A DNA stretch of 64,000 bases from Turnera subulata (lineage: Eukaryota; Streptophyta; Magnoliopsida; Malpighiales; Passifloraceae): the NCBI GenBank assembly GCA_028386065.3, contig JAKUCV010007296.1:3133-67132 (forward strand). The letters are read 5' to 3'. Under the pieces are notes generated by a model, which saw nothing but the letters and a program-made list of their open reading frames with translations, searched no databases and was not told the DNA's origin. This document shows, piece after piece, positions 1-64,000 of this stretch. Numbering within the stretch: position 1 is the first letter of the stretch; each line of letters starts with the position of its first letter. A program made the position numbers and the translations under genes.

Positions 1-3000
1 AAAAATGGTGAGAGTAAGACTTGAACCCTTGACCTCCTAACAATATTTAAAGCCATTAACCAACTAAACTATCACAAATTAGTGTTATCTTTACATACGT
101 TTTAGTATATATTGAGAATGACTTCAATTTTGACCATAAAATTATTTTAATGAATATATTTTGACTATTTTCTAAAAAAATTAATATAATTTAATAAAAC
201 GGTTGAACTCCGGTCGAACCCCGGTTGAACCCCGGTTTTCCTTGAACATCCCCCTCGCCGGTTCAATGGCCGGTCCGGTTTTCAAAACCTTGCTGTAAAC
301 TTTTAATGCACCGGAAAAATCAAATTGAACTTTTTATGCTTTTGTTTTCTTAAAACTTGGTTGGTCCCCGTGTAGTATTTGGACATGCATGCCACTGAGA
401 GTGACACTTGTACATCCCCAACTAACGAACCATCAAAAGTTAACGTTGATCAGGGCACATTTTTCTCCTTTCTCATGAACGTCACAATTAGCTCAAGTAC
501 CACCAAATTTCAATTGAGATGGTAAACGACAATAAACAAGAATCATATTTAAGTCATTTTTTAAGTTTATGAGAAGTAAAACAACCAACAACTAGCCTGT
601 AATTTTTTAAAATTAAACATTTTGTTTGTCCTTGTGGACTACCTACGCATCGCATATATATATATGTGGTCTTAATTTACGATCATAACATGTCATCCTT
701 AATTTAAGAACTAGCTAGTACATTATATTTATTTTCTCCATGTTAAAATCAACCCAGTGACTTTTGCAAGTGGCAGGTGAGTAAAGTTTTTCTTTGACCA
801 TTTGGTTAGTTAATGCTCTAGCTAGATAGGTGGGGTTATTGGTGGTGTGCCACTATTAGCGTTCATCATCTATAATTAAAGTTTTGGTGTCATACGGGTT
901 ATGATAGTGGTCATCTGCAGTTAAAATCATATGGGTTAACAATTTTCTTCCTTATAGTATCATTGTTGTCGTTGACGTTGGTTTAAGTTGTTAGTTATCC
1001 CTTTTTACAAGAGTTTGTGCGTTGTTAGTTAGGAATGGTAGATGATGAGAGGCAATCGCATGATGTGGAACAAAACCTAATAAAAAAAGCAGTATATTAA
1101 TTGATTTTCAGTTGGATGTACACTTTTTCCTTTATGTATCTCTTGTTACTCTTTTTTCTCCCCCGATTTAGGAAAAATTAGATGACAAGAGAAACCAAGA
1201 AAACTTATAAAGCAAGGAAAGCAAGAGCCAAGAGTTTGATTACTTTATTTGCAAGTCTTTATTAAGGTTTTCTTATGCAACAAGCCTTAGATCCCAATTT
1301 ACATGAAGTTAAATCAATGCTAAAAAAGGTAAAACCTAGGGAAGAGGATATGTTGACTGCTTTTAAGGGTGGAAATAAATAGTGCATAGACTGAAAATGA
1401 CCAAATAGGGGAGAATTACGAATAGACACAATATTTATATATGTGGGTTCCAGTCCTCCAGATAATCTCGTACATATATCAACTGCACAATATGAAAATG
1501 TGACAATATTGCGCAGGTTGATCAGGACCCATGTTCTGTAGATGGTAATTTGATGTTTTACATGACATGTCAACGTTACGATTTGAATAGTATTTAATCT
1601 TAGTATTTCATTAATTACTTTCAAAAAAAAAAGAAAAAAAAATCTCATTAAGATCATCTCCATTGATTTAATTTTTCACCAAAAAGCGCCAATTTAATCA
1701 AAACAAAGAAAAAACGATAAATCCCAGCAAAATTCTCTATCAACATCACCGTCGTCTTCATCACTCACGGTATCCAAAGCAGAAAGATTGAAAGGTTTCT
1801 ATCTAGAGCCATAATACACCAAACGCTAATTAATTAATATCAAAAGATATTCTTAACGCGGTATAAAATTAAAACCTTACGCATGCAATAACATGAAATA
1901 TTATGCTAAGGTGTATATTGATTAATTCTAACACGACACGCCAAATCCTGGGGGAGCTGCAGCCATTGATTGGGCCCATGCAAGAACAAACCCTTATGGG
2001 AAGACAATTCCTAGTGGATGCTTTCAGATTTTGAACGTGGAAAAAAAACTAATAAATGCAACAAGGTGTAGCTAGCTAGCTTGAGGAGATGATGCTGCAT
2101 GCATTTAAGACAGTTAGATGTTGAAGAGTGGATAAATTGGTGGTTTTGGAAGGCAGGTAAAGAACTACCTACACATGAACTATCTAGTACTGTCGACATT
2201 GCAACATTTGGAGTAGATAGGGATGGAATATATATGGGTAGCATAAAAAAAATAATTGGGGGACGGAATATATAAATGACAAAAGAATTTAAATGTATGT
2301 ATACTAGTTTGTCTGCTTCTGTGTAATTAATTCATACATGAATGGGTCGTTTAACGATAAGGTGGTTTACATTTCTGATCAAATCAAAATGGGAACTAGT
2401 TGTCTCTTCTTCGTAATTGAATTTGTCAAGAAATATGACTCTGTGTCTATCCCATGTACTGCAAGATGTTATATGCCCAAAAATGCAAAATTGAATGTCG
2501 GAATACATGCAACGCCAATAAAGGAATTCTCTAGCAACAAAATCTTATCATTATGTATCTCTATTATATATATATCTTGATTTTCAACTTATTCTTTTTT
2601 TTTTTTTTGAAAAAAAATCGAGATTTTCAACTTTGGAGCAAAGAATAGGTGAAAGCAATGTGTAACTGCCAGTCCATTGACTGAGGGAATAAGTAGGAAT
2701 CTCATTGCTTAATGCTGGTCCTCTTCTACTTTTTTTATTTTTTTTTCTAATCAGAGGATTAATTCATGGTTTTCTTGATTGGTTGTTGAGTTTAAACTTT
2801 ATGTGTATTTACATTTAATATCTGCATACAATATTCATCAATGACTAACTTAGAACTTCTAAACAACTATTAATGTCCAAAAAAAACAACTTATCAAGAG
2901 AAACTGAGAATTTCTCTAAATGGAGAAAGTTAACACATAAGATCACTTAAAAGGGCCCAAAAAATGTCTTGTACATTAAGAAATTAAATATGGATGACTG

Positions 3001-3140
3001 CATAGACACCAAAGAGAAGAGTTTTTTTTTTAAAAAAAAATCTAAATGGATTTAAATTCAAGGTAGTCTACTTGTATTATAACAGAATTTATTCAAACAT
3101 ACAAAATCCTTCAAATTCATGATCAGCTAAATACAAAAAC
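1..3140. other. Gene-poor AT-rich intergenic region
   Basis: No coding region is convincing here: the open frames are short, low-complexity and without family motifs. The first 300 bases have the look of decayed transposon sequence: a stretch around 10-75 resembles the tRNA-like B-box region of plant repeats on the opposite strand, and 204-240 repeats a short GC-rich motif (variants of gaaccccggttg). Long T and A runs at 2591-2618 and 3019-3040 and an alternating TA run near 655-664 are also present. Confidence 0.6.
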
Positions 3141-3150
3141 ATCCAAATAG

Positions 3151-3667
3151 GGCCCAGAAGCCTCTTCACTTTCTTCGCTTCAGGCTGCCGGCGGCAAGCC
3201 TTTTATGTTTCTTTTATTTGCTTTTCTTTTATCCTTTAATAAAGTGGTAGATCTCTGTTGCTTTTTAAACAACTTGTTTCTGTTTTTGTACAATTTTCCA
3301 GGAATGCTCCTCGTGATAAACCATGGACGTTACAACAATCTTTGTTATCACGTCGGTGTTGACGATCTCCTCGCTCAATTGCAGAATCTGCAGCTCTTTC
3401 CCTCTCGGGATCTGCTGTTCTTTCCCTCCCTGGTGGGAGGTTGCTCAAGGCTTGTTATGTTTCAGTTTACCTTTATTCCTTTGGATTTGTTTTCCTTAGG
3501 TACTATTACAAGCCTTTGTTTTAATCCTCATGTTGGAGGATATTTCTGTTCCATCTCTGTAATAGTCTTGGAGCTTATACACTTGACTTGTGTCAAGTTT
3601 TGTTGTATCTCTATGTACTATTTTCTGGTTTAATGGAACGGGTCTACCCGACTTTTATAAAAAAAAA
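3151..3667 (+). mobile_element. Small retro-insert, probably a 5'-truncated LINE 3' end
   Basis: The segment ends in an A run (about 3659-3668) and is bounded by the same 10-base word, atccaaatag, at 3141-3150 and 3668-3677. A 3' poly(A) plus a short target-site duplication is the signature of target-primed reverse transcription. The last 60 bases have the U-rich tail with a taatgg/taata-type motif common at plant LINE 3' ends. An open frame of 142 codons (3205-3633) is rich in Phe and Leu and looks non-coding. The duplication is short and could partly be chance because of the adjacent A run. Confidence 0.5.
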
Positions 3668-4154
3668 ATCCAAATAGATAACAATAAATGAATGTGATAA
3701 TGTTTTAAAAAACTAATACGTAAGGAAATATATATGTATCACTGCAGTGCACGCCACCAAAACGGCATTGCAGCAGGTTGCGTTCTTTTTGCTAGGTTTG
3801 ATAAAACGACAAAGAAGCTTCTTGACGACATGTCGTCTCAACTTCCATGTTAAAAAAAAAAGGGCTCCAAATCCAACTTCCAAAAACCTGCCCCCTCCCA
3901 ACTCCCAACAACCCCACTCCTAATCTAAGCGCCACACACAGCAGTTTAGTTCTTGTGGCTCCTAGTCCTTCACACGCACTCTCCTCCTCCTCCTCCCGAC
4001 TCAATTATTGAGGTAAAAAAAAAATAATCACATTTTAATTTAAACGACTATATTTGTGGCCTACTAAAAGGCAGAAGCTTCCCCTGAACAACCCACTTCT
4101 CAAAATTTGATCTTTTTTTTTTTTTTCTTTCTGGTCTTGTTTTAAGGTGTAGAC

Positions 4155-6122
4155 ATGGCTTTTACCGTCGCTAGCTTGCCTCCTCCTCCGCTTCTGGTTC
4201 ACGGTACAAAAACCCTCTTCGGGTCCCTTCCAAAGCCTGTGGTTTCGCCCAGTAGAGGTATTTTTGGTGGACCCACAAAGGGTTTCCTGTCTGGATGTTT
4301 GTCCACTTCTAAATTATTAAGCTTTTATGGTGGTTGTTTTTGTTTGCTTGAGTGCGCTATGACTTCTCATTGATGATAAAGGTGCTAGTATTTCTTTTCG
4401 TTGAACAGGGAACTTGTGGTGGGTTACCTTTTGTTGGAAATGGATGTTCTGGTTCTAACAAGTAATGGAATTGAGATAAGAGGTTTCGTAGTCAATGCCA
4501 TTGAGTTGGGTTTTGTGCTAATTTGCTAATGTTCTTCAAATTATTGTGATTCTCCGGAAAAGAAGTTTTGATGGATTGGAGTGATGCTTAGCGGAGAATC
4601 CATGATTGGGGAAATGTGAAATGCTTTTTTCAGGTTCTTGTTCCTTTTTCTACTTTGTGGGAGATTTTCACAATGGGATAGCAACCATTAATCAGTAACT
4701 TCATAGAGTGAAACTTGGAATAGATATTTACCTGAAGGTTCTTCCTGGAAGTGTGTCAAATTGTATTTCCCAACGGGTTATCTGAGCCATGTTAAAATAT
4801 CAGTATGGTTCTACTGTTTATGCGATCTTTTTAAGATAAAATGAAATTTACATGTGTAGAGAACTGTATATCTTTGGTTTTGAGTATGAGGGCATTGCAG
4901 ATTAGCACCAGTTGTTCTTTTTATCTTATTTTTTGGATTAGTGGCAACAGTATGCACTCTGTAGAATGTGATAGACCTCCACATTTTCCTTTGCGGATGC
5001 ATTGTCTTGATGAACTTGCATGCCAGGCACACAGAGCCGCTCTATTATCATAAGGTCTACTGGGGAAAGCTCTGGGTCATCAACCTCTCTTGATATTGTT
5101 AAGTCTGTTCAAGACATTGTGAGTGTCCTTCAGACTGGTTATTTTTATCTATTTGCAGCTTCATTGTTTTGATGTTCCTCCTTATATATGTAACATATGG
5201 AGCGACTCTTGTGGATTGTGTTCATTGGCAAGTGGCTACAAGGAAGCATGCATATCAGCATTCATTGATGCTTTACGAGATATTAAATTGTATCTTCACT
5301 GTCATGTGGGACGTATATGTTGTCTAACAAAAACTTGTGTGAAACAGTGGGATAGTTCTGAAGATCGATTAGCTCTTGTTGGTTTGGGCTTTGCTGCTAT
5401 TGCCGCTTTATGGACATCAGTAAATATCATAGCGGTAATTGGCACTACCCTGTCTTTTTGAATTCTATGAGAAGCAGTGTTTGGTTTAGGAAGACATTAA
5501 CTAGACCTTATGATACTTTTTTTTCCCCTCCAAATTGTTTGTGGCAAAATCTTATATGAACCACTTAGCAGAGCATTGTCCTAGTACTTCTTTGAGGAAG
5601 GAATTTCTCAAAGGGGCACACACTGTCTTAATTATCATTTCCCTGTCATTTCCTTCAATGAGATTTCTGACAGTTTTATGTGTTTTGACTAGGCTGTTGA
5701 CAGGTTACCAATTCTCCCGGGTGTGCTAGAACTTGTTGGGATCCTATATTCTTCGGTAAGCATGTACATTCACTTTGATCAGAATGCAAAAGGGGAATTT
5801 TTTTAGACAAAGGTAAAGTTTAGCTATTGTGGTAATAGTAACTCAAATTGTTCTATCCATTTCAGTGGTTCGTGTATCGGTATCTCTTATTCAAACCTGA
5901 CCGGTACGTGAGACTTAACTGACTCTTTGGTTTGATTGGCAAGTTATAAATTTTCACCATGCAAAATACCTCTCTTTCTGTTTATTCCTTTTGTTAAAGC
6001 TGGAGTCATTGGTTCTCCTCAGTCCGGAACAACATCTTTTTTTATGTGTATTACTTTTCACTTTCAGGGAAGAGTTATTTCAGATCATCAACAATTCAGT
6101 GTCAGAAGTCTTTGGTCGATGA
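4155..6122 (+). CDS. CURT1-like: CURVATURE THYLAKOID 1-like protein (CAAD domain), chloroplast
   Basis: Six exons: 4155-4257, 5027-5118, 5348-5434, 5693-5755, 5866-5903 and 6068-6122. All junctions are GT-AG, phases close, and the product has 145 residues. The N-terminus is rich in Ser, Pro and hydroxylated residues with few acids, as in a chloroplast transit peptide. The C-terminal 80 residues form a CAAD domain: a WDSSEDRLALVGLGF start, a first membrane helix (LGFAAIAALWTSVNII), a short loop, a second helix (LPGVLELVGILYSSWFVYRYLLF), then an amphipathic tail ending near SVSEVFGR. Known family role: CURT1 proteins oligomerise in thylakoid membranes and bend grana margins. The length and the simple tail fit the CURT1 group rather than a synthetase-fused CAAD protein; which member (A-D) it is cannot be fixed. 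The gene converges with the minus-strand CXC gene, their stop codons being about 0.9 kb apart. Confidence 0.9.
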
Positions 6123-7065
6123 ATTATGATTCTGAATGCCACCAAGATGTAAACTTCAAATATGAGAAATGTTCTTATGAACTATCCTATATTTGTATTT
6201 GTGACAGCAAACTTATCAAGCAAGTTGGGTACAGGAGTGAAAGCATTCTGTGTCCTTAGTTTGTTGTGATGGTTTTCTTGGTGGATAGGCAACCCTGTTG
6301 AACTTTTATTTCAGAATGTTATGCAAGTATTTTGATTTCTGGTTCTAGGGCACCTTACTTTTCTCAATACAAGCAGTTTCCTGGTGAATCAGCTTCTCTG
6401 CGGCGTTTATTGGTACCAGGCACTCACGTGATGAGAGTCTCTTCTCGAGTTCTCGTTCAGCGTTTTCGCTTTCCTGTCTCGGTATGCACTTGTAGGCTCG
6501 TTTTAAGAGACAAAATTTGGAGAATCAAAGCAAAGTTTGCAGGAAAGGAGAAAGAGAGATGCAATAAAGGCTTCGTTTACAATTTTCTGTGAGCAAAAAA
6601 AGACAAAAAGCGAGGATACATTTACAAAAGGAAAACATTATGTAAAGTCATTTAACTGCTGATAAGCTGCTTAACTCTTTACTTTGATCCTCACAAGAAA
6701 CCATTCATATCATCGTAACTATGATAATACTTGAACCAGTCGATTAAAGAACCTCTCCGACGGGTCCAAGGAGGGCTTCATAGACTAGTCAACACCGTTA
6801 AAGTGAAACTTCAACCTGATGCGTCTCCAGCGTTATCTCCAACCTGAATTTTTGGGCTGCCTAAAGTCAGATTTCAGAAACAGACTTTGTCAATTTCAAT
6901 ATGTTGATCTGGTAGCTGAAATTTTCATAGCGACTCAATCACAATTCAATCTGATAAAAAGCTTTCATCCTTTCCTCTTTTTTTTTTTTTTTTTTCTCCA
7001 CTTGGCAGTAAACATAGCAAGGCTCGAAGCTTACTTAACGCCCGACAGACAGCATCCTGATTTCT
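6123..7065. other. Convergent 3' flanks of the CURT1-like and CXC genes
   Basis: This gap separates the two stop codons and should hold both 3' untranslated regions. Open frames at 6332-6592 and 6819-7088 carry no recognisable motif and I treat them as non-coding. A T run at 6978-6996 lies on the CXC side. No RNA gene or repeat was recognised. Confidence 0.5.
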
Positions 7066-10000
7066 TCAGCTTTGGGGCTCGGTTTTAAGAAGCTTAATCC
7101 CGTTGGTTGAGCTGGGAAGCAGCAAAATCTTAACCGATTGTTTTTCTCCTCGAGCTGGCATACCTAGTTGATTATGTAGAGAGTTAAGACCAGCATATAA
7201 TTCTTCGACTACATAGTTCTTTATTATGATTGGTCTCCAAACTAGTGCATATGCCTAGTGCTAGGAATTATAGGCAGAGTATTACCTCTCATTGCTCCAA
7301 AGATGATGATCCTTTTAAGGATATCCCTTAAACGCATCAAAATAAGCCTTTCCTGTTCCATGTAGACATTCCCATTGCAGCTACGACTCTGATGGTGTTC
7401 AATTGAACCAGTTCCTGTGGAGGACGCGTCTCCTCTGGAGTACCTTAATCCATCTTTGGCATGATGAAGTCTTTCCTGCACATGAGTGACACCAGATCTG
7501 GAATCATCCATGCTTACTGTATCACATTGGTTTCCACCCAAATGATTTGGAAGAGCCACCTTTTGATCATGAGGTTCTTTCTCATGGCTTTTCCTTTCCT
7601 TCACCGCAAGAGCACTCGTGGTCTGGTTTTCTTTTGTTCCTTGAATCTCTCTTTTACCTTCCTCGTCCGAAAACAATGCAATATTAACAAGGGAAAAATC
7701 AGTTATGCACAATCTGCAACTCTGTATTACCTTTTGCAGCTTCTAAGACACAGAAAAGGATACTTGTTAGTAACGTTTTGCAGGGTTCCATGTGAGTTTT
7801 TGAAAAAGAAGAAAGCTCAACAGAGGCTTTCACAAAAAAAAAAACACACGACGCAGTTTTCAATTGCTACTGTAAAGTGTAAACATGAAAACCTCATCAA
7901 TTGGAAGCAAAAAAGAACTTAGAGCATCAATTGGAAAATTTCTGATGTACCGCTTCCACGCAATCACTAATTCACTATCGGTGAGATTAGCAAAATATGA
8001 AGGTGGAGGAACTCGTTTCAAGGCACGAGTGTGTGCATGTGTGCGTGAGAAAAGGACAAAGAGATTATGTGATCACTTTCGTGCTGTATATGTTTTGGAG
8101 TGTGAAATTGAGTGTGTAACTTCAAAATCTGGCAATAAAGAGGCCACGGTGTTATAGATTAAGGATTACATCCATACCGGCAAGAAACTTGGCAGCTTCT
8201 GACAGTAGCACCAAACCTGAGCAAAGCTCTCTCGAGTCCTGTGGATGGATAACACCTCCCAACAATGACCTTGTGCAATGATCAGACACATAATTGGTTA
8301 TGCAGCTTCCTGCACAGAATAATGTGAACTGGGAAACGCACAAAAGATATTACCGGATATACAAACCTGCATCCACCGTGAGAAACAGGAGCAATGCACA
8401 AAGCTGCAGATGGACCATGAACCCTAATCGACTTGACCTGTTAAGCAAAATGAACATCAAAGGATCCATGAGCCCTAATCGAGTTAACCTGGAAAGCAAA
8501 TTGAATATGAAGTTCTAGGTGGGCAGAAAGATAAAATCGCCAATAAGCCACAACAACTAGATAATGCACCACAGGAAAGAAGATCAAGCCCTAGTTTTTG
8601 GAATAGATTCCCAGTTTATTACTAACAATATAATAAAGGATATGGAGAATAACATACCTGTTGAAGTTCTGCAAGTATTTGAATTGCTATGCTTTCCTTG
8701 TTAGAATCAACGAATTGCTGAAATTTTCTCTTTCTGTTCTCTTCAGAGGAGCCGTAACATGAGGATACAATGCCAGTACTTGGAGCAACATTTTTCAGTT
8801 CAATACGGGCTTTGATTGTACCCTGGTTACCACAAGAAACAGCAACCTTCGGCTTGCATCGCTCCAAATTTCTGCAGTTTGTACATTTACAGTTTTCCGA
8901 GCAAAGAATGTTTGCTTGGAAGCACTCGCAGTACCCCTTGAGGCAACGGGTTCTTTTGCAATGGCATCCTTTATTGTGCTTTCCCACCAGTGGAACACCC
9001 ATTTCTTCATACTAAATTCGTTGCAAAGAATTACAGGTAAAGATTAGAATACAAGATCTCTGATGGCGAATTGATCGCTAGAGCAAAAATGAGATATTTG
9101 CTCAAATCAAACTACATAATTCACCTTAGTACTATAATTGCACATATTTAAAATATATGATCATAAATGCAATCGGAGCTCCTGATTGTGCTTTTCACTG
9201 AAATTCAACCTGATTAGCTAATGCACACTCAATAAGGTCGACAGGTTAAGAATCTGGAGTTATGACCAAGAATCTTCCGGTTACAACAGGAACATATGCA
9301 TGCTAACAGCATTAGAACACTTTCGTTTTATTTCTGAGAAGACAATTTTTTGACAAATTGAACTGAGTATGCAACTCGATATGGTCCAACGAAAAGGAAT
9401 AAAACCATAATCAAGAAAATAGCTGCTTCAAAGCTTTAAAGATGACTTTTACCCACCCCATCAACATCAGAATTGGATGGAGCCCTAACGATTTTTGGCT
9501 TGAAGGCATTTGGGTTGCGCTCTAGGATGCTTTCAGCAGCTTTTCTCCTTGCAGCCTCATTATCGACATTGTTATGGCAATCATCGCAGCTGCATCCATC
9601 ACAAAATGATCCAGAAGCAAAGCACGCACAGTACCTGTTAACAATCGTTTCTTACAAAGTTAGAAGCAGCAAATCCACTTAAACTTTTATTGTTCATACA
9701 CGTTATGTATCCATCAAGCACTCGGGGTATTTAAATTCCTTGGTCTTACTTAAATATACTTCTTTTAGTTACTCGTGAGTGTTAAAGTTCGTAGACGAAA
9801 CGAACGTTACTGTGACAAATGCTAGACAACCTCAGGATAACAAGTAAAGCTACGATCGGCAGTCAACGACACAAGAACTTCTACATCTGAACGACGTATT
9901 TGGTAAAAGTTCGTTTAAAGATCTCGATAATTTCAATTAAACACCACAACCGAAGTTAAAAGAAGCTCCAAGAAACCAGCACAGGAAACGAAGGCCAATT

Positions 10001-10503
10001 GCTCAAATCATCCATTAATTAAGCAATTGATAACCTAGCTAGAATTAATAGAGTCTAGCTAAAGCCTAACTTCTGATCACAAACACCGAAAGCAACTAAA
10101 TCTAGGATCAATCGAGTCGTATCAAATTAACAGATGAACTTTAATAACTGCAACGAGAGAGGAGAACTCACGCAAGCCTAGGCAGAGTAGACGGAGGCGA
10201 GACCAATCGCTTCGGTGGCAGTGGCGGCGGCGGCGGCGAGGTGGTGGAGGCCACCGGCGTCAACCCGAACTTGGTGAAAATAAGCCTTCGAGGCCTGGAA
10301 CCTGATTTCTCTCTCTCTGTCATAGTAACTGCATTCCTCTCAACTGTTTCTGGCGGGAGATGTGATGTCATCGTAACTGCAACTGTCGCGCGATATAACC
10401 GTTTTTGGCGGCAAATTTCATCGTCGTCTCGATCCACGTAGGCTTGACAAATCACGGAGAAACAGAAAATCAAACACACGAAAATTAATCGCAGCAAAGT
10501 CAA
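7066..10503 (-). CDS. TCX-like: CXC-domain protein, tesmin/TSO1-like (CPP family)
   Basis: Exons in transcript order: 10503-10172, [9892-9782, see below], 9634-9457, 9011-8658, 8437-8367, 8305-8178, 7742-7731 (12 nt), 7657-7286, 7208-7066. With the bracketed exon the product is 566 residues; an internal Met at 10371 could be the real start. The second CXC repeat is complete ([19 protein letters not shown], then [10 protein letters not shown]). The first has only its second half in the printed strand ([19 protein letters not shown]); its first half lies in a block that must be complemented without reversal. Between the repeats is the typical linker ending [11 protein letters not shown]. The C-terminal part has the family blocks [14 protein letters not shown] and [13 protein letters not shown]. 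Known role: zinc-binding CXC repeats bind TTYAA-type promoter DNA, and plant members act in DREAM-like cell-cycle complexes. The last exon (7208-7066) is chosen by phase and is less certain. Confidence 0.85.
8367..8510 (-). repeat. Tandem duplication across a CXC-gene splice acceptor
   Basis: A unit of about 50 bases is repeated at about 8411-8459 and 8460-8510 (shared words such as ccctaatcga and agcaaa). It contains the 3' splice site and the first codons of the fifth exon. The upstream copy also has an AG acceptor (exon-like start at 8488) but reads into a TAA stop, so the downstream copy (start 8437) is the usable one. Confidence 0.65.
9776..9898. other. Complement-without-reversal block holding the missing CXC exon
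   Basis: Reading the printed plus strand backwards from 9900 to 9776 (that is, complementing the plus strand and then taking the minus-strand message) gives an acceptor (tttatgcag), an open exon from 9892 to 9782, and a consensus donor (gtgagt). The exon is 111 nt, enters in phase 2 and leaves in phase 2, exactly as exon 1 (ends GC) and the next exon (starts G TAC TGT) require. It encodes RKQCHCKQSRCLKL, the canonical first half of CXC repeat 1. The ordinary reverse complement of this block encodes nothing. The true block limits lie somewhere in the flanking introns and cannot be read from the sequence. Confidence 0.88.
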
Positions 10504-12917
10504 CGAAATGCGATATGCTATTAAGTACAGCTAATACACTTGAAATGAAGCTCTGTTTGGTGGCAGAGAAAGTGCATGACCGGGAAAGAAAGTGAAAAAG
10601 TTAATGATCAAATGCAATCGCCTCCTGGTAAGTATCAGCTTCCAGAAACGCATTACGCGAAGAACTGAATCTGATCTGAGAATGAGATTCCAGTGTGAAA
10701 TCGCGAGAATTCTAATCTACATCTCTCTTCGTTGCGAGCTTTTTCTTTTTCTTTTTCTCGGGAAACAAACAGAAAATGCAAACGCTCGAATCTGATGGTA
10801 ATAGAATCAGTTACAGTAAAGCAAAGGAAGAGACTCACAGTAGCGCCATGGGATTCTGTTGCGCTCTATACGATGGAGAGGGAGGAAAGTGAAGAGAGAA
10901 ATGTGGAGAAGAAAGTCGGTTATAGTAGAAGAGCGGGATTTTGGAAAGGGCGTGTTGGTGCGAATTTCTATTTAAATAGACTAAGAACGAAGAGGGACTT
11001 CGATACGTCGCCGTATAGTCTGGAGATGAACCCTTTTTTTTTTTTCTTTTTGAATAGAAGATTATCTAATTAAGTTCATAAAAAGATTGGGGGTATACTG
11101 AGTTTTACCGGATAGAATGGGGGAAATTAAGTAAGAGAAGGTAAAACTCTATCCCTTGCTTGCTCTCAGCCAGTTAATTGACATTTTTTTTACAGACAGT
11201 TAAATAACTATAAGAAGATAAAGCCCGCATTAGGCATTAGATCTGTGATCCATCCCTTACTCGTTGCCAGGGTAATTCTTTGATGCAAACAATGGGTTAC
11301 GAACTTAATCCTTCTTTTCCTTATATGGTGTGTTCTAATTCCATCTTCTTTTCCGTGTTGGGCTAATTATGATAAGCCTGTTGTTCTAGCGAAGTAGCAA
11401 ATCAAATTTGAGTAATATGATTATGAATTTAGGACGGTTCATATTCTTGTGGTTTGTTTCATGTGAATCGACTAATACAAAGCTTCCTAGAAAAAAAATT
11501 AAAAGCTTGCTAACAATTTTTAAGATACGGGTTCTATTCTTGTGCTTTCAGTTAAGCCCCATTTATGTGATGTGACTAAATATGGCAATTCAGAGCGTAT
11601 GTGGTAGGATGGGATCATTGAGTTAGAAATTGATCCCCGATTTTTGACACTTGGTGTTAATTAATATCTCATTGAGGTTCTAGTGAGTAGTCTCTCCTAC
11701 GAGAATAATCTAATGCCATGCAATCGATCATGATTCTATTGACCAGATGATGACTGATGCCCCTTAAAAATAACAAAATAAATAAATAAGTACTTCATCC
11801 ACATATTATATTGAAAACAACATGGAAGCTTAGAATGCTTACCTGATTTTTCCTTTAATCACCTTTCCTTCAATGTAAATGGTAATGGTCCCATCATGTT
11901 CTTCGTGTCAAGTGATTAAGCACCGCCTACTAATAAGAACCTTTATTTTTTTCTTCGAAAATAAGAACCTTTAATTAGTTGCCTCCCATATGGCATTAAA
12001 ATATACCTTATTTGAATTAAGCTTGTGATATTAAATTTTGTGTGAAGTATATTAGACATGAATGAATTTTAAGACACATTTTATCAATGATTTTTATTTA
12101 TCTTATATGTTACTAAGAAAAAGCTAAAAATTTCTTGGCCTATATATTACTGGTATCTGAATTCAATTAATGTCAAACTACAAGAATATGATTATTTTGG
12201 ACGATAAATTCATTTTGCACCCACATCCAAACAGGTCGATGAAGTTTAATCGCACACTAGGAGTGACGTTATTAATTTATTATTATCACCATTTACAATC
12301 TTCAGAGTAGGTGATTCTACGTTAATAAGAAGGTTATTAGTATTTGATAAAAAAAAAAAGAAGGTTACTTATTTGCCTTAGTAAATCATTCTTTTTATTT
12401 TTGCTCGCGATCCTAAAATAAACATTGCAAAATGAAGGATCATAAAGAACAAAAGCTCAAGTGAAAGGGAAAAAATAAAAAAAAGATACATACCATCTCG
12501 AATCCAGTTCACCTGGTAAAGTAAACCACCACCATAACATAGAGGGAGAACACAAACCCACTACGTGATTTGATTTTGACGACACAAGCGAAATCCGATT
12601 AACCCAATCGGATTCCAAACAAGGTCTAATACTTTGCCTTCTTCCCTAATTACACTAATTCCTTTGCCCAATTCTCTCGTTTCTTTTTGTCTTTCACATT
12701 GCAGATTGGCATTTTTTTTCATCTAATTTTCTACTAGTCATGAGTCCAGTTCTTATGCAATTTCGATTTGGAAAATCGCATTTTCAGTTTGTTGGGATTT
12801 TGGATCGTAGACTTTATTGCTCTCTATTTTGGCTTTAATTGAATGCAGGGTTTGATTTGATGCGGTACCGGATCGACCTCTTCTTTTAGTTTTGTGGGTT
12901 GTGGTGAGTTCAAAGAG
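10504..12917. other. Divergent promoter region between the CXC and golgin genes
   Basis: The 2.4 kb between the two start codons should hold both promoters. Toward the golgin gene, sequence before 12918 ends in a likely leader-intron acceptor (aatgcag at about 12843-12849), so the 5' leader is probably split. Open frames at 10592-11073 are short, partly overlapping on both strands and without motifs. The stretch 11100-12400 is AT-rich and I see nothing coding in it. Confidence 0.45.
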
Positions 12918-15900
12918 ATGGCGTGGTTCAGCGGGAAAGTCTCGTTAGGGAACTTCCCGGATCTAGCTGGGGCTGTGAATAAGCTCAGCGAGAGCGTTAA
13001 GAATATCGAGAAGAATTTCGATACTGCTCTCGGGTTTGAAGAGAAGCCCGAGTCCAGCAGCAGTGAAGGTGATCTTCATTCTTTCTTTTTTTTTGTTTCT
13101 AGTGTTTTGTCGAAATTTTGTTAATGAAAGATTACTACTTTTAAAGTGACTCTTCCTGATTGCTTGGATTAAGTTGTTTTGTTAATTTTCAAGTCATTTG
13201 CAGTAAGCTTATGTCTTCTAGAATGTAGACAACCTTGACTTTTGTGAATCTGAGATTGCTTTTGCTTACCATTTCCCTTCACTTGGATGGCAGCTTCAGG
13301 ATTATGGCCTGTTATGTCCTTTATGGGTCAGAAAAGTGACGACAGTGGCTCAGATTCTTCGGGGAAAAGTGGGTCTCCAGAGAGGTTATCCACTGCCGAG
13401 GAAGACAAGAAGCAAGATTCTGCTGCAGAAAAAAAGAAAGTCGTCAAGGAAAGTGAAGCAGTTAATGAAGAGCACGACAAAGATCATGACAAAGAAATTT
13501 CAGGTATTAAAGAGAAGAAAGATGATGCGACTTCAGTCCATCCTGATGCCAATGTTGAACCTGAGTCGGAATCAGAGAAAGTGCCTATTGAACCTCCTGA
13601 AAACATTGCTCAGGAGATCAAGACCGTCGATTCAGTGGAAATTGTACAACAAAAAGAGTTGTCTGAAGGTCAGACAGCCGAAAATTTGGAGTCGGTGGAG
13701 TTCACTTCTGGAACCATCATGGCGGATCACGTAGATGACAGTAAACCTGTGAATGATGAATCCCATAATGTGGTTGATGTGCAAGAGAGCTCAGATGAAA
13801 AGAAAGAACAAACTGGAGAGACTGTAGAAGAAACTTCTCCCTTGCAAATTGAATTGTCAACTGATTCCCAGGCGGAGGCATCGGGAGATAACCTAGCTGA
13901 GGCATCAAGTGATACCCAACCTGAGGAGTCAACTGATTCCCAAGCCAAGGCATTGAGTGATACTGGAGCTGAAGCTGCCACTGATGCATCTGGTTTACAG
14001 CCCGTCAGTGCAAAAGAGGCTGAGATAACTCCTGAATCTTCTTCCTCCCTTGTTCTTCCCCCAAATGATACTTCTGATGCAGTTTCTGAATCAAGTTCTC
14101 ATGACAATGACACGGATGTAAAGGTTCTTGGAGAGGACAGGCAAGTAACTGATGGTGACATGGACACTCAAGAACTACGCCTGAGCTCAGCATCTAATAA
14201 ATCGGACTCTATAGATTATGCTGTTGAGTTAGAGAAGGTGAAGAAGGAGATGAAAATGATGGAAACTGCGTTGCAAGGTGCTGCTAGGCAAGCTCAGGTA
14301 AAATTGAGTGGTTTATTATGGTTTGTAACATTGAATACTACATGGGTACCACTATTACGTAGTTCAGCATCATTTTTGCAGTGAACCAACAAAACATTCC
14401 TGTGGTTATACAGTGTTATTCTTTTCTCTTTTCCCTAGCTCGTCTTTAACTTACTTTCCAGTTGAAAGAGGGTCTTTTCCTGATTGCGTATTACTCTTTT
14501 TTTCCTTTTTCATGTCATTTGACGTTCAGAATTGTTTGGTTCTTTTCCAGTTTTCATGCTTTGTGATAATTCAGTATTTAGTTTGCAAAATTGAATGTTC
14601 TGAAGTCTGTTCTTCTCCTGTTTTCATGTCCCCCTTGAATGTGGAGATATTCATATTCTCGGATTTCTCCAATTCAGTTTCCAGAGTATTTAGAAATTGA
14701 CTCCTGATATTCTTCCAGGCAAAAGCTGATGAGATTGCGAAACTGATGAATGACAACGAACAGCTGAAATCTGTGATCGAGGATTTGAAGGTATGTTATC
14801 TTACTTTTCTCCCACCGTCTTCATTATTTTGGACTAGGCATATTATGTGTTGTGCTACTGATTTGCTAATTTTGATGTTTCAGTTGAATTATTATCTGGC
14901 TTGCTGTGATAGTATTCCTTTATGCTTTCTGTTTCTCGAGCTGGAATAATGTTGCATTCTAATAGCTGAATGTTATGGACAGAGAAAATCCAGTGATGCA
15001 GAAGTTGAGTCTTTGAGAGAGGAATACCATCAAAAGCTTGCAACTCTTGAAAGGAAGGTGTGCTTTTGCAAATTTGCTCTTCACTTTTTCTTTCTCACTT
15101 TGATGTGATTCTAAATATTTGAGCTTTTTGAGCATGCTCCTTTTATTTTTTGCGACCAACTCAAGTGCCTGACTAGATGATACTAATTATATAACGTTTG
15201 ATCCAAATAGGTTATATTGACCTCATGTTCTGGACTTCAATTAGTCAGCTATTTTGTATAACCCAGGGAGACTGTTCAAGACTGTTCAAGTCTCTTACCT
15301 TGTCCAATAACAGAAGCTTTTAAAGGAATTCTTTTTCTTCATTAGGAGGAACTTTCATTTAAACTTGCGTGACTGCTGGATGAAAGAAAATTTTTTTAAT
15401 AGCAAAGAAAAGATACCAAAATTGGAGGCCATGGTATCTTTCTTCATCTGCAGAATAGCGCTAACTGGAAAAAGTTTGTTTATCTGCTCAACTTGGAACT
15501 CCTTTAAATGCTTTTGAACAATGCAATATAGTTAGTGTATAGGGATGACCATTGGAACTGGAAATATGGAGGAGCTGTTACGCATTTTATCATAAAAGTA
15601 TGCAAACAGATTGATGTTCCATCCCTATTTTATTGAATCTTGGAGTGTAGTTATGATGATGTGGGTTTGCTTGCTTTTTTGATAGGCCAAGGCTTAAGTT
15701 CTGTCATACTCTTGCGTAGACCACTGCGTAACTCTACACAATGCTTTTCTTTTTGCATTTGCTATTGTTTAGTGAGCTCTTTGCTCCTTGGGTTACAGGT
15801 TTATGCTTTGACAAAGGAAAGGGATACACTCAGGAGAGAGCAGAATAAAAGGAGTGATGCAGCTGCTCTTTTGAAAGAAAAAGATGAAATCATTAGTCAG

Positions 15901-18900
15901 GTTATGGCTGAAGGTATTGCTGTGTTCCCATGTCGAACAAACTTAAAGGCATTCTGTTTCTCTTTCACGGGGGAAAGAATTACCATATGTTATCCTTGTC
16001 TACCTTGTCATTTCTCGCTGAAGCCACTTGTTTTATCAAATTTACATGTTGCAAAGTTTTGGCCTTCCAGGAGAAGAGCTTTCGAAAAAGCAAGCTGCTC
16101 AGGAAGCTACAATGAGAAAATTAAGAGCTCAGGTATCAAAATTGGCTGGTGGATTATCTTATTCTTCAATGTGTGATCACCTTCCTGGTTTTTCTTTGCT
16201 TTCTTTGCATGATCACATTTCTGGTACTTTACTAATCTGATGTATGTTATGCCTGTGTGCCTCAATTTATGGAAGCTTAGATTAGAGAGCTTGAAGAAGA
16301 GAAGAAAGGGTTGATGACAAAACTTCAGGTAATTTGTTTTGTGTTCCTCAATTTATGCCTGTTTGCTTAAATTGGCCTCTGCTGAGATTGTTGTTATTTC
16401 ATGTCCTTGTCTAAAATCATCTGTTGTTGGTCAGTTGGAAAGTTAGAAAGTCTTGGGCAACCTGTACAGAAGTAAATTCTTTCTTGCTGATATTGGAAGT
16501 TACTTGTGCATCAGCCCCTTTCTACTTGTAATAATGGCATCATTTATTGCACCTGTAGGTGGAAGAGAATAAAGTAGAAAGTATTAAGAGGGACAAGGCA
16601 GCCACTGAGAAGTTGCTTCAGGAAACAATAGAAAAGCACCAAACCGAGCTTTCAGCACAGAAAGAGTTTTACTCAAATGCTCTGAATGCTGCAAAAGAGG
16701 CTGAAGCATTAGCAGAGGCACGTGCAAATACTGAAGCTAGAACCGAATTAGAAAGCCGCCTAAGAGAGGCTGAGGAGCGTGAAACTATGCTAGTTCAGGC
16801 ACTTGAAGAATTAAGGCAAACTTTGAGTCGCAAGGAGCAGCAGGTCTTTAGTTATTACCATTTTATAATTTTTCTGTTCACTTCCAATATTCTGACCATG
16901 AAGTTATCTTCATTGATTTTGGGGTTGTGCAGGCTGTTTTTAGAGAAGATATGCTTCGCAGGGATATTGAAGATCTTCAAAAACGTTATCAAGTGAGCTG
17001 ATCTTTCTCTCTTTGTGCATTGTGCACATCTTTTTCTTTTAATTTCTGTATTTCTTGATTTACCCGTGGTATTTATCTTTGCAGGCAAGTGAGCGCCGAT
17101 GTGAGGAGCTGGTCACTCAAGTGCCTGACTCAACAAGACCTCTTCTAAGACAGATTGAAGCTATGCAGGTGACTTATAATTTCATACTTCTCCACTTTTT
17201 CTAGATTGATTTACTTGACATTATCATTGATATTAAAGATGGAAATTGGCTTAATTGGTTATAGGAAACAACAGCCAGAAGGGCTGAAGCATGGGCTGCT
17301 GTCGAAAGATCTCTTAACTCTAGACTCCAGGTACCAGTACTCTTCTATTTGTATGGAACATTTGCATAACTCATTGAAGTACTCATTTGCCAATTTTTTG
17401 CTCTCGCAGGAAGCAGAAACCAAAGCTGCTGCTGCTGAGGAAAGAGAGCGGTCTGTGAATGAACGCTTGAGAGTTTGGAATAGGTCTTAATTACACGAAC
17501 TTCGAGTCCAAGAACTAGAAGGGTATATTGTAAACAACCATGACATCGAAAAACTACTTATAAGTGACTTTGGTCAGTACACAAAGTCTAAAGAACAAAT
17601 TCTCGACTTGTCTGTGTCAATTCATCCAGGGAACTCTTCCTTTCTGTCTCTCGCCGACTTTTATCCGTAGAATATCTTGCAGCCAAGGAGGAAGCCGATA
17701 CTCAAGAAGGGCGTGTAAACCAGCTTGAAGAGGAAATAAAGGAACTTAGACAGAAACACAAACAAGAGTTACAAGAAGCATTAATGCACAGGGAACTCTT
17801 ACAACAGGTCCTAGTTCTAGTTTCATCTCTAATTCAATATGCTGAACTTGATATATCTGATTGGATGAACTGACAAAAAGGAGAGATATGTCCTGAACAT
17901 GTTTTGTGGTAGCATTATTGCATTACGTCCATCAAATATATATATTACAGACTTAACCAAAATAATTATACCAAGAAACCTAGATGCTCCTAAGGTGTTG
18001 TTATGTTTATATCTGGACATAGATACCAAGCAAAATGATGTCTTTCGGTGCAACATGAACATCGAGCCAATTATTTTCTTAATGTGCCACAATAATGGCA
18101 GGGCAAAATGATACTTAGTGTTATGCTTCGTAGTAGTGTATGAATTGTTGCATAGGCTTTTATGCTACTGCATGCAGTCAGCTGTCATGCTGAACACTTG
18201 ACAAATTTTGGTGGCCGTTGGGGATAGTGAAACGGAATAAGATCTTGTGGAAATGTTTGATATTTGCTATTGCTTGAATCTTGGAGTATCCGGTTGGAAT
18301 AGAAACTGCTCTCTACTCTGTCATTTGCACTTGCTGTGTGATCTCATGGACAAGGTCAATACACACTGATTTAAGCTCTTGATTTGTTACAGGAAATTGA
18401 CAGAGAGAAAGCTGCTCGATTGGATTTGGAAAGGAAAGCTCGTGTTAATTCCACATCTACTTCTGATCGAACTCCCATGACGAGGAACGTTTCTTCTCTG
18501 GAGAATGGTAATATGTTTGCAATTGATGTCACTTTGCTATTTTATTGCCCCGTCTACAGTTTTTGACATCTTCAGTTGTTTCAGGGAACTTGCCCAGAAA
18601 GCTTTCAAGTGCTAGTAGCCTCAGCAGCTTGGAGGAGAGCTATTTCCTGCAGGCATCTTTAGACGCTTCTGATAGTTCGTCTGAAAGGAGAAATCATGGA
18701 GAAATAACCATGAGCCCCTACTATTTGAAGAGCATGACACCAAGTGCGTTTGAAGCTGCTCTGCGTCAGAAAGAGGGAGAACTTGCTTCCTACATGTCTC
18801 GTTTGGTATGTTATCTGCAAACCCTTTTATCTTGAAATATCTTCTGGTGTCTTTTTGCTAAGTTGTGTTGTGAATGGTGGACCAAGAGTTCTGGAGACCT

Positions 18901-19594
18901 ATGCTATGCATCTGTCTGCCCTATTTTATTTTCTGTACAGCCTCTGAATAGCTCTGACCAGTAATTTACTTTCATATGCTTCAGGCATCTATGGAGTCCA
19001 TCCGTGACTCTCTTGCAGAGGAGTTGGTCAAAATGACAGCACAGGTCAGTTTGTGCAAATGATTTTTTGGTGACTTGCCAGTAGTTTGGTAATTTCAATA
19101 CTTGAATGTTTTCTTGTTTTCTCCAGGACGTTTAATGAATGTTTCTATTGCTGCAGTGTGAAAAATTGCAAGCTGAATCTGCTTTGTTGCCCGGCGTACG
19201 GGCTGAGCTAGACGCATTAAGACGGAGACACTCCGCTGCGCTGGAGTTAATGGGTGAACGTGATGAAGAGGTACATTAATCATCGAGTTTGCTTCCCATG
19301 CTTATTGACTCAACAATATATGCTTTTTTCTTTTCTACCAAATCAAATTTGCTTTTTTTTTTTTATCATATTCTGACATTTGGAAGTGGGTTTACAGTTG
19401 GAGGAACTTCGAGCTGATATTGTTGACTTGAAGGAAATGTACAGGGAGCAAGTAAACCTACTTGTGAATAAGGTACTTTCTAACATCTATCCCTCTTGTA
19501 CTTTATGTATGAATTTGTATTGTGCTAGTTTTTAAAGGGGCTTTGCATTTGGTGACAGATCCAAATAATGAGTTCAACGATGGGCACAGCGTGA
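12918..19594 (+). CDS. GC5: Golgin of the TMF type (golgin candidate 5-like)
   Basis: Exons: 12918-13068, 13294-14297, 14719-14790, 14983-15057, 15799-15913, 16071-16132, 16281-16328, 16559-16843, 16933-16992, 17085-17168, 17265-17330, 17410-17508*, 17589*-17807, 18393-18507, 18585-18805, 18985-19044, 19157-19270, 19398-19472, 19559-19594. Starred edges lie in a complemented block. The product is 986 residues with all phases closed. The N-terminus MAWFSGKVSLGNFPDLAGAV matches plant TMF/GC5. An acidic Ser-rich segment (about residues 70-350, with loose repeats around DSQAEAS) is followed by long coiled coils rich in Glu, Lys, Arg and Leu. The C-terminal block (SYFLQASLD, MSPYYLKSMTPSAFEAAL, ELMGERDEELEELRADI) is the conserved TMF domain, which in animals binds Rab6. 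Expected role: tethering at the Golgi. As printed, the frame stops at 17488-17490; this reflects the block, not gene decay. Confidence 0.9.
17470..17669. other. Complement-without-reversal block inside the golgin gene
   Basis: Bases from 17470-17472 to 17668-17669 make sense only when each is swapped for its complement in place. They then read SQTLSRINVLEAQ to 17508, a GT donor at 17509, an 80-nt AT-rich intron ending tgtttcag at 17588, then ISCLRAEQTQ and LSRSLEKERQRAAENR up to 17666, joining in frame to the normal EYLAAKEEAD. This is the sequence plant GC5 proteins have here. Edges are uncertain by 1-2 bases because either Ser codon (AGT or TCT) fits at the left and Gln or His at the right; the outer limits give exactly 200 bases. 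Confidence 0.93.
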
Positions 19595-21762
19595 CGAGTC
19601 GGCTTTTAAAGTAATGCGTTTACCAAGTAGTTTTGATGTTCAAGGTATAGATTATAGTAGATTCAGTGAGTCCAATTGATTATTCAAATTTTTATTCCTC
19701 ATTTTTTATTAATCGAAGTTAGTAGTATAGGTGGGAGTGTTTTGACAGGAGATATCCAGAGAGCCCCATTTCATCAAACTTTCCAAGTTTGTGTTGTAAG
19801 ACGGAATGATTTTGTTTTTGTATAGCAGAAATTCAAATGTGAGAATTTTGTTTCTTCCGGATGTTATGGGACTGCTGGGCGGATTGAATTTATCTTCAAA
19901 CTTAAATTCATATTTTTTGAGATTTTTATGAGTTTTCATTGAAAGTAAATTCATTAGTTAAAAGTGATAATTTAATTCACATGCAAAAAGTTCTCATTGA
20001 GGTGGATTGAAAATGTTAGGTTACGAATTACAAAAAGGGTCATGTATAACATTAGGTAAAATAACTTTATCTCACATCATGTCGAAAATATTACCCGGTA
20101 TAATATAATTGTAAGATTAGTTTAAATTTATTTACAGTTTAATGTGATTTGGTACAAAATGTTTTTTTTTTCTTTCTTTTTCCCTCCAGTAGCTTAGCGT
20201 GTAGTACGCTTTACACTATTTTTGGCAGGAAAGTTTCCTTGTTTTGGTTGACATGGCATTATAAACTACAAAACAAAAAAAATCTATATTGATAATATAA
20301 TTCTCTTTGGACAGTCATATGGATATTATAATTCTGTTTGGACCTTCAGATGGTATTTTAAGATTTATGGGCTATTGGGTCGTAAGGCTTTTATCACACC
20401 ATTGTCCTTCGTCTACTACAAGACTAGTCCACGAACGGCAAGTCGTAGTCTCGATCAATTTTTTTTTTTTTTGAACAAGTAGTCTCGATCAAATTATAAG
20501 CCGAGTTTTGAAATGCCCCTCAACATATGTTTATGACGGGGATGATGGTTGATTGATCGTGGTGTAATTTTCAGCAATTTTCTTATTTTGTCATTTTGAG
20601 TTTATGAAATTAATGTGTTCTTTTCATTTTTCATTTTATGAGATTAATGTTTTTCTGATGACTAACAGCCAATCATTGTCTCCCTCTTTCCATCATCAAA
20701 ACATGTTTTACTGGGGACCCCATATTAGTTTTCCCCTGGAAACATAGTCGTATCACACAATTGTGACGTAGAATTGCTTGATAGAAAATAATATGCACCA
20801 TAAATAACATCCGCCGCTCGAAAACTCCAAATTTTCTTACTTTGTTCCTTCCTTCTCCTCCCTCCATAATTTACCCAGTTTATACCTGGAACCCGTCACC
20901 TGTACGTACGTACCACGAGCGAATATTTCAATTTCGCCACCAGATGCGACACCCTCACGTGTCGTCCTCCCCCACGGACGCTGCCATGTGGCAACATAAC
21001 AATCACGAGCCCTTTCCCCTTGCCCTTTTTTTTAAATCTAATAATAATCAGTTTCGAAACGCGCGTATCTGTAATGGGAAACAAAACACCCCCACAGACA
21101 TTCTCCTACGCGAGCGTTCCCATCGTAGCTTCCGTAAGCCCTATCTTTCAATGCACCAATGACGGTATCAAATAACGAGAGTGCTTTTGTGTAGGGCTGT
21201 TACTGGTTCGGAAAGTTTGAAACAATCCCAAGAACAGAGGAGCAGGGGATCATCTCCCACCAACAACCCAAAAAGCCCAGGTGTCACTCCACCAGTTCCC
21301 TCCCTCTCCCCCATTTTGCTTCCTTCCTCACTCCACCACCAAAAACAGAGAGATCCACCCACACCAGTAGGAGGAGCCAAACAAATCCCAAATATGTCAC
21401 CAGTCAGTCACCACACCACACCAATGCGCCACATCACACTCCCATCCCAGTCTCCTGCTCTCCTTCCATCACCCCGTCTCGCTTTCCCGCACCAACCATA
21501 ATCACGCACACACCCTAAAACCAAAACCAAAAACGACGTCTCCTCATCCTCACCTCCTTCTAATTTATCACGTTTTCCCTTTTTGTCCTCATCACCTGCA
21601 TTAGGTGATGTCCCCTGGCCTCCGCCACCATCTGCATTTCACTATCTTCTTCTTCAATTCGCTCCTCCTCAGTCCCCTGTTTTTCACGTCCATCCTGGTC
21701 CCTCTCTCTCCCTTGATCTGTGCGCTTATTACTCACTCCTCTTAACCACTGGTATTTATTCT

Positions 21763-21811
<49 letters not shown>

Positions 21812-22297
21812 TGTTTCGCTCTTTAAAAACAGCCACATTTGAACAAAGACGAGACGACGAGGAACGATCATCCACATTCTGTTTGCCTTTCCTTTCTTCC
21901 TTTTGATTTAGTATTTTATTTCCTTATTATACCTAAATGGTGAGCTGTTTATTACTGTTTTTTTGCAATCATCCCGTTAAACGGCGCCGTTCCATAACGC
22001 GCGCGCATTTGATCGGATTTTGTACTTTTTTCTTCAGCAAAAAAATTAACGCTTCTTAGCATTTGTTTTGCAATTTTAAATTCAGATCTGGAATAAGATT
22101 TAACTAAAAATCAGTCTTCGTCACTGTGAATTCAATTGTTTGTTTGTTTTTATTTTTTATTTTGGAATGTGCGATATACAGAGGTTTAGTGTTAGTGATG
22201 AAGTGTAACTAATGTGATGGTGGTGGCCTTTGTTTTGCAGTCAATTGCGGGGAGCTTTGTGGTGGTCGGGGAAGAGGTTTACAGGAGGTTTGCTGCT
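19595..22297. other. Golgin 3' flank and sugar-transporter promoter/leader
   Basis: The left part is AT-rich with no coding signal. From about 20,840 the sequence becomes C-rich. A G-box core (cacgtg) sits at 20956-20961. The open frames at 20842-21162 and 21181-21501 are Pro/Ser-rich readings of this C-rich sequence and I do not accept them as genes. A CT run (21767-21794) passes into a GT run (21794-21813). A probable leader exon ends at 21939 (aaatg, then gtgagc) and is spliced to an acceptor at 22240. Confidence 0.45.
21767..21813. repeat. (CT)n(GT)n compound microsatellite in the transporter leader
   Basis: About 14 CT units pass directly into about 10 GT units. It lies upstream of the proposed leader donor at 21940, so it may be transcribed. 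A second CT run is at 22543-22569, inside the first coding-region intron. Confidence 0.85.
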
Positions 22298-25200
22298 ATG
22301 AGGGGCCGCCACGTGGACTCCTTGAGCTACTACAAGCGTGTATCCTCCAAGGAATTTCTAAGTTCCTATGATACCGAAGAAAGTGCCCGTATGTTTGCTT
22401 TTAGATTTGGGTGCCTTCTTTCTGTTTCATTTTCCACTTCTCTGCTTTTATTTTTCTGTTAAATTAATGAGAATTAAAAGAGACTCCAAACTTTTTTGAA
22501 CCAGTTTTCCTCTTTTATTTGCTAAAGTGTTACTGTATCAGTTCTCTCTCTCTCTCTCTCTCTCTCTCTATAAAAGGAATGAAGTTATTTGTTTATACTA
22601 ATTCTGCTGTAGAAGGGAAAAAAAAATCTTGATCGTTCTATTTTTTCTTTTCTTCTGATAAGCTCTTGTAGTCTTGTTCGTTGTATTAGTTGAGAAAGGT
22701 AGAATATAATTTCAATCTCGAAAATGGTCTTCACTGACATGTCACGCTTAATTATTTTATCTGTAATTGGCTCATGTACTTCAGGCACTAATTAATTCGT
22801 ACGGTTGCAGAAACAGAATGAGGTCGTTCTTGAAAGTTTTCCCGTGTAGTATATAGTACTCTGGATGATGCTAATTGTTTGGCCAATTTCTTTTGTGAAC
22901 TGCAGTAAATTTGCCGAATGGAACAGGCAAAGATATTGTACATCCTCCCTGGAGGCATTCCTTGGGGCACGTATTGGTGGCGACTCTTTCTTCATTCTTA
23001 TACGGATACCATCTTGGGTATGATCTCCAAATACTATCAAATCTTGTTTCATGTTCCTGCTTTCATTTTCTTGTATAAATTCTACATAAAGACTCCATTA
23101 CATATTGGATTCTCATTTTAGTGTCTTATTGATACAGTGTAGTTAATGATACACTAGAAAGTATGTCTGCTGACCTTGGCTTCAGCGGAAATACCATAGC
23201 TGAAGGTATGTTGTGCATTGAAATGCTGATTTGTTGTCATGGCTGAAGGTGTATTCTAATTTGTTCCTTAAATGAAAGGTCTCGTGGTCAGTACATGCTT
23301 AGGGGGTGCCTTTGTTGGATCTATAATTAGTGGTTGGGTAGCAGATGGCATTGGGCGTCGTAGAGGATTCCAAATTTGTGCTTCACCAATGATAGTTGGG
23401 GCTGTAATAAGGTGAAGTAATGAGTTCATATTCTTCTTTAAGTTTTTGTCTCATAATGAAACTTCTTGATTTACTAAATGGAAGTTCTTTGGTTTTTTAT
23501 TTCTTAAAAATAAAAGTTCTTTGGATATTAACTTAAGGCTCTCATCTTGCTCAAAGCATTCCATATTCATAATGTTATAGAGTACTGGCTTCAATACAGG
23601 CATCTTATACCATCCGATAATCACTTTATCTCCCTGTTCTCCTTTTGATTCTGGACTTGCAGTGCAACTACAAAAACTCTTTGGGGAATGCTGTTAGGGA
23701 GGTTATTGGTTGGAATTGGGATGGGTATTGGCCCTCCTGTTGCAGCTCTGTACGTGACAGAGGTAGGGGAAATGATAATTTTGTCTACTTAAATTGCACC
23801 CTGCTTGAATTCCTATTTTCCTTTTCTTTATTTTCTTTTATATCTTTGTTTAGCAACAGTTATATTCTAACTCATCCATGAGCAGGTGTCACCGTCTTAT
23901 GTTAGGGGTACTTATGGGAGTTTAACTCAAATTGCTACTTGTCTCGGGCTTATGGGGGCTCTAACAATTGGAATCCCAGCCAAGGACGCAGTTGGTTGGT
24001 AAGAATCTTGTAAGGAAATGACAAATAAATGATCGTCCATAGGTTGTTTCCATTGATTTCTCTCAAGTAAGAACCAATACACATGACTGAAACTTTAGAA
24101 ACTGACTATCTTGTGACTCAACAATTTGCTCAGGTGGCGCACTTGTTTTTGGGTGTCTATTATTCCTGCAGCAATGCTTGCCATTTTTATGGAGTTTTGT
24201 GCTGAGAGCCCTCAGTGGCTTTTGAAGGTCAGGTTAATATCATTTGTGCTGAGCAATTTCCCTTGGATCCTGTGGTTTGGACTTGGTGTAACTGTCTTCT
24301 TGCCTTTGTTTTAATTGTCAACCATGAATATATATGCTCTATGTTACCAAATGCACCCATTAAAAAAATTTAGTCTGATTAAACTTTCTTCTTTTTATAT
24401 ACGCATATATGCCATGAAATAATAGTTTCAGGCGAAATTTGAGTTATTCATCAGATCTCATAGTTCAACTTTGGTTAAGGGCCTGACATTTCTAATCTTG
24501 TAAAATGTGTAGTTTGACAATGTTCTATTTGAAGGTAACTTGTTCAAATAGTGCTAACAGATTTAATTATTTGAAACTTGATTCAGAGAGGAAGAAGTGC
24601 TGAAGCTGAAGCCCAGTTTGAGAAACTGTTAGGAGGATCACATGTAAAATCTGCAATGGCAGAACTGTCGAAGTCTGACCGAGGAGATGAAGTGGATAAG
24701 GTAAAGATGTCGGAGTTGCTACATGGACGCCATTTCAAAGGTACATCCTAGTTAACTTTCAGTCGCACTTGTTTACCAGTTACTGGAAATAATCATTGAC
24801 TTCTCTGTATGCAGTGGTTTACATTGGCTCTGCCCTTTTTGCCTTACAACAACTGTCTGGCATAAATGCTGTATTCTATTTCTCATCAACTGTCTTTAAG
24901 AGTGCCGGTGTTCCTTCAGCACTTGCAAATATATGTGTTGGAGTTTGCAACTTGCTGGGTAGAAAAGGCTTCTCTCTCCTGCACAGTTTACTTGTGATTT
25001 ATAATTGACTACTTCTTACAATTGCATGTTTCATAATACTCCAGGGTCAATAATTGCAACGCTTCTGATGGATAAACTGGGTAGAAAAGTGCTTCTTCTT
25101 GGGAGCTTTTTTGGCATGGTAAGGAAGTCTTGAAACTAGTCCAGAAAACATTTGTTTTTCTTCATAGCTGTGAAGATTATCTGCCTGCTACTTGGACAGT

Positions 25201-26827
25201 TAGTAGCTATTTTAAGCAAGCCGTAGTATTAGCCCTCTAACTAGATTTCTTATTGAGTTAGTTTTTCCACCACTGTGGGATGTTTGGATGGGGTATTTTG
25301 GTTGTAGTCCTAGTTCAACCTTCTGCCTTGTACTATACTCTTTACCTGGTTCTGCAACTTGGCTGTTGCATCAACAGCACCTCTTTGCGAAAATTGAAAT
25401 CTCAGAACCAGATACCTACCTGATCAAAGCTTAAATTCTATGTCTTGATCTGTTTCTATGTTTGTGATGGTGGAACAATTTAATCAGGTTCACTAGTGAA
25501 AGGATCGTTATTAGCATTAATAAAGATGAAGCATGGCTCCCCAATGTCTCCTAGAAACTATATGAGTTAGAATAGCACAAAAAAATGACGTTGCTTCTTC
25601 TGCCTAATGGTTAATGCAGGAGTTTTCTAAGTAGGATCCATCATAGTGCGAGTTCTTGCTCTGTTTATACAATCATAATGTTGAGCTAGAAGTTTGTCAA
25701 TGTCAGCTCTCGAGGTTAATATCCAGTGAAGTATTGAAGTTGAACATTTCTTCTGATATTTTTATGTGCATTCTGTTATACAGGCAGTGTCAATGGGCCT
25801 TCAAGCTGTTGCAGCTGGTTCTTTTATGCCAGTGACTGTAGCATTCCATCTATCTGTTGGAGGCGTGCTTCTGTGAGTATTTAACGACCCCTGCTTGCGA
25901 TGGAATATAAAAGAATAGTCCAACACGTGCATGGAAAAAATCAAGAAGCCTGTGATTAGCTGGCCATTATTTTAAGTGCTTCTAACTTCAAATCCTCGTT
26001 TGGTATCCTGAATTACTGAAAAAGTATGATAGAATTTATCAGGAATGGACATCATTTGCAAGTGAAAACAGAATTGGCCTAGCCGGAAACCCTGTATTCG
26101 GTCGATATATATTAAGAAGTCATTGAAATGTCTTTACGTCACAGAAACAATTTGAATGGAGAAAGAACATTCTCCTCATCTGCATGGAACCCCATCCCTC
26201 CCTCTCTCTGTGTACCTCCTCCCCCACTCTTCCCTCACACACGCACCCTCTGTTAATCTGTTGATATCTTTTGAAACCTAAAATGGATTATGCAGGTTCG
26301 TCTTGATGTTTTCTCTTGGTGCTGGCCCAGTTCCCTGTCTCCTTCTGTCTGAAATATTGCCAAGTAGAATCAGGGCAAAAGCACTGGCAGTTTGCTTGGC
26401 CGTGCACTGGGTAATTATCTTCCCTATTCTGCCTGACAATTTAGTTTTTCCTCATGTTATTCACCAAGATGTTAAATCGTCCATTTTCATCGGTGAAGCA
26501 CAGTTTCTTGGGATTAATTATTACACAGTTTTTTCAATGACCTGATGTATGAGAGTAAATGTCTGAGATTGCACTCGCTTTGCAGTTTCAACCCAATGTG
26601 CGATTATGTTGCTGATATAAATATGGTATGTGCAACAGGTTATCAATTTCTTTGTTGGTCTCTTATTTTTGCGTTTGTTGGAGGAAATTGGTCCTTTTGT
26701 ACTGTACACAATATTTTCCAGCTTTAGTTTGTTGGCGGTGGTATTTGTAAAGAACAACGTGCTTGAGACAAAAGGAAAAACACTCCAAGAGATAGAGATC
26801 GCTCTTCTGCCACAGGAGGAGAAATAA
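22298..26827 (+). CDS. Plastidic glucose transporter 2-like sugar carrier (MFS)
   Basis: Thirteen exons: 22298-22388, 22906-23017, 23138-23205, 23279-23411, 23663-23762, 23886-23998, 24134-24227, 24587-24740, 24815-24958, 25045-25118, 25784-25872, 26296-26410, 26639-26827. Phases close and the product is 491 residues. It carries the sugar-porter signatures: GWVADGIGRRRGFQ between helices 2 and 3, GRLLVGIGMGIGPPVAALYVTE, ESPQWL after helix 6, QQLSGINAVFYFSS in helix 7, DKLGRK between helices 8 and 9, and GAGPVPCLLLSEILPSRIRA in helix 10. The start MRGRHVDSL matches the Arabidopsis At1g67300 type, so I place the Met at 22298. An alternative in-frame Met at 21937-21939, next to the leader donor, would add about 20 residues. 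Expected role: hexose movement across the plastid envelope; the family name is by homology and substrate is not shown by sequence. Confidence 0.9.
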
Positions 26828-28311
26828 TTAGGTAAATTTCTTACAATTTACATATCTTTTTGAGGAGGAATCTTTTCCCTTGTTTGGCTGTCTACTCGTT
26901 GGACCAACTCCAAGATCATGCGTGTCCCCATGCACTGGAATTGGTTCAAGGCCCTGCAAGCTTAATCGTGCTGGTTATTGGTTATTCTTCCCCATGTCAA
27001 CTTTTTTTTTGTTCTGCTGCTTTTGCTTGGAGCAAAGGCACGAAACAGGAATAGTGTTTTGAGACAATACTGATTGAGCTGCAGATTTATTGTGAAAGTA
27101 TTTTAATCATCTGAATCTGGAGTCATATTGTTTTGCAGGGACATATATAGACATTTTTTAGGTAGCTGAAAATTACCCTAGTTCTGGCAATGGTCTTCAT
27201 TCTGATTTGAGATGAGAAATGCAGAATCTGGCAAAGACCAGGGTGTATAGATGGAGAACTCGGAAGACGCCAGGGATTGCTTGATGGGAGGAGGCTTATG
27301 TATATTAGAGCAAATTTTAAAGGGTTTTGGCATTCATGTTCGTTTATGTGCAGACTTTGAATCAAGAGATTTCCTCCGCATAGCATGTCAAACGAATAGA
27401 ATACATATCGTAGTTCTAGAACCGATGAATTTTGAAAGAATGAGAACAATTTGCTTTTAGCACAATCAGGATATTCCATGTTTCTTTACACATATTTTGT
27501 GTTTACTTGTAGACAAACAAATAAATTAAAAATATTATATTAAGCAGGTGTATGGAAATTATACTGTCGGCAATGGTCTGGGTCACGCGATGCCATGGGG
27601 AGACATCGATCCTATAGTCGAACGGGATACTCTCCAAGAATGCTAAGTGTTATATGTATCTGAAAAGGAATAGTAACTCAATTCAATTCAATGAAATTTA
27701 TTCCAGAGTTAGTAGTTCTCAACGGCCCAAATTGCACATGAAGCTCCAGCCCATTCTTTACAGGCCATAGTCGGCTCTTATGCAACTACACTGGTTGGAA
27801 GCCCGTTCTTGACAGTCCATAATCGAATAATATGAAACTACAAGGGGTCCAGTTACTTACAGGCCGCCCCGAGATCAATACCAAACACTAACCAGCAGCC
27901 CATAATCGAATAATAGCACTCGAAGTCGAATAAAGTGAGCTTAAACTTAGCGGGAAACAAGTCCCCAAGTGGAAACCACACTTCACCTCATTACTACTAT
28001 CTATAAGAAATTAAGAATTCTTTCATCTACCAAAAAAAAATCGTCTCTGGATTTTCGTTTTGAACTTAATTTCTGGGCTCCTCATCCTTGATGTTCTACT
28101 CAGTTTGAAAAAGCCAGCTCAGTGTGTTTCCTTCCTTTTTTGTTTTAAAGGATTGCGAGGTGTTTGATAAAATGCCACACCGGAAAGTATAGCCCACTTC
28201 CGCGAATTCTCTCGACCAGTGAATCCTTGAAATCGTTTATTTTCTTGTCTTTCTCTTCTGGGTCCGGGTTTTAGGATCGATCTGGAGCTGGATTATATAG
28301 CATAACCGGCC
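26828..28311. other. Transporter 3' flank and CcmH promoter
   Basis: No gene is supported. The open frames at 26860-27062 and 27251-27460 have no motifs and are probably transporter 3' flank. A short word, cataatcgaataat, recurs at about 27820 and 27902 inside a 27,700-27,960 stretch that resembles decayed repeat sequence. Confidence 0.4.
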
Positions 28312-29041
28312 ATGGAAAGCAAAGAAGATGATGAAGTGAAGAAGGCGCAGATAGTGGAGGCTCGGGCCAGAAACATTAGTCACAATGTGCGGTGCACTGA
28401 ATGCGGGAGCCAGTCTATTGAAGATTCTCAAGCGGATATTGCCATTCTCCTCAGGAAGGTAAACTCCAAAATTTAACATCTTTCTTTAAGCTCTGTTCTC
28501 TCAATGGTCTAAACTTATTGAAGCTGAGGTTTTTTATATATATATATATAAAGAAGCTCAGGTTTAGCTCTTGTTATAGTCCTTGAAAATCTGCATAATG
28601 GTTATTCTTTGTGACTCAGTTGATTCGCGATGAAATTCGGGCCGGGAAAACGGACAAAGATATCTACAAGAAGCTGGAGGATGATTTTGGGGAGACAGTA
28701 CTCTATGCCCCTAAGTTTGATCTGCAGACTGCAGCTCTGTGGCTATCTCCGGTCAGTTTTTGAAACCCTTGAGTTATTGTTCTTTGAAGGATGATTGCTT
28801 CTTTGATTTTTGTACACTGAGAAATGAGCTTTTGGACCAGGTTCTAGTGGCAGGTGTTGGTGGAGGAATATGGCTTTACAGCAAACGCAGGCAAAAGACT
28901 AATGTGCACATTATGGCTTTGGACCTGGTCCGGGGTGTGCCATTGACTCCTAGAGAGAAAGAAACTATGCTGGATATTCTCACGCCTCCACCAAAAGCAT
29001 CTTCTCCTTCCCTCTGGTGGAGAAGGTGGGCTGAGAAATAA
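28312..29041 (+). CDS. CCMH: Cytochrome c maturation protein CcmH, mitochondrial
   Basis: Three exons: 28312-28458, 28620-28751 and 28841-29041; product 159 residues, the same length as Arabidopsis CCMH. The N-terminal domain has the redox motif RCTEC (inside NISHNVRCTECGSQS). The three-helix fold follows (ADIAILLRKLIRDEIRAGKTD, DIYKKLEDDFGETVLYAPKF). A single membrane helix (WLSPVLVAGVGGGIWLY) comes next, then a basic tail. Known role: the Cys pair reduces apocytochrome c at the inner mitochondrial membrane, facing the intermembrane space, before haem attachment in the system-I pathway. The tail contains LTPREKETMLDIL. A TA run (about 28532-28550) lies in intron 1. Confidence 0.95.
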
Positions 29042-30292
29042 TCCTTCTTTCTGTGTTTGCTTTTGTACTCAGCTTGGGAGTTTAGCTGAGTGAAAATGTT
29101 TGTGGGTTAGTCCTGCGTGTATAAAGTTCTGTTAAGCTGTTTACTTGGTCATGAGAAAAACAGTTTGATTTGAACGTGATTTGCTATTGTAATCAGTGTT
29201 CCAGTGTGTGATCCTGCTTATTAGCATTCTTAGTGTGATGTGTATGGTTGATTTGACATGATTGAGAATAAAACTTCCTCCCTTGGCTGCTACCTTTTGG
29301 TTATTGTTGTTGTTAATTTTAAGAGTGTTTGCTGTAAGTTGACCAATTAAGAGGCTATAAATCATCGAGTAGCATGCCAGCGACAGCACTGGCAATACGA
29401 ATCAGGAGCTACTAATGGAAGCTTATTAGATGCTTGAACCGGTATAAATCAGACTGGCAGAGACCAAAGAGCAATATTGGAACTGAAAACTTGTTAAGAC
29501 AAGTGTAGGGTCCCCCGGTAATTGATCTTCAGTTATTGGCAGAGCCTGAAACCTGAGACTCTCGGATCACTCAAAGTGACCTTAGAATTGGAGCTAGAAT
29601 AAGACATGACAAGTCCTGCGGAAGAAAATACAGTATATCGAAGACTATTAATACATGTCTCCCTTGGGAATTGAGATTACACAAGATATGGAGAGACTGA
29701 ATGGAGCTTTTTGTTTTTATCCTGAGATAATAGAGAAGACTTATCAAATAAATAAAACCGATCGTAAATAAGAGGAGCTTCACTTGTAAAATCTCGCAAT
29801 GAAGCCTTTCTTTTTTTACCGATGAGAAATGAAGCCTTAACTCATTTTAGACATAACCTTTTATATTTGAAATAAGCCCAATCTTTTTGTTTATTAAATA
29901 TCTGTGTCGGAATATGCTTTTTCCTTCCAGAAGATGCAGAGATAAAAGAAAAAGAAAAGAGGGGTAATGTATTTAAGGAAACAGAAAATAGTGTTAGGTT
30001 TCCCAACAGGTTAAAACGCTCCAAAACCGTACTCCCTAGCTAACAGTTTAGATAGCAAAGCGCCTACCTAACAGTTTTAAAAGAGTCATTCTCCAGTTTA
30101 GAACTCTTGACTCTCTAACTCTAACCAGTAAGTAACCATTTACCACAGACAAAATTGCATCTTCCAGTGATCATCGCAGCAAAGTAATAGTATACTAATA
30201 ACCAAACGCAGTTTTGACCTGTCAGTGGCCATACCACAGAAATAGATACGTATAAAACCTGAAAACTGTGTTCCTTATTTACATTCACCTAA
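29042..30292. other. CcmH 3' flank and AAE13 promoter
   Basis: AT-rich sequence with no ORF carrying a recognisable motif. Short minus-strand frames (29141-29395, 29571-29783, 29842-30024) are low-complexity and rejected. The last few hundred bases should hold the AAE13 promoter. Confidence 0.4.
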
Positions 30293-33200
30293 ATGTGCTC
30301 CCCATTAAAGACCCTCAACTATCACCTCAAGAAGAACTTCAACTACCTTCCTCCCTTTTACTACAACATTAAAGGCCCCCCTTGTTTATGTCGCCGACCA
30401 TATCTGTTCTCTTCTTCCAAACCTCCCTCTGCTCTTTCTCTCAGAAGCTGTCGCTTTTCTTCGTGTAAGTGTGTGACTTTGACTTGCATTGTCTGTGTTT
30501 GTGGTGGTCTCTGAGAAAGTTCATATTTTGAAGGGTGGCTTTATGGGTTTTCTGTTTGATGAAATGTTTGGCTAAACCCAGTTCGGGCTCCAAGTAAAGT
30601 TTTGTTCTTTTTGCGTTTTTGTACTGGAACGGGCATTTTTAAATTTTAGGTCTTGCTTGCTAAGCGGAAAAAGTGGGCTCAATACTCAAGTCATAGATTG
30701 TCAACATGAATCAGTTGTAGCCAATTTCTGGTCCTCATGTTTGTTATTTGTTGCTGAATCGACTTATGTGAACTTTGATTATGTATTGCCACAAGAAGAA
30801 ATACGCTTAGTTGTGACTGTTCTTTGATTTACGGTCTCATTTAAACCAACTTTGCAGCGTCTCATCCCACTAGTTTTATGGAGGTGGTCAAATCAGTCTA
30901 CACGCAGGGGTCTACAGCTGGTGATAGCATTGCTATCAGAGCTGATCAGAAGAGTTACAGTTACAAACAACTCATCTCATCAGCATGGGAGATATCTAGC
31001 CTGTTGCGAAGCAGTGGCTTGAAAACTGTGAGTCTAAGCAAACGGGTTCATATACTTTTCTATATCTTTGGTGGGACTGGATGATCTGTTGTTGATTACC
31101 TTTTGTTCTTAAATTTTATTGAATTTGATAATTCTTCGTTGTAGGTTGATGATGTTAAAGGACATGGGCATCTTGGTGGAGCCCGGGTTGGGATTGTGGC
31201 TAAACCTTCAGCCGAGTTTGTTGCTGGGGTACTAGCAACTTGGTTTAGTGGGGGCGTTGCTGTTCCACTTGCACTGAGCTATCCAGAGACCGAGCTCTTA
31301 CATGTGATGAAGGACTCTGTATGTTCTAAATTGCACCTATTCTTGTCCCGTTTTTGTAGTCAGAATGCCAAACTTTGTTGTACACGTTGTGCTGTTACTG
31401 CTGTGCTTCCTACTTCAGTTTAATATTTGAATATAGGAATAATCACGACCTACATGAGAAATTCCCTCAAGGATGTAAAATGAGGTCTGAGTTGCGTCCT
31501 GGAGATTCTTTGTCATGCCAGAAAATTCTTCATTAGCATCTTTAGTTTGGGTTAATCCTGACATAGATCCTATTTCGTTTGATTTGTAGGAGGTATCTAT
31601 GGTTTTGAGCACCGAAGATTACCGTGAGACGTTGCAAAATGTTGCTAACAAATGCGACTCCCAATTTTCCCTCATTCCACCTGTCCCTAGTGGTTCTTCA
31701 CAGACAATTGCGGTGGATCACTCACAAGTTGGAGAACTAGATATAGATAAAGGTTTGCTGAAAAAGGAAAAAAACCTGAATGTGGTTTGCTATTTTGACA
31801 GCATTGATCTGGTACTTCAAGTTCATATGATTGTACCTGATGCCTCTTTGTCCTTCAATGTGATACAGGTGAGAATCCAGCATTGATTGTTTACACAAGT
31901 GGTACAACAGGGAAGCCAAAAGGTGTTGTTCATACGCACAGAAGCGTCACTGCACAGGTAAGTTATAAGTAACATAATAATTTTAGTATAACACGCAAGG
32001 CATGTTCAGATTTGATATTAGCAGATGCCTAGATTCAATACTTGTGGAAAATGATGTCGCAATATAAATGTTATGATTACAGACCATTACCATGTTCAGT
32101 TTGTTATTCTATGATTGGAGTTGGTGTTAATTTTACTGTGATTTTGAATTAATTGCAGGTCCGGATGTTAGCAGACGCCTGGAATTATACATCTGCAGAT
32201 CGATTTCTTCATTGTCTACCGCTGCATCATATCCATCAAATTTAGTTGTTAAGATTGCAATTAATTTTGTTGCCGCTAATGATTAAAGTTCAAGTTCAAC
32301 GTAGTCCTTGCTGAAACAGTCATAGTCATTGTCATCTTCAATGTGTTGTAAAGATTCTTGATTTGAAGAATACATGTGAAATTGATCCTTAACTTATGAT
32401 ATACATGTTCATGGACTCTTCAACGCTCTATTTGCCCCCATCTATGCAGGCTCCACTGTAAGTTTTATTTGATACTTCAGTTCCATTGCAAGGCACTGAC
32501 TTATCTATTAAAATTAATTTTCTTAGTTTGGTTCTGTGTGTGTTGATTGTAACATATCGGCTCATCTTATTACTGAAGGTGGAATTTTTACCGAAATTCA
32601 GCGTCAGCAGAGTCTGGCAAAGATGGTGTCAATCATATCCGCTGAACGGAAATATGGATGACGGTGCCATCACAGTGTTTACAGGAGTATGTCTGTTCTT
32701 CATATTTAGCATGCATGTGCAGATCTGATCAAGTTTTTTACTGAATGAACCATTGTGGTGCTATATTTTTGTTGTGGAACATTTTGGATATAGTGCAACA
32801 ATATTTACTTTTAGTTAGTTAATGTGGCTTATGTTTACCAAATTCTCACCGTTTATTATTTACGAAACCATTTTCTTTTTGACTGATGACACGCTACAGC
32901 AAATGAATGTCCTCAAAGTAAAATATTTGCCCCCTTGTGGAGTTGAAGTGGCCACGCCAACTAGCCACCAATTATTTATCATGCGGTGATACATGCTAAT
33001 GCTAAATCTGGAAAGGAAAACTTTTTTCTATCCAACCCTACAATACACTTTATTTCTTCCTTGTAAAGTTTGTAAATTTTAGATAAAGCTTTTGGGCTAT
33101 CATGCTTGTACATATGATGTTTGTGTAGATCTTTATTTTATTTCTGTGCCTTAATAACATGTAGGTTCCAACGATGTACACTTGGTTGATACAAGGTTAT

Positions 33201-35658
33201 GAAGCAATGGATCCAGAGCGTCAACAAGCCTGTGCTTCTGCTGCTAGACAGTTGCGACTGATGGTAAGTCCCGGGAGAATATTTCCTTACCCGCTCAGGA
33301 ATGGTGTTGTGTAATTGATCTTGATTCTTAATAATTACTGCATATTTATGTTGTACAAGACAACTTTTGAATAATAATGGCTAAATTTTTTGTTTATTTT
33401 GGCAGATGTGTGGCTCCTCTGCACTTCCTCTTCCTGTCATGCAACGATGGGAAGCCATCACAGGGCATCGCCTTCTGGAAAGATATGGCATGACTGAGGC
33501 AAGTGATGGCTTTTTTTAATGAAAGATGGAAGTTATGCTTGTGTTATGTACACATTCGTGTATATCTATGTTCTTCTTACTTCAATGCTGATAGTGATGG
33601 TTAATGTCTTTAGTTTGTAATGGCAATATCAAATCCTTTGAGAGGTGTGCGAAAGGCTGGTACTGTTGGTAAACCATTTCCTGGAGTTGAGGTTTGTATT
33701 TCGTTCAATAATTTCCTTTTATTTCGTAAGGAGTTTGCAATATCAATCTTGCTCATAAATAATGTTTCTTTTTTGTCAATTTTTTACAGGTCAGGATTGT
33801 TGAAGAAAATGAGAATGAAAAGACAGGTGTGGGTGAGATCTGCGTTAAAAGCCCTTCATTGTTCAAAGAGTATTGGAGACTTCCACAGGTTTTTGTATTT
33901 GGTTCAATAATTTTCTTTTGACTCCTCAGCGTTTGTTTCCTTTGTCTTCCTAGAGCAATGGTTTTCCGATTCTGTCCAAGGAATATTTGATGGAATCCAG
34001 CATAATTACTTGAACCAAGTGATTCACTATATTTGTACTCTGCAGGTCACAAAGGAATCTTTTACTGATGATGGCTTCTTCAAGACTGGGGATGCTGGCA
34101 AAGTAGATGAAGATGGATACTATGTCATTTTGGGGCGTAAGGAGATCTATGATCCCAATTGCATTATGCTATTCTTTTGTTGTATTTCTTCTCTATTGCA
34201 GTATATTCTCCCCTCATATCTTTTTTGCTGCTTTATTATTACTAGTTATATATGATAGGAACTTTACCTTTTGCAGTTTGGTCGGCATATATTTACTTGT
34301 ATACCATATATTACTTGTGTACTGGGTTCACTTCAAAAAGTCATGAATAAGTTATAAGATTTTGTTGCATCTGTGTTCCAATTCTCACCTTAAAGCAATA
34401 AAAGGGTCTAGAATTTGTAGTTGTGACTGCATCGAATATCAATGGGGTCCTTTCACTTCTCTAAACCTTTTCTTTTCCATTGTGGTTAATACTGGGATAC
34501 AACACTAGAAATGTTGGGTTCATCATGCCTTATGATCTCCTGACGCATATGTGCTTGCTTCTCTTGTGCTGGTTCTTTCAATAGTTATTGGATTTCATGG
34601 AACAGAAAATATGCTTACATCTATTTCCTCTTGGCTTTGAGAATATGCACGCATGAATATCTTCAGTGGTCCTTTGCTTTGAAGTTTGTTATGCTGAGAA
34701 TGTCTGTGTCATTTCAGGTACCAGTGCTGATATTATGAAAGTTGGGGGCTACAAGTTGTCTGCATTGGAGATTGAATCAGTTCTTTTGGAGGTATATTTT
34801 TTCAGCTCCTCTTCTCCCAACTCCTTGGACAAAACTGTCTCCAGCACTTTTGTTTCTCTTTCTTTTCTTCTCCCTATAGAAAATAAAAAATACTCCAGGA
34901 TGAGAAATAACTATTTATTTTGTTCCAATAAGTTGAATCATTGAACTGAAAATTCTCTCTTTGTGTAGCACCCCGCTATTGCCGAATGCTGTGTGTTAGG
35001 CTTACCTGACAAGGACTTCGGAGATGCTGTCTGTGCTATTATTGTTCCTGATGAGGAAGCAAAGAGAAAACAGAAGGAAGAGTTGAAGCCTGTAATGACC
35101 TTGGAAGAACTCTGTAAGTGGGCCAAAGACAAACTTGCACCATACAAGGTATATACCAACTTCATCATGAATATAGAAAACGCTTTTCAATAATGCTCTT
35201 TAACCATCCACCTCCGAGTATTATGCATGTTCTGTCGATGAAATTTCCATGTATTATTTTTTGGTTATAGTTGCAGTTCCACCTTTGTGACATCCTTCGT
35301 GCTGAATGCCGCGACTTCAGTGCTAACTGAAATCTTTCTCTACCTGGTTTTCCTCACTGTGCATGGCAAAATGGAGCATAGTATTAATATACTTGCAATT
35401 CACTATAACAGACATTTTTTTAATTTATCTTTTCAGTTACCTACACGGCTGTTCCTGTGGGACTCGCTTCCGCGTAATGCGATGGGAAAGGTACATTACT
35501 TCCATCTCTTTTGTTTGTCATTTAACCAATTTGCTTTGCAAGACCAGCAAACTTTATTCTGTAGTTGAAAGATGCAGTATGTGTCTAAATGTTTGTGTCA
35601 ATTTTGGTTCCAGGTGAATAAGAAAGAGTTGAAGAAAGTGCTCACAGCCGACCAATAA
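30293..35658 (+). CDS. AAE13: Malonyl-CoA synthetase, acyl-activating enzyme 13
   Basis: Exons: 30293-30464, 30858-31027, 31145-31318, 31590-31752, 31869-31957, 32159-32228, 32405-32457, 32579-32686, 33165-33263, 33406-33498, 33614-33691, 33790-33888, 34046-34136, 34718-34791, 34969-35148, 35437-35490, 35614-35658. From the Met at 30293 the product is 603 residues; from the in-frame Met at 30878 it is 539. Both are close to the known mitochondrial and cytosolic Arabidopsis forms. The first exon encodes a Ser/Arg-rich, acid-poor stretch ([18 protein letters not shown]) suited to an organelle signal. AMP-binding motifs: [34 protein letters not shown], and the C-terminal Lys in RNAMGKVNKKEL. Reaction: malonate + ATP + CoA to malonyl-CoA. 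One intron is AT-AC (32229-32404) and one is GC-AG (33499-33613). Confidence 0.93.
32229..32404 (+). other. U12-type AT-AC intron in AAE13
   Basis: The intron starts ATATCCATC (U12 consensus ATATCCTTT) and ends GATATAC. A near-perfect U12 branch site, tccttaact, lies at 32386-32394, about 10 bases before the 3' end. Only this AT-AC pairing restores the conserved [16 protein letters not shown]; no GT-AG pair does. Confidence 0.9.
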
Positions 35659-36624
35659 ATATACTCCCTTGTATGGAAAAATTCTATGTACATATAGTGC
35701 AGAATTGAACCTCCATATTCATTTAGTAGCCTTGTCATATCTGATATCTCCCCTGGAAACTTTGAAGGGTCAAAAATGGACTTGGTTGAGGCACTGGTTT
35801 CACTTTTTGGGCAAGAGGCCAGCCTTGAGAAGACTGATAATAAATATTTATTCCAAATAATCTATTTCTTTTTTAATATATAGTTGGTCGGTCACTTCAA
35901 TCCTTCTCAATGTTCCAATCTATTGGTCCCCATGTTATGGCACACGTAAATCCAAAGTTTTTCTCTTTGTTGCTGCTGCGGGGTTTAGGAATAAAGAGTT
36001 CAGATGAAATGAACTGAACATGAAATTATCTCGACATGAGACACGTTTTCTTTCTCTGTGAAAAAGGGAGAAACAACAAAAGAAGGCTTTTGTGTTAAGG
36101 CAATAGATGGATCAAAGATGGTAAAGAAAACACCCCAGAAAGTAAGGTAGGAGACATGGCCTTGGGTGAAAAATGGCTGGAGATCATAGCTGTTGATATT
36201 CTTGAACTTGAAGAAGCACACAATCTTCTTTTTCTTTTTTTGGTCAAAGATTAAGGATGCGATTCATGAAATAATAAAGGCAGCCAAGCTAAAATTCCAT
36301 GGTGGACTATTCTCCTTTTGACTCACCAATGAATTTGCTGGCTGCTAAGTCCAGGTGCATCAAACGACCATGAGTAACTTGGTTTTGCAAGAAATGACAA
36401 CCTTGTTGCATTTTAAAATTAAACCCAAAGAACTTTAGCATCATCGATTACGATGATTCCTATGTCTGCCTAAACCTCACAAATTAAACATGGGTTGTTC
36501 TATTCCTCCATTAAATAATATCTTCTTCCATTCACCTCTCCCACTCTGCAAGAAAGGATGGATGACCACATAAAAGAAACTTTCTTCACATTCTGTCAAA
36601 CAAGAAAACAGAGAAAAGGCTTTA
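35659..36624. other. AAE13 3' flank and thioesterase A promoter
   Basis: No coding region or repeat is recognised. The minus-strand frame 36000-36221 has no motif. The last 100 bases have the A/G-rich leader (gaaacagagaaaagg type) seen before other members of the thioesterase cluster. Confidence 0.4.
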
Positions 36625-37658
36625 ATGGAAGAAGACGCTGTGGCAGCTCGCGCTACAAAACTGCTATATGATATATCAAAGGGTGCGCATCATGAAATAG
36701 AGGCCATAGCACTTGGTGGCGTTAAAGTTGTAGAAGCATACAAGGGTTATTTCCGTTGCAGTTTCGTCGTCACAGAATTGCAATCAGTTTAGTGCCTTAT
36801 CTTAAAAAAAAAAAGAACAGATTTCTTTGATTACTTGGTCCAATTTTCTTACTATGAAGGGTGGTAGACTGATAACTATGAACTTTATGATGCAGGATGG
36901 CAATGGGAATTGGAGTTTTGGAGCCATGGCAACGTTAGTTGACAATGTGGGGCAAATGGGAATATACACCTTAACCGGCGATTTTAGAGTATCCGTTGAT
37001 TTCACCATGTCCTTCTTCTCCACGGCTAAGATTCAAGTTTGTCTTCTTGTCTCAGTCCCTTCTCTGTATATTTATCAGTTCCTGCTTCAACTACTATAAC
37101 TCCTTTTGCAATAAGTTGTGTCAGCCAAAGAAATTGAAAGTTTGGAATTTTTAACCCCATAATCTGAACTATCTCCTACAGTTTAAGTTTAAATAGATTG
37201 TTAGGTAGATACGATTATACCAGCACTAATGCATCTGGATCCCATCAGAACTCCGAAGTTAAACATGGCATGTATCATGGCTAGCTAGTAAGTAACAGGA
37301 TGTCTTTCCATGTTGAAAAAACTGCTTGATGAGAACAATTCTGTGTGTCCACTCTCAGCAAAAGGCTTCTGATAAAATGAAAAGGAATTATAGGCTATTT
37401 CAAAGATAGAAAAAAATATAAGTACGTAGTGTAATCCACTTGGTTTTTTTCTATTTTACATTTATATATACTGTTCTTATGTCTTGTATAATGTGGCAGG
37501 AAGAAGTGGAGTTGGAGGCAAAGGTTGTAGGGAACATTGAAAGGATAACATCAGTGGTGGTAGAGGTTAGAAGGAAAAGTAATGGAGAACTAATTGCTCT
37601 GGGTAAGCAATGGATGGCTGCAAAAAGTAATTTACAGAGAGTCGTTAGTAACCTCTGA
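36625..37658 (+). CDS. Hotdog-fold acyl-CoA thioesterase (ACOT13/THEM2-like), copy A
   Basis: Three exons, 36625-36786, 36896-37036 and 37500-37658; 153 residues. This exon plan is shared by all copies in the cluster. Exon 2 carries the hotdog core: GNWSFGAMATLVDNVG, which aligns with the catalytic loop and Asp-containing helix of THEM2-like thioesterases, then FRVSVDFTMSFFSTAKI. Exon 3 encodes the last strands (EEVELEAKVVGNIERITSVVVEV). The usual His of NWHVGA is Phe here (NWSFGA). The in-frame Asp is kept. Likely role: hydrolysis of acyl-CoA or a related thioester in cytosol or organelle; no strong targeting signal is visible. Intron 2 contains a 5S rRNA-like fragment. Confidence 0.85.
37206..37305 (+). 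pseudogene. 5S rRNA-derived fragment in a thioesterase intron
   Basis: The stretch from 37206 reads like the start of plant 5S rRNA: ataccagcactaatgca, ggatcccatcagaactcc and aagttaaac in the right order and spacing for about 65 bases. The match then weakens (tagtaagtaacaggatg resembles the later part). It lies in intron 2 of thioesterase copy A in the same orientation. It is diverged and cut short, so a pseudogene or 5S-derived SINE fragment, not a working gene. Confidence 0.8.
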
Positions 37659-39102
37659 TCCTGGACCATTTAATCCTTCCTATGCTTTTGTGTTTGTTCC
37701 AATGAACTGAATAGAGAGCACAAATAAAGATATAGCTGCATCTCTTGTCCAGTTCAATAATGTTGTTTCGAGTCATGTTATGCTACAGAGTACATTAATT
37801 AATTGGCGAACTGGATTTTCAGTTTATGTTTGTTGATGATTAGAGAAACCAAGTAAAACCCTGCTGCAAATTGTAATAATTTCTGCATCGGCTCCTATAA
37901 TACGTACCTGCTGCCCATGTATTAAGCACAGCATAGGCCTCTTCCTAACTCACCGTGGATTGTCTGCACTGCACAACCTTGAAATATTCACTCTCCACCG
38001 GAACATGTTAAGTAACTACTAATTTAGCTACAGCTTAGGATTTGCTGCGAACCTGCAATGTCCATATCTGGAGAAGAAGAAATTCTTTGTATCATTACCA
38101 ATAACAACAGAATAAGGCACTGACTAAAAGCCAGAGACCTGCATTGTTACAAGTTTTGCCTTTCTGGTCTATACAATTAACAAGGGGAGTTCAGATTCCG
38201 GTGAACTGAACAGGAAATTGCCCTGTGGCTATCAATTAATAACATTTGCTATGTGCCTACACACATCACATGCATGCATCAGCATCACTTGTCTAGAAAT
38301 CAATCGAACACAAGATCTAACGATTACGCAGGTGAAAAAATTGATTAATTAATCAGAGCTCAACTAATATTTAGAGATTCTAAAGAAAGCTTTGACCTTC
38401 GGTTCCGCCTACATATCCGCGATGTGGCAGATATGTTGTTTAATGTTTAATTTTCTGCAATTATAGAGGCACGAGACCTCCTGCCAGCCCCTTTTTTTTA
38501 ATGCATTTTGGCTTTGGTTCAACATTCAACAGCGATAAAATATACCGATCAAAGGAAAAACAGCGATAAAATATACTCCATATATCTCGCCTAATCCACA
38601 AATATCAAATGAGTATCTAATCTAACGGCGACACTTCACTTGCCTTCACGGGCCCTTTCATAATCTATTCATGATGACAGAGTGATCCTTGCAATATATT
38701 TTGTATTAAATTACTGATCACAATTTCCCAACTTCCAAATCACCTCAATCCCAACATTGACATCCAAGCCTAATCAATAAGTTGTTACAAGTAGTGTTAG
38801 AAATATTGTATTTTCTATGTACAATGCATATGTTTGAATCCAGAATTTTAATTACAGGACATTATGAAACTTTCTCACCATTCACGCTAACTATTTTTTA
38901 AATATGAAAAAAAAAATTAATACTAGCTCTCCCTCACTTGATTGGCCATGCCCAAAATGGAATCCCGTTTATTTAAATGAAGCGAGATGCTTATATTAAA
39001 TGAACCAAAAAGGACTGCAATTGCACCATATACACAGGAACTAAGAGCAAGACCAAAGAGGCAGCAAGAACCGGCCAGAAAGAAAAGAAAGAGACAGGAA
39101 AT
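37659..39102. other. Intergenic, includes duplicated block paired with 43.9-44.6 kb
   Basis: No gene is supported. About 38,030-38,590 is homologous in direct orientation to 43,930-44,630 (shared words include cttaggatttgctgc, gaacaggaaattg and gaccttcggttccgcct). The copy at 44 kb has an extra insert of about 280 bases. The part before 39103 is the leader of thioesterase copy B. Confidence 0.6.
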
Positions 39103-39837
39103 ATGGGAGATGATTTCGTGGCTTCCACTAAAATGTGGCTGGAGGATGCATCAAAGGGTTGGGGGCATCAAATAGACGCCATAGCATTTGAGGGTCTTAA
39201 GTTCCTGGATGCAAAGAAGGGCTACCTCCGATGCAGCTTTGTTGTCACAGACCGGGTTGCAGTTCAGTTTTTCTTAACTCCTTTAGTTTCACTAAATCAA
39301 ATTAATCACATCCAACTTCACATTTCCTATACATGCCCCGCTTTGGGTTTCTTTCTGCTAACATTGTTTACCATTTTTTAAATTTTTTTTTTCTGTAGGA
39401 TGCAGATGGGAATTGGCATGTTGGTGCCATCTCAACGTCACTTGCTGCCATTGGACTATATGCTATACTCTCTTTGGTTGGAGATCTTAGGGTTTCCATG
39501 GATTTCAACGCTTCCTTCTACGCAAAGGCTAAGATTCACGTTAGTATAATTCCTCTCTCTGTGTCCTTAATATATATTTTCTTTATAATTAAAACATTTG
39601 TACGTGCTTTTGTTTTTGTGTTTGGTACAGAAACTGATGTATATACTAATGTTGTTATGTGATATGGGTGGGTGGGTGTGGCATGCGCAGGAAGAAGTGG
39701 AGATAGAGGCAAGGGTTGTGGAGAACCTGGGAGAGATAGCATCGGTGATGATGGAGACAAGGAGGAAAAGTGATGGAAAATTGATTGCTTCGGGTAAACA
39801 ATGGATGAACTCCAATAGACTGAGAAGTAAACTTTGA
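39103..39837 (+). CDS. Hotdog-fold thioesterase-like protein, copy B (active site altered)
   Basis: Exons 39103-39261, 39399-39539 and 39691-39837; 148 residues. Frame, splice sites and leader are intact. Exon 1 encodes KMWLEDASKGWGHQIDAIAF and exon 2 DADGNWHVGAISTSLAAIGL. At the position where sister copies have Asp (TLIDDVG or TLVDNVG) this copy has Ala (TSLAAIG). In THEM2-type enzymes that Asp is catalytic, so activity may be lost or changed although the frame is maintained. Confidence 0.8.
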
Positions 39838-41908
39838 TTGATCCAATCCCTCAGTGACTCAGTCGGACCAATGCTATTGTATAATGTGTTGAGGAAAATT
39901 AAATATATGGAGGTATTATTCATTGGTTTTTCTCTATGATGTATGTACTTTTAAGATGTGTGGGAATAAAATCTCCTTAATGTTAGGAAGAAAAAAAAAA
40001 AAGAAGAAGAAAACACGTTGCTTTTGATATCATCAGCATCAATTACGGTGACTTTTTTGTTTGGACTGGAATTACGGTGACTTTGTGACTGCCTAAATCT
40101 CACAGAACATGAGTTGGACTATTCCCCCACTAATATGTATATATATATATATATTCTTGAATCTTTTATTACCTCGTAAGTGGGTTTCTGCTTATGGTTC
40201 TCCTTTGAGACACATTTTGAAACATGTCCTTTTGGGTTTAGAAGTTACTACTACACTCAAAGAAATACGATTTGTATATAACTTGTGGCCTTTTCCACAC
40301 CAAAGAAGGGAGGAATTACCAGATTGGCTCCAACGGGCTGCTAGTATAGGTTTAAGAACATTTAAGTGGGTCCATAATATCCCAATAGATTTATCATGTC
40401 ACCATTAATGATAAATCAAAAATTTCTATCTTCTCCACCGCCAAGATACATCAAATTCAACCCATTCAGCTCTCGTCTCGAGGATTGTGGATCAAGATTG
40501 CATTATGAGCACTCTGCATGCTGTAATGTTTAAGGCTTTAAGCAAAAAATTTAATTGTCTGTGGGATAATAGAGGTCAAAATATGTTGACCATAAATCTC
40601 TCTCCAGGTTAGATTGACTATATATCATAGTACCCTTCTTTCAACTTAATCGAGACATCTTAATTAAGGCTGTTTAAAATCTTGTGAAAGTAGTAATACA
40701 TAAGGATTACGGATGCCAATTTTTGGTGCTTATAATTATGTCTCAATTCGATAGTATTTTTTAAAGGTGAGTTGGCCAGATTTCCCATTGGCTTACATAT
40801 GTTTATGTGCATTGATAAGGGAAGAGCAATTGAACATGGCATGTGCCCTGAAAATCTTCTTGAGATTTGGATTCATTCTGATTCTCTTAAGAGGATCTCC
40901 TCTCTTATAAAGGAATTGAAAAGGGAAAGATAGTGAGTAAGAGAGCGATGCGTGGCTGGCTCTAGAATGCTGTCAAATGGTTGGGCTCATCAATGGAAGG
41001 CTTTAACTCTTGGTGGTCATAAAGCTGAAGATGCACACAACGCAAACGCTTTATGCACTGCAGCTTTGTAATAACAATTCAAACAACAGTTTAGTGTTGC
41101 TAGTACTACAACATGGAACCTTAACATTTTCTTGCCCTCCTTGTAATTTCATGTTTGATAATTGATATAGTTATTCTTGAATGTTGTAATTGCGTTTTTG
41201 GCATGGCCGAGTCTGAAATACTTACTAATACTACGTTGATTGATAAAGAAATTTCTTTTACAAAAAAAGGGAAGAAAAACCGTGAGGCAGGTTGCCGCGA
41301 GCCTACGTTGATTGAGAAATGGAAGAGTTTCTTTGTTTAGATAATATCTTTTAGAATTTTTAACATTAAGTATAAATTCTTAAATTTCTTATACATCTTA
41401 TGCCTAAGTACATTTTTTCCCCTCACACTTTCCATTATTTCTTACTCTTTTTTCTTAAAAATATATGTATCTATATAGGCCTACTTTGATGTACTATTGT
41501 TCCTTTCATAATTGGTCAAAATTGGAACTCATTGGGAAAATATACATCTAAACTCTTAGTGGTCTATATTAAAGAAAAATTTTCAGAAGGCAAGCTACGT
41601 CAATATTAAAATAAATTTAAGTGTTATTTTCCTTCATCGTTTTTGTAGAAAAATATATCAGAATGGTATAGATGTTTTTTCATCTAGGCTTTTTTTTTTA
41701 TGTCAACTATCCAATCCGTGTGTAACACGTTTAGATAACTAGTTATTATTTATAAAATTACACCACACCATTCTTAAATTTATTTAACCCCACCAAAACT
41801 ACGCAAGTAGAAAATCCACTCTTATTGATGTCCCCAAAGAGAACAACACAAATAGAAAATTTGAGAAAAACTAAAGAAATCACATCAAATGACTGGTTTT
41901 GTAACAGC
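39838..41908. other. Intergenic with decayed thioesterase pieces and an orphan open frame
   Basis: An open frame of unknown origin (40109-40408, best part about 40,170-40,408, with KHVLLGLEV and LPDWLQRAASIGL) precedes an exon-2 tail relic near 40,415-40,450. An exon-1 relic lies at about 40,950-41,095. The rest, 41,100-41,900, is AT-rich and holds nothing I recognise. An AT run is at 40136-40154. Confidence 0.45.
40415..41095 (+). pseudogene. Scrambled thioesterase relic (exon-2 tail, then exon 1)
   Basis: The end of exon 2 is recognisable near 40,415-40,450 (tcttctccaccgccaagata). An exon-1 relic follows at about 40,950-41,095 (words such as ggctcatcaatgg, ctttaactcttggtgg, actgcagctttgt, with frameshifts). 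The order is exon 2 before exon 1, so this is either two separate relics or a rearranged one. The stretch 40,570-40,700 matches 46,225-46,370, upstream of the next relic. Confidence 0.65.
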
Positions 41909-43700
41909 TTAGGCATAGAAGTGGGATGGAAGTCGCGGCTTGATAAGTACTTCAAATGGCTTTGCTTTCACATTGGTTAATCCAACGCCCTCAGTCATAT
42001 CAATTGGTTCACTTGATGGCCTGTCAAATTCAAGTCCCTGTATAAACGTAGCCAAGGTCATTTGCAGCTCTTGAAGGGTAAAATAGATTCCTGGGCAAAT
42101 TCTTCTACCACCACCAAATGGTATGTACTTGAAATTTGGGCCCCTAATGTCCATATCTTTGTCAGTAGTAAGAAACCTTTCTGGTCGGAACTCATCAGGA
42201 TTGGGCCACACACTTGGGTCTCTATGAATCTTCCAAATATTGATGAAAAGTCTAGTGCCTTTAGGTACATGGTAGCCACCTAGAGTGCAATCTTCCATGG
42301 CCAGGTGTGGCACAGCTAATGGGCCGCCAGGGTATAGACTTTGTACTTCCTTTATGACGGCCTTGAGGTACACCAAATCATCAAAATCTGATTCTTGGAC
42401 CAACCTTTCTTTACCAACTACAGTGTCTAGCTCAAGTTGGATCTTCTTTAGGACTCTAGGGTTGTTGAGTATTGCAGCAAGAGCCCAAACCATAGTGACG
42501 GCTGTGGTATCCGAGGCCGCCAAGATAAGACCCTGCATCATTAGCTAAAATGTTAAACATCTAAGCCCAAAAGAACTTCAAAGAAAAAAAGTTAAGTGCA
42601 TCAAATTTTTTTTCCTCCTAGACGCATAATATGGTAATACTATATATTGATCTAGTACTTTTGGCCCAACAAAAAAAAAAATTGGTACTTTTGGTAGACA
42701 GTGCTCAAGAATTTGGTACCGGGCCGAATGCTTTGATTAATGTATCAGAATCTCCATCTACATCTACTCGTCCTTCCTCAAAAAGTTTGAGCAATACATC
42801 TATCAAATCATTTTCTCCCTTCCCAGCTCCTGAATTCAATCTTTTCTGCTTATGCTCCGCTAACCATTCTTCAGCAACAGCGTCCATTTCTTTTTGAACC
42901 TTTCTCATGGCCTTCTCTTGTCCCCCAAGATCCAAGAATCTCAAGAATGGCAGCACATCAGACCACACCAACTTCCCAAAGCATTCCATAAACTCCCTCA
43001 GCCCTTCTTTCAGTCCATTCGCATCATCTCCAGTGGGACCATATCCTATGGTTTTTCCAACGACAGTCCTTAACAATACATTCACGCTCAAATCTGAAAA
43101 CCAACCTCTCATTTCTACCTTCACTCTCTTGTTGTCCGAATCACTGTTGTTGTTGTACCATATTTTGTACAGCTCTTTCATTGATGTCCTTATCTCATCA
43201 TCTCTTGCATCTCTCATGGCATCGACTCTAAGGTTTGAGAGAAGCTCAGCTGACATCACCTTACGCAGTTGACGCCACAGGTTGCCGTATTGGGCAAAGG
43301 CAACATTTGCACCACCATATGTCAAAATCTCAGCGGCAAGACTTTGTGGACGATTAGCCAAAGCTCTGTCGTTGGTGGTAAGGCACTCTTTGACCATTTC
43401 CCAGTTGTTTACGACCAAAGTAGGGTGCACCCCTAGTTTGATAGTGAAGACTGGCCCGTATTTGTCTGCCATATCGCCGAATACTCTGTGGGTTGGCTTC
43501 GATCCTAGCATATGAATATGACCTATCAGAGGCAACCCGCCTCGCACTTTTGGTGCCATCTTTTTGTTGCTTGCTTTTGTGAGGGTGTTGCGTGATATTC
43601 TCAACAGGAAATAGACAACAACTACAAAGGCAAAGGTAGTAGCTATGGTAGATACGGCAGGTGGTGGTATGATTGCTGCTAGTGAAGGAAGAGAAGCCAT
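41909..43700 (-). CDS. Cytochrome P450, CYP82-like, with a changed ExxR motif
   Basis: Two exons, 43700-42720 and 42532-41909, joined in phase 0; 534 residues. An N-terminal membrane anchor (IATTFAFVVVVYFLL) is followed by GGLPLIGHIHMLG, the oxygen-binding helix segment AASDTTAVT, FRPERF, and the haem motif PFGGGRRICPG with its Cys. Overall pattern and length suit the CYP82 family. The K-helix ExxR motif reads E-V-Q-S: the nearly invariant Arg is Ser (KEVQSLYPGGPL). The frame is otherwise open. Such a change usually disturbs haem pocket folding, so the enzyme may be inactive. A TATA-like box lies at 43786-43793 on the minus strand, about 86 bases before the start. The gene is opposite in strand to the thioesterases around it. 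Confidence 0.88.
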
Positions 43701-43785
43701 TACTGATGATGTTCAAAGTGTGGTAGAGTAGAGAGGTAACAAAAGGTTACACTTTGCTCATTATCATCTACTCCACCACTTCCTC

Positions 43786-43793
43786 ATTATATA
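43786..43793 (-). promoter_or_regulatory. TATA box of the P450 gene
   Basis: On the minus strand the sequence reads tatataat, about 86 bases upstream of the start codon at 43700, a normal plant spacing. Confidence 0.6.
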
Positions 43794-43929
43794 GCGAGCG
43801 TCGACTGGGTTTTGAGCTTGTCCACGTTTCTTTCGCCAGAAGTGAAGATATCAAATAACTAAACAAGTGGGGTCAACAATGTGGATGGTTTACCTCGACC
43901 ATTGTTTCTTAAAGGTAGAGTATTTTATT

Positions 43930-44630
43930 AGCTTAGGATTTGCTGCAAACATGCAATGTCCAAATCCGGAGGAGAAGAAATCCTTTGTATTGTTGCTAAT
44001 AACTACAGATTAAGGCGCTGACGAAGAGCTACATAATTTTTGCCTTTTTGGCCTATACACAAAGGGAAGTTCACATTTTGGTGAATTGAACAGGAAATTG
44101 TCCCTACTCCTAACAAGTAACCACTGCAGAAACCACCATTTTTTATTGAAGATTAAAAGATTATATTCTGCTACATCATACATATATATATGGGGTTTGA
44201 GTGGAAGTGTCAAGGTTCAAATCCAAATTCTAAAAATAAATAGCTAAAGGTATTAACTTGCCCCACAATCGCTCACCTTATGAGACATCATATGCATCTC
44301 CTATCTTTTATTATATCTAAACAATTAATAATTTAATTGCATGTTGTATAGATATTTTAATAAAAATAAAAAAATAAACTTAAAATCACTCATCGGGTCT
44401 ACCGTTCTCCAAAATCGATCGAACCCTAGATCTAACAATCACATGGTTGAACAAAAAAAATATATGGAGATGAAAAAATTGATCAATCAGAGCTCGAATA
44501 ATATTTTAGAGATACTAAAATTAAAAATGCTCAGACCTTCGGTTCCGCCTGCATATCCGCGACGTGCCAGATAGGTTGTTTGTTGTTTAATTGGTTCAAC
44601 ATTCAACAGCTATAAAATGATACTCCATGA
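43930..44630. repeat. Direct duplicate of 38,030-38,590, carrying an insert
   Basis: The block matches the earlier one in order and orientation from cttaggatttgctgc to gaccttcggttccgcc and on to caacattcaacagc. An extra stretch of about 280 bases (44,110-44,390) is present here only. It contains ggttcaaatcc near 44213, similar to a pol-III B box, so it may be a small transposon fragment. Confidence 0.65.
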
Positions 44631-45149
44631 GATGCATGCAGCATAATCCACAAATATATATCAATTATTTAATCCACCACACTTGTCTTGCCTAGCCTTA
44701 ATTTTCATAATCTATTCATGACAAGGGTGATCCTTTTGATATTCTATTAAATTATGCACAATTTCATGACAGATAATTAGATTAGTGCTGCTGATCACTA
44801 CTGACCAGACCGGACCCAGTTATTAATTGAAATGGGGTATTATTAGGAACGTACCATGCACACTGCAAACATCATCTACCATTTAGATTTAAGTTGGCAG
44901 GCAGGCAGAGATAGTTTCACTTCAGGTAGGAATACCAGGCATATAGTTTATATAAATGTCTAGCTATTCCTCTATCATTTTGTTCTTTCTCCTTTGGAGT
45001 TAATAATTTCGTTCGTATTCTCTTTTCCGAACCCATAAAAATTGAGTGCAGGGACGTATAAAAAGACAGTTTCACTTGCTTCTGTCAAAGTAGCTTCTGG
45101 AAGGTGTGACTTTCAATTAGACTATAAGCAATTATTTTTCTTTTTTCCT

Positions 45150-45676
45150 ATTGGAAAGTATAGACTTAATTACACACTAAATGATGTGACAACTCCCTTT
45201 AACATAAATTAATTCAAGGCAGCCTCACAATCACTTCAATTTTATAGATCAGTTACTTATAGTCTTGTACCAAACTTGGAGAAAGTGACCATTGTGATGC
45301 TTAGCCTATTGACAAAACAGACTGGCGCAGCGTCTTCTTGGTTAACTATATTATATTCCATCTTATCCAACTTTATTTTATTAAACACACCTTAATTCAT
45401 TTGAATGGACAATTATTTTCTTTCCTAAGTGTGGACTTAATTACCCAATAAATGATGTGACAATCCCTTTAACATAAACTGATTCAAGGCAGCCTCACAA
45501 TCACTTCAATTTTATAGATCAATTACTTATACCAAACTTGGAGAAAGTGACCATTGTGATGCATAGTCTATTGATAAAACAGACTGGCGTAGCGTCTTCT
45601 TGGTTAACTATATTATAGTCCATCTTATCCAACCTTATTTTATTAAACACACCTTAATTCATTTGAATGGACAACA
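45150..45676 (+). repeat. Tandem direct repeat, two units of about 260 bases
   Basis: Copy 1 (about 45,150-45,412) and copy 2 (about 45,413-45,676) share long identical words: ggcagcctcacaatcactt, gagaaagtgaccattgtgat and gcgtcttcttggttaact. Copy 2 lacks a few bases (ttatagtcttgtacc against ttatacc). No coding frame. Confidence 0.85.
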
Positions 45677-46159
45677 ACACGATCAAGTAATACATCTCTA
45701 CTCTGTTTAAGATATGGTCTCATCACAAATTTAATCGATAAATAACCCTGCGGGAGAAATCAAGGGGATATATCCTAAGACCCAAAAAAGAACGAAAGAA
45801 CGAAGAATCCTAAGACCCAGAAAGAAAAGATAAATGTTTCAATAATCAGAGGGGAGATTAAAGATTTGAAAATAATCAGAGATCAAAGAAGTCTAATATG
45901 CAACATGAAGAATGTGCAGATTATATGTTGATTTGTGAAAGTTTGGGTAGGTGAGATGTATTTATTTAATTTGTTTTTAAAACAAAATTGAGGTAGGTAT
46001 AAAATGTAGTTAACCCGTCTTTTTGGGCATGGTTCAACTTTCATCAGCTACATTCGATTTCTTTTAAGGTAGATAGTGGCCTGCCATAAAAATATTGCAT
46101 GCCATGAAGCAGGAACTTCAAACATCTTTTTAGTATCGAAAAAATTTAATATTAGCACC

Positions 46160-46930
46160 CCCATGTGCCGAAACGAAATTCTGTTCGTATAAATGAGCCT
46201 GAAGAGAAAGGACTTCCATTGCAAATATATTGATAGAGGTCAAAATATATATTCTAGCTATAAACCTGGTCGGGTTAGATATCATAGTACCCTTGTTTCA
46301 ACTTAATCAAGATAATTTGAGGCTGTTTTCAATCTTGTGAAAATAATACCCAAGAATTAAGGATGCACACAACACAAGTACTTTATACACTGCAGCTTTG
46401 TAGTAACGAATCAAATAACAGTTTAGTGTTGCTATGGATTAAATGCATTTTACCTCTGCGAACTTTGTTTTAAAAACAAATTGGTATCTCAATTTTTTAA
46501 AAAAAAAAAACTTATTTTAGTACCTCAATTATATTATTTCAAAATTTTAATACCTCAAATTAAACCAATTTTAGGTTTAACCGGTCCCTTAATAGATGGT
46601 GTTGATGAGTGACACTGTTTCTCATGAGGCCAGGCCGACTACTGATTTCACCATTTCCTACTACTCATCGGCTAAGCTCCATGTTTGTATTCATATCTTT
46701 TGGTGTCTAATTTATTTTTCTTTTGGTATGGAAACTGTGTATACTAATGTTGTGTGATACATTGTGGCAGGAAGAAGTGGAGATAGAGGCAAGAGTTGTC
46801 GGGAACCAGGGGCCTATAACAGCGGTGGTGGTAGATGTTAGGAGGAAAAGTGATGGACAATTGATTGCTTCTGGTAAAGAATGGATGTCTCCAGTAGACT
46901 GACAAGTAATCTTTGATCCTCAGACCAATA
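46160..46930 (+). pseudogene. Thioesterase relic 2
   Basis: A family-type TATA and leader are present (tataaa at 46198-46203). An exon-1 scrap lies at about 46,365-46,430 (ctttatacactgcagcttt). It is interrupted by about 170 bases of AT-rich repeat (46,435-46,605), then the end of exon 2 (about 46,635-46,683, catttcctactactcatcgg) and a nearly complete exon 3 (46,771-46,900). The exon 3 end is shifted relative to copy D so that it stops early (tgtctccagtagactga). Closest to copy D. Confidence 0.8.
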
Positions 46931-47860
46931 ATATGTAATAACAATGAGGGAAAGTATGGAGGTGTTTTTCGTTAGTTCTTGAATGAATCCATCCATACTG
47001 ATGTACTTTTATTTTCTTGTTGCCAAAGAAACAAAAAGAAAAAATGTGTGACCAGAAAGAACGTTATATGTGATGCTTGGAAAGTAAGTGATTGTGTTGT
47101 TGCCCATTTTCTTTGGCATTTTCTTTCCAATTCAATTATTCCATACACGACCGATGCTTAATTTTATCTATTATTGTGTTAATTAGTTCATATTCAGACA
47201 ACAAAGAGCATAAGACAGAAAAGATGAGACAGTCTGACAAGAAATAAAGATGAGACAGTAAAAAATAGAGAGATCTACAAAGAGATAAAACTTAAAAAGG
47301 TTAAGATGATGATGATACATATAGACAGGCACACAGGTACAGGCTACGAGCCCACGACGGAAAGAGTTTGGTTTTGGGCCATAAGTTTTGAGCCCAATAA
47401 GAGGGGACTTGGATCCGATACTCAGTCTTTCTTGTTTTTTAAGAGTACCAATGCACCAGTACAAGCCCATTCACCCTTGTTTTCTTTTATTTTGCTTTTT
47501 TTTTTTTTCATTTTCCCACTTTATATTGGGTCATTACATTGGTTCGCAACCATTTAAACCGAATATCTTTAAATACTTTTCTGTGGAGATACCAAAAATG
47601 CTTGATCTTCTCAAATTTCCATCTACCTCTCTAATATGCAACATTTTTTTTTTCAATGAATTTTTTTTTTAAACAATGTGAAGAAATGCTGTTTAATGTT
47701 TATGCAGAATATTTACACATAAATATTTAATTGTTGTTAATTTGGACGGGAGAATATTTAATTGTCTGGAAATACAGAGGTCACAAAGTGTGCCTGTCAA
47801 ATTGAGCATCTACGGAGACACCTCACCTGCCTTTTTTTGGGGCACGGTTCAACTTTCAAT
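46931..47860. other. Intergenic between relic 2 and the TIR element
   Basis: The open frames (46979-47161, 47306-47672 and the minus frame 47183-47470) have no motif and I do not call them genes. The final 60 bases match the flank that precedes other thioesterase units (ggcacggttcaactttca). Confidence 0.4.
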
Positions 47861-49169
47861 GTGGTTAATTATATTTTAACCCCCTGAATTCAAGTCTCAA
47901 AACAATTCACTACCTAAACTTTTTTCCCCCTAATTTCACTACTTGAATTCTCAACTAAATCAATTAGATGGTTCGTTATAATTCCCTATGTTTCGGTTAA
48001 CAGATCACACGGATGTAAGAAACGTGTTACTATTTGTCCCTCAGATTTATACTCTTTTTCTTTCGTGAATCATATTTACTCTCTCGAAAAAAACATATAT
48101 GCAAAATAAACTAAAAAAAATAAAAATTAAACTTCTGCCTTAGCATTGGCAACAGAGCGACTCCCCAACCCTACACTGATGTTGTCGTCCTCCACCTCCA
48201 CCTCTTCTCCCTTTGGCTGCTGTTTCCTAACCCTAAACCGACCAAACCATTCTTCTAATCCTATCTTTCTCTTTATATATAAAAAAAAACACACATACAC
48301 ATATAAAAAAAAACATTTACCACATCAATCATCCCTGATCAATTCCTTTATTGAATATACAATATTGTATTAATTAATGGATAGTAAGCAATAAAAAATG
48401 GTCGTCGAGATTTTGATACAATAAACTCCTCCAATTTACATGCAATTTCCTCAATCCCAACTGGAGCTGCGGTATCCACCACCAGCTTTGGCACATCCCC
48501 GACGTCATCATCCCTACACCCACCTCCTCCCACGTGCACGGCTTTTGCCAGCAACAACCTTCACCGTCCCCGTACTACTCCAGTCTCTGCCACCAGTCCG
48601 CCTCATTCCTCAGCCTGCACTCCCATGTCATCAGCCCCTCTTCAGAGGACTATGCCAAGTAAAGAAAGCCGGTTGAGGTAGGCCCAGGGAGAGAAATGGG
48701 AGTCAACACCAAGTCCAAGGCGAAGCTATGTGGAAGGCAACTTGTAGATGATGTCGTTGAGGAGGTTGGGGAGCCCGCCATGGGTTGTTGCAAGAGGGAC
48801 GCGGTGCAGTCGCAGACATCGTCTTTGTTGATGAGGGGAATTTTGACGGAGGAAGAAAATCTTCAGGCGGTGCTTTCTGCTTTTTTCCTTTGTTTTCGTT
48901 TCTTTCTATACAATCATTTCTTTTTTTCAAAACAAAGAAAAGAAAATGCCATCATCGCTAAGATTGTGTCACATGTCACTTATTTTATATCTTTTGTTAA
49001 ATTAATTGGCAAATACCTAACAATTTTGACGGAAACCTAATTTATAGAAGCATAATTGTTAAATTGAAACTATCATAAAATATAGGTGGTGAAATTAGGA
49101 GGAAAAAAGTTTAGGTGGTGAGTTATTTTTAAGACTGAAATTCAGGGGGTTAAAATGTATTTTAGCCCG
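47861..49169. mobile_element. DNA transposon with terminal inverted repeats, non-autonomous
   Basis: The ends are inverted copies of each other over about 85 bases (left starts around attttaaccccctgaatt; right, reversed, reads attttaaccccctgaattt, then cacctaaactttttt in both). The 5-base word tcaat flanks the element at 47856-47860 and 49170-49174. Paralogous flanks at about 46,035 join the two sides without the element, supporting the borders. No transposase frame is present. The centre (about 48,140-48,900) is GC-richer and has short open frames, so it may hold captured gene fragments, as in Pack-type elements. Superfamily is uncertain. Confidence 0.75.
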
Positions 49170-49199
49170 TCAATTTCTTTTAAGGTAGTGACCTTTCAT

Positions 49200-50190
49200 T
49201 ATATGGCAGTGACCTGCGATAAAATATAGCATGCCACTATATCAGCGGGGACTGAGAAAGCATGTGTTTTACTGTCCAAACAGTATGGCACGCCACTCGG
49301 CCACTGTATGCAACGGGAACTGAGAAAGCATGTGCTTAGTATCCAAAAAGTTTAATATTACACCCCCATCCCTCCCCCCCAAGGTGCCTCTACGAAATCA
49401 TGTTAGTATAAATGAACCAGAAGAGAAAGGACTTTAATTGCAACAACATCCAGAGATCAAGAAAAACCAGAGAGGCAAAGAACCCAGAAAGAAAGAAAGA
49501 AGAGTCGGGCATGAATGGCAGTAATTTGGCATGTTGGGCACTCAACCTCAGTTGATGTCATTTGGGCTATTAGCTGCATACTTTTTTGTGTTAACTAAGG
49601 GGGCCAGGAAGGATATCAACTGCATGACAAGTAAGCAGTAGATATCCTAGCTAGCCTCGTTAACCAAAACAGTACATAGCTAATAGCCCAATGACATCAA
49701 CTGAGGTGGGAGATCAACTTCACAGTCCACCCCTGTTCAAAGTCCAGACTCCAGATCCAACAGTATATAGTCGTGAAACACTTCCTTGTTTGTTTTGGGA
49801 TTTTATTTTTTCAATCAATTCAATGTAATTGACTGAAACAATGTCCTCTCTTAATCCAGTATCAAGTTTCATCACAGAAAACAAGTGTACTGTCCATCGA
49901 TTCCCAGTTAGAATTAATTTTAGCCCATGTGGAATATTTCAATTTCTGATGCTTAACCCATTTCTTCCCTCTTTTTTTTCCCCCTTTATTTCCTTGTATT
50001 ATATTCTTATGTCTTACCTTCTCGCCGCAGGAAGAGGTAGTGATAGAGGGTAAGGACGGGACTAGTGTCTAGAGGAAGCATAACATCAGTCCTAACTGAG
50101 GTTAGGAGAAAAACTAATGCAGATTTGATTGCTCCGGGTAAGCAATGGATAGCCCACTGTGTCAACTCAAGGAGAGCCAGGTAGTAAGCT
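49200..50190 (+). pseudogene. Thioesterase relic 3, with inverted exon-2 copy (hairpin)
   Basis: A family-type leader with tataaa at 49407-49412 and the aaccagagaggcaaag leader word runs straight into an exon-2 fragment (from about 49,511, gaatggcagtaatttggcatg), with exon 1 and intron 1 missing. The exon-2 fragment is followed by an inverted copy of itself. After a spacer, an exon-3 relic lies at about 50,030-50,190 (gaagaggtagtgatagagg, gctccgggtaagcaatgg) with stops and shifts. It cannot make a thioesterase. Confidence 0.8.
49544..49708 (+). repeat. Inverted repeat from thioesterase exon 2, predicted hairpin
   Basis: Left arm 49544-49617 and right arm 49641-49708 are reverse complements with a few mismatches and small bulges. 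Shared core words are cctcagttgatgtca, gggctattagct and ggatatc. The inner ends continue the pairing (gatatcaactgc with gcagtagatatc), leaving an 11-base loop. Both arms resemble exon 2 of thioesterase copy D (57751-57891). Confidence 0.85.
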
Positions 50191-50710
50191 TTGATGATCT
50201 TGGACCAGTATATAAATATAATACTCCTGTCAACTCAAGTCTTTCTTTTTTTTTCTTCTCCTCATTTACGTCTAGTCGTGGCAGAGAACGAAAGAAAGAA
50301 CGAAGAATCCTTAAAGACCCTGAAAGAACAGAAGACACAGAGAGAGAGAGAGAGAGGGAGATGGAAGTTGACTGGATGACTTTGACTCGATAGAAATTTC
50401 AATAATCAGTGAACATAAAAAATTATTATAGAGATTAAAAATTTGAAAATAATCAGAGATGAAAGAAACTTCAGAGAAGTTCACATGTCTAATATCCAAC
50501 ATGAAGAATGTGCAGATTATGTGCTGATTAGTGTTTGTCCAGAATATTTAATTGTTGTTTATTTGGACGGAAGACTCTTTTATTTCTGCAAGGACAAATG
50601 TCACAACGTGTGTGCGTATCAAAATTAGAATTTTAATAATTAAAGGCACTTGATCACCTGCCTTGTCACTTCTCATTTTGTCTTTTTTGGGGAATCGTTC
50701 AACATTCAAC
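50191..50710. other. Flank between relic 3 and the LINE
   Basis: An AG-repeat tract at 50340-50358 lies within A/G-rich sequence. The last part (about 50,540-50,710) matches flanks of other cluster units. No gene. Confidence 0.45.
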
Positions 50711-50802
50711 AGCTACATTTGATTTCTTTTTTTTTTTTGGTCAACGACCGGGATGGCGGGATGTATTAATGTGAAAGGGAGTTACAGAGCATATAGATGC
50801 AG

Positions 50803-53800
50803 TTACAAACCTATCATTCCCCTTTCCTCCTGTATGAGGTCAGCCACTATACTAGGAGGGGAATGGATTACAACTAGCCCCTGACAAATCGGGACTGAAA
50901 ATCGTGCTAAGGTATGAGCCACTGCATTGGCTTCCTGTTCAACATATCCAAAATACCAGAATACAAAATCCTTCTGTATGGATCTAATCACACTTATAAT
51001 GTCAACAAACGGTTGTTCCCATGGGAACTCGTCTATAATCCACTCCCTCACCAATGCAGCTTCCATTTCGAGGATTATATTGCGAAATCCCTGGCTCTGC
51101 GCAAATGACAAACTGTATTGGATCATGATCAATTCTGCCATGAAACTAGTTTCGGCCTGGATTCTGCTATGGAAGCCTGAAATCCATGCTCCCTCGGCAT
51201 CTCTGCATACACCTCCTGTCACAAAATCCGACGAGCCCGGGATCTCTTCTAAAGCCACATTCAGTTTGAAGCTCCCATGCATTGGTGGTAACCATTTCCT
51301 CAGGTGTTTAGTGAAGTCAATACCCTTCATTTTTGCTAGATTAGGCTTGTTGGCAGCTCGTATGAAGGATTGTGCCAAGATTTTGATCTGGTGGTGTGGG
51401 TTATGCACTTCGCCATCATCAGGTTCAAACACCAAGCGGTTTCTCCAAGCCCAGAGCTTCCAACAAAGAGTCCCAAAAGTTATGATCCAATCACCAGAAA
51501 CATACCTGGGATCCAGATTGTGACTAAGCCATATTGGGAGGGGGGTCGTGAAGAAATCTTGTTGCAGTGACCCATCCCCTACTGCCAGCCATAAGTCAGA
51601 AGCATATTCACAATCTCGCATTGTATGCAAAATTGTTTCACTGTAAGCATTACATCTCGGGCATAAGTCGGAAGTAGCAAGATGGCGAGCCACCCTCATC
51701 TCGTTAGTCATCAAGCGGTTGTGCCCCAGTAGCCAGAGAAAGGAAGCAATTCTTACGGGACCTTTCCACTTCCAAACGAGCTTCCACAACAGCTCCTCCG
51801 GCCTCCACTCATGGCCCACTAAGGATTTGTATGCAGAAGTTACGGAGAAAGAGCCTTTGCCCTCCTGGAGCCATAACACTTGATCACTTCCAGAAATCCT
51901 ATGCGGTGATGGCCATGTCAGTAGTAGATTTCTACTATCATTTGGCAGGATATTGTGTAAGACTGCCCAGTCCCAATTGCCGTCGGGTAGAACAAAGGCA
52001 GCAACTGGTTTATTACGCATGTTGGCGGGTATGTCCGGTGTCACTTCAATTAAGGCTTGATCCCTGCACAACCAACGATCTTCCCAGAATAGGGTCGAGC
52101 AGCCATTCTTGACATTCCAAGAGAGCTCATCTCTGAACTTCGGCCATATTTTGCGCATTGACAACCAAAGGTTGGATCCTGGTTTGGGTTTCAGTACCAA
52201 TGGTGCTAGAGGCTGGTTTCTTAGGTACTTACTTCGCACCACTCTCACCCAAAGTTGCTCCTGATCCACCACGATTTTCCAGGCTAGCTTCATTGCCAAA
52301 GCATCATTTAACACCCTCATATTTTTTAAGCCTGCTCCACCATTGGCTTTTGGCATGCACAGTACATCCCAACTAAGCATATGCATCTTCTTCTGGGTTG
52401 GTTGCGAACCCCAAATGAATCTCCTGCACAATTTGTCAAGTTCCTCACAAATGAACCGGGGCAGCCTTGTAGTTTGCATAGTGTACACCGGTAGGGCTGT
52501 AAGCACAGACTTGGCAAGTGTAATTCGTCCGGCTATGGATAATCTATCAGCTTTCCACCCGGCCAATCTGAGCTGTGCTTTGTCAACCAGGTACTTACAA
52601 GTCTTCCTTGAAACTCGGTCGTGCAGGATTGGTACACCGAGGTGCCTACCCAGATCCTTGGTCCTTTGGAAGCCGAAAATAGAGCTTATGGATGAAGCAT
52701 GGGATCCTGGGACATTGTTGGAAAAGAAAATTCGGGATTTCTGGTTGCTGACTTTTTGTCCCGAAATCTGGCAGAACTGTTGAAGACAACCTCTCACTAT
52801 CTGAGTTTGGTCCATCGTGGCTTCTGCAAAAATCAGCAAATCATCAGCAAAGAAGAGATGTGTGAGTATAGGACCACCTCGACTAGCTGTGATGGGCTTC
52901 CATATTTTCCTTCTGACCGCGGAGGTTATCAAGTGGCCTAATTTCTCCATACATAGTACAAATAAGTATGGAGACATAGGGTCCCCTTGTCTAATTCCAC
53001 GGGTTGGAGTGAACGATGAGGAGGTTGCTCCATTCCAAGAGAGTTGCAACGTGGAGGTGGAGACACAGCGAAGAATCAGTGATATCAAATGTTGCGGGAA
53101 TCCAGCTTCTTTCAGAGTATCTTGAATAAAAGACCACCGAAGCCTGTCATATGCTTTTTCTAGGTCTATTTTAATGACCATGGCCCCTTTCGCTCCTTTT
53201 TTCCTCTTAAAAGAGTGGATGATCTCCTGCACCACTAAAATATTGTCAGTAATGTGTCTGTTTGGAACGAAGCTTGATTGGTTTTGTGCCACCAGCTCGG
53301 TCAAGAGAGGTTTGATCCTGTTCACAATAATCTTGGTGATTAACTTGTAGTTCACATTACAGAGTCCTATTGGTCTAAACTGTGTTATTCTCTCAGGTTT
53401 CTCAAGTTTGGGTAGTAGGACAATGAGAGTTTGGTTTAGCTGGGCTTCCCACCAGGAATTCTCAAAAATTCTTCGCATCCACTCCACTAGACTTGGACCA
53501 ATCGAGTTCCAATGGGATTGGTAGAAAATTGCATGGAACCCGTCCGGTCCGGGGGCTTTCAAAGGGCCCATCTGGAAAAGGCTATCTTTAACTTCCGCTT
53601 CCGTGATTGGCCGCATAAGTGCATCAAGCCTCTCTTGCTGTAATTTTGGGAACAGATTTGGGAGAGGGATAAGCACTGCTCCGTTACCCTCCTCCCGGAA
53701 AAGATCCTTATAATAGTTCACCGCCATCTCTTTTAAGGCCGAATCATCAAAAATCCAAATGCCATTTTCATCTTTCAAACCTTCAATCTTGTTTCTCTTT

Positions 53801-54888
53801 CGGCGAATGATTGCGGTTGCATGGAAAAATGATGTGTTGCGATCTCCTTCTTGTATCCACTTGCACCGGGCCTTTTGTGCCCACAGAATTTCCTTCTGCG
53901 CTAAGACTTCATCCAATTGCAATCTTAGATCAGCTTCCAGTTGTGATAAGAAGCTCGAATGTTTTTTCTCCAAAAACCGTTGGATTCCCCCCAACCTTGC
54001 TAAGAGTCTTCTCTTTCTTCGGTGAATGTTCCCAAAAACTACTTTATTCCATTCCTGTAGCTTAGGGGTCAACTCCGCAATTGCGTCTACTATAGTCACT
54101 TTCTGGTTCCATGTAGTGCGGATGAACTCCTCAAAATCTGGGTGGGTCAGCCATGCTGCAAGGAATTTAAAAGGTCTGGCCTGTGGAGGAGGAGGCATAA
54201 TTCCTTGTTTGATGACCACAGGTCTGTGATCAGAACAGGTGTAGGGTAAGTGAAATACCGTTGCTTCCGGGAAGAGCAACCTCCAGTCTTCGTTACTTAG
54301 GAATCTGTCCAGCCTAGCCTTGTGACCACCCCCTCTCCAAGTGAAACGACCCCCCGTGAATCCCATATCCAGCAGCTGAGATTGCGCAACACACTCTTGG
54401 AAAGCCTTATTCGAGGTGCCAGGTTTGCCAAATTTATCACTTCGCTCCCTGCCATCTAGTACTGCATTGAAATCTCCGGCTATCAGCCACGGTGCCGCTA
54501 TAGAATCAGCCAGCAGTTCAATGTTTCTCCAACAAGACTTCCTCCATTTTTCTTGGGGACTGGCGTATACCGCAGTAAACAGAAATTGACAATTCCCATT
54601 GGATAGTTGGGCATGAAGTAGTTGCGTGTGGTGATATATGATTTGCACTTTCACCCGGGTGTCATCCCATAGCATCCAAATTCCCCCCGAGAATCCACGA
54701 GCTTCTACACGATACGACGAATTAAAACCCAATCCTCTTGCAATCTTGTCTGCTGTATCCCCACTTACTCTCGGCTCTAATATAACAGTCACTTCAGGTC
54801 TATGGATATTACATGTTTCTAATAGCATCCTCTTAAAACTTTTCTTTCGTGCCCCCTGGCAGTTCCATGTCAATATGGGTATCATCAA
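50803..54888 (-). CDS. LINE ORF2: endonuclease, reverse transcriptase, zinc-binding domain, RNase H-like
   Basis: 1361 residues, uninterrupted. Domains in order: apurinic-type endonuclease (start ILTWNCQGARKKSF; WLIAGDFNAVLDG about residue 130; SDHRPV about residue 220); reverse transcriptase from about residue 445 (GPLKAPGPDGFHAIFY, FRPIGLCNVNYKLI, KIDLEKAYDRLRW, GIRQGDPMSPYLF, and the catalytic FADD in LTHLFFADDLLIF); zf-RVT region (FLWLLGHNRLMTN, CPRCNAYSETILHTMRDC); and a C-terminal RNase H-like region (MAELIMIQYSLSFAQSQG, EQEANAVAHTLARFS). The RNase H part lacks the first catalytic Asp (LNVALEE where NxD is usual) and has Glu for a later Asp (LEMEAALV), so that activity is probably lost; His in VAHTLA is common in plant relatives. 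Confidence 0.92.
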   Translation of the reverse strand: MMIPILTWNCQGARKKSFKRMLLETCNIHRPEVTVILEPRVSGDTADKIARGLGFNSSYRVEARGFSGGIWMLWDDTRVKVQIIYHHTQLLHAQLSNGNCQFLFTAVYASPQEKWRKSCWRNIELLADSIAAPWLIAGDFNAVLDGRERSDKFGKPGTSNKAFQECVAQSQLLDMGFTGGRFTWRGGGHKARLDRFLSNEDWRLLFPEATVFHLPYTCSDHRPVVIKQGIMPPPPQARPFKFLAAWLTHPDFEEFIRTTWNQKVTIVDAIAELTPKLQEWNKVVFGNIHRRKRRLLARLGGIQRFLEKKHSSFLSQLEADLRLQLDEVLAQKEILWAQKARCKWIQEGDRNTSFFHATAIIRRKRNKIEGLKDENGIWIFDDSALKEMAVNYYKDLFREEGNGAVLIPLPNLFPKLQQERLDALMRPITEAEVKDSLFQMGPLKAPGPDGFHAIFYQSHWNSIGPSLVEWMRRIFENSWWEAQLNQTLIVLLPKLEKPERITQFRPIGLCNVNYKLITKIIVNRIKPLLTELVAQNQSSFVPNRHITDNILVVQEIIHSFKRKKGAKGAMVIKIDLEKAYDRLRWSFIQDTLKEAGFPQHLISLILRCVSTSTLQLSWNGATSSSFTPTRGIRQGDPMSPYLFVLCMEKLGHLITSAVRRKIWKPITASRGGPILTHLFFADDLLIFAEATMDQTQIVRGCLQQFCQISGQKVSNQKSRIFFSNNVPGSHASSISSIFGFQRTKDLGRHLGVPILHDRVSRKTCKYLVDKAQLRLAGWKADRLSIAGRITLAKSVLTALPVYTMQTTRLPRFICEELDKLCRRFIWGSQPTQKKMHMLSWDVLCMPKANGGAGLKNMRVLNDALAMKLAWKIVVDQEQLWVRVVRSKYLRNQPLAPLVLKPKPGSNLWLSMRKIWPKFRDELSWNVKNGCSTLFWEDRWLCRDQALIEVTPDIPANMRNKPVAAFVLPDGNWDWAVLHNILPNDSRNLLLTWPSPHRISGSDQVLWLQEGKGSFSVTSAYKSLVGHEWRPEELLWKLVWKWKGPVRIASFLWLLGHNRLMTNEMRVARHLATSDLCPRCNAYSETILHTMRDCEYASDLWLAVGDGSLQQDFFTTPLPIWLSHNLDPRYVSGDWIITFGTLCWKLWAWRNRLVFEPDDGEVHNPHHQIKILAQSFIRAANKPNLAKMKGIDFTKHLRKWLPPMHGSFKLNVALEEIPGSSDFVTGGVCRDAEGAWISGFHSRIQAETSFMAELIMIQYSLSFAQSQGFRNIILEMEAALVREWIIDEFPWEQPFVDIISVIRSIQKDFVFWYFGYVEQEANAVAHTLARFSVPICQGLVVIHSPPSIVADLIQEERGMIGL

Positions 54889-54915
54889 AGAAATGAGGTT
54901 TTGGGTAGGTGACCG

Positions 54916-56961
54916 CTACTGGGTCCTGAAGTCTGCAGGGTCGACAACCATGTCATCTTTCGGTGCGGTTTGTCGCCTTTGGCTTGATTGCTCCCGGGTC
55001 TCCTCTACAGTTGGAGTTTGGGGGTCATTGCGTGGTGCGCTGGGTCCGGGTTCAATCTCCATAGGTTGTGCCGGTGAAGCTTGATAGTCTCTGCTCCTTC
55101 TGTCTGGGGGCTCTGCAGAGGGCTTAGAGGGGCATTGGTGGTGGGTGTAAATAGGCGTGTGGGGGTTGGAGGAGTTGAGGGATTGGTGTGGGAGAGAGGA
55201 TGTATCACCCACTAAGTCAGCATGATTAGCTTCTGATAGTTTCACGGCTGTATGTCCATTTTTTCTAGGGAGGGGGAGGTCTGTGAGAGGTCGTTCAAGT
55301 GTGACAGTAGCCGGATTGTGTGTAAGGATAATTTTTGGTTGTGGGTTAGGGGTAACAGGTCCAGTTTGGGCCGGGAGGTGCAGGTTCGTGGCTGTGATGG
55401 ATGAGATGGGGGCCGGTTGGGGGGTTGCGGTAGAGGTATTGGTGATATTGTGGAGAGGTTGGCGATGAGTTTTGGGGGTGTTATGAGGGCCCAAAGGCTT
55501 TTGTTTGGCAGAATAAGGTTTAGTGGTTTTCTGGTGGTTAAATGGCCGTGAATGGCTTGGGTTTGGTGTGTTTTGAGGAGGGTATTGGTTGAGCTTTTGT
55601 CCATCTTTGCTAGTTTGGCTCCCGTGGAATTGGTATGGAGTGGAATCATCAACTGCAAGGGCTTGGTAGCGGTTACCTGGAAACTGCATTGCCACCGGCG
55701 GATTCGGCATTGGTTTATCATCCGCCTGGCGTTTAGGTGGTCGGCGGGAACGTCTTGGAGCATTCATCCACTCTCCATGTTCCTCCCTGTGATTTTCCGA
55801 ACTAGATGTGGTCGAAACTGTCTCACCCATCGTAGGGGCTGCTGGTGGTGTCGCAGGGTGCGTCAGGGGGGTAGATTGATTCGCCGGGGGTTCCTTGGTC
55901 ATGTTCTCGGGGCAGCGGGTTGATAGGTGACCAATCCTTCCACAACCTCCGCAAATGTCCGGTAACCCTTCATAGACTACCTTGTAGGTCTCCCCTTCCA
56001 CAATTACTGTGCCTTTTAACGGTTTGGTGATGTCCACATGGACTGCTACCTTGGCAAATTTCCCTCGGGATGGATTTTCTGAATTTCGTTCCAGTTTCAC
56101 AGTTTTGCCGACTAAATTACCCATCGATCGCAGTATTCGTGAGTGATAGCAATCAAGGGGAAAATCTAGGAACCTGACCCAAGTGACAACGCTGTTGACA
56201 GCTTCAGATGATGCCCGGAATGCAGGAGTCCAAGGTTGGACCGACAACACATGAGTAAAGATTGTCCACGGCCCTTCCAGAAGCGCCTTGAAATAATCTT
56301 CCTCCTCCCAAAACCGCACGGCAAAGTAATTGTTCTCCAAATCGATCAGCTTGATTGGACCCTTTGGTTGCCACAAGGTATGAAGTTTAGATTGCAAGGT
56401 TCTGAATCCGATAGCCCTCCCCATGAGTTTGACAACCACTGCTCGTTCCCATGGTTTCCGAAGTCTCAATCGAAACGCCTCAGAAAGCTCCACAACCTGC
56501 TGCCCATTTTTCTCCATTATCATCACGTCCCCATCCTCATATTCTACTTCTCCTTCGTCAATCCATGGGTCGATTGAAGCCTTCTCAGCTCCCTTGCCAG
56601 TCACCATATTCAAATAGGTGGACCTATTTGCCTCTACAGCTGTGTTCGTCACACCATTGACGGGGGGCAGAGTGCTGATTTCGGCCTCAATTTCCGGCAT
56701 CGCGGTGTCCGGTGTCGGTTGTAACTCTTGCTCCTTCAGACGCACCTTTTTAGTGCATCGGGCATCAGCTTCCGGCACTTTATCGGTTTCCTCTGAGCTA
56801 GTGCCCTGTACCGCACCTCTCACACTCACATGTGAAGTTGAAGCCTCAGTCGGGTTACCAAGGAGATGGTTGGAATCTCGCCTCACCGGGACTCTCCCTC
56901 TTTCTCTAGACCTGGATCTAGACCTTTCACTCCCCCTATCACTCATTGTTTTGCCACACAA
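54916..56961 (-). CDS. LINE ORF1: DUF4283/zinc-knuckle RNA-binding protein
   Basis: 681 residues. The start is followed by an Arg-Ser-rich stretch (SERSRSRSRERGR). The second in-frame Met (56946, MSDRG) is an equally good start. A DUF4283-type domain spans about residues 155-340 (AVVVKLMGRAIGFRTLQSKL, FWEEEDYFKALLEGPWTIF, WVRFLDFPLDCYH). It ends in a CCHC knuckle (CGGCGRIGHLSTRC). The C-terminal half is Pro/Thr/Asn-rich and probably unstructured. Known role in plant L1 elements: binding of the LINE RNA. ORF2 starts 27 bases after this stop. Confidence 0.88.
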   Translation of the reverse strand: MCGKTMSDRGSERSRSRSRERGRVPVRRDSNHLLGNPTEASTSHVSVRGAVQGTSSEETDKVPEADARCTKKVRLKEQELQPTPDTAMPEIEAEISTLPPVNGVTNTAVEANRSTYLNMVTGKGAEKASIDPWIDEGEVEYEDGDVMIMEKNGQQVVELSEAFRLRLRKPWERAVVVKLMGRAIGFRTLQSKLHTLWQPKGPIKLIDLENNYFAVRFWEEEDYFKALLEGPWTIFTHVLSVQPWTPAFRASSEAVNSVVTWVRFLDFPLDCYHSRILRSMGNLVGKTVKLERNSENPSRGKFAKVAVHVDITKPLKGTVIVEGETYKVVYEGLPDICGGCGRIGHLSTRCPENMTKEPPANQSTPLTHPATPPAAPTMGETVSTTSSSENHREEHGEWMNAPRRSRRPPKRQADDKPMPNPPVAMQFPGNRYQALAVDDSTPYQFHGSQTSKDGQKLNQYPPQNTPNPSHSRPFNHQKTTKPYSAKQKPLGPHNTPKTHRQPLHNITNTSTATPQPAPISSITATNLHLPAQTGPVTPNPQPKIILTHNPATVTLERPLTDLPLPRKNGHTAVKLSEANHADLVGDTSSLPHQSLNSSNPHTPIYTHHQCPSKPSAEPPDRRSRDYQASPAQPMEIEPGPSAPRNDPQTPTVEETREQSSQRRQTAPKDDMVVDPADFRTQ

Positions 56962-57404
56962 GATTTCCTCTTTCTAATACTTAGCTAGTAGTTAGAAGGA
57001 GAAAGGAACGGTTGAGATGACGGTGGTTTACATTTTCCGGTGAGAGACGAACGGAAAAGTTTCTTGGTAGTATAAAGGATCTGGTTTTTTTTTTTTTTTT
57101 TTTTGCCGAGTTTCAGTGGCTTACTATACAATTGTGTAGCTAAAGAAGTCATTCATTGGACCATCTGTAAATTCACTAGAGGCCCCGAATTATTTATGCT
57201 GACGATCACTTAATAATAGAGACAAACTCTTTCAGTCATTGATAAAAAAAGCTCTGTGTGTCTTAGCTACATTTGATTTCTTTTAAGGCAGTGGCCTGAC
57301 ATAAAATATTGCATGCCACTAATGCAGTGGGAACTTAGAAGCATTTTTTGTATCAAATGAATTTAATATTATTACCCCCATGTGCCAAAACGAAATTCTG
57401 TCTG

Positions 57405-57412
57405 TATATAAA
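57405..57412 (+). promoter_or_regulatory. TATA box of thioesterase copy D
   Basis: tatataaa, about 92 bases before the start codon at 57504. The same surrounding words (gaaattctg, cctgaagagaaaggactt) recur upstream of relic 2, and a variant upstream of relic 3. The LINE border lies only about 120 bases upstream. Confidence 0.65.
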
Positions 57413-57503
57413 CGAACCTGAAGAGAAAGGACTTCAATTGCAAATATATCCAGAAATCAAGAAACACCAGAGAGGCAAAGGACCCAGAAAGAAAGAGTGA
57501 GGA

Positions 57504-58148
57504 ATGGAAGTGACTGCTACTAAAAAGTGGCTGGAGGATATATCCAAGGGATGGGAACATCAAATGGACGCCATAACACTTGACGGTCTTAAGATTTTGG
57601 ATGCACAAAAGGGCTTACTGCGATGCAGCTTTGTCGTTACAGACCGGGTTACAGTTAAGTCTTGTTACCTTAAATTAATCACATCCAAATTCACTTAATT
57701 GGGTTTTCCCTGCTTACAAAGTTTAATTACTCCATTTTTTTTTCCTGTAGGATTCAGATGGGAATTGGCATGTTGGAGCCATCGCAACTTCAGTTGATGT
57801 CATTGGGTTATTGGCTGTATACTCTTATGTTAATGAGGCTAGGATATCCTCTGATTTCACCATTTCCTACTACTCATCGGCTAAGCTTCATGTTTGCATT
57901 CCTATCTTTTGGTGTCTTTATTGTTCTTTAGTACTCCATTTGTTTTTCTTTTGGTGTACTGGAAACTGTGTATACTAATGTTGTGTGCTACCGTGTCGCA
58001 GGAAGAAGTGGAGATAGAGGCAAGGGTTGTTGGAAACCGGGGACTAATAGCATCGGTGGTGGTAGATGCTAGGAGGAAAAGTGATGGGCAATTGATTGCT
58101 TCCGGTAAAGAATGGTTGTCCTCCAATAGACTGACAAGTAAACTTTGA
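57504..58148 (+). CDS. Hotdog-fold acyl-CoA thioesterase-like, copy D
   Basis: Exons 57504-57653, 57751-57891 and 58002-58148; 145 residues. Exon 1: TKKWLEDISKGWEHQMDAI. Exon 2: DSDGNWHVGAIATSVDVIG, keeping the His and the Asp (SVDVIG) seen in active relatives. Exon 3: EEVEIEARVVGNRGLIASVV. It is the closest relative of relics 2 and 3 and of the hairpin arms. The LINE sits about 220 bases before its start codon, so its upstream control region is cut. Confidence 0.85.
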
Positions 58149-59099
58149 TCCTCAGACCAATAATATGTACAACGATGAGGGAAAGTATGGAGGTGTTTTT
58201 AATTAGTTCTTGAATGAATCCATCCATACTTGTTTAAGATAAGGTGGAATTTGATGTACTTTTATTTTCTTGTTGTCAAAGAAGAAAGTGCTTTGAGATG
58301 TAATGTTTGAAAACAAGGATTAAAAAATGTTGCTGTGTATTCATTCCGCACAACAATAAAAATAAATGCAATTGCTGTACTGAAATTGTATGACCAGTAA
58401 AGTAATTAAGAACATCCTATGTGATGCTTGGAAGGAAGGGTCCGTGTTCATGCTCATTGTCTTTGGCATTTTCCTCCCATTCAATGATTCCATACACCAA
58501 TGTATGTAATACTCCTATTTTGCAAGTTCAAGACAGCATCAAGAGGTTATGTGTTTGTTCTTGCAGCAATCACCAATGTAACACTGTTTATGAAATCATG
58601 ATCCATCCATTTCCTAGCGGATAACTAGTTTTCCAATTTGGTTTAGATTTGAATGCCTAGGTTTGAACCACCCATTAACTAGAAAGTCAGGACATCTAAG
58701 TATAACCAAAGAAGCCAAAAACTTAGTGGTGGGTGTAGTGGGATATCAATGGGGCCAGGTATCCTGGTGTTGTTAACATCTTAGGTTCAGACATAGACAT
58801 AGAGGATTGTGGGTTTTGGAACCAAAGAAACCCAAAATGGGCTGGATTATGACCACTCAAGTAAGCTCAAACGAAATCCTTAGAAGGGGACCAACTTTCC
58901 TTCTTCCTATACCATAGTCTTACAAGTTTACAATCCGCACTTGATTGCATCTATCATGGCCAGTCAGATTCCACCATCGAGAGACCAGGATACGAAGGCT
59001 TTTTGTGCAACATAAACAGAAGGGTCTAATCAGTGAACGAGAACCATAGACCAAGGAATTACAACAGAAACGCAGAGATAGAGAGAAAGAGAAAGACAA
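58149..59099. other. Intergenic between thioesterase copies D and E
   Basis: No gene is supported. The open frame 58421-58624 has no motif. The final 60 bases are the A/G-rich leader of copy E. Confidence 0.4.
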
Positions 59100-59777
59100 A
59101 TGGGAGATGACGACGCAGTGAAAGTATCTTGTAAATCGCTGGTGGATCGATCAAAGGGTTCAGCTTATGAAATCGAGGCCTTCTCACTTGATGGTGTTAA
59201 AGTTGTACAAGCACACAAGGGTTTTTTACACTGTAGCTTTGTCGTCACAGAGAGAGTATTAGTAATTCCTTTATCTTTGCTAACTTTAAACGAACTTTAG
59301 ATTTCTTGTTTCACTTTGTTTTCTTTTACAAGATTAAGACATTGTCTTCTGTTTGTGAATGTGTTACTACTACACAGGATGCAAATGGGAACTGGCATGT
59401 TGGAGCCATGACAACATTACTTGATGATGTAGGGGGAGCTGCTGTATACTCCTTTGTTGGCCAATGGTGTCCCTCTCTTGATTTATGTATTTCATTCTTC
59501 TCAACCGCTAAGATTCATGTTAGTTATCTTATCTCTGGTTTCCTACTAGCTCTAGTACAGTGCAATTCATGCTTTCTTTCTTTCTAATTGTTTTGTTCTT
59601 GTTGTTTCATTTTCGCAGGAAGAAGTGGAGTTAGAGGCAAAGGTCATCGGGAACAAAGGAAGCATAACATTAGTGGTGATAGAGGCCAAGAAAAAAATCA
59701 ACGGAGAATTAATTGCTCTGTGTAAGCAATGGATGGCCGCAACAAATAGAACCTCGAATGCAGTTAGTAACCTTTGA
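59100..59777 (+). CDS. Hotdog-fold acyl-CoA thioesterase-like, copy E
   Basis: Exons 59100-59261, 59378-59518 and 59619-59777; 153 residues. The start is MGDDDAVKVS. Exon 2 has DANGNWHVGAMTTLLDDVGG, with the His and Asp of active relatives, followed by LDLCISFFSTAKIH. Exon 3 has EEVELEAKVIGNKGSITLVV. The exon plan is that of the cluster. It is diverged from its neighbours and shows no defect. Confidence 0.85.
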
Positions 59778-60333
59778 TCGTAGCCAATTGATCTTGTACT
59801 TTTCATGTATAAATTTAACGAATGAACATAACCAATAGGGGGGTAAGTATTAATTTTTCTTACCTCAGTAATTTGTGGATGATTAGATTTGGCCTTACTT
59901 CCCTAATCTATTTTTCTTTGGTCGAAGCCTTACTTACTTCCCTGATCGTGACACCTATGTCCTCTTTTTATTTAAAAGTTTAAGAAGTATAAATACGAAT
60001 AATTTTAATTCGCTTGGACTCTTCTTCTGCCCTAGGGTCTGTCCCTGGCTACTGCACTGTTAACTGCAGACTTTTCACTACAGATCATTAAAATTTCTGG
60101 GCCCAAAACGAGCTGGTGGCTTCTAGTTTCTACCTTCTACACGGACTAAATTATTGGAAGAGTTACCTACCAGTCTTAATCCAAGTAGTGGATCTGTATT
60201 ATACTATTCCGACAAATCGGCTCAGTTTTTTGACCAATCGATTGTTCTCTCGTTCACCGAGAAGAATACATAAACCAAAGCTTCTTTTTGTTCTTTTAAG
60301 AGAAAAGAGGAAACCCAGAAAAAAGAAGAGAAA
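59778..60333. other. Flank shared by copies F and G
   Basis: No gene. From about 59,800 the sequence is repeated before copy G at about 61,925-62,461 (aacgaatgaacataacca, gagctggtgg, agaggaaacccagaaaa), marking the tandem unit. Confidence 0.6.
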
Positions 60334-61166
60334 ATGGGAGACAACGACGCACTAGAACACTCTAATAAATGGCTGGAGGACATTTCAAAGGGTCAATCTC
60401 ACGAGCTAGAGACCCTGTCACTTGGTGGTCTTAAAATTGTTTCCTCGCGTAAGGGTTTCGTACGATGTAATTTTATGGTTACAGACCGGATATCAGTTAA
60501 GTTCCTGTTACTTTTTTGATCGGATTTTGATGTTGCTTTTCCTTTCTTATTCTTACAACAACCTTGTACATACACGAACAGGATGCAGATGGGAACTGGC
60601 ATGTCGGGGCCATGGCAACGTTGATCGATGACGTGGGAGCAGCGGCTATATACTCCCTTATCGGCTCTGTTAGAGCATCCCTTGATTTCAGCATCTCCTT
60701 CTTCTCGACGGCTAAGATTCAAGTTTGTCTCTTTCTTTCGTTTCTTTTACTCTCCTCCCTATCTACCATTAGACCCATGTTTTGTTTTCAGTAGCAATTG
60801 CCATCTTTCAGTCTCCTCCAAGTTTTTTTCTGATAGTAACTTTTAAGGGCCAGAACAAGATTCATTTTATTTGAGTATTTTGTTTTTCTTCTTCCTGTGA
60901 CCCATAAACTGACATGATTGTTGTTTTCTATTATTAATTTTTGCTAGCCTAATTGGTGTTTTGTCTTTTTATGATATGCTTATGTCGTCTGTCTGACAAT
61001 TTTGCAGGAGGAAGTGGAGTTAGAGGCAAAAGTTTTAGGGAACATAGAGAGGATATCATCGGTCTTGATAGAGGTGAGGAGAAAAAGTAATGGAGAGTTA
61101 ATTGCTCTGGGTAAGCAATGGATGGCTGCACATAACAACGAACGTAGAGCTAGCAGTAAGCTTTGA
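60334..61166 (+). CDS. Hotdog-fold acyl-CoA thioesterase, copy F
   Basis: Exons 60334-60495, 60582-60722 and 61008-61166; 153 residues. Exon 1 MGDNDALEHSNKWLEDISKG, exon 2 DADGNWHVGAMATLIDDVG then ASLDFSISFFSTAKIQ, exon 3 EEVELEAKVLGNIERISSVL. It keeps the His-Val-Gly turn and the Asp pair, so it is the best candidate for an active enzyme in the cluster. It is the parent or sister of copy G. Confidence 0.88.
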
Positions 61167-62461
61167 TGTACACCAAAACTGTTCTTGATACTGTAATTTT
61201 TCAGAACCAATAATCGAAAAGAATGTTTTATGGTTCACGCCTGCTACTCTTTCAATGAGGAAAAATTCTTTACACATAAAGAGAGAATTCAGCCCATACA
61301 TGCCTTAAAGCTGCATGCAAAAGATTAGTTTTTTCTCTTCTCTTAACACAAATACATTGATTGATCTATACATAGAGATAGGGGGAAACTGAAGAGATTC
61401 CCAGTTATTGAAACTTGGTCAGATTCAATTAAGATTTAGTTTTGGCTGCTAATCAGCTCTCTCTTTGAGTTTGAGGGTTCAAGTGGGGTATAGTTGGAGA
61501 TGGGGTTAAAACATTGGAGTCACGAACATGATCAATTGCAATTGGAAATTTACAGAGACAATGTCAATAAGCTTTCCAGGGCGCCTTTTTGCAAATGGGT
61601 GCAGTAAAAAATACTTCGGGGTCTGTCCTATCTCTGCAAAGAACCGTATTGTGTCTTCAGGCTATGTGAATCATGCTTCCAGTTATCCTATCGGCATCAG
61701 CATCCTCTTCACCCAGCTCACCCTCTGGTTTTGCAATATGGGGCGATTGCTTTTCGATTGGGTTTGTGTACTGCTATGAAGGAGGAGGGTGCGATTTCAG
61801 TCTTGATGTCCAGTGCGCTCTTCTTATGAACAACCAAATAATAAAGAGTAAACCCAAACCCAGATGGACTAAATAGCGCTTGATTTGCCGTTGCAGATTC
61901 CATTCCTCCTGTGTGGCAAAGTCTTTGTATAAATTAAACGAATGAACATAACCATGAGCGATTAAATTTTCTTACCTCAGCAATTTGTGGGGTTAGAATC
62001 GGCCTTACCTCCCCTAATCTTTTTTTATTTCGTCGAAGGCCTTACTTAAAAAGATGGCTTAGGAAGTGTAAATACGAATGATGTTAATGGGCTTGGACTC
62101 TTCTCCGGCCCTTGGTTCTGTCCCTGGCTACTGCACTATTAACTGCAGACTGTTTTCACCATTGAAATCTCTGGGCCAGATAATCAAAAGCCCAAAACGA
62201 GCTGGTGGTTTCCAGTTTCTACACGGACTAAGTTATTGGAAGAGTGACCAGTCATAATCCAAGTAGTGGATCCGATCATTTGTACTACTATCCTATTCAG
62301 ACAAATCCCAATCGACTTAGTCTTTTGACCCAATCGACTTATTTTTCCAAACCAAACAGCTTTGTTCTCTCGTTGACCGAGAAGACTACATAAACCAGTG
62401 TTTTTTTTTTTTTTCCCGCTCTTTTAAGAGAAAAGAGGAAACCCAGAAAAATGAAGTGAAA
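61167..62461. other. Spacer between copies F and G
   Basis: About 61,200-61,900 has no counterpart before copy F and no accepted gene. Open frames on both strands (61528-61779, 61718-61903) are short and without motifs. From about 61,925 the sequence repeats the upstream flank of copy F. Confidence 0.45.
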
Positions 62462-63318
62462 ATGGGAGACAACGACGCAGTAGAACACTCTAATAACTGG
62501 CTAGAGGATATATCATAGGGTCTATTTCACGAGCTAGAGACCTTGTCACTTGCTGGTCTTAAAGTTGTGTCCTCGCAGAAAGGTTTTGTACGATATAGTT
62601 TTGTGGTTACAGACCGAATATCAGTTAAGTTCCTGGTACTTTTTCTGATCGGATTTTGATGATTACTCTTGTTTTTTTTTTTTTTACCTTTCTTATTCTT
62701 ACAAGAACCTTATACATGAGGATGCAAATGGGAACTGGCATGTCGGGGCCATGGCAACGTTGATTGATGACGTGGGAGCAGCCGCTGTATACTCCCTTAT
62801 TGGCTCTGTTAGAGCATCCCTTGATTTCAGCATTTCCTTCTTCTCAACGGCTAAGATTCAAGTTTGTCTCTTTCTTTCCTTTCTTTTACTGATTTACTCT
62901 CTCCCCTTCCCTCTCTACCATTAGACCCATGTTTTGGTTTCAGTAGCAATTGCCATCTTTCAGTCTCCTCCAAGTTTTTTTCTGATAGTAAGTGTTAAGG
63001 GCCAGAACAAGATTCATTTTATTTGAGTATTTTGTTTTTCTTCTTCCTGTGACCCATAAATTGACATGATTGTTGTTTTCTATTATTAATTTTTGCTAAC
63101 CTAATTGGTGTTTTGTTTTTTTATGATACGCTTATGTCGTCTGTCTGACAATTTTGCAGGAGGAAGTGGAGTTAGAGGCAAAAGTTTTAGGGAACATAGA
63201 GAGGATATCATCGGTCTTGATAGAGGTGAGGAGAAAAAGTAATGGAGAGTTAATTGCTCTGGGTAAGCAATGGATGGCTGCACATAACAACGTACGTAGA
63301 GCTAGCAGTAAGCTTTGA
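62462..63318 (+). pseudogene. Thioesterase copy G, recent duplicate of F with a nonsense codon
   Basis: Exons 62462-62623, 62721-62861 and 63160-63318 line up with copy F. In exon 1 the Lys codon of DISKG is TAG (62516-62518), ending the protein after 18 residues. Another change makes the Cys of RCNF a Tyr. Exons 2 and 3 are otherwise open. Intron 2 and exon 3 are almost identical to copy F, so the duplication or a conversion event is recent. A downstream Met in exon 2 could only give a fragment lacking the first strand. If the single base is a read error, the gene would be intact. Confidence 0.85.
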
Positions 63319-63773
63319 TGTACACCAAAACTGTTCTTGATACTGTAATTTTTCAGAACCAATGATCGAAAGAGTGTTTGATGGTTCACGCCTGTTATTC
63401 TTTCAGTGAGGAAAATTTTGAACAAAGAGATACATACATGCCTTAAAGCTGCATGCAAAAGATTGGTTTTTTCTCTTCTTTTAACACAAATACATTGATT
63501 GATCAATCATATATCTCTATGTCAATACATGTGGTTCATGAAAAAGAGGTAAGCATGGTAGTATTCTATACCCTATATAAGCATTGTAAATAGCATGCTT
63601 TAGACAAGACCTTGTAGAGAATCACCTCTCTCTACATTATACACAGGACATGGAAATTCCATAAACACTATCCTACACATATCACACCAAGCTGGTACAG
63701 TATGCAATCGTTACTCCCACCACACACAAGCTACACACAAATCAAACAAACACTTCTCTTTAAAAGACTTTTT
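63319..63773. other. Flank between copy G and the NPF gene
   Basis: Converging 3' ends of copy G and the minus-strand transporter. No further feature seen. Confidence 0.5.
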
Positions 63774-64000
63774 TTATGATTCATCTTCTGTGACGGCTTT
63801 ACCTTCACCTTTAAGTATAATATGTAGATTAGGCAATTCATGTTCCCCATTAAAGCTATTCCCATTGGCTTCGTCCCTCACCTTCATTACTTGTTCTCCA
63901 CTAGGTCCGTAAGCCCAACAACAGAGTACAAAATACAGCAGATTAATGGAAGTCAATACGGCAAGAAGCCAATAGTAACTGTCATAATGACCCTTGTTGA
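63774..64000 (-). CDS. NPF (NRT1/PTR family) transporter, 3' end only
   Basis: The last exon is open from the window edge to a stop at 63774-63776. The visible C-terminus begins NKGHYDSYYWLLAVLTSIN and continues LLYFVLCCWAYGPSGEQ, the final membrane helix of NPF proteins with the typical HYDxYYWLLA entry, then a charged tail. The family moves nitrate, peptides or hormones with protons. The NPF1 group is plausible, but the part in the window is too short to decide. The rest of the gene lies beyond the right edge. Confidence 0.85.
   Translation of the reverse strand, partial: NKGHYDSYYWLLAVLTSINLLYFVLCCWAYGPSGEQVMKVRDEANGNSFNGEHELPNLHIILKGEGKAVTEDES

Follow-up and report, generated by a model that had tools for sequence, protein, structure and literature searches.

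Three 199–200-base blocks in a Turnera subulata contig match an allelic contig reversed without complementing and are most likely an assembly error

A block of about 200 bases that interrupts a golgin gene in the analysed window (64,000 bases, G000:C6597:3133-67132; positions below are those of the window unless a contig is named) is very probably no biological feature but an assembly error. It is one of at least three stretches of contig C6597, each 199–200 bases long, whose letters are a string reversal, uncomplemented, of an allelic contig in the opposite orientation, C4731. The three are called blocks 1, 2, and 3 here, block 1 being the one in the golgin gene, and their coordinates are collected in Table 1 with those of the affected genes. 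The assembly as a whole holds 518,689,335 bases in 7,125 contigs.

Table 1. Coordinates of the blocks, the genes that they touch, and the stretches compared with contig C4731
Feature	Position	Strand	Remarks
Block 1	17469..17668		In-place complement equals string reversal of C4731:1-200; 17469 ambiguous, 199 or 200 bases
Block 2	9721..9920		In-place complement equals string reversal of C4731:7753-7952; 200 bases
Block 3	6619..6818		In-place complement equals string reversal of C4731:9898-10097; 6619 ambiguous, 199 or 200 bases
Golgin candidate 5 coding region	12918..19594	+	From ATG 12918 to stop 19592-19594; hand-placed in 19 pieces; uninterrupted outside block 1
Golgin candidate 5 exon 12	17410..17508	+	From splice sites and homologues; last 39 bases inside block 1; normal on C4731
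80-base intron	17509..17588	+	Entirely within block 1; GT-AG only once complemented
Golgin candidate 5 exon 13	17589..17807	+	From splice sites and homologues; first 80 bases inside block 1
Tesmin/TSO1-like CXC gene exon 2	9782..9892	-	Wholly within block 2; hand reading; same exon on C4731
Stretch allelic to C4731:1-15895	293..17668	-	C4731 lacks two parts of it, about 3151-3662 and 6881-7834
Stretch near-identical to C4731	7835..9969		1 difference, about 26 expected from the flank rate of 12.5 per kb (own arithmetic)

The interrupted gene encodes golgin candidate 5, which from its name we take to be a Golgi coiled-coil protein. Its membership of the TMF family is seen in full-length similarity outside block 1, where it is 88.5% identical over 566 columns to the closest relatives listed (poplar and beech). 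As printed, the frame is open through exon 12 to 17469 and then runs into a TAA at 17488-17490, the stop named in the original prediction. When every base of 17470-17668 is complemented in place, the missing end of exon 12 appears, followed by a GT-AG intron and the first part of exon 13; the sequence reads SQTLSRINVLEAQ / GT (17509) ... AG (17587-17588) / ISCLRAEQTQLSRSLEKERQRAAENR and joins both flanks in frame. The claim that such a complement restores 13 residues of exon 12, the intron, and the start of exon 13 was thus borne out, and the restored residues fit the homologues.

In the search for these homologues, block 1 was replaced by X, which kept it from swaying their choice. The search gave 925 matches, and the best 120 listed were 76–83% identical, with PF12325 and PF12329 given as their domains. 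The complement reading (with 17669 complemented as well) agreed with each of 118 homologues at 36–39 of 40 residues, whereas the printed reading agreed at 0–1 of 40, as expected if the complement is the true golgin sequence; the other two of the 120 were left out, their segments not being 40 residues long. In an alignment of 156 homologues, the complement reading matched the most frequent residue at 39 of 40 positions, the odd one being the last. Against 36 distinct homologue segments, the top local score in any frame was 130 for the complement, compared with 25, 24, and 29 for the printed block, its reverse complement, and its plain reversal, respectively. Two sets of controls, both scored against 15 of the 36 segments only, reached maxima of 33 (200 shuffles) and 36 (315 complemented 200-base blocks from elsewhere in the window). 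The reverse complement, which had been predicted to restore nothing, therefore scored within the range of shuffled sequence.

The last of the 40 residues helps to fix the right edge of block 1. Left uncomplemented, base 17669 completes the codon CAA for Gln, and complemented it gives His; at this codon, 155 of the 156 homologues carry Gln, one carries Leu, and none carries His, which places the edge at 17668 rather than 17669. Contig C4731 starts at the base that corresponds to this same 17668. On the left, 17469 matches the allele neither way (printed G, complement C, allele A), and the first base of block 3 (6619) likewise differs from the allele either way, so the length of both blocks is 199 or 200. 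The original prediction of exactly 200 bases at 17470-17669 was about right in size and shifted by one base; block 1 covers 17470-17668 (199) or 17469-17668 (200).

A query of 501 bases across block 1 matched C6597 itself at 100%, and the block thus stands in the window's own assembly. The same query matched C4731:201-369 on the reverse strand, at 100% to window 17300-17468 and stopping at the block; genome-wide it gave no further matches, and to the right of block 1 (up to 17800) no second copy was shown. C4731 (43,028 bases) is allelic to the window from 17668 down to 293, and its comparison with the in-place complement of C6597 returned, at E values of 1e-12 or better, exactly three matches, all at 100%: C4731:1-199 with 17668-17470, 7753-7952 with 9920-9721, and 9898-10096 with 6818-6620. 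Base by base, blocks 1, 2, and 3 agreed with C4731 at 0, 0, and 0 of 200 positions as printed, compared with 199, 200, and 199 of 200 after complementing in place. Since C4731 runs the opposite way, the letters of the blocks are those of C4731 in reverse order and uncomplemented (199, 200, and 199 of 200, respectively). The comparison of alleles covers this one contig and 17.4 kb of the window.

On contig C4731, the CXC exon, golgin exon 12, and the beginning of exon 13 all read normally; for exon 13 this covers the first 80 bases, at which the contig ends. As would be looked for in an assembly artefact, the normal sequence stands on another contig of the same assembly, and the anomaly recurs with a technical signature, namely three blocks of 199–200 bases within about 11 kb (6619-17668). 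At the other end, the allelic match stops at window 293; window 13-289 and C4731:15885-16227 both had raised scores for the complement in k-mer scans and did not match each other. The part of C6597 directly before the window (G000:C6597:1-3132) is all N, either a gap in the assembly or withheld sequence.

Block 2 strikes a second gene, a Tesmin/TSO1-like CXC gene, whose exons 1 and 3 were joined in phase by exon 2, in a reading by hand, only after complementing. With exon 2, the Pfam TCR score was 46.2 bits and the match to the LIN54 structure 5fd3 had an E value of 1.1e-23, compared with 27.3 bits and 6.5e-15 without it; the latter value means that exon 3 alone carries much of the structural match. 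Block 3 lies outside any assignable exon.

Outside the blocks, C6597 and C4731 differed at 81 of 6,326 bases (293-6618) and 94 of 7,548 bases (9921-17468), i.e., at about 12.5 differences per kb. Within blocks 1, 2, and 3 there were, after complementing, 1, 0, and 1 differences, both at the first base. Difference-free runs of 439 and 337 bases extend up to the first base of block 1 and of block 3, respectively, and given this low local rate, near-identity to C4731 is by itself no proof that these two blocks were copied from it. Block 2 lies in the near-identical stretch of Table 1, where no differences were found from 8155 to 9969, and ends 49 bases before that run does; the run may hint at a switch of haplotype, and plain homozygosity could also produce it. 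Block 3 is approximately 60 bases from a stretch of approximately 950 bases (6881-7834) that is absent from C4731, and no block adjoins the second absent stretch, of about 510 bases (3151-3662). By eye, the 950-base stretch includes 3' exons of the CXC gene, and a single N stands beside the site (C4731:9839). Among repeats near the three blocks, we found just pairs of 12–14 bases of the kind expected by chance, none common to all three. Overall, the firm positional tie is that of block 1 to a contig end, and those of blocks 2 and 3 are suggestive.

The window was also scanned for further blocks by k-mer composition, independently of homology. In the first version of the scan (four word lengths, 1,277 windows ranked), the window holding block 1 ranked 9th, 13th, 8th, and 11th, i.e., unusual and not the most unusual. 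In a segment scan, block 2 scored highest (14.0), followed by block 1 (8.26) and the next segment (7.6), while block 3 appeared as a weak 103-base segment (5.96). The maxima of 12 simulated sequences were 5.5–8.1, against which block 1 by itself is barely exceptional. Implanted 200-base blocks reached 7.7 in only 54% of 1,965 trials, and more blocks may therefore have escaped the scan. The other high segments of the window include 13-289 and 29943-30145. A further one, 47811-48093, is likely a false positive, with 77 bases that match 49086-49162 as printed, and so are two high-scoring thioesterase-like gene copies (60 and 62 kb), which align to their sister copies as printed. When 20 other stretches were put through a k-mer scan, which was noisy, several segments equalled block 2 in score and one exceeded it (16.3). 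A genome search with C4731:15000-20000 gave no long partner except C6597 itself, and one with contig C5100 gave mainly repeat matches together with one allelic match of 475 bases. The latter is a second likely allelic pair (C5100:5001-5475 with C4949:30260-30734; 98% over 475 bases) and ends at a repeat.

The thioesterase-like copies, tentatively so named, belong to a tandem family of six three-exon copies at 36600-63500. Their first exons lie at 36.6, 39.1, 57.5, 59.1, 60.3, and 62.5 kb; fragments occur near 41, 46, and 50 kb, and the copy at 62.5 kb has a stop in exon 1. The minus strand of the same region carries a cytochrome P450 gene in two open pieces (41912-43700) and a LINE (50806-56961) with an uninterrupted ORF2 of 1361 residues (endonuclease, reverse transcriptase, RNase H-like) and an open frame of 681 residues upstream of it. 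The matches listed for the LINE protein are 29–47% identical, and the element may be a recent insertion.

Taken together, the findings make an error in the data, not biology, the most likely source of block 1. DNA is antiparallel, and we know of no route by which it would yield a complement in place, whereas a missing complement step in software yields one. Where heterozygous genomes are assembled, contig ends and the joins between haplotypes are prone to damage. A step that joins contigs, fills gaps, or merges haplotypes could have taken a 200-base piece of the opposite-strand contig and applied 'reverse' where 'reverse complement' was needed, which would leave a complement in place along C6597. 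A joining or haplotype-merging step is the best explanation because the blocks are of one length, the partner runs in the opposite orientation, and block 1 lies at a contig end. The original prediction had left three origins side by side, namely data corruption, an assembly bug, and a planted edit; the presence of block 1 in the window's own assembly, the normal allelic contig, the three blocks of 199–200 bases, and the contig end favour the bug.

A deliberate alteration of the window as a test would account for a transformation with no known natural mechanism and for the round size of 200. We nevertheless consider it very improbable: the letters of block 1 are present in the source assembly (G000:C6597), those of blocks 2 and 3 having been seen in the window, and an editor would have had to plant three blocks (at 6.6, 9.7, and 17.5 kb), one of them ending exactly where another contig begins. 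Least probable is an ordinary inversion or a diverged, non-functional allele. It would fit a reading frame lost locally, but is refuted by the agreement at 199 of 200 bases after complementing in place against 0 of 200 as printed, and the scores of the reverse complement and the plain reversal (24 and 29) stay below the shuffle maximum of 33, obtained with 15 of the 36 segments, compared with 130 for the complement.

The natural process closest in form is 'swinger' DNA, in which, following Seligmann's proposal for GenBank sequences, a state of the polymerase in the cell would have swapped A<->T + C<->G over 200 bases. The rule is the same, the switches are sharp, and PMC4942731 refers to nuclear and mitochondrial claims of this kind, states that A<->T + C<->G is the one rule yet seen in swinger DNA, and, as a citing paper, gives the 16S rDNA in the Kamimuria wangi mitogenome as an example. 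The blocks do form contiguous stretches that follow the exchange rule with sharp switches (199, 200, and 199 of 200). Against this, data processing would explain them, given the length of 199–200 bases repeated in three blocks, the contig end at one of them, and the normal sequence that the assembly carries on a second contig, so we regard an origin in the cell as extremely improbable. The same slight probability attaches to the more specific idea that the blocks arose in the cell as genuine swinger insertions of the A<->T + C<->G type, at exchange points between homologous chromosomes. In a prokaryote contig collection, which does not bear on plants, a pattern for in-place-complemented 16S rRNA, run without a positive control, found 0 stretches.

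An assembly error of this kind has practical consequences. Two of the three blocks found in one 64-kb window break coding genes, and gene predictors are expected to return truncated proteins there. The golgin gene is presumably intact in the plant itself. The blocks leave length, G+C content, and gap count unchanged and would hence be easy to miss. The case also offers, for the swinger DNA claims in print, a concrete technical origin that can be tested. A<->T + C<->G is the rule expected from a missing complement or reversal step, and if many published records of swinger DNA were the same reversal without complementing, this would explain why only one of 23 rules is seen in DNA.

Compared with known systems, the blocks share with swinger DNA a contiguous in-place complement within otherwise normal sequence. 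They differ in the length of 199–200 bases occurring three times, in the one block at a contig end, and in the normal allelic contig within the same assembly, whereas the published reading of swinger DNA is a state of the polymerase in the cell. For one sequence of swinger form, a technical origin is suggested here; the case is no test of the published ones. Among the papers listed by literature searches, none was evidently about 200-base pieces of fixed size being reversed and left uncomplemented. The other likeness is to errors of haplotype merging and gap filling, which likewise fall near contig ends and between haplotypes; their usual kinds are duplications, collapses, and misjoins, whereas the error here is a reversal without the complement.
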